Made by a program: the position numbers and the translations under genes. Shown here piece by piece: positions 1-64,000 of a stretch of DNA of 64,000 nt. Below the pieces are notes generated by a model. That model did not search any database. It worked only from the letters and a program-made list of their open reading frames with translations, and was not told the origin of the DNA. The stretch's first letter is position 1. Each line of letters begins with the position of its first letter. This stretch comes from Melampsora larici-populina 98AG31 (Eukaryota > Basidiomycota > Pucciniomycetes > Pucciniales > Melampsoraceae): NCBI RefSeq assembly GCF_000204055.1, contig NW_006768845.1:196471-260470 (forward strand). Direction: 5' to 3'.

Positions 1-2050
1 TCAATTGCATTACATTGATTAAATGCTTCACCAGGGGCTCAAGATCTTTTGAAGAAAACACATTATCAGGATGAAGCACCGTTTCATAAATACACACAGA
101 GAAACATGTATTGACATCCATGGTCTCTTCTCAATACAAATCTTGGTATGATGATCCAAAGACCAATGTTTCCCAATCCTAGAGCTTTCAAAGACACTTG
201 GTGATTTACATACTTATTCTTTCAGGTCAAGCAGACCTCTTGCCACGGAAACTGATACATTTCCTCAAGATTTTTGAGGAAGAACAATCTTTAAGCTAGC
301 TAAACTACTGGAAATTCACATGATCACAAGATGAGTAAAAGGAGCAGATAATAAGGGGCATGATAATCATTCAGTGCATCTACAGTTCAAAATGTTATTT
401 ATTTCTTCCTGTGAATGTATATGAGTAACCCAAATCTTAAATCAAGTTAAACATCCAGAAGAAGACCGATGAAATATAATTGATGTAACACATAGAGTAC
501 AAAAGGCCATGTCAAAGTAGAATGTGAAGATGATGGAAAAATTTCCAAAGATATTTGAAACATTGAGTTGACCCTTGAATACATGCCCAAGCCTTATATA
601 TCAATGGAATCTGATACATCAAAGAGGTTATATGAGTGGATGTGAGTTTCCAAGAGATAATCTTACTCAAATAAATTATCATGTGGGCCACATCTCATTG
701 GGGAATGGCAGTGCAGTTTATACAGCCTACTGCACTGCTTCTATTCATGAAAATGGCCTCAATAACTTGTTCAGGCATGCAGCTATCAGTGTGAAGGAAT
801 GTTTCATAGATCTACATAGCAAGTCCTGTGTTTCTTTCATATAAATCCTTTTGATACAAAATTTAAGGTGATGACAAAGACATCGACTTCACTTCCAAGT
901 ACCTAGAAAGGGACTTGATCATGTTCACACTTATTATGTATTTCACCACAAGCAGAGCCTCAGTTGCAACTTCTGATACTGTTTTGAAGATTTTTGGCCA
1001 CAGGATTGTCTTGAAGCTGTAGAATTAACTGGAACCCTCAAATGACTCAAAAATAGTAACAAAATCAGTTGAAAAGCTCTTTAATGACTGCATATGTAGT
1101 TAACCAAAGGAATGGGATTCTTGCTGAGAACAGATATAGGTATCTGACTTAACCCATGCTCAAACACCATACTCAAATTTACAAGATATACATTATGTAC
1201 TACCTATCCTGCCTGGCTGTCTTATCAAGTACTTGTTAGGTCGAAATAATTTTACATGTCTATCTCCATCATCTCATCATCAATAATTGACATATGATAC
1301 AAGATTCAGACGGTCTCATTGTGAATAGGATGCCAATTTTGAACAATACGGTGTACACCACAAAACATGGTCAGAAGAACTCTGAAAAGCCACACTCAAG
1401 TTAAGATGAAGCTGTTGTCAATTCAATTCTGACTGGGCGGTTTGTTTTCATTCTTATACTCAAAAAGCGTGTTTGCCGCCTTTCTCTAAATTTTATTCCT
1501 CAGTAAAAATGCTGAAGAGAAACTGTCTGCCTTTTGGTATCTCTCATGTTTTGTATATTTGAGTTGTGGTTCAAGTTCATTGTTCTACTTCCTTCGATCC
1601 ATTCCTTTCACTTTCCGCTTCGGTCTCAGACTCACTCCTCTGCTTGAGCAGGTCAGGCTCAGACAATGGTTATGTTTGACTATACTAGGATACAATACTT
1701 GCAATGACTCTGTTTCACTATGTCAAATCTTTACAGGTTCGAGTAAAAATCATTCGTCTCGCTTTGTGAAACCCTCTCAAGTTCAAGTGAAAAAACAAAC
1801 AGGGAAATTACACATTCACCAGACGATCATGACTACTGATTTTTTAGCAGTGGTTTTGAAGATTTCTCGCTATACTGGGACACCAATGAACCGTTGGGGT
1901 CGCTCTACATCAGACATCAATAAAAAAATATCAACAGAGGCACACATTGAGCCCAAAGCTTGAGAAACGTACCATTTTTCTGTTTGGCATGGATGAAGAG
2001 CAAAATTGTTACTACACTTGACACTGACCTCCGGTAAAGATGTGTGGGGC
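1..2050. other. No supported gene
   Basis: AT-rich sequence with only short open frames on both strands and no recognisable protein motif, terminal repeat or RNA gene. I see nothing that can be annotated with confidence. Confidence 0.5.
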
Positions 2051-2498
2051 TTACAATTGTTGTTGCTTCCCTCGTGGCTCCTGTGATGCTTCCTTCAGTT
2101 TTAATCTCTGGGCAGCATCCTGTCTTTTCTTTGCTTGTTCCAGTCGCCACTGATACTCATGCTATGTCATCAATAAGATCCCACAAGTACCCATGATGCA
2201 CCCATCAGTGTAGTCCATCAGCGGAGGAGCTTTGCATTCAGAGACTCAACTGCTTCTTGTTCTGGACCGGTAGGTTCGCCATCAGTCCAATGTGTAGAGA
2301 CTTTTATTGGAGGGGGACCGGTTTCGAGGACTGGTGAACATCTCCAGCATGCCCACATAAAAGATCGTTTTCGGATGCGTCCACACGAACAGTCATGATT
2401 CAAATCCTTTGCAGGACGTTCGTGTACGGAACGGAGGTCCACAATTGCTGTTTCCTTCACCAGCTCACTTTCTTTAGGGATGTTGATGAGTGCAGCGT
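2051..2498 (-). CDS. Tentative two-exon gene 3' part with a Cys-rich motif
   Basis: I do not recognise this gene. On minus an acceptor (TTTCAG) precedes an open exon at 2498..2251 that contains CSCGRIRKRSFMWACWRC, a C-x-C ... C-x2-C arrangement that could bind zinc. A GTTGAG donor and an acceptor ending ACATAG would join it in phase to 2161..2051, which encodes a charged tail (about EYQWRLEQAKKRQDAAQRLK) and a TAA stop. The upstream exons and start codon were not found, so this is at best a partial model. Without transcript evidence it could also be a chance open frame. Confidence 0.3.
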
Positions 2499-2549
2499 CT
2501 GAAATCAAAATATGACTTAGACTAATTAAGAAGCTGGCAAGCAAGCAGG

Positions 2550-5500
2550 AAGAGTATACTTGGTCAGGCTGTGTATCTTCTTCTTAGTCTTGGTTGAGAG
2601 TTGTACCTACATGGCTAAAATCAAAGAAGACGGCATGTCAAGGATGTGTATGTGCTAATGAATGTCGATATGCTAATGGATGAGGTGTTCTTGGGAGAGA
2701 TTCTTTCAATTGGCGAGGGATGTGATATGTATTCGCTTTGGATAGATATAATCAAGGCAGGCGCTTCTGAGTCCCCGTTTCGAGAGCTCGGGCCCAGCTT
2801 ATATCTGTCAGTGGGTGATTTGAAGTCCTATTCCATTTGAGATCATGAGGGCTGATGATCTGCTGCTATCATGAGACGTAGAACTATCACTCTGTGTACC
2901 TGCGTCTCAATGCTAAATCTTTGTAATGTGGCGCCACATCTGAGGTCTAGATTGACTGGGACGTCTTAAGTCAAGTATTCGCGCCTAGGGGAGATCGAGC
3001 ACCGGTGGGTCGACCCCGCCAGGATGTTTTCGGAAAGTTCGTTGGTGAATGAGACCTCGCCGTTATGCACTGGTGCCGTTCTAAATGGTTTCCACTTGTG
3101 CCCCGGACCAGCCTTTGTTTGGCGTGAAGGATGTAACATGTTTCGTGCACTTCTTGGACCTTACAACCTGTTTATCCATGTAGAGTATTCAGTAACCAGT
3201 GAATATGTATACCGTAAGAAAGAGGATCGTTTTGTGTCGGTGAAGGATTGATGAACTGCTAACCGAGATCAACATCGGCAGCGATGTGGGTAGACTAGCG
3301 AGGCACTTAAGCAGCTGGATGAGAAATGTAGGCCTGATTTTTTCTTTGCTGGATTCCAGATCACAACCCCGTTTATTCATTTTCAAAACTTCGTCGATTT
3401 AAGTTTTCGAGCTTCAAGCGCTGCTTCTAACTTTTTCTGGCGTGAGGAGCACTCCATCAACTGCATGATCCCGAATCTCGCGTTCCACGGCGCGCGCGCC
3501 TCCTTCCCAAGATCACAAGTCACGGTACTCGGCCATACGTACAAAAAAGATGAACGTTTGAAGCCTTCTGCACGCAAATCTCAACCGCATAGAATTGCAT
3601 TGCATCACATTATGATCAGAAATCGAGCACGTTGCAATCAATACTACAAAACAGCCCGAACCGCGACTGCGCCGATCCCGCATAGACTTGCTGCGTTACA
3701 ACAAGGATATTGCGGGCAGAGCATAGAGAAACCTGCTTCCATGTTTCATCTTATCTTATGAACAATCATTACGAAGTCGCGGCCGGCATGAAAAGAGGCA
3801 CTTCTACATAGGAGACGTCTCGGAAGGCTCGAACCACCATACGAGCTTCAACAACACACATCTGTTCTGCAAGCCTAAACCTTGTCAGGGTGAATCAGGG
3901 GTGAGTTATGAGAAGCTCGAAACTCCGCATATCTAGATCCCAGGTAGATTGCCCGAAAGGCAGATTGTGTTATGATTAATTGGAATCACGTTGCTAAGAT
4001 TTCATTATTATTTTGTTGCTTGATCTGACCGCGTGCTATGATGGTTTCATTTCTAGATTATGATATGATTGTTCGACTCTAAGAATTCTTTACAAAGTTG
4101 AATCTGGGGAACTAGCTAGTAGCGAGCTTCTAGAAACGAGAATAGTACAAGGAGTCATCGTGACGTCGCAGTGACAAACGATGTGTAATTTTCCATGTTG
4201 CGTCATTACAAAGCGGTTTACCTCTTCTCGAGAACCATCTCTTTACCAAAGTCCCACAATTGATCATCATATTATCTGTGGATGATTTTGAACTCTTGTT
4301 CACTTTCCCACTTTTGATTATAACTTTGATAGTGGACGGCTACTTTATGCTTTGAGTCAGTTGCTTATGTACATATCTATACTATTATATGATGCCGACA
4401 CTTTGCAATGAGGGTTAGCCTCTATGCTCAGATTCTGGCTACACTTCCTATCGCGAGTTAGCACAGATTGCCCGAGCTCCCCAGACCTATTCTCTCTCAG
4501 TGTAGTTTTTGTCAAGGTATATTCAACTTTCTCTCTATTTCATTGTTATCCAGTTGATTTTGTTATAATTGTGATGTTGATTTGTTAAAAAAACTAACTT
4601 TATACCCTTGTCCAAAATGAAGAGAGCTCCCACCTTTCGCTACAGAATAAATATTGGCGAAAAACATGAGCTCAACCATCTGGGACAAGATGAAAAAAGA
4701 ACGTCGAAACTCACAAAAACAGTCGTAAATATGGTGATTGATGATATCATTATCATGTGCTGTGAGTGCTTTTCCATTGCTACTACTTCGCATAGAGAGG
4801 GATTTTTCCGTGCTCACGTGTGCCCTTCTTTTACACAGGATACCGTTGAAGTTTGTCGAATTGTTTCGGGAACTTCGGCCATTGCTTGCGAAACAGGGGA
4901 CTGAACTTTTTCACGCCAGATCATAGATGTACGTTAGTGTCGCCCCATGCCGGCGTACACTAGGAAGGTGTGTTTCAGTGTTGCCCGTAGAACATCGGCC
5001 TGTAGAGAATCCTGCCGATTTGCGGAGTGTCTGTCTTTTAGAAGCTCGATCTCGAAAGTCATGCCGATGTGAAATGGGATGGTCCTTTTGGAAAAGATCA
5101 TGGTTCTACTCGAGATGCATTTCGCACTATTTAGCTCCAAATGTAAGCGCATCTGCAACTGTAGGCCGAGTATAGCCCCAAGCATCATTGCGAGATGGCA
5201 TCACTGGCCTCAGGCATTGCTGTGAATCATGCCGGTACTTAAGGAGGATCAAACATGAATCACCGCGTAAATGTAGAGGCTCGACACCTTGAGACACTAT
5301 CCTAGCTGAAATTTGGCATGGTTCTTGCGCTGATGTCGTATCGAGGTCGGGGACCCTGCGCGGCCTGACCTGCGCAGATAAGAAAAACTGAGACATGCAC
5401 TCCCGCAGGTGAGGATACACTGCCAAACTTATCACAAGTCCCAATTTCTCGCAGGGCTTTTTAACCTGTGCGAACTTGGCTCCCTAGAGTCATCAAGAGG

Positions 5501-8445
5501 AAATTGCAACTTATCAGCTAGTTTTGGTGTGCAAACAGGGACCCAAAAAGCCCCAGTCTTATACAGTCTTGCATCTTCCATAGCTGGTGCAATACATCAA
5601 TTCTGAGGAGAGCAAAGTCTTAAGAACAGCAAAATGAGCAACTTTTGTTTTTGAACAAATTTGATTGATTTATTATTAGTCCTCTCAAAAGAGAAGGAGG
5701 AAACCCTTATCTAGACCGTAAATTTTGTTCCAAAGATACAGTCACCAAGTTTGAATTTCAAAACCCTTCTTTCTTTCTTGAGAAAGCTCAGATTGCAATA
5801 CATAAATCTGAATAGACAGATATAATGGCATTGGGTACAGATATAACCAGTTGAATTGGGCATGGGGGTTGATTGACAGGAAGTGGGAGCTTTTGAGCTT
5901 TTAAAAAACCACCAAGCCAAACTTCAAATTTGGACCCCCTGACTGCGCACCAAAAGTAGCTGATAATTCTCAAGGCCCTCTCCAGACACCCAATCTTGTG
6001 AGGAAAAATTGTTTAAATAGAGGAATTTAGTTAAGGTAGCAGTCACTGTCAGCTGAGAAAACCTCTCTAAACTGATTGCTTGTCCAAGAGGAACACTATT
6101 GAGTTGGGAGTGGTCCAAAAACTTGCAGGATCTGAACGGAAGCTTCAGAGATCTCCTTGCACCTCAATAATGTATCAAATATCCCCATAGCTGAGCCTGG
6201 CTCAAGGTACATTGTCAGAATCTTTAAGATGATTTTAATTGACACGTAGGGTTTGGGTGGCTTCTTCATTTGATAGACAGTAAAATTACAGTGTTAGTGG
6301 CTGAGGAGAGCCAACTCAACCCTTGTTGGCAACATTGGGCCAGTGTGTTGCTCTGAGTGAACAACATTGAGCAATGCTGAGCAACGGGAAAAACCCCACA
6401 AAGCAATGCAACACAACACACCAGATCAGACCATTGCCTGGTGCATTGCTCAATGAGGTGTAAGGTTTCACCCCATTGCACTGTGGTTGTGACTCCGTTG
6501 CGAGCAATGCGACCCCACAACAGGTGGTCAACAAAGACATTGAGGCTTTTTGAGGTAAAAAATCTAGAAAATGATCATATGATGCGTCCTCTTTTCAAAT
6601 TTTCACTCTTTTTCAATTCTTAAGTTGATGGAGCAACAGCCCTTTTCTTGTAGTTATAACATAGGTTTGACAGAAGGGAATCAGGGCCGGTAATGAAAGT
6701 TTGGTCAGTAATATTTCACAGGAATAAAAACATCTAAAAAGAGGAAAACCAAGATTCTGATCTGATAGAAGCAAATAGCAGTGAGATGGTAAAGGATGGG
6801 TTGTCTTATACAAACCAGAATCAATGTATCTCTTCCTATCTCTTCTTCCCTCATGGTATCATCTTTTGTTGAAATCAAATTGTATCTTTCATCCAATCTC
6901 ATTATCAACACAGTAGTATACAGTTATAGTCAGTGACTTTGGAGAATTCTTTATTTACTCACTGTCCCACACAATGGGGCTTGTATCTTAAAACACTTCC
7001 ACCCTTTAGGGTGCATGCGTTGTTTAAAAACTTCTTTTTCTATCTCATGTTACAGGTTGCAAAATATCAGACTCTAGAAGTTTTAGTGCTTTAATTCTAT
7101 TTGAAGAAAACTTACTATAACAAAAACATCAATTGCCAAACTGATTCCATTGCGGGAAACACAACAGGTTTTGCAATTCCCTGCTGTGTTGTGAGTTTTT
7201 GGGTTTGAAAGGAATTTATTGCATTGCGCGCAACCACCCAACTTGGCTGTTGGGTACAGTATTCCTGCTGCCCAACTGTAATTGGGAGATTTTGTTCTGG
7301 GTGGAAGATTTCTTCCGCCCAGAATCTGAAGATATAGCTTGGCAGACAATTTTTTCTGCCCAGAATAAGTTGCAGATCTAGGCCAAAGGTTCCTGTTGCA
7401 AATACTCCACCCAGGCTGTCAAAATACAGATGGGTGACGGATTGATTCCACCCATAATGGCTGCAGGATGCAAGACTCTCTATCAATTGAATTTGTGGTA
7501 GGCTGAAACCAGAACCAGGAGACATACAAGGCCTTGAGAAGGGCCTAATGAGATCAGGGTACCTTGAGAAAGTCTTAGTGAGAACAGGGTAGCCATAAGT
7601 CCCTCTCTTGAATACTCACCCATCTCTCCAAGGGAGCAATTTGTCAAGTTTACCCAATAAGAACCTGTATTTTAATTGAATCATCTCTTATCTAGACCCC
7701 CCAGAAAGTCAGTGGCCACTGTTCCTCAACATATCAAGTAGCATAATCTTTGGACAATAGCTTGGCAGTATTTTGGACTACAGTCTGCAGTATGAATAGC
7801 TATCCTTGATCAATTTAAGCTGAAACTCGTAAAAATGGAACTTATCTCCAATTTCAAGTTTGAAGCTATCTGGTAGAGTAATCAAGACCTCCCAACCAGC
7901 ACAAAAGCTGTTTGGAACTCAGACTGTGACAGCATATTTTGTGCCCCTTCAAGTATGTTTCATTTCAAATCTTCTCAAACTATTCTCCAAAATCATGCAC
8001 CATGCCCGTGTGGTGTTTGCTCATCGACGAGCGCACACAAGTCGCCTTTGTGCCTCAATGGGAGTTCGTGTGCACTCGTTGTCGGGCGACTGCCACAAGG
8101 ACATGGTGATGAAGTGTTATGAAGAGGTGCAGTTGAGACCTTTTTTGAAATTTTGGAATCAGGATTCACATAATATGAGTCATATGAGATGATCAGAAGA
8201 TTAGCTATGGAGGAAGTCTGTGAAAAGTGGTACATAGAAATGAGGGAAATAATAATATGATACAAGGATTTGAAATGTGGTGTGTGAGGAAGAAGCACAA
8301 AGGAGATATCTATGGCCCAGGCCATACCCAGAGGCATGTTATCTTCATCAAACCACTGTACCCTGGAACATTTGAAAATCCTTGACAGTATGATATTTAA
8401 CTTTTAATAAGGTCAATATTGATTTGAGGTGACAAGAAATACTAA
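2550..8445. other. Gene-poor stretch, only short ORFs
   Basis: Nearly 6 kb without a convincing coding region on either strand. It contains a low-complexity patch rich in the words GAGCAATG and CATTGCTC (about 6330-6530), a hairpin near 7290-7325 and a 30-bp direct duplication (7532-7591). None of the short open frames shows a domain motif or plausible splice chain. Decayed mobile DNA is likely but not shown. Confidence 0.45.
7532..7591. repeat. 30-bp imperfect tandem duplication
   Basis: CCTTGAGAAGGGCCTAATGA at 7532 is followed 30 bp later, at 7562, by CCTTGAGAAAGTCTTAGTGA. Both copies end in CAGGGTA. Two units only, function unknown. Confidence 0.6.
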
Positions 8446-9969
8446 CTAGTAAAATGCTTCATCCAGCTGAATACCATTTCTAGAGCAATAAAGAATCAGA
8501 TCTATGCTTCCTTTCCCTCCTCGCACATTGACATCCAGAGTAGAAAGTTGAGGCCAATATTTTATCAATGATGTTACACTATGTGCCCTTATGTTTGGAG
8601 AATGGATACTTGCATTCATAACCAGTGGACAGCTTTTGAATAAAAAGAGGACATCCTCTTCTAGACTGAAGCCTGATAGCACCAAATGTGTCAGTTGCGT
8701 GAAGATAAATTCTTCTGGGTGAATGGTTGTATCAGTGTCAGTGTCACTGGGCCCAAGCTCAGCATGAAGGAGCTCTAATTCTGAACTCCTAGCATGAAAA
8801 TAAACACAGTACTTCAGGGTATGTTTTAGTTTTTTCAAGATTGATTGAAAGCATCTGGGTGAGAGAGGCAAGCAATTTCTGAAATTTATTGAGTCTATCT
8901 TGGTTGACTCCCAAGGTAGCCTGCTCCAACTTCTATCCACACAATCAGAATTTGTGAGACTCAAGTCCTTTAAAGTTGATGACTGAGACAAATATTGTCC
9001 GAGGCCATGCTCCTTACACCTGCTAAACTGGTCTTCTGAGTTGATTTGTTGAGAGTGTGATTGAGTTGAGCCTGGATATGAAAAAGTTATTCCCTCACAC
9101 CTCTTTGAAATGTTGTGTAATGAGATACTTTCCAGATGAGTCATTTGTCCGATTGCGCTTAAAACCATGTCTTCTGGAACTTTCAAGTGTGTATCGGTGG
9201 TGATACCAAAAGTGGTGAGGTTTTGAAACTTTGATACGCAATCAAGGGTCTGTTGAGTCAATGGGTGATGGATAATTGGCTTACTTGAATCTTGCGCTGG
9301 CGGAAGGAAGGCAAGATTCAACTCTATCTTTTTGATGGTGGTGCTCTTTGCAAGTGTGTCCAAAGTTTGTATGACCCGTTCAGCCCATTCGAGTGCCGAC
9401 TTTTGATGTCCCAACATTTCTTTGTGGTAATCAAGCCAGGCTTGTTGGAATGCGATGAGTGGACATATCACTGACCGGATGTACTGCTGGTACCGGTTGA
9501 TATGGGTTGTCAAGTCTTCGTATATTCTTCTATCATTGGCAGTCAGGCCACGGAGATCTAGAACCTGAAGTATGATCATGCACCATAAGTGAAGCTGTTT
9601 GTTTGATCAGGCGGGGAGTCGTGCTTACTCGACAAAGGAATTCTTTGCAGATGCTGTGCATTTGTTTGTTCACCAAGGTCACCGACGCTATCGAGCTCTC
9701 TGTCCGCATACGTCGACAGCCAAAAAAGCGGTGGGGCCAGAAAAGGTTATCACTTTAGCTGAGCTCCTCCCCACTTGAGTCAGGCAAAACTGTAAAGATG
9801 ACTCACGTGTAGGAGCCACTCCATTTTTAAAATCACTGGGTGTAAAGAAATTGTCCTTACGAAAAAATACTGGGACATTTTCTTCAACATGGCTCGAGAT
9901 ATCTGAAAGATATACCTCCTTCACAATCAATTGCTTTATCTCGAAAGGTAGTCGATTGAAACTAGGCAT
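8446..9969 (-). CDS. F-box-like protein (LRR-type C-terminal region)
   Basis: Likely a substrate adaptor of an SCF ubiquitin ligase. Three exons fit splice signals and frame: 9969..9807, 9699..9629 and 9564..8446. Intron 1 has a GTGAGT donor and a GGACAG acceptor; intron 2 has a GTAAGC donor and a TTCAG acceptor. The product, about 450 aa, starts MPSFNRLPFEIKQLIVKEVY, a typical F-box opening. Across intron 1 it continues into SVTLVNKQMHSICKEFLCR and then VLDLRGL, the usual F-box continuation where helix 3 leads to a 'VxLxxL' strand. The rest holds repeated leucine-rich stretches (e.g. LTHLVLSGFSLEEDVLFLFK), as in large basidiomycete F-box families. Its substrate is unknown. The F-box assignment is from sequence pattern only. 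Confidence 0.65.
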
Positions 9970-10304
9970 ATTTGTAAATTCAGGAAATGCGATTTTTCGA
10001 TGTGCGCAATTGTTGTTGGCTTGAGAAATTTGAAAGGGGGATGAGGGTATGGTTCCAACAGTTTCCTACCCTTTGACCAAGCAGCTGGCCTGGATCACAC
10101 AAGCTTGATGGATTCCGAAGAATTGTCTTGTACAGTGCGCGTACGGCAGGCGGCCTGGCGATGCGGCGCCTGCTGATGGCGCAGTCGACGTCGACAAGTG
10201 TGCAGTTGTCTTCACCCACACGTATCACACCTCTTAACAAACCACTTACCTTCGCTCAGCACTGTTCGAACTTCACAAGATCAGAGTTCGACCAACTCAC
10301 ATCG

Positions 10305-10878
10305 ATGCCTAACCCTCAGATTTTGTCAATTGCCATCATCGGTCGTCATGGACAACCCCTCTATATGCGCAACTTCACCCCACAGACCGGAGGAGAGGCG
10401 GATTTGAAATGGTATTATGCTGCTCATACGAGCTTAGATGTCTTCGAGGAACGAGGTTAGGCAATTGCTCAAGCTCTCTTTCATCTGGCATACAGTACTG
10501 ATCTTTTTCTATGTCTAGATGCTCTTCCCACGAAAGTTGTAGACGCTTATTTTGGTCTGCTCTATACGATGGAAGACTACGCTTGCTATGGGTACCAAAC
10601 CAATACAAGAATCAGGTTTGTTGTTTGCTTGAGCATGAAGGAAGTGCTCATGAAAGAAACGGAAGTCAAGGCGGTCAGTCTCATCGATGATTTAGAGTTT
10701 TGACTGAACGACTGAGAGCTACCTGAACCTGTAGATCTTTCGGTCTTTGCATTCGGCATATATACATTATCTGTCAAACCCATTCACGCAATCACCACCC
10801 GAGAATCTGATAGCTCTCGCCCCTCCTATCAAAAGCAAGAAGTTCGATAGTTTGATCGACGCAATTGCCGGTGTTTGA
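10305..10878 (+). CDS. TCA17: TRAPP complex subunit TRAPPC2L/Tca17 (sedlin family)
   Basis: Small longin-fold subunit of the TRAPP tethering complex, which acts in ER-Golgi and Golgi traffic as a guanine-nucleotide exchange factor for Ypt/Rab GTPases (established family knowledge). Three exons: 10305..10455, 10519..10673 and 10735..10878; the donors are GTTAGG and GTCAGT and the acceptors TCTAG and TGTAG. They join in phase to a 149-aa protein of normal length for the family. Diagnostic segments are ILSIAIIGRHGQPLYMRNF (first strand), LKWYYAAHTSLDVFEER, YFGLLYTMEDYACYGYQT and IFRSLHSAYIHYLSNPF. I chose the ATG at 10305 because homologues begin just before the first beta strand; an in-frame ATG at 10128 would add a low-complexity leader. 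Its functional partner Ypt1 is also in this window. Confidence 0.88.
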
Positions 10879-11089
10879 AGAGGCCCTTTGAATGGGTCAG
10901 AAGTGGCCGCGCACGCGATTAGATGAGCGGTCCGACGATGGCAAAAGTACATAAACCATGCGTGTTCGATATCAAGTAGGTTTTACTTCACCATACAGGG
11001 TTCGTGCTTGCGATATACCTTTTTCTCGCCTTATTTTTTATTCAACCTTCGAACGGTCTTCCCAATACACCCTCAAGTCCCCACATAAA

Positions 11090-14000
11090 ATGAAAGTTGC
11101 ACGGTACAGTATCCAGAGCTTCCTTTCATCAGGTTACTGGCTATTCCTTCCAGTGTTGTCCCTCCTACCCTATGGTAGGAAGGTACAAACGCAAGACAAT
11201 CCAGAAAACCGATATCAGGAAGTCAACTGGATTGCTGATTTGTTAGTTGACACCTGCTGTTCTGACTTGGGATACATATGACTTGTTGGGCCACTGGAAG
11301 CACGAGAAATCAAATGACATCCAAGAAATTCGTTCTGTCTAATCAACACGTCTTTCAGGGAATTGTTTGATCCTCAACCAATATTAGATTCCACTCCGGA
11401 ATTGCTGTCTGAATGACCTGTTAACCTTTTGGTTTACTATGATTAAGAATCCAGTTATCAGGACAGATACGCGGCTGACATGTTCGTTCCTTTTCCACAG
11501 GCCATATACTCAATTATACACTTCGCTGGCTCTTCCTTGCATATAGACACTTGTGTTTTTGCTTTGGTCAATGAGTCGCTGCGAAAGAAGAACGCCGTCA
11601 TATTCGAAGCTCCTCAAAGTGAATTTCCTCGAGCTTTACTTGTACACTGTTGTATACCTTCGCGGGTCTTGAGTTGAATTTTCCTTGAGATGTACTATGT
11701 GAGATTCGCAAATTCAATTGTCTTACAGGTCAAAGGTGTGCAGTCTCGAAGAATTGCCACATGTGAAGAGGAATATTGCTCAACCATCATAAAGGTACAG
11801 CCATTCCGGATTTGCTTGTCGCAATCTTTTGAAAAAAGAAAGTTAGCAAACTCTTAACCTAACTCAAATTTCAAATGGCCTATGGGTTTATAGCATCACC
11901 CACAAATCACTATGAAGAGCATTAGTATTACCAATTGCAAATTGATTCCAGAACCAGTTTTCATTCAATATGCCCTTTGTCCACTACGATACTCAGATCA
12001 AGAGCCGCCATGCCGAGAAAAAGATATCCGGAGTTTCACTGGCTGATGCCAATCGTGAACTGATGACCAACGTCTGTAAGCGCTCAACTCAGCGATGGCA
12101 AAAGATTTTACTCGAAACTGGTTCTGTGATCCGAGACAAAGCAACCTACCTACGCACTGGCCCACCTTATGCATTGAATGAACACGATCTTCAACTGATA
12201 TTTGAAATCCTTGAAGAGGACTCGACCCTGATGTTGGATGAGATCAGCGACATCTTGGAGGACCTCACTGAGAAAAAGCCATGCATTTCAACCTTACAAT
12301 CCACCATCACCAAACGGCTTAACTATAGCTTGAAGAAAGGTCAAACTGTTGATCCTCGGCAGTCCGAAGAGCAGCGAGCCGAGTATGCTAGAAGGGTTGC
12401 TAACCTGCCTTCCCAGTACTTAGTTTTCCTCGGTGAGTGCAGTTTATTTTATGTCAATGTCTTCTTCAGCTGACCCCTCTCTTTAGACAAGGTTGGCGTG
12501 AATGAACGTGATGTCGTTCGCACTCACCTTCGGGCACCAGTGGGTCAACGTGGACATCGTCTTCGTCGGAAACGTGAAGGAGAGCACTGGACTCTGTGTG
12601 GCGCAATCTGCGAGCAAGGATTTCTAGCTGGAGCTGTTGTTGAGGTCGGATTTGATCGGGAAGGTTTTGAAACCTTCCTGGAGTTCGTATTGGTGAGTAC
12701 TTTACAACTTCATCTATTCTCTATCTATACTATAACGAGCTGATCATATTTTGACTCAGCTTCCCCGAATGAATAGATACCCCGATATCAACTCAGTCCT
12801 CATCATGGACAATGCGCCTATCCACAAGCGAGGCAACATCGAAAACCTGTGCTGGAACGCTGGTGTTCTTCTTGTCTATCTGCCCACCTTCTCGCCTGAC
12901 AAGAATCCGATTGAAAAAGCCTGGTGGGTTATGAAGGCCTTCTTAATACGCTCAGGTGATTTTAAACGGGCCTTGGATAAAGGAAGATGTCTCTTGAAGA
13001 CATGCAGCGAGTTATTTACTGCTGAAATAATGACTTCTCTAATCCGAGGAGGGGGCCATCAGCCTGCTTAAGATTGCTGGTTCTTTTCTATCTTACTTCT
13101 TTCTGTGTTTTAGCTTTCTACTCCACTGATTAAATACAATCAATAATTCACAGACTATTACAAAGTCAAAAGAAGTTTGCTTGCATCTTCTGACAAATGA
13201 GCCAAAACCAAAACAGAGTGTAATGGGCTCGATCTGATTAAGATCAGATGCATATTAAGCATTAATCAAATTACCAATGCTCATCCAGTCAATCTGCTCA
13301 AGATCATCAAATTCATCAAATTCATCAAATGAAAGATGAGTGTCAATTGTACTGTAGAACAGAGACCAGCTCTACAGTACACTTGTGAAAGCGAGTCTGT
13401 CTCCTCGGCTTCAATTGATCGAGATCGAATGGCGAGATCAAATGGCTAATGATATTTAATCATCCATCCACTTTATCGTATTTTTACAAGTGCTTCACTC
13501 ACCACTACTCACTGATGCTCATGATCTCAACTCACATTCATCAATTGTTCAATTGATTCAGATTTAATCCAAGAATGAATGAAAATTGACTGAATAGAGA
13601 CCAGCTCTCTCTCATAAGCAAACACAAAATTATCACATTCCTATACATTCCATTAAACAGATAGACTTTATATCATCCTAACAATTTGAAATGTGATGTC
13701 AATTGATGAATATGATTTGATCCGTGTATAAATCGATCGAGAACAATTCACATCGATAAGATCTGAAATTCACATCGATAAGATAAAAAATGAGATAAAA
13801 TGATGATTGATGCCATCTTGATGAACTTTGATGGATTTTGATCAATTGATTTTGAAAACCATCGAGTGGTTTGATATGATTCGATCCGCGTATAGATCAA
13901 TCGAGAAAAGTTCACATCGATAAGATTCAAAAAGATGAGATCGAATGATGATTTTTGAAAACCATCCAGTGGTTTGATTGTTAACAAATGGATCGAGAAT

Positions 14001-17000
14001 GATTCAGATCAAGGAAATTGAATAAGATAAACATTGAGTTTTTGATCCGCTGAGAACAATCAGTTTCAAGTGGATTGGATGATTAAGTGGTTCAGCTGAG
14101 CTCAAGCCTGACGAGACTTTAGGTCCTGGCGATACTGTGAAGCCTTTGTTGACAAACGGACCACAGGTCCGTGCCCTATCCCTTGGGATTTGAGAAAATC
14201 AATCAAGTTTTCGGCAGAGAAAAATTCATCGAATTCAATTATTTGAAGTTTTTTCAGAACATCTCGGGTAGTGCCATTGTTTTCTGGGATGCGGCAGAAG
14301 GTGAGGTAGTCTTCGAAATCCGGATAGGGTTGTGGAGCTGGAGATGTTGATTGTGATTGGGCAGGAACACTTGAAGGCAAAGTGAGAGAGTCTGCTGGAA
14401 TCCCGGTTGGCTTGCCTGACTTCAGTACCCACTCGAATCCAGGTAGTCCCACTGGTGGTCGGAACAGGGTCACACCGGGTTTGCCAGCAGCCTGATGACA
14501 AGAAATCAGAGCATAGCAATGAGTGACGCATAAATGGGAGGTATTTCTATGGACTTACAATTAACTCGGCCCAAACATCCAACATTGGGTATGTGAGTCT
14601 CATCATGAACTTGGGTCTTTCGGGATCATAGCAAGTCATCCCCTCACGATGGCCCGCATGACCACTATTTCCATAGCGGGTCTGGAGCGCTGTGCGTATC
14701 TCGGTTAAATCAGCCTGTAGATTGATTGCATTCAAGGCCAGCTTGCGAGCCCTTTCGGGATTGGCTCCAGGATTATCTGCCAGCATGAGACGATCAAAAG
14801 AATTTGCCTGAAATGCACCAGGGGTATGAGTGTGGTGGAGGGTATGGGGAGCGGACCCAGCAAGAGATGAACACTCACATTTTGTACGGCACGATTCTTC
14901 CTTGGCTTGGCATTCTCGTCAATCATTGTAGCAGTAACTCCCATTGATTTCCCTCGATTTTCAGAAACCACCACTTTGAAGCGTTCAAAATCAACATCCT
15001 TGCCAATGTTTTGTTGACGACCCTTTGGAAAGCTTGGATTATTAGTAACCCAGCCAAAATAATCAATGGTGCCCTTAAGATCGGCCTCTTTAAACAAATC
15101 TCTACAGCCCAAATGAAATCCTTCGGCCAAGTCAGCAACTGCGTCTTTGAACTCCTGAAGGTTCAATATGGCTAGGTCAATTCTGACTGAAGTCGGACCA
15201 GTTTGTTGACAGACTGAAGTGGGCCGAACTCCCCTGCGTTGATCTGCTATGCTGATGTGTTGGGATTTGAATGCAGTCATCTTGAATTCAAACAAAGTCC
15301 CAGCATGCATTGGTCCTGAAACAAGTGGTCTATTAGGTGAGGCACTTCGTCGCATGGCCACCAAAGACGACACCGGTCGTCCACAAGCCCTAAAGCAAGG
15401 GCAAAATAGTACACGTGAAGGACCCTGGAATGCACCGGTCGATGTGGGTGACGGAAAAGGTGTCTTTTCGGGGGACTTTTGGTCATATGTAGGTGACCAA
15501 AAAGGGGACTTTTGGCCAAATTTCACCAAAATGTGGGTGACGTGAAAGGGGACTTTTGAGGTTTGAAGATTTAATGTGGGTGACCTGGAAGGGGACTTTC
15601 TAGGGTTAGGTTTCCCCAAGCCCCCTCTCTCGATCAATTCACACATCCGCAAGCTTCGCACTTCTCCAAACAAATCCTGAAAATCCTGATAAACAAACTT
15701 TTTAAAGCTTATTCATCAATTCACAAAGATCCAACAACAGCCACAAACGCCCTCAAACACCGCTGCCCTGCATACACCCACTGTAAACCCAGGTAAACCC
15801 GCGTGAAAAATGTTATCATTCAATGAAACTCTACAAAAGATTGAAGAGCTGCGTAACCACTGCCCTGGTCTTCGAGAAGGGACTCGTAAAGATCCAACCT
15901 ACATGACTTTCTCTAATGCTGCAGTCGCCGATCCCGATGAAGGAATGTGGTATTCAGTAAACAGCAATCTTGATACTGTATACGGAATTGATTGTATCAA
16001 TCAAAACATATCGAAAGGGCGGTTTGGACTTCCGATGGTGGTCATATGGATCAAGGATGCTCGAAAGCATCACACATGGGATGCTGATTCTGACAAACTT
16101 GTCAAGATCAAGCTCGACAACATCATAACCGCGCTTATAGGTGAGTTTTTAGCTTTAGCAGTCTTGATGATTCAAGATTTGTGTATGTAACTGATTTGAC
16201 ATTACTATATACAACTCGAATCAGATGCGGGAGCTGTCGATAAGAATCCTGACGAACAACCTACCCGCGAGAAACGCCGAGTGGTGTCCGGCTCAAAGAC
16301 CTCTGAGACCTTACAGCGTCCATCCAAGCAGCTACAAACAGCTTCTACTAGTACCAAGCAATCGACAATCATAGTTTTATCCTCTGACGATCAAAAACAC
16401 CACAAATCAGACGATGACAGTGATCCGGTATTCATCGGAGGTACTTTCCTGAAGAATCTTACCGGAGGTTCTTTCCCGAAGAAACACAAGATCATCGAAC
16501 TGTGCCCTTTATCAAAACCCGGCGAGAACTGCTCCCAATGCCAGGTGGAAGACCGCCCTGGAGGCAAAGATCTTGCTTGCCATTGTGGTGCCAAAAGAAT
16601 CTGGCTAAACGGTGGTCGTGTTAGAGTTGCGAAAAATCACTGGGCCTCTGGTAAGTGATTTTGCTATTGATAATAGTTCATCTTGGTACGGATTTTTGAT
16701 TTTCTTTTACTTATTTTTGATGTTCTTTTTGTAACAGAGGCATGCAAAGAGAAAACTGATGATCTCAAGGAGACTACCGAGGTAACATCTTATTTTGGAA
16801 GGTCGGTAACTGCTAAGAACACGATTGAAATCGACTGTCCGGGACTCAACGACGATACATGGAAACGAGACCGAGCTGTACAGTCCATTGCAACCTTCGT
16901 CACAAGATCTTTCTCGATCTATCGTGGCAACGTTCGACACGAAATCTGCCAAGAACTTTTCGGCCAACTTGCTCAAGAGAGCAAGTTGATTCCTGCTCAG

Positions 17001-20000
17001 AAATCTCAATTGATCACTACTCTAGATGCTCGATCGAAATGGCAGATCAAGCGCCACGGAGACCGCAATTCAATCTACTCTAGCCAGTGTAGTAAAACTT
17101 TCATGGCCAAGAAAACCATCAAGAACGCGGTCTGTCCGGCTTGTGAAGACCTCAAACATCTGCGTAGCTTGATCAAAGCCCTAAATATGAAGTATGCTGA
17201 AGCTGAAACGATGAAGTACGGCCGCGATAACTACATGTCAGATAACATCAACGCATTTACACCTACAGTACTAAAGTCTAAAGATGCACGTCTCTTGTCA
17301 ACTTCGATTGAGAAGGCTTCAAAGGGCAATTTCTCCGAGTTTTGCACGGTTCTTGCTGCCTCAGCTTGAAATGGCTTATTTGCCAATCGGGATGCAACAC
17401 GCGGGTTGATCAAGGCTGTTGCAGTCAAAGCTGAACGCGAGAATGCCGGCAAGACTACCCGAGGTATGAAGATTGATTCGTGCCTCGACAAATTTGTCAT
17501 GACGCTCGGCGCTATCAGCCCGCGCGCTCTGAATCTCTTCAACGATAACTTTGCGGGACGTAGCACTCGAAGTCTCAGAATGATCCGAGCCAGAGAAGGA
17601 ATGCAACTCCTTGATGGTATTCAATTTGACAATTTCAAACGTATCACTCAAGTCTTGAAAGATCTTGGCTATTCTGGTCCAGTAGCAGCAGCTTCCAATC
17701 AAACGGTGTGTGTCAAGCGCCTTTGATATCATAATGGCTGTTTGGTTGGCGCGCAAGGAGGGGATATTCCTTTTGGTGATCCTTCTGAGCTCCCCGAACT
17801 GGTAAAAGACGTAATCAAGAACAAGGAACTTTGTTCTAAAGTAAGTGCTTTACTTTTTTGTGGTTTCCTTTTTCCTTCAAACAGGCGGGTAGATTTGCTG
17901 AAATCTATCTATTTCCTTCCACCAGATACGAGCCTACACTTTACAGGTTCCTTTGCCTAACGTCCCAACATTTGTAGTGGCACTTATTGCTAGTTGCTAC
18001 AAGGAGACTTCAGAAGATATACTTGAAAATCATAAGAAATTCTTGGAATTATCTCAAGATGCTGGTATCAACATCCTTTCTATTGGAGCCGATGGCGCAC
18101 CGACTGAACTCTGCGCTCAAACTATGCTTGCGGAAACGGCTACTCAATATATATCTTACTCAAACCCGACTTATAACATACACGTCAAGGTTCCTCTGAT
18201 TGGACATCCACCACGACCAGTAGTGATGGTCCAAGGCCCGAAGCACGCTCGTAAGACTGGCACTAATCAGTTGAGCTCTTGAGCACGCCTCCTCGTCATT
18301 GGTCAACATCATATATCTATACAGCAGATAGCTGCTATCCTCCAGTCTGGTTGGAGCCCTCTCCTTCATAAGGATGTCTTTGACTGCGACAAGCAGGACG
18401 AGGGCCGAGCTTTTTGAACCTTGAACTCCAGAACCTTGGCGGTCTCTTTGGCTGATGATGACATGATTGGGTTGTCAATCTACCTGTTTGTGATAGGCGA
18501 GATGTGTGATGCCTGGTTGAATCGATGGATTGGTCATCGAGAACGTCTAAGATCAGCCTGGACTGCTGATTTTTTCTTGCGACAATGGAAAACGTATCTT
18601 TTAAAACGACAATCCGAGTCTAACAAACTGATGAGCTTTGCTCAAAACTGCATTTCGCCTCAGAGCTTCAAGATTTTCTCAACGCTTGCGACCTCCCTGC
18701 TTCAGCTCATCTTAGCTCACCGAGAATTCTATCCGACCACTCCTTTTCTCCCTTGGAAACATGGTAGTGAACCATGTGAACACATCTTTGGCTGGATGCG
18801 TATTATATCCCCAAGATTCACTGTTCTGGATGCTAGAATGATGTTGCCAAAAATCCATGCAATTGTCAAAAACATCATGTCAGGGAAAATGAAAATACCA
18901 CCTTCCGAACACATGCATTCTGGATACCAGTATGCGTTTTCGGATGAGCCTGAAAACAATCTTCTTGAGTTTCTTGCCAAGTTTCCAACTGATGAAGAAA
19001 TTTCCGAGGATCTAGCAATTGCCCACGAGCGAGCCAATCAACTGTCCCTGATTGCTGGAATGGGGTCACTGGTATCTCTGATCGAGGACGTTCCGGGCCC
19101 AGACCTGGATGAGGTGGCTGAAAACTTGCCTGAAAATTTATCAGGTAATTGTTTATCCTTTTGTCTTTACATGTATTGATGACCATTGATGACCAATCCT
19201 TTGGTTTTAGATATCTCTGTTTGCGCCACTCAACACTACAATATCGAGTATGGATATACGGAAGGTGAAATGCGCGAAAAGCAAGCGCTGGAAGCCGCTG
19301 CTCACTTGACCAAGGAACAGAACTCGGTAGACCTTTTTCTGGAAACTTTGCCCGATGATTCAGAAAGTGAAAGCTTGCAAAACGCAGCAATGTCTATATC
19401 GAATCTGCTCAATCCGGCGTGTAAGTAGCATCAATGTTGTCTAGGCGAGTTCCCTAAACATATTTACTGACACATCTCTTGCTTCCTTTTGTAGCTTCAG
19501 ATAAGCATCGCCAACAATCTCATGACTCAAAAAGCGATATAGCTATTGGACCACTAGTCATGGATGGCAAGCTCATTGGTGCCAATTTAATAGCAATCCG
19601 GAAACGTCACGATAGCGAGGTTGTAAATCATAAGGGAAATGAACAAAACATCAATCATCCTGACGAATTGGCTTTGGAATTGACAAGTAAGACAAAGAGA
19701 GGTGGTGTTAAACCAAGTGCTTGCTCGAAGATCATTGCTGTCTGCTTCAAAAACTTGGAAGAAATCCCCACGGGCGAAGCACGTAGGCACCGGTGGAATA
19801 TAAATGTGAAGATAGACTTATCTGGGATCGTCAAGGACTCTGCAGCCTTTGGTCAAGTCCACTTGCAAGGGCTCCTCGAAGGCAGGGAAATCAAGCCCAC
19901 AAACCCTATCAAACCTGGAAGCTTCCTGATTGTTATCAAGAATCACGGAAGTTCATCTCACAATTGAATGATAATTTTTTGAATACTGATGCATCTTGAA

Positions 20001-23000
20001 CGTTTAGACTTTGTACTTGGCAAAAACTCTCGTTGTCTACAAGTGTGAGCTACTAGCTTCTTTTGGGCTAGTAAAACACTAAAGAATAAGGTTTGCTTAA
20101 CAAACTAGGTTTGTTAAGCGCGTGAGATCTTTGTTTAAGGTTCTAAACAAAGTGATTAATGAAGTAGTGTGATCAAATCAGCACTGACTTCAGTTAATTG
20201 ACCTTTTAACAAAGGGTTTTGGATATCTCTCCGGGAATTAATGCAAGACAGGAGTCTTCTAGCAGGAATAAGAGTAGAAACTACAGTCTAGTTTCGTGCC
20301 CAAGCTAATAACACTCTACTCTAGAGTTTATTAAACGAGGGAAATATCACCTAGTGATATTTAAAGTTCTTTAAACTCTGAACACAGAGGAACTCCCGTG
20401 AATTTAGAGTTTCTCAAGTTATTGAATTCCCTTAATAACTTGAGCAGTACTGCAAGGATCACCTCCTGAAAGAAGTCTTCAAAAGAACTTCTACAAATAA
20501 CAAAAGCAATGATCAATTAGAGAAATATACAATGTCTAATGAAAGAGGACAAGGACTCTTATTTATCTGATTGATGATGTTTACTGATAATTTGATGATA
20601 TGTAATGATGATCATGGACTTTCCTGGCGGGTGGGAGAGCTCTTTATATACTCACAACCCAGAAAATCCCTTACGCACAACTTGTGGTTGGATTACATAC
20701 TCTTTTGCAGTATGTAATCATATTTTAATTATTTAATTATTACATTTATTACACACATGCGTAACTCTTGTGTTACTCATGTGATAAGCCTTGTGAAAAG
20801 GTTATATTACTTCGTGTAATCTCTCGTATTGATCTACATGTACTTACATATGTCATTACATATGTAACTATATGTAATTTCATATGTAATTGGCTCTTGA
20901 AACTGAGCCATGAGTTGTAGGTATTATTTTTATTATTTTATTATTATATTTCAGCCCTTTGGTACTAGCTATAGGGCTCGGGGCTGACATTCCCCACCAC
21001 CAAAGGAGGTCATACCATTTTCATTGAGTATGATCTCTCCTTGCTGCTCGAAAAGCTCAAAGATTTACTTTGGAGTTAGGGACTTTGTCCGCTGGTAACC
21101 ATTCATCTGAGTCTGCTCCATGATTATTGTACCTTACCAGGTATAGAACTTTGTCTTTATTGTCTTTATTCTTCACTCTTTTATCTCAAAGAATTTTAAG
21201 AAACTGCTTTTCTTTTTCTGGTTCAAAGGGTGGAATTACCACTTTGGTTTTTCTTTGGAACTTGTCTCTTGTTGGATCATTGTATTTCTTTATTAATGAT
21301 ACTGGAAAGACTGGATGCTTTCTTTCTAGTTCTCCATGCAATATCAGTTCCACTGCATTGGGTCCTACAAGCTTGGATATGACAAAAGGTCCAACAAAAG
21401 GGTCTCTTAATTTCTTTGGCCCTTGTATGTTGTTGAAATTCACTGTTGATAACAGGACTTGATCTCCAACTTTGAAGTTTGGCTCCTTATGAGTTTTATC
21501 CCACCTTTCTTTATTGTATTCTTCTGCTTCTTTGATGCATTGATTTGCAAATTCTCTTGCTCTTGTTATCATTGTGGCAAAACTTAGAGAAGTTGGGTGA
21601 ATTTCTACATCTCTACTCTTAAATTTGTCTTTAGGTAACCTAGGGCAAAAACCTCTTTCTATCTCAAAAGGTGTTTTGTTGGTAGAACTGTGAACACTGG
21701 TGTTGTATGCAATTTCTAATGCTGGCAATAAGGTTGTCCAGTCATGCGTATACCCATCTTTATCCTTAAATTCAAGACCAAAAGCACAGAATTTCCTTAA
21801 CATTTCTTCAAATGTTTGGATACATCTTTCTGCCAAACCGTCTGTTTGCGGGTGGTATGCTGTTGAGAAAGCTAATTTTGTTCCCATGATTTCAAACAGG
21901 CTTTTCCAAAATTCAGATGTGAATTTAGGATCTCTGTCACTGATTATGACCCTTGGTAATCCTACATCACTAATGAGTCTTTCCCAGAAGAGTAGAGCAA
22001 TATCCATTGCTGAAGATTCTTTGTAGCACGGCAAAAATCTCACTCGTCTTGAAAATCAGTCTACAACAACTAAAGCCGAGTTGTAGTTGTCTCTGCCACC
22101 TGGTGGTAATGCTGTGACAAAGTCCATGTTAATTACTTGCCAAGGATATGTAGGTTTCTCAATACTCTGTAGGAGACCATACCTTTTTCCTGTAGCTTTG
22201 TTTGCTTTTTGGCATCTGTCACAGCTACTGACGTATTTCTCTGTGTCCAATTTCCACTGAAACCACCAAGCTGTGGTACTCACTCTTTCTAGAGTCCTGT
22301 CCACCCCCATATGTCCAGATAGAAATTCATCATGACATGTCTGCAGTATCTGTTCAATGTGTTTTTCTGAAACAAGAACAACTACCGAGCTATGCTTCTC
22401 TCTGAAGTATAAAAGTCCGGATTGTAATGAGAATTTCCCTTCTGCATACAATTCTTTCCATGGTGACTCAAGACTACTTGCTAGACTTAAATTAGCTTTG
22501 TCTTTGGACATCATTGATACTAACTTGGTTGTATTCACATTAGTATTATAGCTCTCTTTGATTTCTTCAAAGAACTCAGTGCTGAGTTCTGCCAAACTTA
22601 ATCCCATGACGGGGATGTCTATCTCTGCGTCTTCTGGATCCCACGCAGGATTACTGCTATCATTTGGCAAGGTCATTCTGCTGAGACCATCTGCGTTGTT
22701 ATGCATTTTACCTGGTCTATGTGTAATAGTCATGTATGGAAAATATTCTTGAATAGCCAACATCCATCTTAACATGTGTCTATTTGGAGTTTTGATGTTC
22801 ATCAAAGATCTCACTCCTGTACAATCAGTAATCACTTCAAAGTACACGCCATCTAAGTAGTAGTGTAACTTTTCCAATGCCCATACTAATGCGAGTGCTT
22901 CTAATTGTGGTGAACCATATCTGGTTTCACTGTCTTTGAGCTGCCTGGATATGAATACAACCGGGCCCTCCCTGGATTTACCATCAATAACTTGTACTTG

Positions 23001-26000
23001 ATGCAATGCAGCACCTAGTCCTTCAAATGATGCGTCAACATACAATCTGAACGGTTTAGTGAAATCCGGTTGCAATAAAACTGGTGCTGTGGTAATCATA
23101 TGTCGTATCTTTTTCCATGCATGAATTCTTTCAGCGGTCATTTCAAAGGAAACACCTTTGGCAAATAATTTATACAGGCAATTTGCAACTTTACCATAAT
23201 TTTCTAAAAAATTTCAATAATAGCTAGCAAACCCCAAGAAGCTTTGCATGTCTTTGATGCCTTGTGGTGGAGGTTTATGCAACACTGCTGCTGTCTTGTT
23301 TTGGTCAATTGAAATCCATAGTCCGGATACTAAATGTCCTAGTGCTCGGACTTCATGGAAACCAAAATTGCTTTTCTTCAAAGAAATTGTCATCCCCATA
23401 GCCTTAACTTTAATCAAAACTTTTTCAATAGCTTTGACATGGTCCTCCCAGTTATCATGGAATATGATAATATCATCAATGAAGATTTTTAACCATCCTT
23501 CTCGCAGTTCTTTGCTGAATTCTATATCCATCATCCTTTGAAAGAAAGCTGGTGCATTCTTGATTCCAAAGGGCATCTTCAGATATTCAAAGATACCCAT
23601 ATGGCAGATAATTCTTAAAAATTTTCTGCATGCCTCGTCTATAACATTTTGATGGAAACCTTTGAATACATCCATAGTTGTAATGTATACTGCCTTACCA
23701 AGATTGATCAGCACATGGTCACATCTTGGTAAGGGGTATCTATCAGGTAATGTATATGTGTTCAGTGCTCTGAAGTCACCACACAGTCTAGACTTCCCAT
23801 TGTGCCATGCAATGATTACTGGTGTAGTAATGTCGACTTCCTCTGATTCTCCAACTTTACGAATTACACCAAGTTTCAATAATTCATCAAGATGCTTTTC
23901 AATCTCCACTCTATTCCTAGGACTAGCTGGATAAGCTGCTTTCCGCAATATAGGTGGGTATGGTTTGTCAATACTCAATTGAATACTCACTTTGTGTTTG
24001 TCAATTGTTCCTAGTGGGCTATCCCCTAACCCAAATTAGTCTTTGAATTTAGCAATCAATCTGACAATTTGTTCATGTTGTTTCTCTGTGAGCTTGGGAC
24101 TAAACTTGGCTTCTTTGATACTCTCCATTAATGGCGGAGTTGCATTAACCGGTTCAATTGCAGGAATTCTCTCATCTTGCGGAGTTTCTATATCTTCTTT
24201 TTTTTTAAAGACAAGTCCTGTCAACTTTGGTCTTTGAATTGGAAGTCCAAATTTCTTTTTCTTGACATCATTTCCAAATGTGAAGTATTTATCTTTACTA
24301 TGAAAAATATCTATTCCATACATGGATAAAAACTCATCTCCTATTATGAGATATTTGGTATGTGAGTTTTCCATAACTACAAATTCAGCATCAATCCTTA
24401 CTGATTCTTGCGAGTGCGGAAAAACAAGTTTCAAAGAAATTACACCTAAAGGAAATAAACTTCCACCACACCCTGTGAACTTTATGTTATTTTCACAGGG
24501 AACCATTCTCGATTTCCAGTCTGGTAATAAAGTGGTGAGATATTGACTCCCCACCACTGAACAAGATGCACCACTGTCTAAAAGTGCTTCTGCGTCTTGG
24601 TCATTAACTATCACTCTTGTCAAACTATGATAACCAATGGTATGGGCCTTACCCGCAGCTGGTCGGCACTTCAGCAGTTTTGCGTCACTTATCCTCACAT
24701 TTCCTTCTCGTGGAGATGTGATAAGAGGCAATTCTGCTTCTGAGTGTAGTTGTGCAATACTAACTTCTGGCTCAAAGTTGCTTTCTATTACATCAACTGC
24801 AGTGTCAAACACCGTCTCTTTGTCTTCATCACTATCTTCATATTCATCAATGTTATATGAAGTGTAGTCTTCTTCTTCCTCTTCTTCCACACCTTCAGTA
24901 TCAACATTATTGATGGCTTTACCTTTCCCTTTACATGTTTTCCAAACATGACTTGGGTCTGTACTACCACAGGTGTTACATGCTCTAGCTGGTTTCCTCA
25001 CACTTGTGGGAGGTTGTACTTTTGTACTGTTGCTTTGTTTTGGAATGTCATTATTCCGGGCAAAGGTACTTTTAAATGGTAAAGGTTTCCTAGGTTGAGG
25101 AATGCCTTTGCTGATTTCTTCAAATGCCAGAATGAAATCCGTCCATTTGCCATCTACGCCTATTCTGTTTCTCACCGGAATTCTGATGGCCGCTGGGACT
25201 CTCCATAGTAGTTTGTCTACCACTTCACTACTAGAAGCTTCAGGTTTGAAATAATCCGCCATAAATGCTCTCTCCATGTTATTTTTCCACTGAGAATTTC
25301 CAAATCTGGATTGGATGGCTTCTTTCCATTCTTCCCATGTTTTATTATATGGGGTGTATTCCTTCATTACATCTAAAAGCCATTGCCGGGCTGTTCCTTT
25401 GAAGACTAAAGACAATTTAGATGTTATTAAGACATCTGGTGGATTCATAGTAGTCCGTACTTGATCTACCCAATCAATGAATTCTTGGTGGTTATATTCT
25501 CCTTCACCGTTGAATTCTGGCCAGTCTTTAACATTTGGAAAGTTTCTCAAAACTTCTTTCCTCAATGCTGCGGCTTGTAAGGCTTCAGTTGTCTGAAGTT
25601 CTACAATAGAACTTTCTCTTTGTGGAGGTCTATCTGTCGCAAAACTTTGTTCATGATGCTGAACTCTATTTCCATTTTGAATAGGTGAAGTTGCACCCTC
25701 ATTCAAACTTTGCATATGCGGAGGTACCATCCGTGCGGGAGGTCTATTATCTCTTTGCATACTTCTATTGGACAATCTTAGTCTTTCAAAGTTATTTACC
25801 AAAGATTCAACTTTAGGACCTGCTTGAGTAGATTCTCGAAGTTGATGGAATTCCTCCTCAAGAGAAATTTTGTCTTTATGATTATTGTTATGCATGTCAA
25901 TAATCATTTGTTTGAGTTTGTTAAATCTTGAATCTAAGTACTTTTCTTGCTCCGATTGCTTAAGTATAATATTCTCAATATTATTGGCTTGAACTCTTTG

Positions 26001-29000
26001 TATGTTCTCAAATTGTTCCTTTTCTTCCAAAGCTATTTTCTGATTTTCTTCCAGAATATTACTCAAGGTAGTCAACTCTTTCTCAAACATTTCAAATTTC
26101 CCACTCAAGATAGTTTTTATTGACTCATATAATTGCTTATTCATGTCATTCAAGATAGTCATGAAGACTTTATTATTCTCACTACTTGGCTCTGTGCTCT
26201 CAAGTTTTGGCTCATTAGAAAAATATTTCTCATTTGGCATTGGAGACAATTTAGTAAAAGAAGAGGAAATAGACAATTTTTTATTTTCATTTAAATATTT
26301 TTTGAAAGAATCCAAAGCTGAGATAAAGGGAGAGCCCTCACTAAAAAATTTTTGATCTAATTTACACTACGCCAGATTGAAAATTTACCGCTGAGTTTAG
26401 GAAATTAAGACAACATAGAAAATTATACACAAGGTGGAAGGGGTCAGAAAAATGTGGAAAAATAAGGGATGCGTCCCCCCATGTGTGCCCATCATTTTGC
26501 ATATTTTTTCAGATTTTTAGGGCAGCAGTGTATATCAGGTCAGAAACTCAGTTTATGTCCAAAACTGGCAGTCATTGAGGCATTAACCTTGTGGGAGCAA
26601 CATAATTGTCAAATGTGCATCAAAATCTGTAATGTCTCCACATTTTGAATGCTACATGTTTATTCTACCACATACACATTTTAATGAGTGGTGTGTGTCC
26701 AACAACACAGAAAGCGCGGCAATCACGGTCCTCATCAGCAAAGCTAGAAAAGCTTATAAAACATTGCTGTAATGGTTTTAGCATTCAAATCAAAACTGTA
26801 GACCCAGTGTGTGGCTTTCATAATTTGCAACTGCCAAATTTATGGCAGGAAAATTGTTGTATTTGTGAGTGCTCAAAAGTTTCTGCCCAAGCCTTGGTAG
26901 TTTTGGACAAAATCTGAGTTTCTGACAAGATATACCCCAAATCATTTTTCTTTGCAACATCTTCAAAACTGCAGGTAAAAATATGAAAAAATGTGAAGAA
27001 TGATGGGACACCACAGGCAATTAAACCATAATTTCATCAAATTTTTCTAACCTCTCACGCATTGCTGAAAATTTTCTACATTTTTACTTTTCTAAACTCC
27101 ACGGTAAATTATTGATTTGGTGTAGTGTTATTAACTACTTCATAAGTATTTTGAATATACTTTCTAGTTAATTGAGAAATTAAATCAACTTTATTAAAAA
27201 TTTGCTCCATGTTTGAGCTACTAGTCAAAAAATGGTCCTCAAAAATCCTATCTACCTTATCCAATTCATTGAATCTGTGATGAACTTGTTTGAAGTTCTT
27301 AGCCATCTCATCTAACATAGGTAAAGCAAAATCATTCTTAGTTAGTTCAGAAAACTTATGAATGAGAGATCTTTCTTGAGTATTTAAAAGACTTACTTGT
27401 TCTTTTTTTACTTGCCTCGGCGTCGATTGAAGTTGTTGGAACCCTCCTCTTGGAGGAGGGTTTGACCCATCATGACTTGGGCCCTCACATAGGCTCTCGC
27501 ATCGTCGCGCTCCGCTCGGTGACGATTGTCGTTGTGGAAGTGCTTGGAGCGCTTTTGGGGTCGGTCCTCCGTGGTCGCTTGAGGCTGAGAGGTACCCACC
27601 TGAGCTTGAGGCTCCTTGCTCCTCAAGAAAAAGCCTTGAATCGACATGTCGTTCGGATTCCAACTCTTGGTTCCGTTCCTGAAATAAAACTGGAGCCAGT
27701 TTTGAATCGACAAGCCGTTCTGTTTGTGATTGTCAATCAGGGCCTTCCAGGTCTTGCGAGCCCTGAAGATTGACTCCTTGCAAAGTCGGAGCTTGACCGG
27801 GTCCGAGTCGTCCTTGGCTCAAGCTACCTCCCACTCCAAGTACGCTAGCTTGAGCTTCTGCCAAAGCTCGTTGTACTTGGCCTCGGCTGCCAGTTGCTCC
27901 GTCGTCTGGAATCAAAGACGATGTTGGTAAGCTGCCTGGCATATGAGGTGGTGGAGTAGTGAGGGACTTACCGGCATGCGAGGCTCCTGTGGAGCTCTTG
28001 CTGCTTCCACGGGAGCCCTTTTGCTCTCTGGACGGTCCGGCCTTTGGTTTGATCTTTCGGCCATCGGTACGTCCTCCGTCCTTGACGAGGTTCCCGTAGC
28101 GGCTGGGTTCGGTCCGGCTACGAGCAGATGATGATCTCTTGTCAGACATTGTCTAGACCAGGAAAGATCAAGAGAGACAAAAAAGAAACAATTCGGTAAG
28201 TTTCACTTACGTGGAGTTGAGAAGCGCGCTGTGGTATAGACGAACGTCGGGTTGTTCGCGGTACTATGACGCGGGAGTTCAGTTGGGCGATTGCTTTGGA
28301 ATCGCTCAGGTGATCTGCCAGGGGTTGTTCCTGCAAAGATGGACTCGGCGTACGGCGTAGGTGACGCTGATCGGCGTGATTCGGTGTCGCTTCAATCCGT
28401 GATTCGTTGCGAAACCGATTGGAATTTCGGTCCAGTACCCTCGAGATCAGCTGGTTCGATCTCGGGGAGTTCTAGTTCAATTCCTTCTCCTTCCACTTGA
28501 AGAAAAGGATGAAAACAAAAAAAAAAGAAAAGGAAACAACAAGTAGTAACACTTGTCAGTTTCTAAACGTTGAGAAAGTTCGAGTGAGATCAAGAATAAG
28601 ATCAGTCACTAAGATGCTTACTTTTAAAGCTCTAACTTTTTAGCAAATTAATGATCGATTTAAACTATAATCAATGAGATTGCTAGGCTTCCTGTAAGTT
28701 TCAATCGTTCGGTTATAAATCACCACTAATGATTAGTTGTTGCTTTGTAATCCCCAAGATAACTGTACTGACTTGTTTGTAAAGTCCTGAAACTTCAGGC
28801 TTAAAAAGTATTTCAATATGATTCTTTTTATCGATAAAGAAAATTGATCTTAGAACTAAGAAGAAGAAAATCAAAATAAACGAACTGTAAGTTTATAATC
28901 TATTTGTTTGATAGAATTCAACTGATTGAGGTCCTATGTTGCTTACTTTTGAAAGAAGTGATATTCGCAACAAAAAGATCTTCAAAAAAGATATTGGACA

Positions 29001-32000
29001 GGTTCTTTGTATACTTGTTCGATTTACAATCAGTCGAGCACTCAATCTGTACTGTATCCGGGTATTCAGCGTAGGTAAACTAAAAAAGATCCGTTTGAAA
29101 ATATAAAATAAATGTGATTTTATAGTTGAATCGATCTTCTTCAAAGGGAAATCTAAAGATTTTGAAAAGTTTTGTCACTACAATGTAACAGTAGAAAGAA
29201 AGATTTCAGATATATTCTGGAATTGTAACTTTAATCAATAAGTCCTCAACTATGCTATTCGACTAAATCCCTTCGATCGAGTGAGTGTATAAGGCTCTTG
29301 ATCCGCGTGGTCGAGTGAGGGTATGAGGCGCTTGACCTGCGTGGTCGAGTGAGGGTATGAGGCGCTCGTCCTGCGTGGTCGAGTGAGGGTATGTGTGGGT
29401 TGAGGGCTGTGGAATTTGGGAATTTCCAAATTCAAGACTCTTGATACTGTACCGCTGTGGCTTCTCAGACCACGCGCGGGGCTTGTACTGCACGGTCTGT
29501 GTGTATGTACACAGATCAGTACTGTAGATGTAATTGTAATTGGCACGTGTTGCCTTTATTACAATAGAAACCAAATGTGGCTTACAGGTGTTCCTCAATG
29601 CAACACACCACTTTTTAATATGTAATTCAAATGTAGTGGATCAACTGTTGATCCAAACAAATGAAAAAATAAAAAAAATAAAAAAATATGCAAAAATTGG
29701 AGGGGGGAAATGATTTATTTCTTTCCTCCAACCTATTCTCCTGATTTTGAAAAATGCTGAGCTTACTCAGTTTTCAAGATAAACAGGTCAAAAAAAAAAT
29801 TAGATATAAGATAAAAATGATATATTTTTGTTTTTAATGTTTTTATAAAATAATAAGATGAGATAACAACTCAAAAAAATATATAAAGGGTTCAAAAACA
29901 CGATGAGGCCCCCAAATTGTGAGCTACTAGCTTCTTTTGGGCTAGTAAAACACTAAAGAATAAGGTTTGCTTAACAAACTAGGTTTGTTAAGCGCGTGAG
30001 ATCTTTGTTTAAGGTTCTAAACAAAGTGATTAATGAAGTAGTGTGATCAAATCAGCACTGACTTCAGTTAATTGACCTTTTAACAAAGGGTTTTGGATAT
30101 CTCTCCGGGAATTAATGCAAGACAGGAGTCTTCTAGCAGGAATAAGAGTAGAAACTACAGTCTAGTTTCGTGCCCAAGCTAATAACACTCTACTCTAGAG
30201 TTTATTAAACGAGGGAAATATCACCTAGTGATATTTAAAGTTCTTTAAACTCTGAACACAGAGGAACTCCCGTGAATTTAGAGTTTCTCAAGTTATTGAA
30301 TTCCCTTAATAACCACAGTGTACAACAAAAATGCACCGGAAGCCCGGTGAGCTCTCTGTCAAGCAAATGTCCGGAATTCATGCAGAATTTGTCCCCAAAA
30401 ATTTGCGATAACTCAGTCTCCCTCCAGTAACGTTCAGGAAGGTCCAGGATCAGCCACAATTAACTGATTTGGTATCACTCCAGCCTGAGCTCAACATCCC
30501 TGAGTCGTTGAGATAAAGTGTTAAGATACAGTTTGGCGGGGAATTTGGAGGAAGTTTTACAAGACCTTCATATCCTTTAACCATTTCTCTTCCCGCCGAA
30601 TCCGGCTGGCTCTGTTCAGCACTGGACCAAGTTGATGACATTTCTCCTCTTTGTATCTTCTGTTGCCTTTTATGATTAACAACCTACCCAGGAGATTCAT
30701 TGCTCAATCAAGTTTCTAGTCTTCGTCAGCTCTGTTTTATGATCTGTGAATCAATGCTCATTAGAAGTATATCTTGGGCCAGAGTCCCCCTCGCGCGACC
30801 AAAATCATTCACATTCTGTTTGTAGTGCTTTTCATGGCAAACCGATGTGAAACTCCTGGAAGCTGATTCACAGTACAAATTCAACCATCCTGCTTATCCT
30901 GGTCGCACAATAGAGTAGTGTTGGTACCTGTTGTATGTATCATGTAAGTAAGTTAGATCCTTGTGGCCATCTCATCATATCCAGTACGCGCATTTTGGGT
31001 ACGTGCACTGCTGTGTCTTAGTCCAGCAAATTGGTGTCACTCCACAAGGTTGTGTGAAAAGGGGGTATGTGCAGCCTGGCAGGTATGAACTAGACCCAGT
31101 GTCTGTCAAATTCATTCGCTCGGGTCAAGAATGATCCACAACTGTAACTTTAAGGTTGCAGGCTCTCGATTTAAGGACTCAGCAGGCCTCTAAACATCAG
31201 GCCTTTCTTTGAACCTTTGATGGGTTCAATGAACATAAATTTAAATTGACATGTGCAGCTTCTGTAATCAAACGGCCGCCCCTTCTCGTAGTCCAGAGAC
31301 AAAGGTTTCACCAGCCTTGCTGGGCTCATTTGATCTGCTCAGGGCGGGCGCACTTTTACAGAAAACGCAAAAACTTCATACAATTGACGCACTTTCAACC
31401 TCACCGGGCGTCTGGCGCGTTTTTGGTGGACACTGTGAACTTGAGCAGTACTGCAAGGATCACCTCCTGAAAGAAGTCTTCAAAAGAACTTCTACAAATA
31501 ACAAAAGCAATGATCAATTAGAGAAATATACAATGTCTAATGAAAGAGGACAAGGACTCTTATTTATCTGATTGATGATGTTTACTGATAATTTGATGAT
31601 ATGTAATGATGATCATGGACTTTCCTGGCGGGTGGGAGAGCTCTTTATATACTCACAACCCAGAAAATCCCTTACGCACAACTTGTGGTTGGATTACATA
31701 CTCTTTTGCAGTATGTAATCATATTTTAATTATTTAATTATTACATTTATTACACACATGCGTAACTCTTGTGTTACTCATGTGATAAGCCTTGTGAAAA
31801 GGTTATATTACTTCGTGTAATCTCTCGTATTGATCTACATGTACTTACATATGTCATTACATATGTAACTATATGTAATTTCATATGTAATTGGCTCTTG
31901 AAACTGAGCCATGAGTTGTAGGTATTATTTTTATTATTTTATTATTATATTTCAGCCCTTTGGTACTAGCTATAGGGCTCGGGGCTGACAACAAGCTTGT

Positions 32001-33179
32001 CAACAAAAAACACGCTTTTGTGACCAGTGCAGATGCAAGGAAAGGTCTGTCTCATATTGCAGTACAAGTCCTCTTCTACAACCCCCTTTATCCAGTTGTA
32101 ACACCAACTCAAAACTCGTCATCCAATGAGTTGACTCATTCTCTCCTGGATGCTACTGACATAGTATATGTTTTTGAGGGTTCTTCTTTCAAGGATGTCG
32201 GTCAAGGCTGCTATATTATTCCATCGGTCATGCGCGACATGCTTGGATCTGTTCATCTTGAAAGGTTGATTGACCGATACTATGATGAATTAGCTAAATT
32301 AAAAACCCAGCCCAGCAACGGTGAAATTTCCGATTAAATTAAAGAAACACTTTTTGTAGATACTATTTACAACTCACTCAATCACACATGAATGTTTAGG
32401 CCTATATTACTGAAATACATTGCTCAGAAAGCACATTTGGCACTTCTGCACGCTCCCACAGCCTTTTTTTTTTCTCCTCTTAATTTTTTTTTTTTTTGGA
32501 TGTGGGTGACCGAAAAGGGGTTTTTTCCGGGTCAAAATGCCAAAAACCGGCGTATGTGGGTGTCCAGAAAGGGGACTTTTTAGGATTTTTCCCAAACCTG
32601 ATAATGATATAGGGGACTGTCCTCGTCACCCACATCAACCGGTGCATTCCAGGGTCCTACACGTGATCAGTTCACTTAGTGACAGCCTCAAGGGAGACTA
32701 AAGAGCTGCAGGTGTGCTAGGGTGTGCTTACTGCATGGCTAGTTGAACTGATGAGGGCATGCTTCAGGTGTACAGCTGTTGAATTGTACAGTTGGTGAAG
32801 TAGACAGCGGTTGAATGGTTGCTGCTCAGTGCTGGTTGCTCAAAGCGGAAGGTGGCTGAAACTTTACAAAAGTTTATTCATCAAAGGTGTATGGGTTTTG
32901 GGATAATCTGATGTATAATCTTTGAGATTTTACAGCCAAATTCAAGGTTTTATCTGGTAAAAGACTTAGGTTTCAAGTTTTCATATTTTCTTTTTTCAAA
33001 AGATTGCAACAAGCAAATCCGGAATGGCTGTAAGTGAATAAGTGATAACATGTGACATAAGCGAGCGTCCCAAGATCAAATCAGATTATACTTGAACTAT
33101 CAAACTCTGACAGGTATCAATGAGAGCAATACATAGAGGTCTGCTAAACTCGGGGGGTCAGATTGTGAAGATGGATTGA
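11090..33179 (+). CDS. Predicted small secreted protein, intron 4 filled by a 21-kb transposon nest
   Basis: Five exons fit: 11090..11241, 11359..11406, 11467..11665, 11729..11794 and 33114..33179, giving 176 aa. The N-terminus MKVARYSIQSFLSSGYWLFL continues hydrophobically and looks like a signal peptide. Exon 4 ends ATAAAG followed by G-TA, and TA is the target site of the Tc1 element that fills 11798-33030. On the right, TAAGTG completes what was a GTAAGT donor, and 81 bp downstream a GACAG acceptor opens exon 5 in phase, which ends ...GQIVKMD and a TGA. Without the nest intron 4 would be about 86 bp. GT is still present at the left junction, so splicing of a giant intron is possible but unproven. 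The exon 2/3 junction uses a weak GTCTGA donor and is the least certain. I do not recognise a family; a secreted effector-like role is inference. Confidence 0.55.
11970..13071 (+). CDS. Tc1/mariner DD34E transposase (element A)
   Basis: Three exons, 11970..12432, 12487..12692 and 12760..13071, join through GTGAGT donors and TTTAG/CTCAG acceptors into a 326-aa open protein. The N-terminal part is a helix-turn-helix-like DNA-binding region ending before LRTGPPYALNEHD. The catalytic DDE_3-type domain follows: the first Asp (FLDKVGVNERD) is created exactly at splice junction 1, the second is in VLIMDNAPIHK, and Glu is in SPDKNPIEKAWW, 34 residues after the second Asp. No stop or frameshift is seen. 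It should cut at the CAGCC ends and insert at TA. It lies 172 bp inside the left end and convergent with the cargo gene. Confidence 0.85.
13072..14101. repeat. AT-rich spacer of Tc1-A with tandem repeats
   Basis: This is the intergenic part between the transposase and cargo gene 3' ends. It holds a 9-bp repeat (CATCAAATT, about 13304-13330) and a diverged duplication of roughly 164 bp. The copy near 13712 reads GATTTGATCCGTGTATAAAT and the copy near 13876 reads GATTCGATCCGCGTATAGAT; each is followed by GTTCACATCGATAAGAT-like sequence. AAACCATCGAGTGGTTTGA recurs at 13856 and, with changes, at 13957. No coding frame is supported. Confidence 0.6.
14102..15315 (-). CDS. Tc1 cargo gene A, 3' exons (same family as cargo B and C)
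   Basis: Three exons are clear: 15315..14879, 14807..14559 and 14491..14102, joined in phase by GTGAGT/GTAAGT donors and CAG acceptors. They correspond one to one with the last three exons of cargo B (467, 246, 519 nt) and cargo C (470, 246, 624 nt); here 437, 249, 390 nt. Shared landmarks are DFERFKVVVSENRGKSMGVT (B: FFKAVRGSPLKECGFTVTM) before the first junction, MLDVWAELI before the second (B: HMILWARLL), and a C-terminal block YLTFCRIPENN...LIDFLKSQGIGHGPV that looks SAM-like. The 5' exons lie on the far side of, or are cut by, the element at 15419-32658, so this copy is probably broken. The function is unknown. It is convergent with the transposase. Confidence 0.6.
15438..15600 (+). repeat. 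Subterminal repeats, left end
   Basis: Four spaced copies of a motif close to ATGTGGGTGACC-AAAGGGGACTTTT, starting near 15439, 15486, 15531 and 15574. Related copies occur at the right end of the same element. Such arrays often act as transposase binding sites; that role is inference here. Confidence 0.75.
15810..20038 (+). pseudogene. Large transposase-like gene of the 8-bp-TSD element (decayed)
   Basis: Exons fitting splice signals and frame: 15810..16140, 16225..16650, 16738..17840, 17926..19144, 19211..19420 and 19495 to about 19930, then the Gypsy-1 insertion. Exon 2 has a Cys/His cluster (CSQCQVEDRPGGKDLACHCG, then a KNHW motif) that may bind zinc. Exon 4 holds the best-conserved-looking blocks: ILSIGADGAPTELCAQ, VQGPKHARKTGTNQLSS, PWKHGSEPCEHIFGWMRI. 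The acidic/Glu and DG(A) residues suggest a DDE-type transposase, but I cannot name the family. Four in-frame TGA codons (17367, 17724, 18280, 18415) break exons 3 and 4 while the frame continues on both sides. Together with the retrotransposon insertion they make this copy non-functional as read. Confidence 0.6.
20044..20989 (-). repeat. Gypsy-1 3' LTR (946 bp)
   Basis: On minus it begins TGTCAGCCCCGAGCCCTATA and ends in AGCTCACA. It includes GTTATTAAGGGAATTCAATA, the spot where the other LTR carries an inserted element. No difference from the other LTR was noticed by eye. Confidence 0.93.
21186..22043 (-). pseudogene. Gypsy-1 integrase core and C-terminal part
   Basis: The integrase catalytic core continues the preceding frame after a TGA codon (...VVVD, stop, FSRRVRFLPC). 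Visible are VIISDRDPKFTSEFW (second catalytic Asp region), STAYHPQTDGLAERCIQTFE (catalytic Glu region, DD35E type), and a C-terminal LRDPFVGPFVISKLVGPNAV followed by RKHPVFPVSLIKKY, the GPY/F-like module. There is no chromodomain. The stop between the first catalytic Asp and the rest disrupts translation. Confidence 0.85.
22056..23141 (-). pseudogene. Gypsy-1 RNase H and integrase zinc-binding region
   Basis: RNase H landmarks are FRLYVDASFEGLGAALHQV (first Asp), SPQLEALALVWALEKLHYYL (Glu), EVITDCTGVRSL (Asp) and the ADGLSRM end. Then comes the integrase HHCC region (CHDEFLSGHMGVDRTLERV ... SSCDRCQKANKATGKRYG) and MDFVTALPPGGRDNYNSALV of the catalytic core. It is cut off from RT by an in-frame TGA and from the rest of integrase by another. 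Confidence 0.85.
23214..23990 (-). pseudogene. Gypsy-1 reverse transcriptase
   Basis: Polymerase motifs are present: SRLCGDFRALNTYTLPDRYP, TTMDVFKGFHQ, YLKMPFGIKNAPAFFQRMMD, and FIDDIIIF with the catalytic Asp pair (Phe in place of the usual Tyr), then GHLVSG. Upstream a TAA separates it from the gag-protease frame (...RLIAKFKD, stop, FGLGDSPLG). Downstream a TGA follows GFASYY. Both sit inside otherwise continuous polyprotein frame, so this copy cannot make full Pol unless the stops are suppressed. Confidence 0.9.
24036..27663 (-). pseudogene. Gypsy-1 gag-protease polyprotein, split by a CACTA-type element
   Basis: Two open segments, 27663..27131 and 26364..24036, join in the same frame when the 763-bp insertion and one TTA duplicate are taken out. 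The joined product is about 940 aa. It has coiled-coil-like N-terminal helices, a gag core (FNGEGEYNHQEFIDWVDQV, FKGTARQWLLDVM), a zinc-knuckle variant CNTCGSTDPSHVWKTC (C-x2-C-x6-H-x4-C), an acidic stretch, then the retropepsin motif ALLDSGASCSVVGSQYL. It ends at a TAA where Pol should continue. Confidence 0.85.
26365..27127. mobile_element. 763-bp CACTA-type non-autonomous element in Gypsy-1 gag
   Basis: The left end CACTACGCCAGATTGAAAAT and the reverse complement of the right end (CACTACACCAAATCAATAAT) form imperfect inverted repeats of about 40 bp. The flanking TTA at 26362-26364 and 27128-27130 is a 3-bp TSD. The CACTA ends and 3-bp TSD fit the CACTA/EnSpm superfamily. No transposase fits in this length. 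Its insertion splits the gag frame exactly. Confidence 0.88.
27408..28149 (-). pseudogene. Gypsy-1 upstream ORF (ORF0-like), probably spliced
   Basis: A frame starts MSDKRSSSARSRTEPSRYGN. A GTAAGT donor about 180 nt in and an acceptor GGCAG before GCCGAGGCCAAG give an in-phase junction to AEAKYNELWQKLKLAYLEWE. One in-frame TGA follows EWEVA, then the frame stays open through WLQFYFRNGTKSW to the FNRRRGK stop at about 27408. It overlaps the start of gag in another frame. The role is unknown; a nucleocapsid-like or accessory protein is a guess. Confidence 0.5.
28150..29917 (-). other. Gypsy-1 5' leader region
   Basis: Lies between the 5' LTR inner edge and the first ORF. It contains a 34-bp tandem array and otherwise AT-rich sequence without a convincing frame. 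The first bases inside the LTR on minus read ATTTGGGGGCCTCATCG; this is where the primer binding site should be, but I could not match it to a tRNA. Confidence 0.5.
29278..29393. repeat. 34-bp tandem repeat, about 3.4 copies
   Basis: CGAGTGAGGGTATGAGGCGC-type units start at 29278, 29312, 29346 and 29380 (last partial). The outermost unit is the most diverged. The array lies in the Gypsy-1 leader. Confidence 0.88.
29918..31990 (-). repeat. Gypsy-1 5' LTR, interrupted by a 1124-bp element
   Basis: The LTR sequence at 29918-30313 and 31438-31990 equals the 946-bp LTR at the other end when the inserted element and one AAC duplicate are removed (2073 - 1127 = 946). As the promoter LTR it is probably inactivated by the insertion. 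Confidence 0.92.
30314..31437. mobile_element. 1124-bp CACAG-ended CACTA-like element in the Gypsy-1 LTR
   Basis: The left end CACAGTGTACAACAAAAATG and the reverse complement of the right end (CACAGTGTCCACCAAAAACG) make inverted repeats of about 38 bp with a few mismatches. AAC at 30311-30313 and 31438-31440 is the 3-bp TSD. No protein frame of note lies inside, so it is non-autonomous. The ends differ from those of the 763-bp element, so a different source family moved it. Confidence 0.88.
31996..32337 (+). pseudogene. 3' end of the transposase-like gene, beyond Gypsy-1
   Basis: The frame ...LAKTLVVYK just left of Gypsy-1 (before 20043) continues directly as LVNKKHAFVTSADARKGLSH after 31995 and stays open to a TAA at 32337. 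This confirms that Gypsy-1 landed in this gene. An intron between about 19930 and 20002 (acceptor CGTTTAG) is needed to reach this frame; its donor is uncertain. Confidence 0.65.
32499..32658. repeat. Right end of the 8-bp-TSD element: subterminal repeats and TIR
   Basis: Two plus-orientation copies of the GATGTGGGTGACC-AAAGGGG motif (about 32499 and 32542) precede the terminal inverted repeat (32624-32658), whose inner part carries the same motif in the opposite orientation (GTCACCCACATC). Confidence 0.75.
32667..32986. other. Right flank of Tc1-A (5' side of cargo gene A)
   Basis: By comparison with cargo B and C this should hold the start of cargo gene A on minus. An ATG followed after about 25 nt by a GTAAGC donor lies near 32760, but the first exon could not be confirmed. 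Confidence 0.3.
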
Positions 33180-33853
33180 GCAGAAACACAAGCCCTACAA
33201 GACTGTTAATGTGGGCAAGAAAATAGGTGTATAGCGGGATATGGATTATTTACGTAATGGCAACAGTTACATGCGTCTATGGCTGAAAAGACACTGATAC
33301 CATCCAGTTTCCTGGTGACTGGCACCACTCTGCACATGTAGATAAATGAATGTGGAATACCAAGAGTTTCCGTGGAGTGGTGTACTTATATAATAGTGGA
33401 AGAATCACCATTCAATTTGAGACAAATAACCCTGACAAGCCTGTCAATTTGAAAGTAGGTTCAGCTGATTCTACAGTTGCAGCTTCTGCTATACAAGATA
33501 TATCCTTGAAAAGTTTGTCTTTTGTGCCTAGGTAACAGGTTTGATGTAACAAGGGAGCAGACTCTCACATTCTCAATGAATTTGCTTAGCAAGATTTCAC
33601 TGTTTGTAACAATGATTTTACTCAAGTAACAACCAAAGAAAAGAGGAAAATAATCATGTACAAGTGGAAACTCAAGCATGAAAAGGAATATACCAATGAG
33701 ATGAAAATCAAAACAGGTTTCCACAAGATTTCATATCAAATTTTTAAAATGAATGACTTTGAGATTATTCCTAATATTCATCTGGATTTGAAGATCTCAA
33801 AGGTCATTTCCACTTGAATCATATACTACTAATTGAATATCCTCAAGAAACCC
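33180..33853. other. Intergenic, nothing recognised
   Basis: Between the stop of the 176-aa secreted protein gene and the 3' end of the next gene. Only a short plus-strand frame of 61 codons (33350-33535) without a motif. Confidence 0.5.
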
Positions 33854-34939
33854 TCAAAAAATTATGGAAGGCTTATTGGATGCTTCTAGACTCATTTGTG
33901 TATAGAATTTTTTGAGTTTGTCCTTCAATGATGTTTTGTTACTGTGAGGTGATACCACAGTATTTTCATTCAAGGACTCGAGACGCCATATCTCATATAA
34001 GTCCAAGAGGTCTTCCAAATCAACATGTTTTACTTGTTTCAATCTTAAAATTTTATTGAGAAGCTGATGGCTTACAAGGTAAGCCTTCTCTGGATGGGTG
34101 GATACAGACTCTTGAGTTGGATTCATTTTCACATAATGGTCCTTCCATTGGGTAATATGGTTTTTCAAGAATCTCCATGCATTCATTATCAATATGTCTT
34201 GTTGTGAAGCTTTGATTGGGAATGAATCCTGTTCAATCATCCTAAGAATCCCAAAGAAACTTGGAACAAGATTCAGGTAAAGGCGCTTGACATAATGTAT
34301 GGTTTCTGTTACATCTCTTGGATACTCATGATTTTGTCCAAGGATATACAATTGCTCTTGAAGACTATGACTTAGGTTGTCAAACCATTCTGCCACTGGT
34401 TCATGATGTTCCAAAATTTTCAGTTGTAATCTACCTGAGTGAAGGGCAATTAAACATATTTTTCTGTCTGAAGCTTTTTGGTGCGGAGCAAACCTTGAAA
34501 TCCGGAAATATTGCATGTCATGTTGCTTCAGAAGCTCTTGTTGTGACACATCTTCACAGCTTAGTGATGGTCTGAGGAATCTTGCTTCTTCTTTAGAAAC
34601 CTCTATAAGTCCTTTTTTCATCAATGAGTATTTCAGGTGTTGAACAAAGTCTGTTTCAGTGGGCAGGAATGGATTTCCAGGGTACTTGGATTCCCTTGAC
34701 CACTTCTCCCATATCTCCCACATGTGTTTTATTGGAATGTGGTCCCAACTTACATGTGCAAGATAGTTCATGAGTACCTCAGGTTGAGTTCCATCTAAAT
34801 TGTCAACTTTTCTAAGTGAATAGGTATAGAATTTCTTACAATATGAATTGACCCACTCTCCAAAAAGACTTTGAATGAACTTGAAACCTTGATACATAAG
34901 TGTTTCATCCAATGACCTTTCTTTTTGGTTTTGATCTCC

Positions 34940-35145
34940 TGTTATGAACTGGTTCTATTTCACTTGAGTGACATATTCACATTACATGTCACAAGCTCGA
35001 GAACCATCTTATAGTTGTAGATACATTGCCTGTACAGATTTTCCCTCATCCGACAATCCACATAGGAAGACTGGTAATAGATACAAATCCTCACCAGAAC
35101 TCCCTTGACCCTCGTCGCCGAAAACCCCCAAGTCTGTCCATAACA
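34940..35145 (+). repeat. Gypsy-2 5' LTR (206 bp)
   Basis: Starts TGTTATGAACTGGTTCTATT and ends GTCCATAACA. No difference from the 3' LTR was seen. The sequence directly after it (TATTGTCGGATC) is the expected primer-site position, but no tRNA match was established. Confidence 0.95.
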
Positions 35146-35424
35146 TATTGTCGGATCTATAGACGAGACTCAAGGACTATAGATAGATCACCAAGAAGAA
35201 ACAAGTAGAATTGACTTAAATCGAAAGAAAACCGAACCTCAAGATTCAGAATACTAGCGAATCTCGACCTCATTAGAAAACCTTATATAGATCTCAGAAA
35301 TTCAAAGTTGAAAAGACCCAAGAAACTATTCGAAATCGAAAACCTTATTAACTAATCTGCATACACTGAAACCGAATCCACCAGAACCTTATCTTACTTA
35401 CTAAAAACTCTGTCGATCCCGACT

Positions 35425-36639
35425 GTGATCCCTGGACTAGCAAACGCAACCACGTCTCCATCTTACCGTGCTCCTTTAGAGGAGGAGGACTCTGATAGTG
35501 AAACTCCGATCCCTTTTCTCGACGCCGATTCTAGCCTTACCGGTAGCGAGATCGATATGTCTGACACCAACATGACCTCTCTCGAAGACATACAACGCAA
35601 GCTTGCGGAGCTTTCCACCTCATTGGCTGAAGAACGCCTGATGCGAGGACAAGCTGAAGCCAGATACCAGCAGTCCGAAGCTCGTTTAGCGGCGTTGGAA
35701 TCCCGAGGCCCATCTGCACCTGCTGCAGCCACTCAACCACCCACTGCGCCACAGCCACCACCAGCTGAACCGGTCCTGAAGGGCCCCAAAGTCTCGACGC
35801 CCGATAAATTCAACGGCGCTCGAGGCGAACCCGCAGAGATCTTTGCGAGTCAAGTCCAGCTCTATATGCTGGCACACCCCTACCTCTTCCCCGACGACCG
35901 AAGTAAGGTGGTTTTCTCGCTGTCTTACCTCACGGGAGCAGCCAGCAGTTGGGCGCAACCCTTGACAAAGGAGTTATTCGACCCCGCTACCGCCCACCTC
36001 GTAACCTTTGAACGCTTCGTTACAAATTTTAAAGCTATGTATTTCGATACTGAGAAGAAATCGAAGGCGGAACGCGCGCTGCGAAACTTATCGCAGAAGA
36101 CCACCGTGGCCGCGTATACCCATGAATTTAACATTCACGCAACTTCTACTGGCTGGGAAACTCCGACGCTCATTAGTCAATACGAGCAAGGTTTGAAAAA
36201 GGAGATTAGAGTGGCAATGGTTATGACGCAAGAGGATTTCACGTCAATTGAACAAATCACTAATTTAGCTATCAAGATAGACAGTAAATTACACGGCGCG
36301 ACCAACCCAACCTTCCATACGCCAAGCACGAGTGCAGGAATCTCAGACCCCAATGCCATGGACTTATCAGCCGCCTACGTTAGATTGTCCGAAGAGGAAC
36401 GAGCACGACGTATGCGAGCGGGTTTATGCTTCCGCTGCAATGGCCAGGGTCACATCTCCAGCGCATGTCCCGATCGTAGAGCTAGTAGGAAAGGGAAGGG
36501 TCGAGGTGGTTATCAATCAAAAATAGCTGGATTGGAAATTAAAGTCGCAGAGTTGAGTAATCAGAGGGTGAATCATACCAGTAGTTTAGAAGGAGTAGGA
36601 CGAGCTGAAACTTCAAAAAATGGAGAAGCTCAGGATTGA
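35425..36639 (+). CDS. Gypsy-2 Gag
   Basis: 404-aa structural protein. The N-terminal part is helical (LEDIQRKLAELSTSLAEERL), followed by a Pro/Ala linker and the retrotransposon gag core (FNGARGEPAEIFASQVQLYM ... LTGAASSWAQPLTKELFD). Near the C-terminus is a canonical CCHC zinc knuckle, CFRCNGQGHISSAC (C-x2-C-x4-H-x4-C), with basic residues around it. It assembles virus-like particles and binds the genomic RNA. The ORF opens upstream of an in-frame internal ATG (35563); the first ATG at 35425 was kept. The stop at 36637-36639 overlaps the Pol frame. Confidence 0.92.
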   Translation: MIPGLANATTSPSYRAPLEEEDSDSETPIPFLDADSSLTGSEIDMSDTNMTSLEDIQRKLAELSTSLAEERLMRGQAEARYQQSEARLAALESRGPSAPAAATQPPTAPQPPPAEPVLKGPKVSTPDKFNGARGEPAEIFASQVQLYMLAHPYLFPDDRSKVVFSLSYLTGAASSWAQPLTKELFDPATAHLVTFERFVTNFKAMYFDTEKKSKAERALRNLSQKTTVAAYTHEFNIHATSTGWETPTLISQYEQGLKKEIRVAMVMTQEDFTSIEQITNLAIKIDSKLHGATNPTFHTPSTSAGISDPNAMDLSAAYVRLSEEERARRMRAGLCFRCNGQGHISSACPDRRASRKGKGRGGYQSKIAGLEIKVAELSNQRVNHTSSLEGVGRAETSKNGEAQD

Positions 36640-39600
36640 AGGTTGTGCCCATCCTGAGCCACCTGGAGAATTTGTCATCAATTAATGTGGGATCTAGTAG
36701 AATGAACTTGTGCAATACAAACGACCCGCGCATTTTTTTACACACCACATTATCCATATCCCAAATTCCCCGAGCCACACCGTCCCAAACATTTCCCGCT
36801 ACGTTCCTCATTGATTCAGGTGCTACGCACGATGTGCTCAGTGAATCATTTGCCTACCACGCTGGCTTGATAGCCGGTGCTGATCGACATGACCAATTGA
36901 TCACTGGATTCGACGGCTCTGAGAGCCGATCTTCCTTCAAGACCCACCTTTTTATCAAATCCGACCCATTACCGACCCCATTCATCATTACAAGACTCAA
37001 AGACTCGTACGACGGCATACTTGGCATGCCATGGATCAAGAAAAACTTTCACCTGATTGACTGGAGTAAAAGTATGGTACACCCAGCCGAGACTCACGTT
37101 GCAACCACTTCATTGGTTTCGTATTGGCCGAAAACACCCTTATCTGGCCACTCGTTGGACCCCATGAGGGACGCTAGGCACAATTACGAGGGGATGTGTG
37201 TCAATTCTGACACGTTAGCATCCCCGCAATGTGAGTTCGAGAGTCCAGTTAATCCTAATCACCTTGAAACAGATGACAACCCTCTATCTCCCGATAGTTC
37301 CCCCCTTATCACGATTACACCCACCACGAACAACGAAAACCACGAACACATCACGACACAAGACCCGGATACGAGCATTGCGGCCGTAGTGAATACGGCC
37401 TCGTCCGTCCCGCCACAGAACCCCGACGATCCCAAGGAGGAGCCTCAGGGGCACGCAAGGAACAGTGACGAGGGGGCTAATGTCTTTTTAGATATATCAA
37501 CGCCCCCGCAATGTGAGTTTATTACTGATTCCAACCCATGTTCAACCCGAACAGCTGGCAAGCCTGTTTCTCCCTTGAATAACACATCAATCCAGGTCAC
37601 AGCAGCCAAGACGTCCTGGTCAACCTCAGCACGACTCGCCGCCGACAAAAAGAAACTCGAACCCGTCAAAGCTCTAGAGGAAATTGTCCCGTCTAGGTAT
37701 CATAGGCACTTACACATGTTTAGGAAGTCCAATGCCCAACGCCTACCCCCGAGACGCCGCTACGACTTTCGTGTCGAACTGATACCAGGAGCTCAACCGC
37801 AGGCTAGCAGGATAATTCCATTATCACCAGCCGAGGACGCTGCTTTGGAGGAATTGGTGAATTCAGGCTTAGCCAACGGGACTATCCGTCGAACCACTTC
37901 GCCATGGGCTGCCCCTGTGTTATTCACAGGGAAGAAGGACGGCAATCTGCGCCCTTGTTTTGATTACCGTAAGCTCAACACCCTAACCGTCAAGAACAAA
38001 TACCCACTACCGTTGACTATGGACTTAGTCGACAGTTTGCTGGATGCCGAAGACTTTACCAAGCTTGATATGCGCAATGCGTACGGTAATCTTCGAGTAG
38101 CAGAGGGTGATGAGGATAAACTGGCCTTTATATGCAAACAAGGCCAGTTTGCACCTCTGACTATGCCTTTTGGGCCAACAGGCGCCCCTGGTTATTTCCA
38201 ATACTTTATTCAAGATATCTTATTGGGACGTATAGGTAAAGACACCGCGGCCTTCTTGGATGACATTATGATTTATACAAAGCCTAAAGTAGATCACGAA
38301 GGCGCTGTTGATGGCGTACTTGACGTCCTATCCAAGCATACACTCTGGCTGAAACCCGAAAAATGCGAGTTCTCGAAGAAGGAAATTGAATACCTTGGCC
38401 TTATTATCTCTAAGAATAAAATCAGAATGGACCCGACGAAAGTGAAAGCCGTCAAAGAATGGCCAGCACCCCAATCAGTATCTGAACTCCAACGCTTCAT
38501 TGGATTCGCCAATTTTTACCGACGTTTCATCGACCAATTTTCAAGAACCACAAGACCACTTCATAATCTGACCAAGCTCAACGCGCACTATGTCTGGGAT
38601 GAAAAATGCGAAAAAGCCTTTGAGAGCCTGAAGACCTCCTTCACCACCGCACCCGTACTGAAGATAGCCGATCCATACAAGCCGTTTACTCTGGAATGTG
38701 ACTGCTCCGATTTTGCATTAGGAGCAGTGCTATCACAACGCAGCGAGGACGATGGAGAACTCCACCCAGTAGCTTACCTGTCCAGATCACTAGTCCAAGC
38801 TGAAAGGAACTACGAGATCTTTGATAAGGAACTACTGGCGATTGTCGCGTCTTTCAAAGAGTGGCGCCACTACCTGGAGGGAAACCCCAACCGCCTAGAT
38901 GTGATAGTCTACACGGACCATCGTAACCTGGAGTCTTTCATGACAACCAAGCAGCTTACCCGCAGACAGGCTCGATGGGCGGAGACACTGGGCTGTTTCG
39001 ATTTCGTGATTAAATTCCGACCCGGCAGTAAAGCTACCAAACCAGATGCCTTATCTAGAAGACCGGACCTGGCGCCTACTAACGAGGAAAAATTGACCTT
39101 TGGCCAGTTGTTAAGACCCGAAAACATCGGCCCAGACACGTTCCCGGTCGAGCTTGCTAGCGTAGAGGGGTTCTTCGAAGATGAAGTGGTTGCACTCGAC
39201 AATTCTGAGCACTGGTTTGAGGTGGATGTATTGGGCATCGCTGAAACTGACACTAAGGCACCGGACATTCCTACGGATGATCAAATTATACAACGAATCA
39301 GAGACGCAAGCAAAGAGTGTGACAGGATAGGGGAACTGATGAACGCAACCTTGAACCCGATATCAGCCAAGACGAAAGCAGCTTTGAAGCATTACAAAGT
39401 ACAAGATGGTATCCTCTACAACCAAGGTAGAATAGAGGTACCTGACGTCGACGACATCAAATACTCAATACTAAGAAGCAGACACGACTCATTGCTTGCG
39501 GGCCACCCAGGTCGAGCAAAGACTCTCGGATTGGTCAGGAGAAGCTTCATCTGGCCATCTCAGAAAGCGTACGTCAACAGGTACGTGGACGGTTGTGACT

Positions 39601-40766
39601 CTTGTCTAAGGGTTAAATCAACCACACAGAAACCCTTTGGGACTCTGGAGCCATTACCGATACCGGCTGGCCTGTGGACGGATATCTCATATGACCTTAT
39701 CACCGGCCTCCCTGCATCAAACGGCTACGACAGCATATTAACCGTGGTGGATAGATTAACGAAAATGAGTCATTTCATTGCTTGTACTGAATCAATGTCG
39801 GCTGAAGACCTAGCAGATCTCATGATGAAGAACGTATGGAAGCTTCATGGAACTCCCAAGACGATAATCTCAGATAGGGGTAGTATTTTCATTTCACAGA
39901 TCACGGAAGAAATTGACAAACGCCTAGGTATACGCCTTCACCCGTCAACCGCTTTCCACCCACGTACAGACGGTCAAAGCGAGATCGTCAATAAAGTAAT
40001 CGAACAATATTTACGACATTTCGTTAAATATCGACAAGACGATTGGGAAAGTCTACTGCCCACAGCTGAGTTCTCGTATAACAACAAAGACCATGAATCC
40101 ACGGGCATTTCACCGTTTAAAGCTAACTATGGATTTAACCCATCATTCAACAAAGTACCATCAGCTGAACAGTGTGTGCCAGCAGTAGAGAAGAGGATGC
40201 AAACACTCGCCGAAGTGCAATCTGAATTAAATCAATGTTTAGAATTAACTCAAGAGAAGATGAAAGAACAATTTGACAAAAGAGTACAACAAACACCAAG
40301 ATGGGAAGTAGGAGACCAAGTCTGGTTGAACGGACGAAACATTTCGACAACTAGGCCAAGCCCAAAATTAGAAAATAGATGGCTAGGTCCTTTCTTCATT
40401 ATCCAAAAGATATCAAATTCTACTTATAAATTGAATCTCCCTCTTTCCATGAAAAGCGTCCATCCTGTATTTCATGTCTCTGTACTCAGGAAACATAACC
40501 CGGATACAATACATCAACGAAAACAACCCCCAGTCGAACCAATCATAATACAGGATGAAGAAGAATGGGAAGTCAACGAGATACTAGATTGTAGAAGAAG
40601 GTACAACAAGAAGGAATACTTTGTGAGTTGGAAAGGATTTGGCAAGGAAAACAATTCATGGGAACCCGAAATCAACCTCAAGAATAGTCAAGATTTAGTT
40701 AATGAGTTTAATTTAAAATATCCCGACGCAACAAATAAGTACAAAAGGAGAAGGCGGAAGAAGTGA
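36609..40766 (+). CDS. Gypsy-2 Pol (protease, RT, RNase H, integrase, chromodomain)
   Basis: An open -1 frame of about 1385 codons. Counting from 36636, the order is: protease FLIDSGATHDVLSE (Asp near residue 60); a variable linker; RT with LRPCFDYRKLNTLTVKNKYP, KLDMRNAYGNLRV, TMPFGPTGAPGYFQ and the FLDDIMIY catalytic motif near 541; RNase H (FTLECDCSDFALGAVLSQRS, NYEIFDKELLAIV, VIVYTDHRNLE); integrase HHCC (HDSLLAGHPGRAKTL ... CDSCLRVK) near 955; core with ISYDLITGLP, TIISDRGSIF and HPRTDGQSEIVNKVI (DD35E); GPY/F (NRWLGPFFIIQKI); and a chromodomain (WEVNEILDCRRRYNKKEYFV, then SWKGFGKENNSWEP) near 1311-1345. The chromodomain should tether integration to particular chromatin. No stop or frameshift is seen. 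Confidence 0.95.
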   Translation, partial: NFKKWRSSGLKVVPILSHLENLSSINVGSSRMNLCNTNDPRIFLHTTLSISQIPRATPSQTFPATFLIDSGATHDVLSESFAYHAGLIAGADRHDQLITGFDGSESRSSFKTHLFIKSDPLPTPFIITRLKDSYDGILGMPWIKKNFHLIDWSKSMVHPAETHVATTSLVSYWPKTPLSGHSLDPMRDARHNYEGMCVNSDTLASPQCEFESPVNPNHLETDDNPLSPDSSPLITITPTTNNENHEHITTQDPDTSIAAVVNTASSVPPQNPDDPKEEPQGHARNSDEGANVFLDISTPPQCEFITDSNPCSTRTAGKPVSPLNNTSIQVTAAKTSWSTSARLAADKKKLEPVKALEEIVPSRYHRHLHMFRKSNAQRLPPRRRYDFRVELIPGAQPQASRIIPLSPAEDAALEELVNSGLANGTIRRTTSPWAAPVLFTGKKDGNLRPCFDYRKLNTLTVKNKYPLPLTMDLVDSLLDAEDFTKLDMRNAYGNLRVAEGDEDKLAFICKQGQFAPLTMPFGPTGAPGYFQYFIQDILLGRIGKDTAAFLDDIMIYTKPKVDHEGAVDGVLDVLSKHTLWLKPEKCEFSKKEIEYLGLIISKNKIRMDPTKVKAVKEWPAPQSVSELQRFIGFANFYRRFIDQFSRTTRPLHNLTKLNAHYVWDEKCEKAFESLKTSFTTAPVLKIADPYKPFTLECDCSDFALGAVLSQRSEDDGELHPVAYLSRSLVQAERNYEIFDKELLAIVASFKEWRHYLEGNPNRLDVIVYTDHRNLESFMTTKQLTRRQARWAETLGCFDFVIKFRPGSKATKPDALSRRPDLAPTNEEKLTFGQLLRPENIGPDTFPVELASVEGFFEDEVVALDNSEHWFEVDVLGIAETDTKAPDIPTDDQIIQRIRDASKECDRIGELMNATLNPISAKTKAALKHYKVQDGILYNQGRIEVPDVDDIKYSILRSRHDSLLAGHPGRAKTLGLVRRSFIWPSQKAYVNRYVDGCDSCLRVKSTTQKPFGTLEPLPIPAGLWTDISYDLITGLPASNGYDSILTVVDRLTKMSHFIACTESMSAEDLADLMMKNVWKLHGTPKTIISDRGSIFISQITEEIDKRLGIRLHPSTAFHPRTDGQSEIVNKVIEQYLRHFVKYRQDDWESLLPTAEFSYNNKDHESTGISPFKANYGFNPSFNKVPSAEQCVPAVEKRMQTLAEVQSELNQCLELTQEKMKEQFDKRVQQTPRWEVGDQVWLNGRNISTTRPSPKLENRWLGPFFIIQKISNSTYKLNLPLSMKSVHPVFHVSVLRKHNPDTIHQRKQPPVEPIIIQDEEEWEVNEILDCRRRYNKKEYFVSWKGFGKENNSWEPEINLKNSQDLVNEFNLKYPDATNKYKRRRRKK
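36615..36621 (+). promoter_or_regulatory. Candidate -1 frameshift slippery site (A AAA AAT)
   Basis: In the gag frame the codons read TCA AAA AAT. The heptamer A-AAA-AAT fits the X-XXY-YYZ rule for -1 slippage, and the -1 frame is open from 36609 onward directly into Pol. This would explain Gag-Pol production, since Pol has no ATG near its start. No stimulatory structure was modelled. Confidence 0.55.
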
Positions 40767-40861
40767 GAGGGCTATGCTTTTTCCCACTGGGTTTTTTAAC
40801 GCAGCCCGTGGAAAGAATGCAGAGCTTGCAAGAGGAAGCTTGGGCATTAAAGGGGGGATAA

Positions 40862-41067
40862 TGTTATGAACTGGTTCTATTTCACTTGAGTGACATATTC
40901 ACATTACATGTCACAAGCTCGAGAACCATCTTATAGTTGTAGATACATTGCCTGTACAGATTTTCCCTCATCCGACAATCCACATAGGAAGACTGGTAAT
41001 AGATACAAATCCTCACCAGAACTCCCTTGACCCTCGTCGCCGAAAACCCCCAAGTCTGTCCATAACA
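40862..41067 (+). repeat. Gypsy-2 3' LTR (206 bp)
   Basis: Same sequence as the 5' LTR by eye, preceded by the polypurine tract and followed by the TCTCC target duplication. Confidence 0.95.
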
Positions 41068-42616
41068 TCTCCATGGAAGACATACAATAACCCAAGGAAG
41101 CAGGTGGCTACCCCAGTCTCAGCCACACTGATTGCTCCACTAAACCTTGTGTCTTTCACTTGCAAAGTCTGTGATGACCCTTGAATTTCTCTTGAATGAA
41201 TAGATGCATCAGTTCTTAATCTAGCAAACCAGTCACTGATCCCAATGTTGTGTTTGTCCAATAATGCCTTCTGTTGCAGTCCAATAGCTTGAACTTTCCT
41301 CACAAGGCCTCGGGATATTTCTTCTGAAAGTGGTTCTCTTAATGTCTTGATCAAGTATCTTTGGTATTCAAAGTCATCTCCATATCTAGGCTCCAACATT
41401 CTATTTTTGTCAAAAGTCATATGTAATGACTGGGTTGCTGGCTCCATTAAATCCCTCCCTTCCAAACTCTTCCCTGTGATGGTGCCTTTGTCCTTAGAAT
41501 TAGTCCTAGATACCAGACTAAGTTTCTCAGGTCTTGAGAGACTGGAAGCTTGATTAAGCCTTATTGGTTTGAAGGAAGGATCTTGTGAATCAGGTTTACT
41601 CCATTGCACACTTGGCCCATTGTGATCCAAAGCATTGAACTTCCTGTGTGTATATCCTTCACTTATTCCTGGTTGTACTTCTCTGTGATCTACATTGCTG
41701 TGATGCAAAGAGATTTTTGAAGAATCTGTCAAAGTTGATCTTGAGATTCTATTTGGATTTGCTTCACTCCACCTTCTCCTATTTGCTCTGACAGGTGCTT
41801 TTGCATCAGATATCTGATGTTGTTCATTCCTTGTATCTGAAAGCACATAATTTCTCCCATCAGCTTGTTAAACTTTGGAAATAGATTCAGGACATTGTGA
41901 AACTCTAGAAATATACACATCTAATTACCTAAAGCAGGAGGTTGATGTCCAAGCGTGAGCCATGATCTTATGGCATAATTACGTGCCATCTTATTTAGGA
42001 TATCTTGAGTTGATTGCAATCTACCTGGGCTATGCGCCCAATCATCTGGATGAACTGACATCCCCCGTCCGAGGGTAAGCCATGGTGCTCCTGAGGAGTC
42101 TTGATGCGCTATCTCCATGGGATTGGTACGTTGTTGCATTTCCGGACTGTTCATCAACTGACTAGGATCAGGTTGTGTGCTGATCTTCTCCAGCCTGGCA
42201 GAATGGATCACGTTGTCCAGACTGAAATTCTTTGTATGAGAGCAAACTCTCTTTCTTGCAGCGTTTGAGTCGACATTTTTTCTCCTTCTTCCGGGCGTAA
42301 GAGTTAGCTCCAAATCGAGGTTGTCAGTCGAAGTCAAATGGTGAGGTGTGCGTGTCGTAGCTTTAGGTAAGGATGATTCATCCGTTCCACATTTCGCTAT
42401 GACGGATTTCGTGTCATACAATTCTCTGGATGGAATTCCTTGCAAGTATGTATCGATGATTGGATGCTTCTCTCCGCTACCTGGAATCGCAAGCCTCAAT
42501 GTTAAACCGGCCTCTTTCAAGTCCGCCTGATGACTCGTTTCCATTGGAAGTGGTGCAAAAATAAATGGAAGAGCTCCAAAATATGCCAAAATGATCAGCA
42601 TCTTTTTTGAAGGCAT

Positions 42617-43472
42617 TTTCAAATGAGTCGAATTCTTTGATGAGAGCATCAAAATCAACACGGGTCACAAATAATATAGGCAAGTGATCTCGATTTTTGT
42701 TCGCACGTTCAAGTATCATATGAAGCTGCAACGGCATGTATCAGTAACTTTGAAGGCCGAGAAAGAGGGAACAGACATTCAAACAAGTCAAAGGCCAAGT
42801 GATACAGGGTCAGCTGAAATCCAGGCACAGTCAATTTGACAAAGCTTGCCGAAGTTGGCCCGCAAAACTTGAGCAAGTCGTCAGTGAATTCTATCTTCAA
42901 GCTCGAGGAAAGCTGCGTACATCACTGTCCTTCATGCAGCATGACCGTTTCAAGGGTGTTTGTCAGATCCTCTTTAGATTGAGACACCTCATATAGATGT
43001 ACGAAACGTTTCACATACATATGCGCGTCCATGATGATGATGGATAATCTGTAGATGATCAGAAAAGTGAGCTTCTCGAGCCGGAAAGAGGGTCCTATCG
43101 TGGTAGTAGATTTTTTGACTACACAGGAATTGTACTACATAGTTCCCTTTGGAAACTAACGACCCCACCTGCTGATACCATCAACCTTTACTCTGATCAC
43201 TCGCACGAGGAAAAGCTAGCACGTCAAAACCACGACGATTTCACTAGCTTCATAAGATATTTGGGTCTTTACCTATGCCATAGATTGCTTTCCTAGTCAC
43301 TTGACAGTAGAAGTATCGATGATCAACTGAGATACGGACCAAAGCTCCGAAATGAAACCCACACCATGTATCCATCTCAAAAAAAGTAAAACTACAAGCT
43401 CTTGTTCTTTAAGATTTCAAAACAAAAAGATCTACGAAGATATTATAGATATAGAAAAAAAGAACAGAAATC
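42617..43472. other. Intergenic between two minus-strand genes
   Basis: Upstream region of the 845-aa secreted-protein gene and downstream region of sof1. Open frames here lack motifs. A short minus frame at 42477-42737 overlaps the signal-peptide exon in another frame and was not accepted. Confidence 0.5.
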
Positions 43473-45492
43473 TCAAGATTGAAGAGCAAGTAAACCTTTT
43501 TGTCTTTCTTTCTTTGGTTTTTCTGTACTTTCTCCTTCTCTTTTTCGCTTTCGATGTGCATTTCGATTGTCTTCTTTCTTTGCTCTGGCTTCCAACATCT
43601 CTGTTCGTAATTTTTGTGCATGATAAATAGGTTTTGGAAGGTATCTTTGTCTATAGCAATGATGAAAAATCGTGTCAGTAACTGAGTTTGATACAATATC
43701 GATTTGGGAGAGATGATTCATGTACCTTTCTAATTTTCCTACTCCTTCAACTGCGTTCCACTTCTGTCGAAGTTCGTCTCTATATTCTTTACTTGCCATC
43801 TCTCGTCCACTCTTCACACCAAGACCCTCAGCTGCAGTCGATTTCCATATTCGAATAGATCCATCATCACTACCAGTAAGGGAAAATTTACCATCGAGAG
43901 TGAAAATGGACGAAAAGACACGTTGCATTCGTTTGGTATGATAAACGTCGATTGATCTTCCTTTGCGATGGAAAGTCGTATCAGAAGTTGACCAAATGCG
44001 CAATGTACGATCATAAGAGCCTGAGATAAATCCTTGGCCGGTAGGTGACCAGTCACAGGACATCACGCTACGCAAAAGAAGATTTATAGAATGAGACACG
44101 GATTTTGGTAAGACTTGTTCAAGTGAACCAACTCACGGTCCTACATGGTCTTTGAAAACTTGAGTAGCAGATTTCATATACCGGATGTCGAATGTGTAAA
44201 GCTGATGGTCTTCCCCAGCTGCAAGTAACACGGAAGGCTGTTGAGGATTGAATCGCAAACAATTCATTCGCATCTGCATGATCAATCGGCCAAGCGCCTT
44301 GTTGGAGCGCATGTCATAGAGGCATATGGATCGGTCTGATGATGATCCTGCAGAAGCTAAGACATTGTGCTCTGAGGGTGAGAATGTGACACAGCTGATC
44401 CGATGTAGTGGAAAGAGTCAGCAATCCGCCTGAGTCATCATCAGCTGACCAGAAAGCCAGGGAACTCACGCAATTTGTTCTCCTGAATAGTTATCAGCTG
44501 ATTTGGACTGATTGGCACCGGAACGAGCGGAATTCCAAGAAAGGTCGGATATGGGAGAAGACCTGAAGATTGAAAGTGAGGTTAGCAGAGTAACATGTTA
44601 TTATGAATCTACACAGGTTTGCCGGGCTATCTTCTACAGATGATAAGGAAAAAACTTACTTGGTCACATCCCAAATATGTAGCTTGTCACTGGCCGTCAC
44701 AAAGACTGGCTCAGTATGATGATGATCAATATCGTTAAACCCATGTTTTCCTTGATAGGTATTCACCAGCCGGTCAGCACCTGGGTCATTCCTTGGACCT
44801 AAATCCCACATCTTCACAACCTTATCAATCCCACATGTCAAGACCTTCCTACTACCTAGTCTACTAGTCCTTGACTCAGCCTCTTCTTCCTCTTCCAATT
44901 CTCTTCGACGAACAAGTTCATCTTCATCGATACCTTCATCTTCATCCAAAAGACCAGCCGGGTCCAATTTATATCTCGAAGAAGAAGCGATAAGTTGGTC
45001 GGGCTTATCGGTATAAGTTCGTGATCGACCCTCGCCTTGGAATTTAGCAGGTAGGAATGTCACACCAGTCACCCTTCCACGATGTGCTTCAGTAAGACTA
45101 ATTGTACAAGCTCTTGTTCCGAGATCCCAAACTCTAACTTCACCATCAGCAGCTCCTGAAACAACTTGAGTTAACTTGAGTGGATCTTTTCCCATAACGT
45201 AAATCCCATCTCGATGTCCATCTAATTGACCGATAAATGGTTTGGCAAACATCCTATTCAATTTCGAAGCTGTCACAGCTCGTGTGTATTCTCTTGAACG
45301 TGCATGAGGGTGAAGAGAAGGATCGAGGTTTTTATGAATTGGAGCCGGAGCGCCATGAGACTGGGGTTGATGATTATCGAGCGAGCGTGCAAGTACCTTG
45401 ATTTTCTGAAATTTCAAACCAATTCAAAAACACAAAATGTGAGTCTGCCTGGCAACATGATTTGGAAGGATGAAATGAAAAAGACTGACCAT
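43473..45492 (-). CDS. SOF1: Sof1/DCAF13 WD40 protein (18S rRNA processing)
   Basis: A WD-repeat subunit of the U3 snoRNP/small-subunit processome, needed in the nucleolus for early pre-rRNA cleavage; the human orthologue DCAF13 also serves CUL4-DDB1 (family knowledge). Six exons: 45492..45490, 45405..44660, 44562..44470, 44394..44137, 44067..43726 and 43650..43473. All junctions keep phase, giving 539 aa. Exon 1 supplies only the initiator ATG, so the protein starts M-KIKVLARSL, as in homologues. Landmarks are LDPSLHPHARSREYTRAV, KLNRMFAKPFIGQLDGHRDG, GEVRVWDLG, SDRSICLYDMR, SGSYDRTLRIW, SGDDGSIRIWK-type repeats, and the basic C-terminal tail LPKPIYHAQKLRTEMLEARA. An acidic insertion (ELVRRRELEEEEEAESRTSR) makes it longer than yeast Sof1 (489 aa). 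Confidence 0.93.
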
Positions 45493-46804
45493 GATGAATG
45501 TTTTATGTGGTGGTTTGGGAGGTTGAAGGCTTCTGGCGAGGCTTCAGCAAAAAAAATCTTGCAAGCGCTTTCAGTACACATTACACATTGTAGCATGGCA
45601 CAGTCACTGCGCATCACGTGGCCTCTGCCTGAACAATCCTTTTTTCAAAACCACATTTTCAAAGATACAGTTTCGGCTTCGAAGGGAACTCAGATAAGAA
45701 CAAAGCTGACAGGCTTCCTGACCCCTGCACAAGATTCCGCTTCATCTTGATCGTCGTGTTTGCCTGAAGCTACACCTGAGCCGTGTCTACACCCGCACTA
45801 CCCCTTGTAGGTTTTGACTTCTACGGCGGTAATGATAAAACGCAACAAAATTGGAGATGCTGCTCCTGCAACTGGACCACGAGAACGTGAACTGAACTTT
45901 ATACGCACTTCTCTCGTGTTTTCTTACAACATTTTGCTAATCTTTCCATTCTCGTTCTTTACCCTATCTAGCTCAATAAACATTCTTTTGAATCTCATTT
46001 GCGCTGCTTATATGGGCTTGGGCGGTGAGTGAAGTTTGACATAGAGAGGCAGACAGTAAAGGAGAACAATTGTTTGATCTTCAAACCTGAGGGAGACATT
46101 CAGGGATTTTTGATGGCCTGTATTAGTAAGATAGGCGGAAGTGATGCTAGTAGCATGAAGTGTCTTCGACAAGCCTAGCCTATGGCACATCCCAGAGCTA
46201 TGCGGCGGCTTGGCGCCAAAGACCTATGTAGTCTTGAAATAAGCCAGAACATCTTTGACTTCCATCATCCCTCATCATTGCAAGACGAATACCCCAAAGC
46301 AATGTACAAAATCAAGTTTCTTGGATAGATGTGAAAACACCCCTCCAAAGAAGCCAAAGAACTTGAAATCCACATGCAAAAGAAAACCCACATTTATCCT
46401 CAGGAGAAGTATATCTTGTATGTATACTCATAAAGATATTTGAAATACGTTTTTTCCCTCAAAAAGTTAGAAATCATTCTTATCAACTCAACACACTGAA
46501 AAGAAAAAGAAAAAAAAGATCAACAATCATCATGAAAAAAAAAGAAAACAAAAGAAGTTTGTAGAAGTAGACTTCTAGGATTGATACATCAAAACAAAGA
46601 AGAAGAAGGAAAAAGGAAAAAAAGAAAAAGAAAAAAAGTAGAAAGTGGATTTGAAACATCAATTATACCTAGGTCAAACTCAACAAAAAGAAAATATAAA
46701 AATTCAACAATTGAATCCTTTCGCCCGATTTTCAAAAACAAACAAACACAGAACAAATCCAATCATCATCTTAATTCCCAAATAAAAGTGATTACGTCTT
46801 AACT
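45493..46804. other. Intergenic; purine-rich tract near 46500-46640
   Basis: Upstream of sof1 and downstream of ypt1. It includes a plus-strand frame (45831-46032) with a hydrophobic stretch but no recognised family. The 140 bp around 46500-46640 are almost only A and G, i.e. a pyrimidine-rich 3' flank for ypt1. Confidence 0.5.
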
Positions 46805-48131
46805 TTAACAACAACCACTAGATTGTGGTTGTTGAACGTTCTGACTAGATCCTACTTTCAATGTAGCTTTGTTAGATGTAGCATTGACAGGTGCAGACCC
46901 AGTTCTAGATTATGGTTGTTAGTTTACAGAGAGGTTTCGAAAAGTTGGATCAGTTTGGAATATAAGACGATGATTAGTGTAGATGAAAAACTTACCGATC
47001 TTTGATTTGTTTGGCCATCGTCAAGAATGCTTGTTCAACATTAGTTGAATTCTTAGCAGAAGTTTCAAGGAAAGGCTATCAAGAAATTAAAGAATAAATC
47101 AGTTAAAACCAAAAAGATAAGAAAGTCGTTCTTCTTTACCAATTAAGAACTTTTTCAATGGTCACTTACAATTGATAATTGATCTGCAAAATCCTTTGCA
47201 ACTGTATATTCAACGACTTTCTTTTGAGTTAAATCACTCTTGTTTCCTACTAATAATTTGTTAACACCTTCACAAGCATATCGATCGATTTCTTGTAACC
47301 ATTGTTTTACATTCGTAAAGGTATCTTGATCAGTAACATCATAGACTACAATGATACCATGGGCACCTCGATAGTAAGATGAAGTGATCGTTCGGAATCG
47401 TTCTTGACCTGCAGTATCCCACTGGTTTGGTGAAGTTAGGATCGATATCAATCGTCTAGTAAATCAATCATAGACGGGTTCAAGGACAATCTGCTTACGA
47501 TCTGTAGTTTGACAACCTTGCCTTCTAACTCGATTGTACGAATCTTGAAATCGACTCCTATTCAACGCAAATAGAAATCAAACCGATTAAATGAAATCAA
47601 TCTAACACAGAAACAAAACCACCACTTACCGATAGTAGAGATGTAACTCTCAGTGTATGTATCATCTAAAATCACATCAAAGAAGGACTCAAGACTTTGA
47701 ACCCGTATTTGAATATCAGGTTGAAAATAAATCTATCTTACCAGCGAATCTCAAGAGAAGACAGGATTTTCCTACTCCAGAGTCACCAATTAACAAAAGT
47801 TCTAAAAACAAGTTAGGAGCAACGTCAGCAAAGACGAACGCGAATCGATTGTAAAAGAGTTAGATCGATTCTAATCAAGACTTACTGAACTAAAACCCGA
47901 TTAAAAGATTGATCGATAAGAGGTTCGGGGGTAAGGTGAAAGGGATGAATTGATGTTTTTTGGTCATTAGTGATTGGAAATTGAAAAAGGTTGAACAACG
48001 AGGGAATTGTATCATACCAAGAAATCGTCTTTAAAAATCAAATATAAGGTAAAATGAATGATAATTTGATAAGTTAAACCGAATCAATCGACGCTGGGAT
48101 AGAAATCGTTTGACTTACACTCTGGGTTCAT
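46805..48131 (-). CDS. YPT1: Ypt1/Rab1 small GTPase
   Basis: A Rab GTPase controlling ER-to-Golgi vesicle tethering, membrane-bound through C-terminal geranylgeranyl groups. Nine exons: 48131..48119, 48028..48018, 47889..47886, 47801..47742, 47665..47630, 47557..47499, 47421..47170, 47075..46996 and 46904..46805. Every junction has GTAAGT/GTATGA/GTAAGC-type donors and AG acceptors, and all keep phase, giving 204 aa (yeast Ypt1 206). It starts [20 protein letters not shown] (P-loop). Then come the effector loop YISTIGVDFKI, switch [12 protein letters not shown], the base-binding NKSD, ETSAKN, and a C-terminal GCC prenylation motif. Exon 3 is only 4 nt (TTCA) between perfect splice sites. TRAPPC2L in this window belongs to the complex that activates Ypt1. 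Confidence 0.96.
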
Positions 48132-50549
48132 GATTGAGATAGTAAAGCTGATGATTAGTTTGAATTGAAAGCTATTATGATAAGAATTGAGATGTAATCA
48201 GTTGGTTGGTTTTAGTTTGATTGATAGACTGAAGATTGATGATCAGATGACTTTCAAATCCAATTAGGGTCAACAATTAAAACTAAAACACCATTAAGTC
48301 TATACCTAACACATAACAATATCACCAAACATTTTGAGTAAGCTGGTACATATGGTTCATCAATCATGATGTCGCAATTTCTCTGCCAATTTTCGAGAGT
48401 TTGCCAATAACATCTCTTGATCAGGAAATCAACCCAAACACAAACCGAATAGATATCTATTTTACTCAGCTCTACACGATACTTACACAGGGGCACACTT
48501 CAAGGTCTGACTTAGAACTTGTAAGATATCATATCTTACCTGATGTTCAACAATGGCTTGGCCCCTATCTCAGGAAAAAGGGGGCAGTGCCTTGTGATTT
48601 CAGGAAGCAGTGTTTGCATGAAATTTCTGAAGAAGGACATTTTGAAGTATACACCTTCCTGAAAGTGACATGGTACACCACAGCTACAACACCAGTTACC
48701 TACCCAATCATGACTAGAACAACTCAACCTAGGAATGGTCCTGGAGATGTAAAACTGAAGCTTCAATTAACATTTCAGAGGACCCAGGAAATTATGGGAT
48801 GAGAGGAATTGATCAACTCTCAAGGGATGAATCAGCTGAAGATAACCTGGTGCCAGTGGGAAGCATTGGAGGCAATGTGAAACCACAGCAAAAAAGCATC
48901 ACTCGCCTTCCTTTACACATTGATACTATGTGCATCTTTGTCCCAAATTTGGTATGAATCAGTCATGAACAGTCAATCAATGGAAAACATATTCTCGCAA
49001 CATAGCCATAGTCTCATTCATTCCACAAGTAGTGTCATCACACCGCATATAATTCCTCAGGATANNNNNNNNNNNNNNNNNNNNNNNNNNNNNNNNNNNN
49101 NNNNNNNNNNNNNNNNNNNNNNNNNNNNNNNNNNNNNNNNNNNNNNNNNNNNNNNNNNNNNNNNATGAATATGGAGACATTGAACTTACCTTCTCCATAA
49201 GAGCATCCAACTTGTTTGAATCACATCAATGAGTGGGTTGAGGCTCATCAGCTTCAGCTAAAAGAATAGGTTCAATGTCATCTACTGCATCAGCAGCATC
49301 CCAGTCATCTTCTTTGTCTAGGTCTTGAATTGCAACAGGTTTGTCTTCCTCTTCTGCCCTTGCAACCATGTCCTGAATATTCAGTCCACAGTTGGAATTG
49401 GGATTGACTGGCAGTACAGAAACATTGGTGATTTCAGAGAGAAGGACTGTATCCTCAGGCTCCTTCTCTTCTTCCATGATTGTTGGGTTGAAGTCAGGGA
49501 AAGCACTGCACATTGCATTATTTATCTTCACTGTGCCTGCACTGAGGCTCAGCGCCGGGCTTTTTGAAATGTTGTACTTGTGCCAATCATCAGCCTAGGC
49601 CCTTTGCCATTTCCAACCACTATTCATTTTCACAGTGCAGTGTGTCTTCCCACATATGCCCTCCTTTGGGAGATCAAAACTTGTGCTTGTTGTTCACAAA
49701 AAATGCAAAAAACCACAGTTGTTGGCCCACTGCACTGAGATTAATTGTGCTGACCTTACCGGGGCTGACTGCACCAGAGGGGTCTCCAAAGTTTTGGGTG
49801 ACTGTGCCCCAGCGCAGCGCAGTGGGTATGTGAACTTTGGAAAATTTTGGTACAGTGCAGTTTAGCACACTCTGTGCTGGTCTGCACTGGGGTTGGCTGT
49901 TGCTTGAGTCCATTACAACCTCTTGAGACCTACAATCAACATCTCAAGGCTCTCAAAGATGCATCTCCTAGTTATCTTGCCCCCAATCACATAGGCAAGC
50001 AGCTCAATGGTTTGTTCCGGTAAAATGGTATTTTCACCTGCAAAAAGCAGGAATAGACCTTTCATAGGCCTACTCAAAGTGGAATGCAAGTATTGGCTTG
50101 CTTTCACCAGGCTAATAAAGAGATCTGGTGTTTACAACGGGAGACTCGCCTACTCATGCGCTGGGCAACTGATTGCTTTCAAAATTGAGGAGATCTTGTT
50201 CTGCTACTTGGACTCAGAGGAAGGGAAAAGTTTGATCCAAAATTGGTCACACAAGCCCAGTTGAAGTAATTTATGGACAGCAAGATCCTCACTTCTCTCT
50301 CCCTCAAGGATCACAAGGCAGTGGTCAAGACGCTGGTTCACAAAAAGTTCATCAGCCTCTGTAAACCGTATGGGAGTTGGAACAAACCTCTCCTGGAAGA
50401 ATTTCAAATGTTGTCTTCAGCTCAGCCTGGTGGCGAGTCTCTTGCTAGCAAATGGAATCACCAGATAGCACAATGGGGATACATGCAAAAATTACAAGAG
50501 ACTTCAACCGTCCAAGGAGAGATTGAGGGAAAGTTGCTTGGAGCACTTA
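48132..50549. other. Unassigned fragments around an assembly gap
   Basis: Short frames occur on both strands but no gene model holds. Examples are a plus frame 48401-48802 (ELVRYHILPDVQQWLGPYLR...), an acidic minus frame 49226-49531 (KPVAIQDLDKEDDWDAADAV) and plus frames 50007-50545. The last is cut at 50549 by the start of the Harbinger-like element. These may be remnants of a TE or host gene; I recognise none. Confidence 0.4.
49065..49164. other. Assembly gap of 100 N
   Basis: Exactly 100 unknown bases, the usual placeholder for a scaffold gap of unknown true length. Any gene model across it is unreliable. Confidence 0.99.
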
Positions 50550-50572
50550 GAGCATCCCCAATGCGCCGCCGG

Positions 50573-50627
50573 AAACGTAACTTGGACCTTACGTTCCTGA
50601 CATAAACGTAAACTTGGGTTTACGTTT
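50573..50627. repeat. Subterminal palindromes with the core ACGTAA/TTACGT
   Basis: AAACGTAA (50573) pairs with TTACGTT (50589). AAACGTAAAC (50604-50613) pairs perfectly with GTTTACGTTT (50618-50627). Such repeats next to Harbinger ends are plausible binding sites for the SANT-like protein or transposase; the role is inferred. Confidence 0.65.
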
Positions 50628-52316
50628 TCCAAAAAAGAGCCTCCAGCGCGGGCTAAGAGTCGCACAGTTGGCCACAGGTGCGACTCTGTTTTTTTGTCCA
50701 GCTGGAATACGTAACGATCGAGCCAGTTGTTTCTGGCTGAGCCGTAAAGCTCGGAAAACATATAATCACACGTTTTGGACACCATGTGGGAAAAAAAAAA
50801 CTCTCTTTGGGTGTTTCGTGTGACCTCCTCACAAGATCCAAATATCACCACTCGAAGTAATCGAGATTGTGATCCAAGTGATCGATCTGATCATGCCCGA
50901 TATTCACCCAGTGTGGTTGTGTAGATTAGATGGCCATGTCTGTGCCGATAAATGATAATGAGAGAAAACCATGTATGTCCGTGCAGCAATAAAATAAATT
51001 AGCTGTGTCGCCCTACAGCTGAAGACCAAGTGCAACCTCCAATCTATTCTATCCATCGTTTGAACATACAAGTTCCTCAATATACTGTTTATATCATTCA
51101 ATACCCAAGTTATCCATACATCGTACAAACCTCGGTTTATAATCCTCCTTTTACACCTCGTTTTATCAAGTTCCAATAATCCAGCAATCATGCAGAATTC
51201 TTCTTTCTCCCGTGCTAGTACTGCCATGACCAACTTGTCTATTGAAGGTGTTACCGGACAACGTGAGTATGACTTCATTATAAGAAATAAAAGGTTGTAC
51301 AACCTTTGTTAAGCTTACGCATCTGTTGTTTATAGGAAGCGGCATGAGAGGTCCTTCGACTGGCGGGACTTCGATCCAAAGGTTCTCCAATGGCGCGCAT
51401 CCTTATCGTGATGGCCGTCAGGACTCGCTAGAGGCTCATTCGCAGTACAGTAATGATCATCAACATCAACGTGCCATGTATCTCGATGGTCGTGAGGAAT
51501 CAATTGAAGGCCATTCCCAATACCGCTACAATTTCCACCATAATCGCGAAAATTACATCAGTGGCCTTTCGCAGTCCACTTACAATTCAGGTTATGATGC
51601 CCGTCTCAATGGGAATCATTTTCGAGCGCCCTCTCCCGATGACGAATCGGCCAATAGCTCCTCTGAATTTCCTGCTAGTACTCCTGCATCCATGCCTACT
51701 TTGACTCAAGCATCATCGACTCGATCACAATCTCGACATCCTTCTCAAACAACTGCTGACGCGAGACCCACCAGTCGAGGCTCGAATTTTGATGAGCGCT
51801 CTCTGAACCAACTTTGCACCTCATGGCTTCACGTTTCACAAGATTCTGCAACCGGCAATGATCAAAAATCAGCAGTCTTCTGGAATAAGATAGCAGATGA
51901 TTTCAATCTCCGGATGGATGCAAAATCCCAGCGCACTTCGAAATCCCTCAGTGCTCGATGGGCGACTCTCAACACTAGCATGTCAAAATTTGCGGCTTGT
52001 TTTTCTCAAGTTGTTACAGTCAGTTGCAGAAAGTTTGAAAAAATCGCAACCAAAACCCAGCAAGGTGGTCCGTGCAATTCGGGGAACCAGGCGGAATCTG
52101 GCAGAGACCTGTAAGCCATGTGGTGCCAAACCCCTCCAGCCCCATAGTGACCGGGTTCTCTGGACTTCTGACTCCTGTCCAAGGATACAGGCCAGAACGG
52201 AAAAAATTTTCCTCACCCGTTTACACCCAACCAACCGATCTCATCCACATCCAATCCTTGCCTTCCATTCCATTTCAGCTCTCTGGTTTCTTCCCCGTGA
52301 TTTCCCTGTAAAATCA

Positions 52317-53476
52317 ATGGGGTATCAATTCTACTCGGAGAGCATCAAGCTCTTGGCCACCCAGATGGCCATCGACGGCGTCGCCCTCGACACAATCAAT
52401 GTCACACTACGAACCAAGATATCAGCCGTCTCCCTCTGGCGCTGGAAAACCCTCTACGCCGCAACCAACAGTGTGATCCACGACCCTAAAGGTTACCAGA
52501 CCCGTGGCCGACCCCATGTGTTATCCGAAGAGCATCTCGCTGTCCTCTACGAAATCGTCACCGGCAACCCCTCGATCTACCTTGACGAGATCCAACAGAT
52601 CCTTCTACGACTTTCAGACATTCCAATTTCTAGAGCCACAATCAGCCGGGAGTTACACCACCGCTTAGGGCTGTCGCATCTCGTCGCTCGCGGGGTTCAT
52701 TCGGCGCAGTCGATTGAAGACCGCACCGCTTACATGCTGAGAGTTGGAAACATCCCACCAGAGTATTTTGTATTCATTGGTTCGTCTCTCTCTCTCCATC
52801 TTTCCAGAGTGTGACTTGGCCATTAACAAAGCTTCTCCTCGATTAGATGAGTCTGGCATCAGGGGTCGTGATACGCTTCGTTACAGGTGTTGGGCTCCCA
52901 AGGGCGGTCGCAGTGTCCGACAGCAGCGCGACAACGATACTGAGCATTGGACTATCCTTCCTGCCGTGTGCGAGCAAGGAATGATAGCAGGCGTGGTCCA
53001 CGAAGGCCCGGTCGAACGAGTCCATGTGGAACTTTTCCTGGAAAGGGAGTTGGTACGTGCCATGTGTGCTTCCAGTCGACAGGATGTGACTGACTCTGAT
53101 CTGATCGTCTCAACGACTCTAGCTTCCTGTCATGAACCGTTACCCTGCAGTCAACTCGGTACTGGTCCTCGACAACGCACGAATTCACCACGGAGGGATC
53201 ATCGAGCAGCTTTGCCGAGATGCTGGGGTTCTTTTAGTATACTTACCAGCTTACTCGCCGGACATGAATCCCATTGAAAACTGCTTCCACAGCATGAAGG
53301 CTCAAATGAGGAGGGATAACATCTGGTTTCACGTTGAGGACTTGAGTGACTATATTTTGATGGTGGCCGCTCAAGTGATGACCCGCAAGCTGTTACAACC
53401 GTTAATTGCTTTCTGTGGATACGCTACCGCGGACTATTGGATGGCATACAACGGTCCAATTGATGTTGATGAATAG
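52317..53476 (+). CDS. Tc1/mariner DD34E transposase (element B)
   Basis: Three exons, 52317..52779, 52847..53052 and 53123..53476, encode 340 aa. Exon 1 (463 nt) and exon 2 (206 nt) have the same lengths and phases as in element A. The N-terminus has a helix-turn-helix region (IKLLATQMAIDGVALDTINV ... AVSLWRWKTL) and a second DNA-binding block after GRPHVLSEEH. The first catalytic Asp (FI-DESGIRGRD) is again made at the first splice junction. The second is in VLVLDNARIHHGG and Glu in SPDMNPIENCFH, 34 residues later. A nearer acceptor (TTCCAG at 52806) is possible, but only the acceptor ending at 52846 yields the conserved DESG motif. No stops. Confidence 0.92.
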
Positions 53477-54184
53477 GAACTTAGATTTTCTCACTTTGTT
53501 TGAAGGATCTTCTATTGTGTGTTAGTGTTGCAGTGCAGAAGTGGCAAACTGGCCTAACCCAAACCCCATGCTTAGTAAATAACGTATTTGAACAATTACC
53601 CAATTTGTCTGAATGACAAAACTTTGTGACTTTGTGAGTTACAGTGAGAGTGAGTGAGTTTGTTAAATTGAAGTGCCGAACCCAGTGAGATTTGCTTCAC
53701 CAAATCCAGGAAGATTTCACCTGTCCTGTTGGATTTTGGTGATGTGAGCTTTGAGCTCGTCTCACAGGAGAGGAGAGCTCGAAATAGCTCAGGACAGGAG
53801 CATGTTGGCCTAAGTCGGCCAAACTTCGGCCAACGTCCGCCAAACATGAAGCAAGAGAAATGCGGCAGACATTTCGAGATTTCGAAATGTCTGGGTGATT
53901 CAAAGGTTCACAAAACCTTCGGTGGCTCAGGTGACGCTCATGAGCCTGTTGAGAACGGCAGAGCCTTTCGCTCGCTCACACTGGAATGGACACTTGGTCT
54001 TCATCAAACTTGTGATTTCATCACATTGGTCATGCGGTTCATTGCTCATCACATGTTTCGTTCACTGTTCACAACCACAACTGTAACTAAGGTTAGGTAC
54101 TGACCATACACAAGCTAGCTCACACACAAGATAACCAAAAACTATCAAATTGGTGACATAACACGCGAGGGTAGTGACACCAAA
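53477..54184. other. Spacer between transposase and cargo gene in Tc1-B
   Basis: About 700 bp between the two convergent genes. It contains repeated words such as GGCCAAACTTCGGCCAACGT and AGATTTCGAAATGTCT palindromes, and no supported coding frame. Confidence 0.55.
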
Positions 54185-56340
54185 CTAATCATCATCACTG
54201 TCAATAGTGGGGCAATCTGCCCTCCCTTTACCCTTGGCCAATCTTCGCTCTTCGTTCTCAACAGCGGCGAGATAGAAACGACGAGATTGGGTGAATAGCT
54301 CGATCGCGCTAGCCCAAGATATTCCCCAGGCTTGGACATCACGCACATTCATGACTTCAGGAAATAAGAAATAGTGAAACCCGGTCACGCCATACGCCAT
54401 GAGGATGGTAGCCACCTCTTTAGATGCCTTATTGCTCAAGTCGCAGTAGGCCAAATAATCATCTAGGGTATTGCGGAACTGGACCCGTTGGAGCGTGTCG
54501 AAATTAATAGTGATGTGGGTGCCCTGCATTTCCGCATAACTGCCTGGTCTGACGTACGGGCGATCTTCGATTGGCTTGTGACGCTTAGGTTCAGGGAGCG
54601 GAGTTGACTGATGAGGCCGCTTAGGGAGGGTTATGTCTTTCCAGACAAACTCCTCATGGTCCGGTGGTGGATCGTCGATGGTGACATCCTTGGTGTTGTC
54701 GGCCTGTAGCAAAGTAAAAAAGATGTGAGATTCAATCGAGGAAATACCAGGTCGCAGACACACTTACCAACAAACGAGCCCATAAAATCATGTGGCGAAA
54801 CGTTAAGTCCATCTTCTGGGACAGGTCGGCTTTATTGAAAATACGATAGCCCTTGTTGTTGTTGGTTTTCATGGAGGAGTGACGCATCTGCAAAGACTTG
54901 AGGGCTTTCGTGACCGGGTCCGCAGGTCTACATCGAGCAAGGTCGTTCGGCGTGGTATTCACGTTGTCGATCTCGTTCTGAGCGCGCAAGCGCGCTTTTT
55001 TCTTCAAAACCGCCTGCAAAGAACAGGTTGGTAACGTTAGCAAACATTACATGGATGTGATGCAGGGTTTGCGGATATAAACAGAAAGAAACACTTACAT
55101 CTTCGGCTTCTTGAGCCGATTTCTGCGGGTTCTCCATAGTGACAGTGAAACCGCACTCTTTGAGAGGCGATCCCCTGACAGCCTTAAAGAAACGAGCGAC
55201 ATCGGCATTTGAACTTAACGGGACCTCCTTGCCCTTCGCAAACTCTTCGTGTTGCTTGACGTGGCCGGAGATGATGACCAAATTCTTGGCATCCGCAGTT
55301 TTGAGAATCGCAACATTCCCACAGTTGTCATCGTCCGAAGTATCAATCTCGCTAGCGATGCGGAAGAGGCGGCTTTTCAGGTGGGTGATACTTTCCCCGT
55401 TCGTGTCAAAGGTTTGATTGGTGGTAGGGAGAGAGATCGCGGAGTAAGCCACCTTCTTCTTAGACTTAGAAGGGCCCTTCATCAAGTCTGCTTCCTTGGG
55501 CAAGTAGAGAGTGAACGCCACAGATAGAGAGCGCATGGGATCCGCGGGTGCTTGCTCGCCAATGTCTGATGTTAAGCAATCCAAAACAATGGCCAACGTT
55601 AGCATGGAATGGCTTTGAGCACATCCAGACCGACTTACCTTGCGATTGCTTCGTGATCGCTATCACACCCATGTCCGCCTCGCTGGACAGTCCCAGTATA
55701 ATCGCTTTTGGCTCTTTCGCATGGGCACCTGCTTGAGATGGTAGAAGTGAAACAGAAAAAGAGAGAAGAACATGAGGCACAAAAGGACGCTGGGAGGAAC
55801 GGTATATGTTATACCTTGTGATTTCATGGGGGTATCCTCCGGTGCATCAAAGGGCTGGCTGGACGAGCGTAGGTCAATCTCGATAGGGTATGTCGGGTTG
55901 GAAACGGGTAGCTGGCGCATTACTACACCCCAGAATCCCACGGTTAGCTAGCGGGAAGGCGAAATTTCAACCAGATTACTTACCATGGGACTTTGTGGGG
56001 GTCTCTTGAATCACTTGATCGAGATCAGGCAGGCTGGAAGACACCAGGGAGTGGATATCTTTTCCGGCGTAGAGCCCATGGTGGTAGTAGTGGGACAACA
56101 AGATAGGAGATTCCATCGGACTCGGCATGGGGATCCTGATCGAGGTCCCGGTTTGCTTTTGGGCCAGTGGACTCTCAAGCGCTCGTGCACGCTGAGCCCA
56201 ACTCCTGTCGTGGTTAACATGAGTCAGCTCGATTGCCAAAAACATCATAAGGGCGGATTTTGAAAGTCACGAGAAAGTTGCACTTACGGGCTAGGGGTCG
56301 AAACCATTCCACTTGGCACGGGTGAGATTTGGCGGTTCAT
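54185..56340 (-). CDS. Tc1 cargo gene B (567 aa, unknown function)
   Basis: Seven exons: 56340..56288, 56204..55984, 55922..55815, 55728..55639, 55565..55099, 55013..54768 and 54703..54185. All have GTAAGT/GTATAA donors and AG acceptors, and all phases agree. The product starts MNRQISPVPSGMVSTPSP. A Pro/Ser-rich N-terminal region is followed by a globular block (SLSVAFTLYLPKEADLMKGP ... FFKAVRGSPLKECGFTVTME), then a helical segment (GYRIFNKADLSQKMDLTFRH, ILWARLL) and a linker with the basic motif LPEPKRHKP. The C-terminal block YLAYCDLSNKAS ... FLFPEVMNVRDVQAWGISWA resembles a SAM domain in its 'FxxFL..L.. ..L..xGI' spacing. It has no transposase motif. The same family occurs as cargo A and C. 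A role as a transposition partner or host-interaction protein is inference. Confidence 0.8.
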
Positions 56341-57256
56341 GATGTGAAAGCGGTGGTGGATAAGAATTGTCAATCTGAACAGTGTTTGATTGAAAGTGAT
56401 GCAGGCTGAAGATCGAGGACAAGGGCTTGTGGTAGCTTGTGGTGCAATGCGATCAGGCCGTGAGTCAATCGTGCATCCCAAAACGGTCAGTCCAGAAAAA
56501 AAAGGACGGTCAACTTGTGGGTGAGATGGTTGCGGAAAGGATCGTTGGCATGGAATGGTGTAATCAACAAAATGAACTGGGATTCGGTATGGGTCAGAAG
56601 CTGATGGAGGTTTTTGGCGGGATGTGGCTTCCAGACGGCTGCCAGGTTTCGTATACTTCTAGATCGCGCATGGACCACATGACCTTTCGTTTGGCTCAGA
56701 TTTTTTCAAACTTTCTGCAACTGACTGTATGTTAAATGAAAGTGGAAAGACCCAAGCCGATCAGATCATGGATGCTCTCACTATGTATCAATCTGACACT
56801 AATTCGGCCTTCAAAGATATATCAAGCTACAATATTGTCAAAGACACTCCAAAATGGCAACTGAATCCTTCGTATGTGGAACATTGCGGTCATTTGAACG
56901 GCTCTTCAGAACACAGCGGATTCAATCTTGGAAGTGACCTCGAGAACTTACCTAAAATGGACCGACCTATGGGATCCAAACAGGCTAAGCGAGGTCGATC
57001 CAATCTCTCTGAGGAGTTGATCCCCCAGCTACTCGATAACCAAGCACAGATGTTACAGACTCAAAACTCTGTAGCTGAGTCTAACCGCGAGTTAGCATTG
57101 CAGGGCAAAGCGGCGCAAGAATCACTTCAAAGTATGGTGGATTACACCATTCTTACTACTAAGCTTTGCGACCTTGATGACGAAGCACGTGAAGAGCTCC
57201 AAGCCCGGCAAGCTGAGGTAATTCGGCGATCGCGCGCTCGCAGGGAACGTGAATAG

Positions 57257-57828
57257 ACCACTCACATGTATCTCATTTATTTCATTTGTTTACTATCTCC
57301 TTCTTGATTGCTATTTCTCCTCGTACTTTCATTTACTCTCTAACTCATTTGTCACGATTTTTCTATTGTCTAGCTTCAATACTCTCATTAATCACATTAG
57401 TCGCAATTTTCAATTTGTTCATTACTCTCATTAACTCATGAATTTCATTATACATTCTTTTCGGTATCTTTAAATGACTACAACAGGCTCTGCCTGTGTG
57501 ACCGCAGTTTGACTCGCCGGAGCGAATCTTCATGAGCTCTTTTGGGTATCTCTGTCTTGTTGAAATTCTAGTTCGCAGTAATTTCAACGCATCTTCCATG
57601 TTTACGGTTGCCACCTGGATTATGTGTAGTCCATTTCAGATGAATGTATAAAAGAGACTCGCTGATGAGGTCCAACGTACCTTCCTCATCAAATAGTGTT
57701 CATAAGTTGTAAATATTCCTCTTCATCTGTTATATAATCACAAATATCTGTTGAGCATTCTATATCATCAACGAATATTTGTGATTATATTTCTACTTAC
57801 CTTTCACGTCACCTATAATAAATACTCA
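57257..57828. other. Intergenic part of the Harbinger-like element
   Basis: 3' flank of the SANT gene. A minus frame of 83 codons (57363-57614, containing SNCGHTGRACCSHLKIPKRM) has a clustered Cys/His pattern but no start context or splice partner; it is noted but not called as a gene. Confidence 0.4.
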
Positions 57829-58511
57829 ATGGCTAATTGTGTCTGCGACGATGTACGACTCTGGGGTGTTAAATCAGAAAATGAAGTAATTGGAGGTTTG
57901 TCATTCATCTTGATTCATTATGAGCTACAAGCTTTCTGACATGGTTTTACGCAGAATGTTGGGTTTGCAAGTTCCTGGTTCCTCAACTTAGCCCACGTCA
58001 AGTGCGATACTCTAATCGTCAAAATCGAATCAATCGAAATGAAAATCCCGGTTCCAATGAAAGTTGTACCTCCTCAGGTTAGTTGTATAATTTTGATTGA
58101 ACGGTCAATTAATAATAACTAAATCATCTTATTACAGAGACCTGGGTTGGGGTCTTACCAAAAGCAGACATCAGTAGCCCGGGCTTCATCAGGGAACGAC
58201 AACGGCTTGAAAAGTATTGGCGTGAATCAGAAAGACTCAATGCTCAGCGTAGCATCAAGGTGTCTATACAGAATAAGCGACACGATGACTTTGCTTCACT
58301 CCGAGAAGCCCTATACCAAGTGTATCAATACCGCGGACCGTTTCTGCAAAGGCCTGGTGACAAGAATAAGGCTGTTCAGTACCTGCGTCAAAATGGTTTT
58401 GGCGCGATGTTTGTGAGAATTGTTGAACATGAAGTCAAATGGAAATGGCTTCACGATCGGGTGTCTATGGCTGATAACAGCCATATCTTCAACCCAGATG
58501 TGCGCATGTGA
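57829..58511 (+). CDS. Unknown 187-aa protein inside the Harbinger-like element
   Basis: Three exons, 57829..57895, 57955..58077 and 58138..58511, join in phase (donors GTTTGT and GTTAGT; acceptors ACGCAG and TTACAG). The N-terminus MANCVCDDVRLWG... with CWVCKF at the first junction forms a C-x-C ... C-x2-C pattern that could bind a metal. The second half is charged and helical (RERQRLEKYWRESERLNAQR, ALYQVYQYRGPFLQRPGDKN, MFVRIVEHEVKWKWLHDRV). I do not recognise the family. Its place between the SANT gene and the transposase suggests that it belongs to the element. Confidence 0.6.
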
Positions 58512-58742
58512 TGACTACATCTGCTCATTCACTTTCTGTTTTTTTACCTTGTCAGTTGATTACCTCGGTTGTGTTTGTCTCCCTCATGTTTTCGCTTCTC
58601 TCACTTTCTCTTCTCTCACTCGATCAATATGTACAAACTTCAATGACCGTTGATATATTACATGGAACAAATAGGTGAAAGAAATGAACTGAAATGACAC
58701 GTTATAAACTATATACACACACACAATCTAAAGTAACACAAA

Positions 58743-60200
58743 CTAGACCCTTGGTACCCCTTCTCCCTCACGACGAGTGTTCCAAATTTCTTGGATCAAG
58801 TCGTCTCGAAGTGCAAAATGCGCATCAGCCTCACGGTATGCACTCCTGCCCTGCATAAAACGTGCAGTCAAACCAATAGGCCTAGGAAGCCGAGGTGGCG
58901 GTAACAACTCTTCGCGTTCAAAATACTCTAAACCAACATCTCCCTGCGATTCAATAATCATATTATGCAATATGATACAAGTGTTCATAATGAGAGCAAG
59001 AGAAGATGGCTGCCACATCCGGGCAGCACCCTTGACAATGTGAAAGCGTGCCTGTAGAACTCCAAAGGCACGTTCCACATCCTTTCTCACCTACTCTTGG
59101 TATTTAGCAAATAACTTCAAAAAATCAACGAATAAATTAGACATCCTTATCCGGAACGAAAGAAATAAGTTGAAAACGATAAACATACACTAAGTTCTGG
59201 GGTAGAAGGAGCACTAAATGTTTTAACCAACGTAGACCAGTTCGGGTAGATGCCATCTGCCAAGTAATAACCAGTGTGATAGTCGTTACCGTTGACGACA
59301 AAGTCACAGGGAGGCGCCTCGCCTCGTGATAGTTCGGTGAAAAGACTAGAGCGCTCAAGGACGTTGATGTCATTCATAGCACCTGGCATTCCAAAGAAGG
59401 AATGCCAGATCCATAGATCTCGAGTAGCAACTGCTTCTAGCACAAGGGTTGGCTTCCCTTTTCGACCGGAGAAGTGGCCTTGAAGCGCCTTGGGGCAATT
59501 CTTCCACTGCCAGTGCATGCAGTCCAGCGATCCAAGCATACCGGGAAATCCGCGTTCGGTGTTTTCGGCGACAATACGCTGAACGTCTTGAGCATTTGGT
59601 CGACGTTGATACACAGGGCTGAATAGTCGGATTACACCATTGCAGAATCGAAGAAGACATTCGATAGCCGTCGATTCTCCGATGCGTAAGTACTCGTCGT
59701 TTTGATCGGCAGTAGTTCCGTAGGCAAGTTGACGTATAGCCGCGGTGCACTTCTGATGAGGGGAGAGTCCAGGTTTACCTGCCGTTCAATGTGATAAAAT
59801 CTGTCAATCCATAGCCTTAAAAGGGTCATAATCAGATTGGATAAGGCTTACCCAAAGCATCACTACGTTGGGTAAAGTACACATCATCCTCCCCAAGCGC
59901 CGTCATGATACGAACAAACAAATTGCGGGGCATTCGGAACCGACGGCGAAATAGACCTTCACCATACACAGGATCAGGTGCGAAATAGTCCTGCATTAGC
60001 TGAGCATGACCAACTGGTGCATCTCGACGAAGGTTAGGTCCACGACCGGGGTGGGATCCACCACGAGATTGTGGTTCTTCCAATAACAGAAGGATTGGGA
60101 GAAGATCAAAGTTGACAGTTGAAAGTGAAGACACAACTTGAGAGCGTAACGAAGCTCCAACCTGGTATTGAGCTAGGAATTCAACTAATTGTTGATTCAT
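58743..60200 (-). pseudogene. PIF/Harbinger DDE transposase (one in-frame stop)
   Basis: Exon 1 60200..59852 joins exon 2 from 59778 (donor GTAAGC, acceptor GGCAG) in phase. Family motifs are MPRNLFVRIMTALGEDDVYF, QKCTAAIRQLAYGTTADQND (HTH-like), GMLGSLDCMHWQWKNCP (first catalytic Asp), WHSFFGMPGAMNDINVL, GYYLADGIYPNW (second Asp) and RKDVERAFGVLQARFHIV (Glu), then IMNTCIILHNMIIESQ. After ...FSAPSTPE a short intron is needed before LFAKYQE. Then an in-frame TAG (59093-59091) stands just before VRKDVERAF, upstream of the catalytic Glu. The intron here is unresolved, so the stop could be avoided by unusual splicing, but as read this copy is interrupted. The terminal stop is at 58743. Confidence 0.82.
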
Positions 60201-60709
60201 TGTAAGGATTATGACTATGTGAATTGTTCAAGAATTAAAATAAATCTAATAAGATTGATTGAAGGTATAAAAAACAATCGAAGAGGCTGATTGAAGATAA
60301 GACAAAGGTATCGCTGAAATGTTTAAACAGGGAAGGCTGGAGACAATTGTATATACGTGTAAATTGAGATAAGAAAACGGACAAGGACAAAGGGCATTGC
60401 CTGAACAACGATTGTTTGGTTCTTATATATCCTGGTGGATGCCTGCCATCACACAGCACAAAGCTCACAAGCTCAACAAGATTATGATAACCTCGTGCAT
60501 ACGCCATTATTATATTACTTGGATGACCGATTGCAATTAGGGAAAAAGACGGCCGCCTACCGTGGTCTTTATGAGTGTTTTATGGATCTTTGAACTCGAT
60601 CAGATGTATGGGAAGGCTAGGCTTATCAAAACCGATCTATGACATCTCAAATAGTCACGATTTGACGAATCAGTCAAGCTCAGACAGGTGTAGAACCTCA
60701 AAATAAATA
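60201..60709. other. 5' flank of the Harbinger transposase
   Basis: AT-rich, without a supported frame. Expected to contain the promoter and, if the element were complete here, its right end, which I could not find. Confidence 0.45.
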
Positions 60710-61146
60710 CAGTCAAACCGGAAAAGGTTGCCAAAAACAAAGATTTGAAAAGTCCAAGGAGGACGTGCACCACGTCAACAGGTGCTAATCTTGAGTACCG
60801 GATAGCTCTGCCGGAAAGGTGCTGGGAACAGCAACGCACCTCGACCCACCTTCTGTATGCATAAGGCTGCTAGTCTGAGAACCCGGTTGGCCTACCCGAA
60901 GGATGTTGGGATGGGTGTCGGACGATTCAAGCACCTCCTGCATGCAGAAATGTGTCGAGGAACCGGATGGAAGCCACCGTGACGAAAGAATCATCAGCAT
61001 CAATGGGGTCATTTGCTCACCTCCATCTGACTTTCTTGCCCTCCACTTCAATCTTTTGAATTTTTTTTGTCGCAAAAATTTTTCTTCAACCCATATTCAC
61101 TCTTCCAAATCTATCACTTCCAAATCAACCTTTATTTCACCGAAAA

Positions 61147-63383
61147 ATGGCATCCCAAGACTCCCATTTCATCGCCCAAAAGCTGATTAATCAAGCTAAA
61201 AATGACTGCCAAGGTCCCTTTTTGGGGTGAGAATGTTTTTTTCCACACTCGTTTGGCACTATTCTGATGCTTGCTGTTGATTTATTACAGACCCATGGAT
61301 AATCCTAGCAGTCACGGAATGTCTGGCCAAATGGCTTTTGGATCCATAGGCCACCGTGCTCCGCCTTTTATGACTCCTTACAGTTATAGCAGTGCTGTAA
61401 AGATGTGAGAATTTTGTATTTCCATATCTTGATTGATAAAATTGCTGATACGATGTGCTGTTCATCTTAGGGGCATGGCCCACCCTGGCGGAAACCGGAT
61501 CTCCAGCCAGTTGACCGTGCCAAACTTAGGCCACCAAGCTCCGACGGCTTTGGCTCCAAATACTGCAACTGTGATTGTCAACGGGGCTAGCAACCCAAAG
61601 ACCAATCATGTCGAGCTTGACGATGACAGCAGTATTTGTGTGGATGAACTCGATTGGACGCCTCCTCCTTTTGACGAACTCGATTGGACCCCTCCTTTCC
61701 AAGCCTGCTCAGTACGAGTTTTTGAAGCCACCATGCAGTCGGACATCGCTACGGCCAGCCAATCCCATGGCAAGGGAAAGGCGATACATGTTGGTTCGGT
61801 CACTTTGAATGAATCTGATGAAGCTCCCATTGAGTCTTCCATCAAAGGTAATTAAGGTAAGATTGTTTCTTGTTACCCATCCTACTTCTACATCGTAACT
61901 TACAGAACTCCTTCAAAACAGGTCCGGTGGTGGAAGTCAACATAATGGGATCTTACAACCTGAAGCTCAGTTATTTAATGTACACTGAAAAGGGTGTGAA
62001 TCCCCTCAAAATCTCGAGTCAAAAGTTGAAAAACAGCATCACAAAATGGATGCCTTATCGAATCGATCCAACCACCAAGATCATCGACATCGACAACAAC
62101 TCTTTCATTGCCCTGAAAGATATTCTTTTCACTGTGGCCGATACGATTGATACCGATGCTCCGGCGGGTGGTAATAGTGCAATTTTCAAATTGGCTGACG
62201 CTAGTGGAACAGTCACCATCAACATTTATATTGATCGACATGAAGTTTTCAGTAGAAGCAAGTGTCGCAAACTTGTTGATGATCAAGATGTGCAAGACTT
62301 CTTTGCAGCGGTCCAGGATTGCCCTTTGAGAGAGGCCGGCATGACAATCTCGATGGCTGACCCTGCTAAGTCTGCCAAACTTGCTGACACTGTACGTACT
62401 CTTATTTGTTTACACTTGCTTTCCCTGTATACTGAAAGCCTTTCTACTTGTAGAAAATCGCGATGGCTCAAACCCGACTCAAAGCTATGAGCGCAATGAA
62501 CAATGTCACGGTCACTGCTTCTCAATTGACCGATTTGCTTCCTCTTGACCCACTACAAGTCCAACTTGAAGCTCTAATCAAGAAGTATGGCAGCCTCGAC
62601 AATCACAGCCAGGAGGGTTGGCGTGTGTATAAACCACACGAAGCATCCAAATACATGCAGATGAACTATGAGCACTTACACAAATGGGCTCAAGAATTGG
62701 TAAGCTCACATCAATATCTTTTTTTCATCAATTCTTATACTGATAATGTTTGTATTCAGGCCGAATCTCGTGCTGGAGTTGACTTAGATAACCCACCTAT
62801 GTATCTTGAAGGCTTCAAATGGACCGATGTCAAACGACCTCTGTCGACTGCCGCTCCACAACACTCAGCCAAAAGAATCAAAGGTTCCGACTCAAACTAT
62901 TCCCATATGGGCACCCCGGGTGGATACTCTGAGTGCCAGGGTTATCACATTGAGGTCAATCGAGAGGAGCTTGAAGAGTTGAAGAAGTATTGTACATTGG
63001 AGGAATTTCTGCTTGACACGGGGATAGCCCCTTTCCTCGTTGACGATCTTTCTGAGCGGTTGGCCAATCACCACATTGATAGTTTTGAACAATTCCTATT
63101 CCCAGATTTAATGAACATCCGCAACGTACTGGCTTTAGGAATTTCTTGGGGAATCGCAATGAAGCTCTTTTCTCAAAGCCAATTATTTTATCAACAAATG
63201 AAAAAGGAACTGGCCACCTGCAATCGAATCTTTGCTCGCGAGGGCCCCTATAACTTTAAGTCCTCCACCACCACCCCCCATAGCGGGCCAAGCAACTCGA
63301 CCCCGCGTGCGCGTCAAGCTGGACCAAGTTGTGTTCCTGACACAGCTCCTAAGGCTGGAACTAGTCGTTCCTCTGGTCTTTAA
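61147..63383 (+). CDS. Tc1 cargo gene C (636 aa, unknown function)
   Basis: Six exons: 61147..61226, 61291..61404, 61471..61847, 61922..62391, 62454..62699 and 62760..63383, all in phase. The product starts MASQDSHFIAQKLINQAKND. A variable middle region contains two near-identical DELDWTPP repeats. The conserved block follows (VNIMGSYNLKLSYLMYTEKG ... FFAAVQDCPLREAGMTISMA), aligning with cargo B FFKAVRGSPLKECGFTVTME. Exon 5 is 246 nt, exactly as in B, and ends HLHKWAQEL. The C-terminal SAM-like block reads YCTLEEFLLDTG ... QFLFPDLMNIRNVLALGISW. The tail is basic and Ser/Pro-rich. The intact frame supports a functional protein. The 3' end is followed by AT-rich sequence where the convergent partner should come. 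Confidence 0.8.
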
Positions 63384-64000
63384 CCGATTTCACGAATTGT
63401 TTAACGAGGTCTTTCAACAAGATCCACTTTTACATTCAAACTGCCTTTGCTTTATCACATTTTGTGTGTGATTATGTTGTTTTTTCTTTTATCCAAGTTG
63501 TGTGCGATCTTCTGTGAGCCGTTCTTGATCTCTACGATTTCTATCGTTGTATAGGCAATATACGTCTTGAAATATACACGTATTTGATTTTGCCAACAAA
63601 ACCAAAAAGATGCTCTAAATGACTCGATCATTCCTGCGAGAACACCCTACTGAGGTTCATCCGAACCTTATGAATTCATGATCATTTTAGACATCACAGG
63701 ACTTCTCTCACTAAGTGTCTAATCAGAGGTTAGACATTGGATCACATCGAAGTGATCCACATCTTAATCACTTCCACAGTTGAGAACACTTTGGAATGTC
63801 CTTATGAAGGATAGAGACACATAGCGAACCAATCTCTTTGATCGATCAAGTCAGATCAAAGAGATTGGTTCGCTATCATCGATACTTTTTCAAAGATCAA
63901 ATCTGACTTGATCTCTACACTCGATCATTTTTCAATGACCACCAGTACTTGGGTGTAACTTAGCCTATGTATTCATTGCTTAAAAGAAAACATAGATCAA
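63384..64000. other. AT-rich spacer to the window end
   Basis: Probably the intergenic spacer of Tc1-C. It contains a strong hairpin and related inverted words around GATCAAGTCAGAT, and no coding frame. Confidence 0.5.
63821..63876. repeat. Perfect 23-bp inverted repeat (hairpin)
   Basis: The arm 63821-63843 (ATAGCGAACCAATCTCTTTG, then ATC) is the exact reverse complement of 63854-63876, with a 10-nt loop (GATCAAGTCA). The loop word recurs inverted at about 63900 (ATCTGACTTGATC). It could be a terminator-like structure, a nested small inverted-repeat element or a transposase site. Confidence 0.9.

Follow-up and report, generated by a model that had tools for sequence, protein, structure and literature searches.

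Tc1-B, a transposon at positions 52017-56727 of a 64,000-nucleotide stretch of the Melampsora larici-populina 98AG31 genome (the window, part of contig C81 in an assembly of 98.3 Mb and 243 contigs), is probably a young cut-and-paste element of an old two-gene Tc1/mariner lineage of rust fungi, in which the second protein acts as a partner of the transposase. Genome comparison showed whole, near-identical two-gene units at unrelated places, with both genes convergent and within one pair of ends. The second gene is under purifying selection, and the genetics say that it is a part of the element that is kept across transposition. The features of Tc1-B and of two related elements are collected in Table 1.

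Table 1. Coordinates of the three two-gene elements (positions in the window unless a contig is named)
Feature	Position	Strand	Basis
Tc1-B left TA target-site copy	52015..52016	.	read from sequence, copy comparison
Tc1-B left terminal inverted repeat, 29 nt perfect; outer box common to family	52017..52045	+	
Tc1-B inner conserved box TGGTCCGTGC	52066..52075	+	
Tc1-B transposase exon 1, HTH region	52317..52779	+	predicted
Tc1-B transposase exon 2, first catalytic Asp	52847..53052	+	predicted
Tc1-B transposase exon 3, second Asp and Glu, DD34E	53123..53476	+	predicted
Tc1-B second gene exon 7, SAM-like C-terminal region	54185..54703	-	predicted; weak fold match
Tc1-B second gene exon 6, conserved middle region	54768..55013	-	predicted
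Tc1-B second gene exon 5, ubiquitin-like, PB1-like domain	55099..55565	-	predicted; model fold
Tc1-B second gene exon 4	55639..55728	-	predicted
Tc1-B second gene exon 3	55815..55922	-	predicted
Tc1-B second gene exon 2	55984..56204	-	predicted
Tc1-B second gene exon 1, start codon	56288..56340	-	predicted
Tc1-B right inner box TGGTCCATGC	56668..56677	-	
Tc1-B right terminal inverted repeat, 29 nt perfect	56699..56727	-	
Tc1-B right TA target-site copy	56728..56729	.	
Tc1-A left terminal repeat, 70 nt imperfect, TA included	11796..11865	+	
Tc1-A transposase, exons 11970-12432, 12487-12692, 12760-13071, 326 aa	11970..13071	+	predicted
Tc1-A second gene, exons 15355-14879, 14807-14559, 14491-14102, 371 aa, start codon uncertain	14102..15355	-	
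Tc1-A right terminal repeat, TA included, split off by nested insertion of about 17 kb	32963..33032	-	
Second gene of third two-gene element	61957..63203	+	homology
Transposase of third two-gene element, just beyond the window	C81:260672-261824	-	

Tc1-B, its ends and its transposase

The coordinates proposed for Tc1-B in an earlier note on this DNA were correct. An inverted-repeat comparison aligned the arms 52015-52054 and 56690-56729 over 40 nt at 93% identity, the first 29 nt inside the TA being perfect. The 28-nt end, allowing up to three mismatches, was found at two places in the window, both of them ends of Tc1-B, and had 0 matches in 100 shuffles. When the flanks were joined with the element removed, they matched uninterrupted paralogues on C58 (80%) and C79 (79%); the two matches cover 550 and 553 bases, and in each the query and the target are of the same length. 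The perfect 29-bp terminal inverted repeats (TIRs) and TA duplication described in the earlier note were borne out by the sequence, the shuffles and the target paralogues. Chance or mis-drawn boundaries were ruled out by the TIR shuffles, independent copies and the target paralogues. The interrupted sequence (window 51326-52016 and 56730-57256), repeated and coding-like with relatives lacking the interruption on C58 and C79, appears by eye to be SANT/Myb-like.

Over 4,715 columns, Tc1-B and its copy on C63 share 99.15% identity, and their flanks do not align. C24a and C24b, which belong to another subfamily, share 99.67% over 4,601 columns and have no flank similarity. Such near-identical copies at unrelated sites presumably arose by transposition.

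The transposase of 340 aa carries the triad D155-D240-E275, with 34 residues from the second Asp to the Glu, and Pfam DDE_3 was matched above its own cut-off in two exon reads, in agreement with the three-exon DD34E enzyme that had been claimed. Matches to HTH_32, HTH_33 and HTH_Tnp_Tc3_2 in the N-terminal part were all below the curated cut-offs. The Tc1/mariner features present in Tc1-B are the DDE triad with its 34-residue D2-E spacing, the TA duplication and the TIRs around the genes. As a member of that superfamily it would presumably move by cut and paste with its own transposase. The evidence for the suggestion that this copy could be active goes no further than frames that are open if spliced as predicted and the near-identical copies found at unrelated places.

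Ends were examined at 17 loci with both genes by inverted-repeat search, partly with a pattern beginning TAC. Both ends were recognised around both genes at 10 of these loci, so that both genes lie inside one TIR pair there. TA stood on both sides in nine of the 10 two-ended elements, some ends having been sought with the TA-initial pattern and others by inverted-repeat search. An outer end pair was not found at the seven others: C1a, C1b and C78 showed the left end only, C81b and C83 an inner inverted similarity, and C22 and C5 nothing end-like. For the third two-gene element, which lies at the window's right edge, outer ends were not recognised. Two boxes are common to the family ends: an outer one of approximately TACAGTnnnnTGCAnAAAGnATGAAA, to which there are exceptions, and an inner one that resembles TGGTCCGTGC. 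In its strict form the inner box occurs nowhere in those 10 elements but at 13 of the 20 ends, where it lies at position 53 or 54 counted from the end; variants outside the strict form occur in C2b, C61, C70 and at one end of C38.

The second gene and its protein

The second gene, running from 56340 down to 54185, encodes 567 aa in seven GT-AG exons without internal stops and converges with the transposase, as had been claimed. The introns of Tc1-B are predictions, which are supported by homologous proteins reading straight across the junctions. P0002, P0003 and P0004 (512-665 aa, on contigs no longer than 2,418 bases) are continuous over the positions of the last two introns of the second gene, P0003 having an insertion at the first of these junctions that looks like an unspliced in-frame intron. 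P0009-P0012 are continuous over both transposase splice junctions. The source label of these short-contig proteins, 'lgn', which we take to denote an assembly of public read archives, makes it probable that they are cDNA.

Searches with the second protein returned only Melampsora entries and short contigs among the approximately 8,000 candidates to which each search was limited, and a profile search added no proteins to those of the first search. Over 60% of the second gene, MELLADRAFT_73283 of M. larici-populina 98AG31 matches it at 98% identity, and five second-gene proteins from two Melampsora species are annotated as uncharacterised or hypothetical. No convincing Pfam family was found for eight second proteins at E 1, where three weak and unrelated names appeared in one member each. 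At E 10 the second protein had one weak, chance-level match in exon 5, and a search of PDB sequences gave no family. The PB1 (PF00564) and SAM domain profiles had no match in the eight members at E 1, nor at E 10.

Model folding gives the second protein a predicted ubiquitin-like domain, nearest to PB1 among the listed folds, and a C-terminus that is weakly SAM-like. PB1 domains are characterised by an acidic OPCA motif, by conserved basic residues close to strand 1, or by both. K23 and K29 of exon 5 are invariant across the nine rows of the alignment. In a 39-residue stretch at the expected OPCA site, basic residues outnumber acidic ones in seven of the nine rows, with one tie and one reverse.

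Pairing, divergence and selection of the two genes

Three second proteins and two transposases served as queries against the species' genome. When loci of the Tc1-B-type clade were clustered, taking as a pair a transposase within 9 kb of a second gene, at least 42 of 54 second-gene loci were paired and all 42 pairs were tail-to-tail; the gap exceeded 4 kb in three of them (C144, C42:398706 and C16). A further pair, C3:2621188 and 2623347, was found by another second-protein query, and at C74 a transposase first listed alone has a second-gene fragment beside it in the same arrangement. The C74 transposase is also flanked by a long inverted repeat (L089, L090; about 340 columns, score far above shuffles), which may belong to some other repeat. 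Unpaired among the listed transposases were C18, C23:180562, C9:798807 and C8:503612, and four further lone ones are of clade 2. The transposases C8:503612 and C36:582207 lie near a second gene in a different orientation, each such gene having a nearer convergent transposase. Among the 12 unpaired second-gene loci, C5 adjoins a partial transposase, C3:2762933 sits in a stretch with 1,325 N, and C7:1701858, C17 and C21 hold the C-terminal domain only, in two adjacent matches each.

A more distant relative, Tc1-A, lies in the same window (11796-33032) and is an older two-gene element of another transposase clade. Its transposase shares 39.6% identity with that of Tc1-B, and the first two exons have the same lengths in both (463 and 206 bases). 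The second proteins matched at 25% over 267 columns in a two-sequence BLASTP comparison (E 1e-9), with a profile score of 59 bits, and the second genes have introns at two homologous places, before ANSF/AVLK and AAGK/ADNT. The homology and the shared intron positions indicate that the second gene most likely predates the clade split, and the pairing with the transposase is, on the same comparison, most likely older than that split. With the Tc1-A proteins as queries, 56 second-gene loci were found, at least 36 of them beside a listed transposase of the clade and all 36 tail-to-tail. Over both clades, 78 of 78 paired second genes (42 + 36) are tail-to-tail with a listed transposase within 9 kb; the pair counts are lower bounds, since the transposases listed are a partial set. 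A second gene was not detected at 52 of the 88 transposase loci of the Tc1-A clade. A count in which 40 outgroup transposase loci lacked their own second gene, with that of a neighbour within 10 kb in one case, was rejected as a detection limit of the Tc1-B-type queries, because the second gene of Tc1-A, read in the window and used as a query, revealed partners.

A nested repeat some 17 kb long, from 15419 to about 32658, interrupts Tc1-A; it has inverted ends of its own at 15412-15453 and 32624-32665, with CACGTG at each outer edge. By coordinates alone, the end matches of copies on C76 and C13 lie where elements some 4.0 and 4.8 kb long would have them. Long frames at window 21186-26315 and 35425-40766 resemble, by eye, Gag-Pol polyproteins of LTR retrotransposons.

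The protein distances of the two genes are correlated (Mantel r = 0.858, p = 0.0001, 9,999 permutations, largest permuted value 0.49) over the 16 loci with enough of both genes. FastTree trees of the two genes have the same terminal groups and differ at nodes weakly supported in either tree. Over aligned positions the second proteins differ by up to 74% and the transposases by up to 55%, and this deep divergence of both proteins points to an old association of the genes. The earlier note had named two findings that would refute its reading of the second gene, related copies all without the gene and a host gene captured once; neither holds, given the convergent pairs in both clades, the matching distances and trees of the two genes and the purifying selection.

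Omega for seven diverged pairs was 0.069-0.354 in the second gene and 0.082-0.676 in the transposase, rough values for the three pairs in which synonymous divergence exceeds 1.7 in one or both genes; bootstrap limits were computed for six of the seven, and the limit for the C123/C1b transposase reaches 1.01. By these ratios, purifying selection between lineages was shown for both genes. Outside the seven, C81/C78 gave 0.437 for the second gene, on 106 codons, and 0.564 for the transposase; C3/C24a gave 0.405 on seven changes, and C24a/C24b had no synonymous changes. The young pair C81/C63 is uninformative (second gene 1.26, 0.42-4.85; transposase 2.73, 0.45-4.55), though such values would be expected of copies that decay once inserted, with selection acting from one transposition to the next. 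Purifying selection, convergent pairing and the matching distances and trees agree with the proposal of the earlier note, which was either a partner protein in transposition or selected cargo; of these two the partner is favoured over host cargo.

The role of the second protein and known systems

The best reading, as we infer it, is that the element encodes in its second gene a partner or scaffold for its own transposase rather than host cargo. A PB1-like (ubiquitin-fold) domain and, less surely, a SAM-like C-terminus are module types that bind partners and polymerise, which would make scaffolding a likely job: the protein would scaffold the transposase complex and help to pair the two ends, each with its outer and inner box, or might instead bring a host factor to that complex. 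A stronger version, which we offer tentatively and would not yet prefer, is that an ancient rust branch of Tc1/mariner is an obligate two-component system, with a DD34E transposase and a PB1/SAM polymerising scaffold acting on bipartite ends, and that the pairing has been kept through at least two deep clades.

The main rival, which we consider unlikely but still serious, is that the element encodes in this gene a regulator or anti-silencing factor whose targets are host chromatin, RNA or signalling rather than the transposition reaction. Such a factor would give the same genetics and is equally compatible with them; host proteins of signalling and chromatin often contain PB1 and SAM domains, and the basic excess at the expected OPCA stretch would favour a different binding partner. 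However, nothing points to a link with silencing, and co-divergence with the transposase suits a direct partner at least equally well. It is improbable that the second gene is a captured host gene carried as cargo that benefits the fungus: second-gene copies without a listed transposase exist, including the three C-terminal-domain loci, but the many diverged copies, the single orientation in every pair, the congruent trees, the homologue in a distant transposase clade and the protein matches, confined to Melampsora and short contigs among about 8,000 candidates per search, argue against it. A chance composite of two unrelated repeats, or an over-called second frame, to which the predicted introns might lend themselves, is very improbable and largely refuted by ends that bracket both genes, uninterrupted target paralogues, purifying selection and homologues that read across the splice points.

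Transposases of the Tc1/mariner type are textbook examples of self-sufficient enzymes and are used as tools for that reason. In PIF/Harbinger, MuDR and En/Spm a transposase is accompanied by a second element-encoded protein, but these belong to other superfamilies and their second proteins are different. A large and old lineage that keeps a second gene and has near-identical recent copies suggests that the superfamily can evolve partner dependence or a lasting benefit, and Harbinger and Mutator are parallels for such dependence.

Tc1-B resembles the fungal Tc1/mariner elements (IS630-Tc1-mariner superfamily) in its DD34E triad, DDE_3 domain, TA target and short inverted ends. The Verticillium elements, in the available excerpts, have a single intronless transposase frame (PMC3441728), whereas those of Melampsora have introns and a second conserved gene. 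The statement of the earlier note that classic Tc1/mariner elements encode only a transposase needs correcting, since multi-gene elements are a known kind: according to partial texts, TBE of Oxytricha, Tec of Euplotes and Sardine, Thon and Anchois of Paramecium combine a Tc1/mariner transposase with further genes, which encode a tyrosine recombinase, a zinc-finger/kinase protein or frames without assignment (PMC4724952, PMC7325037, PMC3464196). The three TBE genes have, according to the same texts, an overall dN/dS of 0.1-0.3, and Tec/TBE and the Melampsora elements are alike in having more than one element gene under purifying selection. The latter differ in their fungal host and in their one extra gene, which is convergent in every pair found, and no tyrosine recombinase or zinc-finger/kinase Pfam domain was present in eight second proteins. 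MUSTANG-B, in the extracts of its description, is a domesticated Mutator transposase of plants with a PB1 exon (PMC3435246). It shares with Tc1-B the joining of PB1 to a transposase-derived protein, the PB1-like fold being predicted here, but those are domesticated plant genes of MULE origin and not Tc1/mariner. A rust transposon survey, in the portions available, mentions Tc1-Mariner at superfamily level and describes one TIR-Tc1Mariner family as having been retained in Melampsoraceae (PMC12210899). The literature searched, mostly outside subscription papers, showed no two-gene Tc1/mariner element in fungi and no second conserved gene in a fungal one; the multi-gene form is already known from ciliates and the fungal two-gene form is unreported in that literature.

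These comparisons correct the annotation of the second-gene type of Melampsora proteins, which belongs to transposons, and Tc1-B offers a testable protein pair with defined ends. The C7, C17 and C21 loci are possibly a domesticated derivative. At C7:1701600-1702800 (L088) an open frame of 258 aa contains the C-terminal domain twice, and the doubled matches at the others lie at C17:750178-750795 and C21:57804-58421, all three with no listed transposase nearby.
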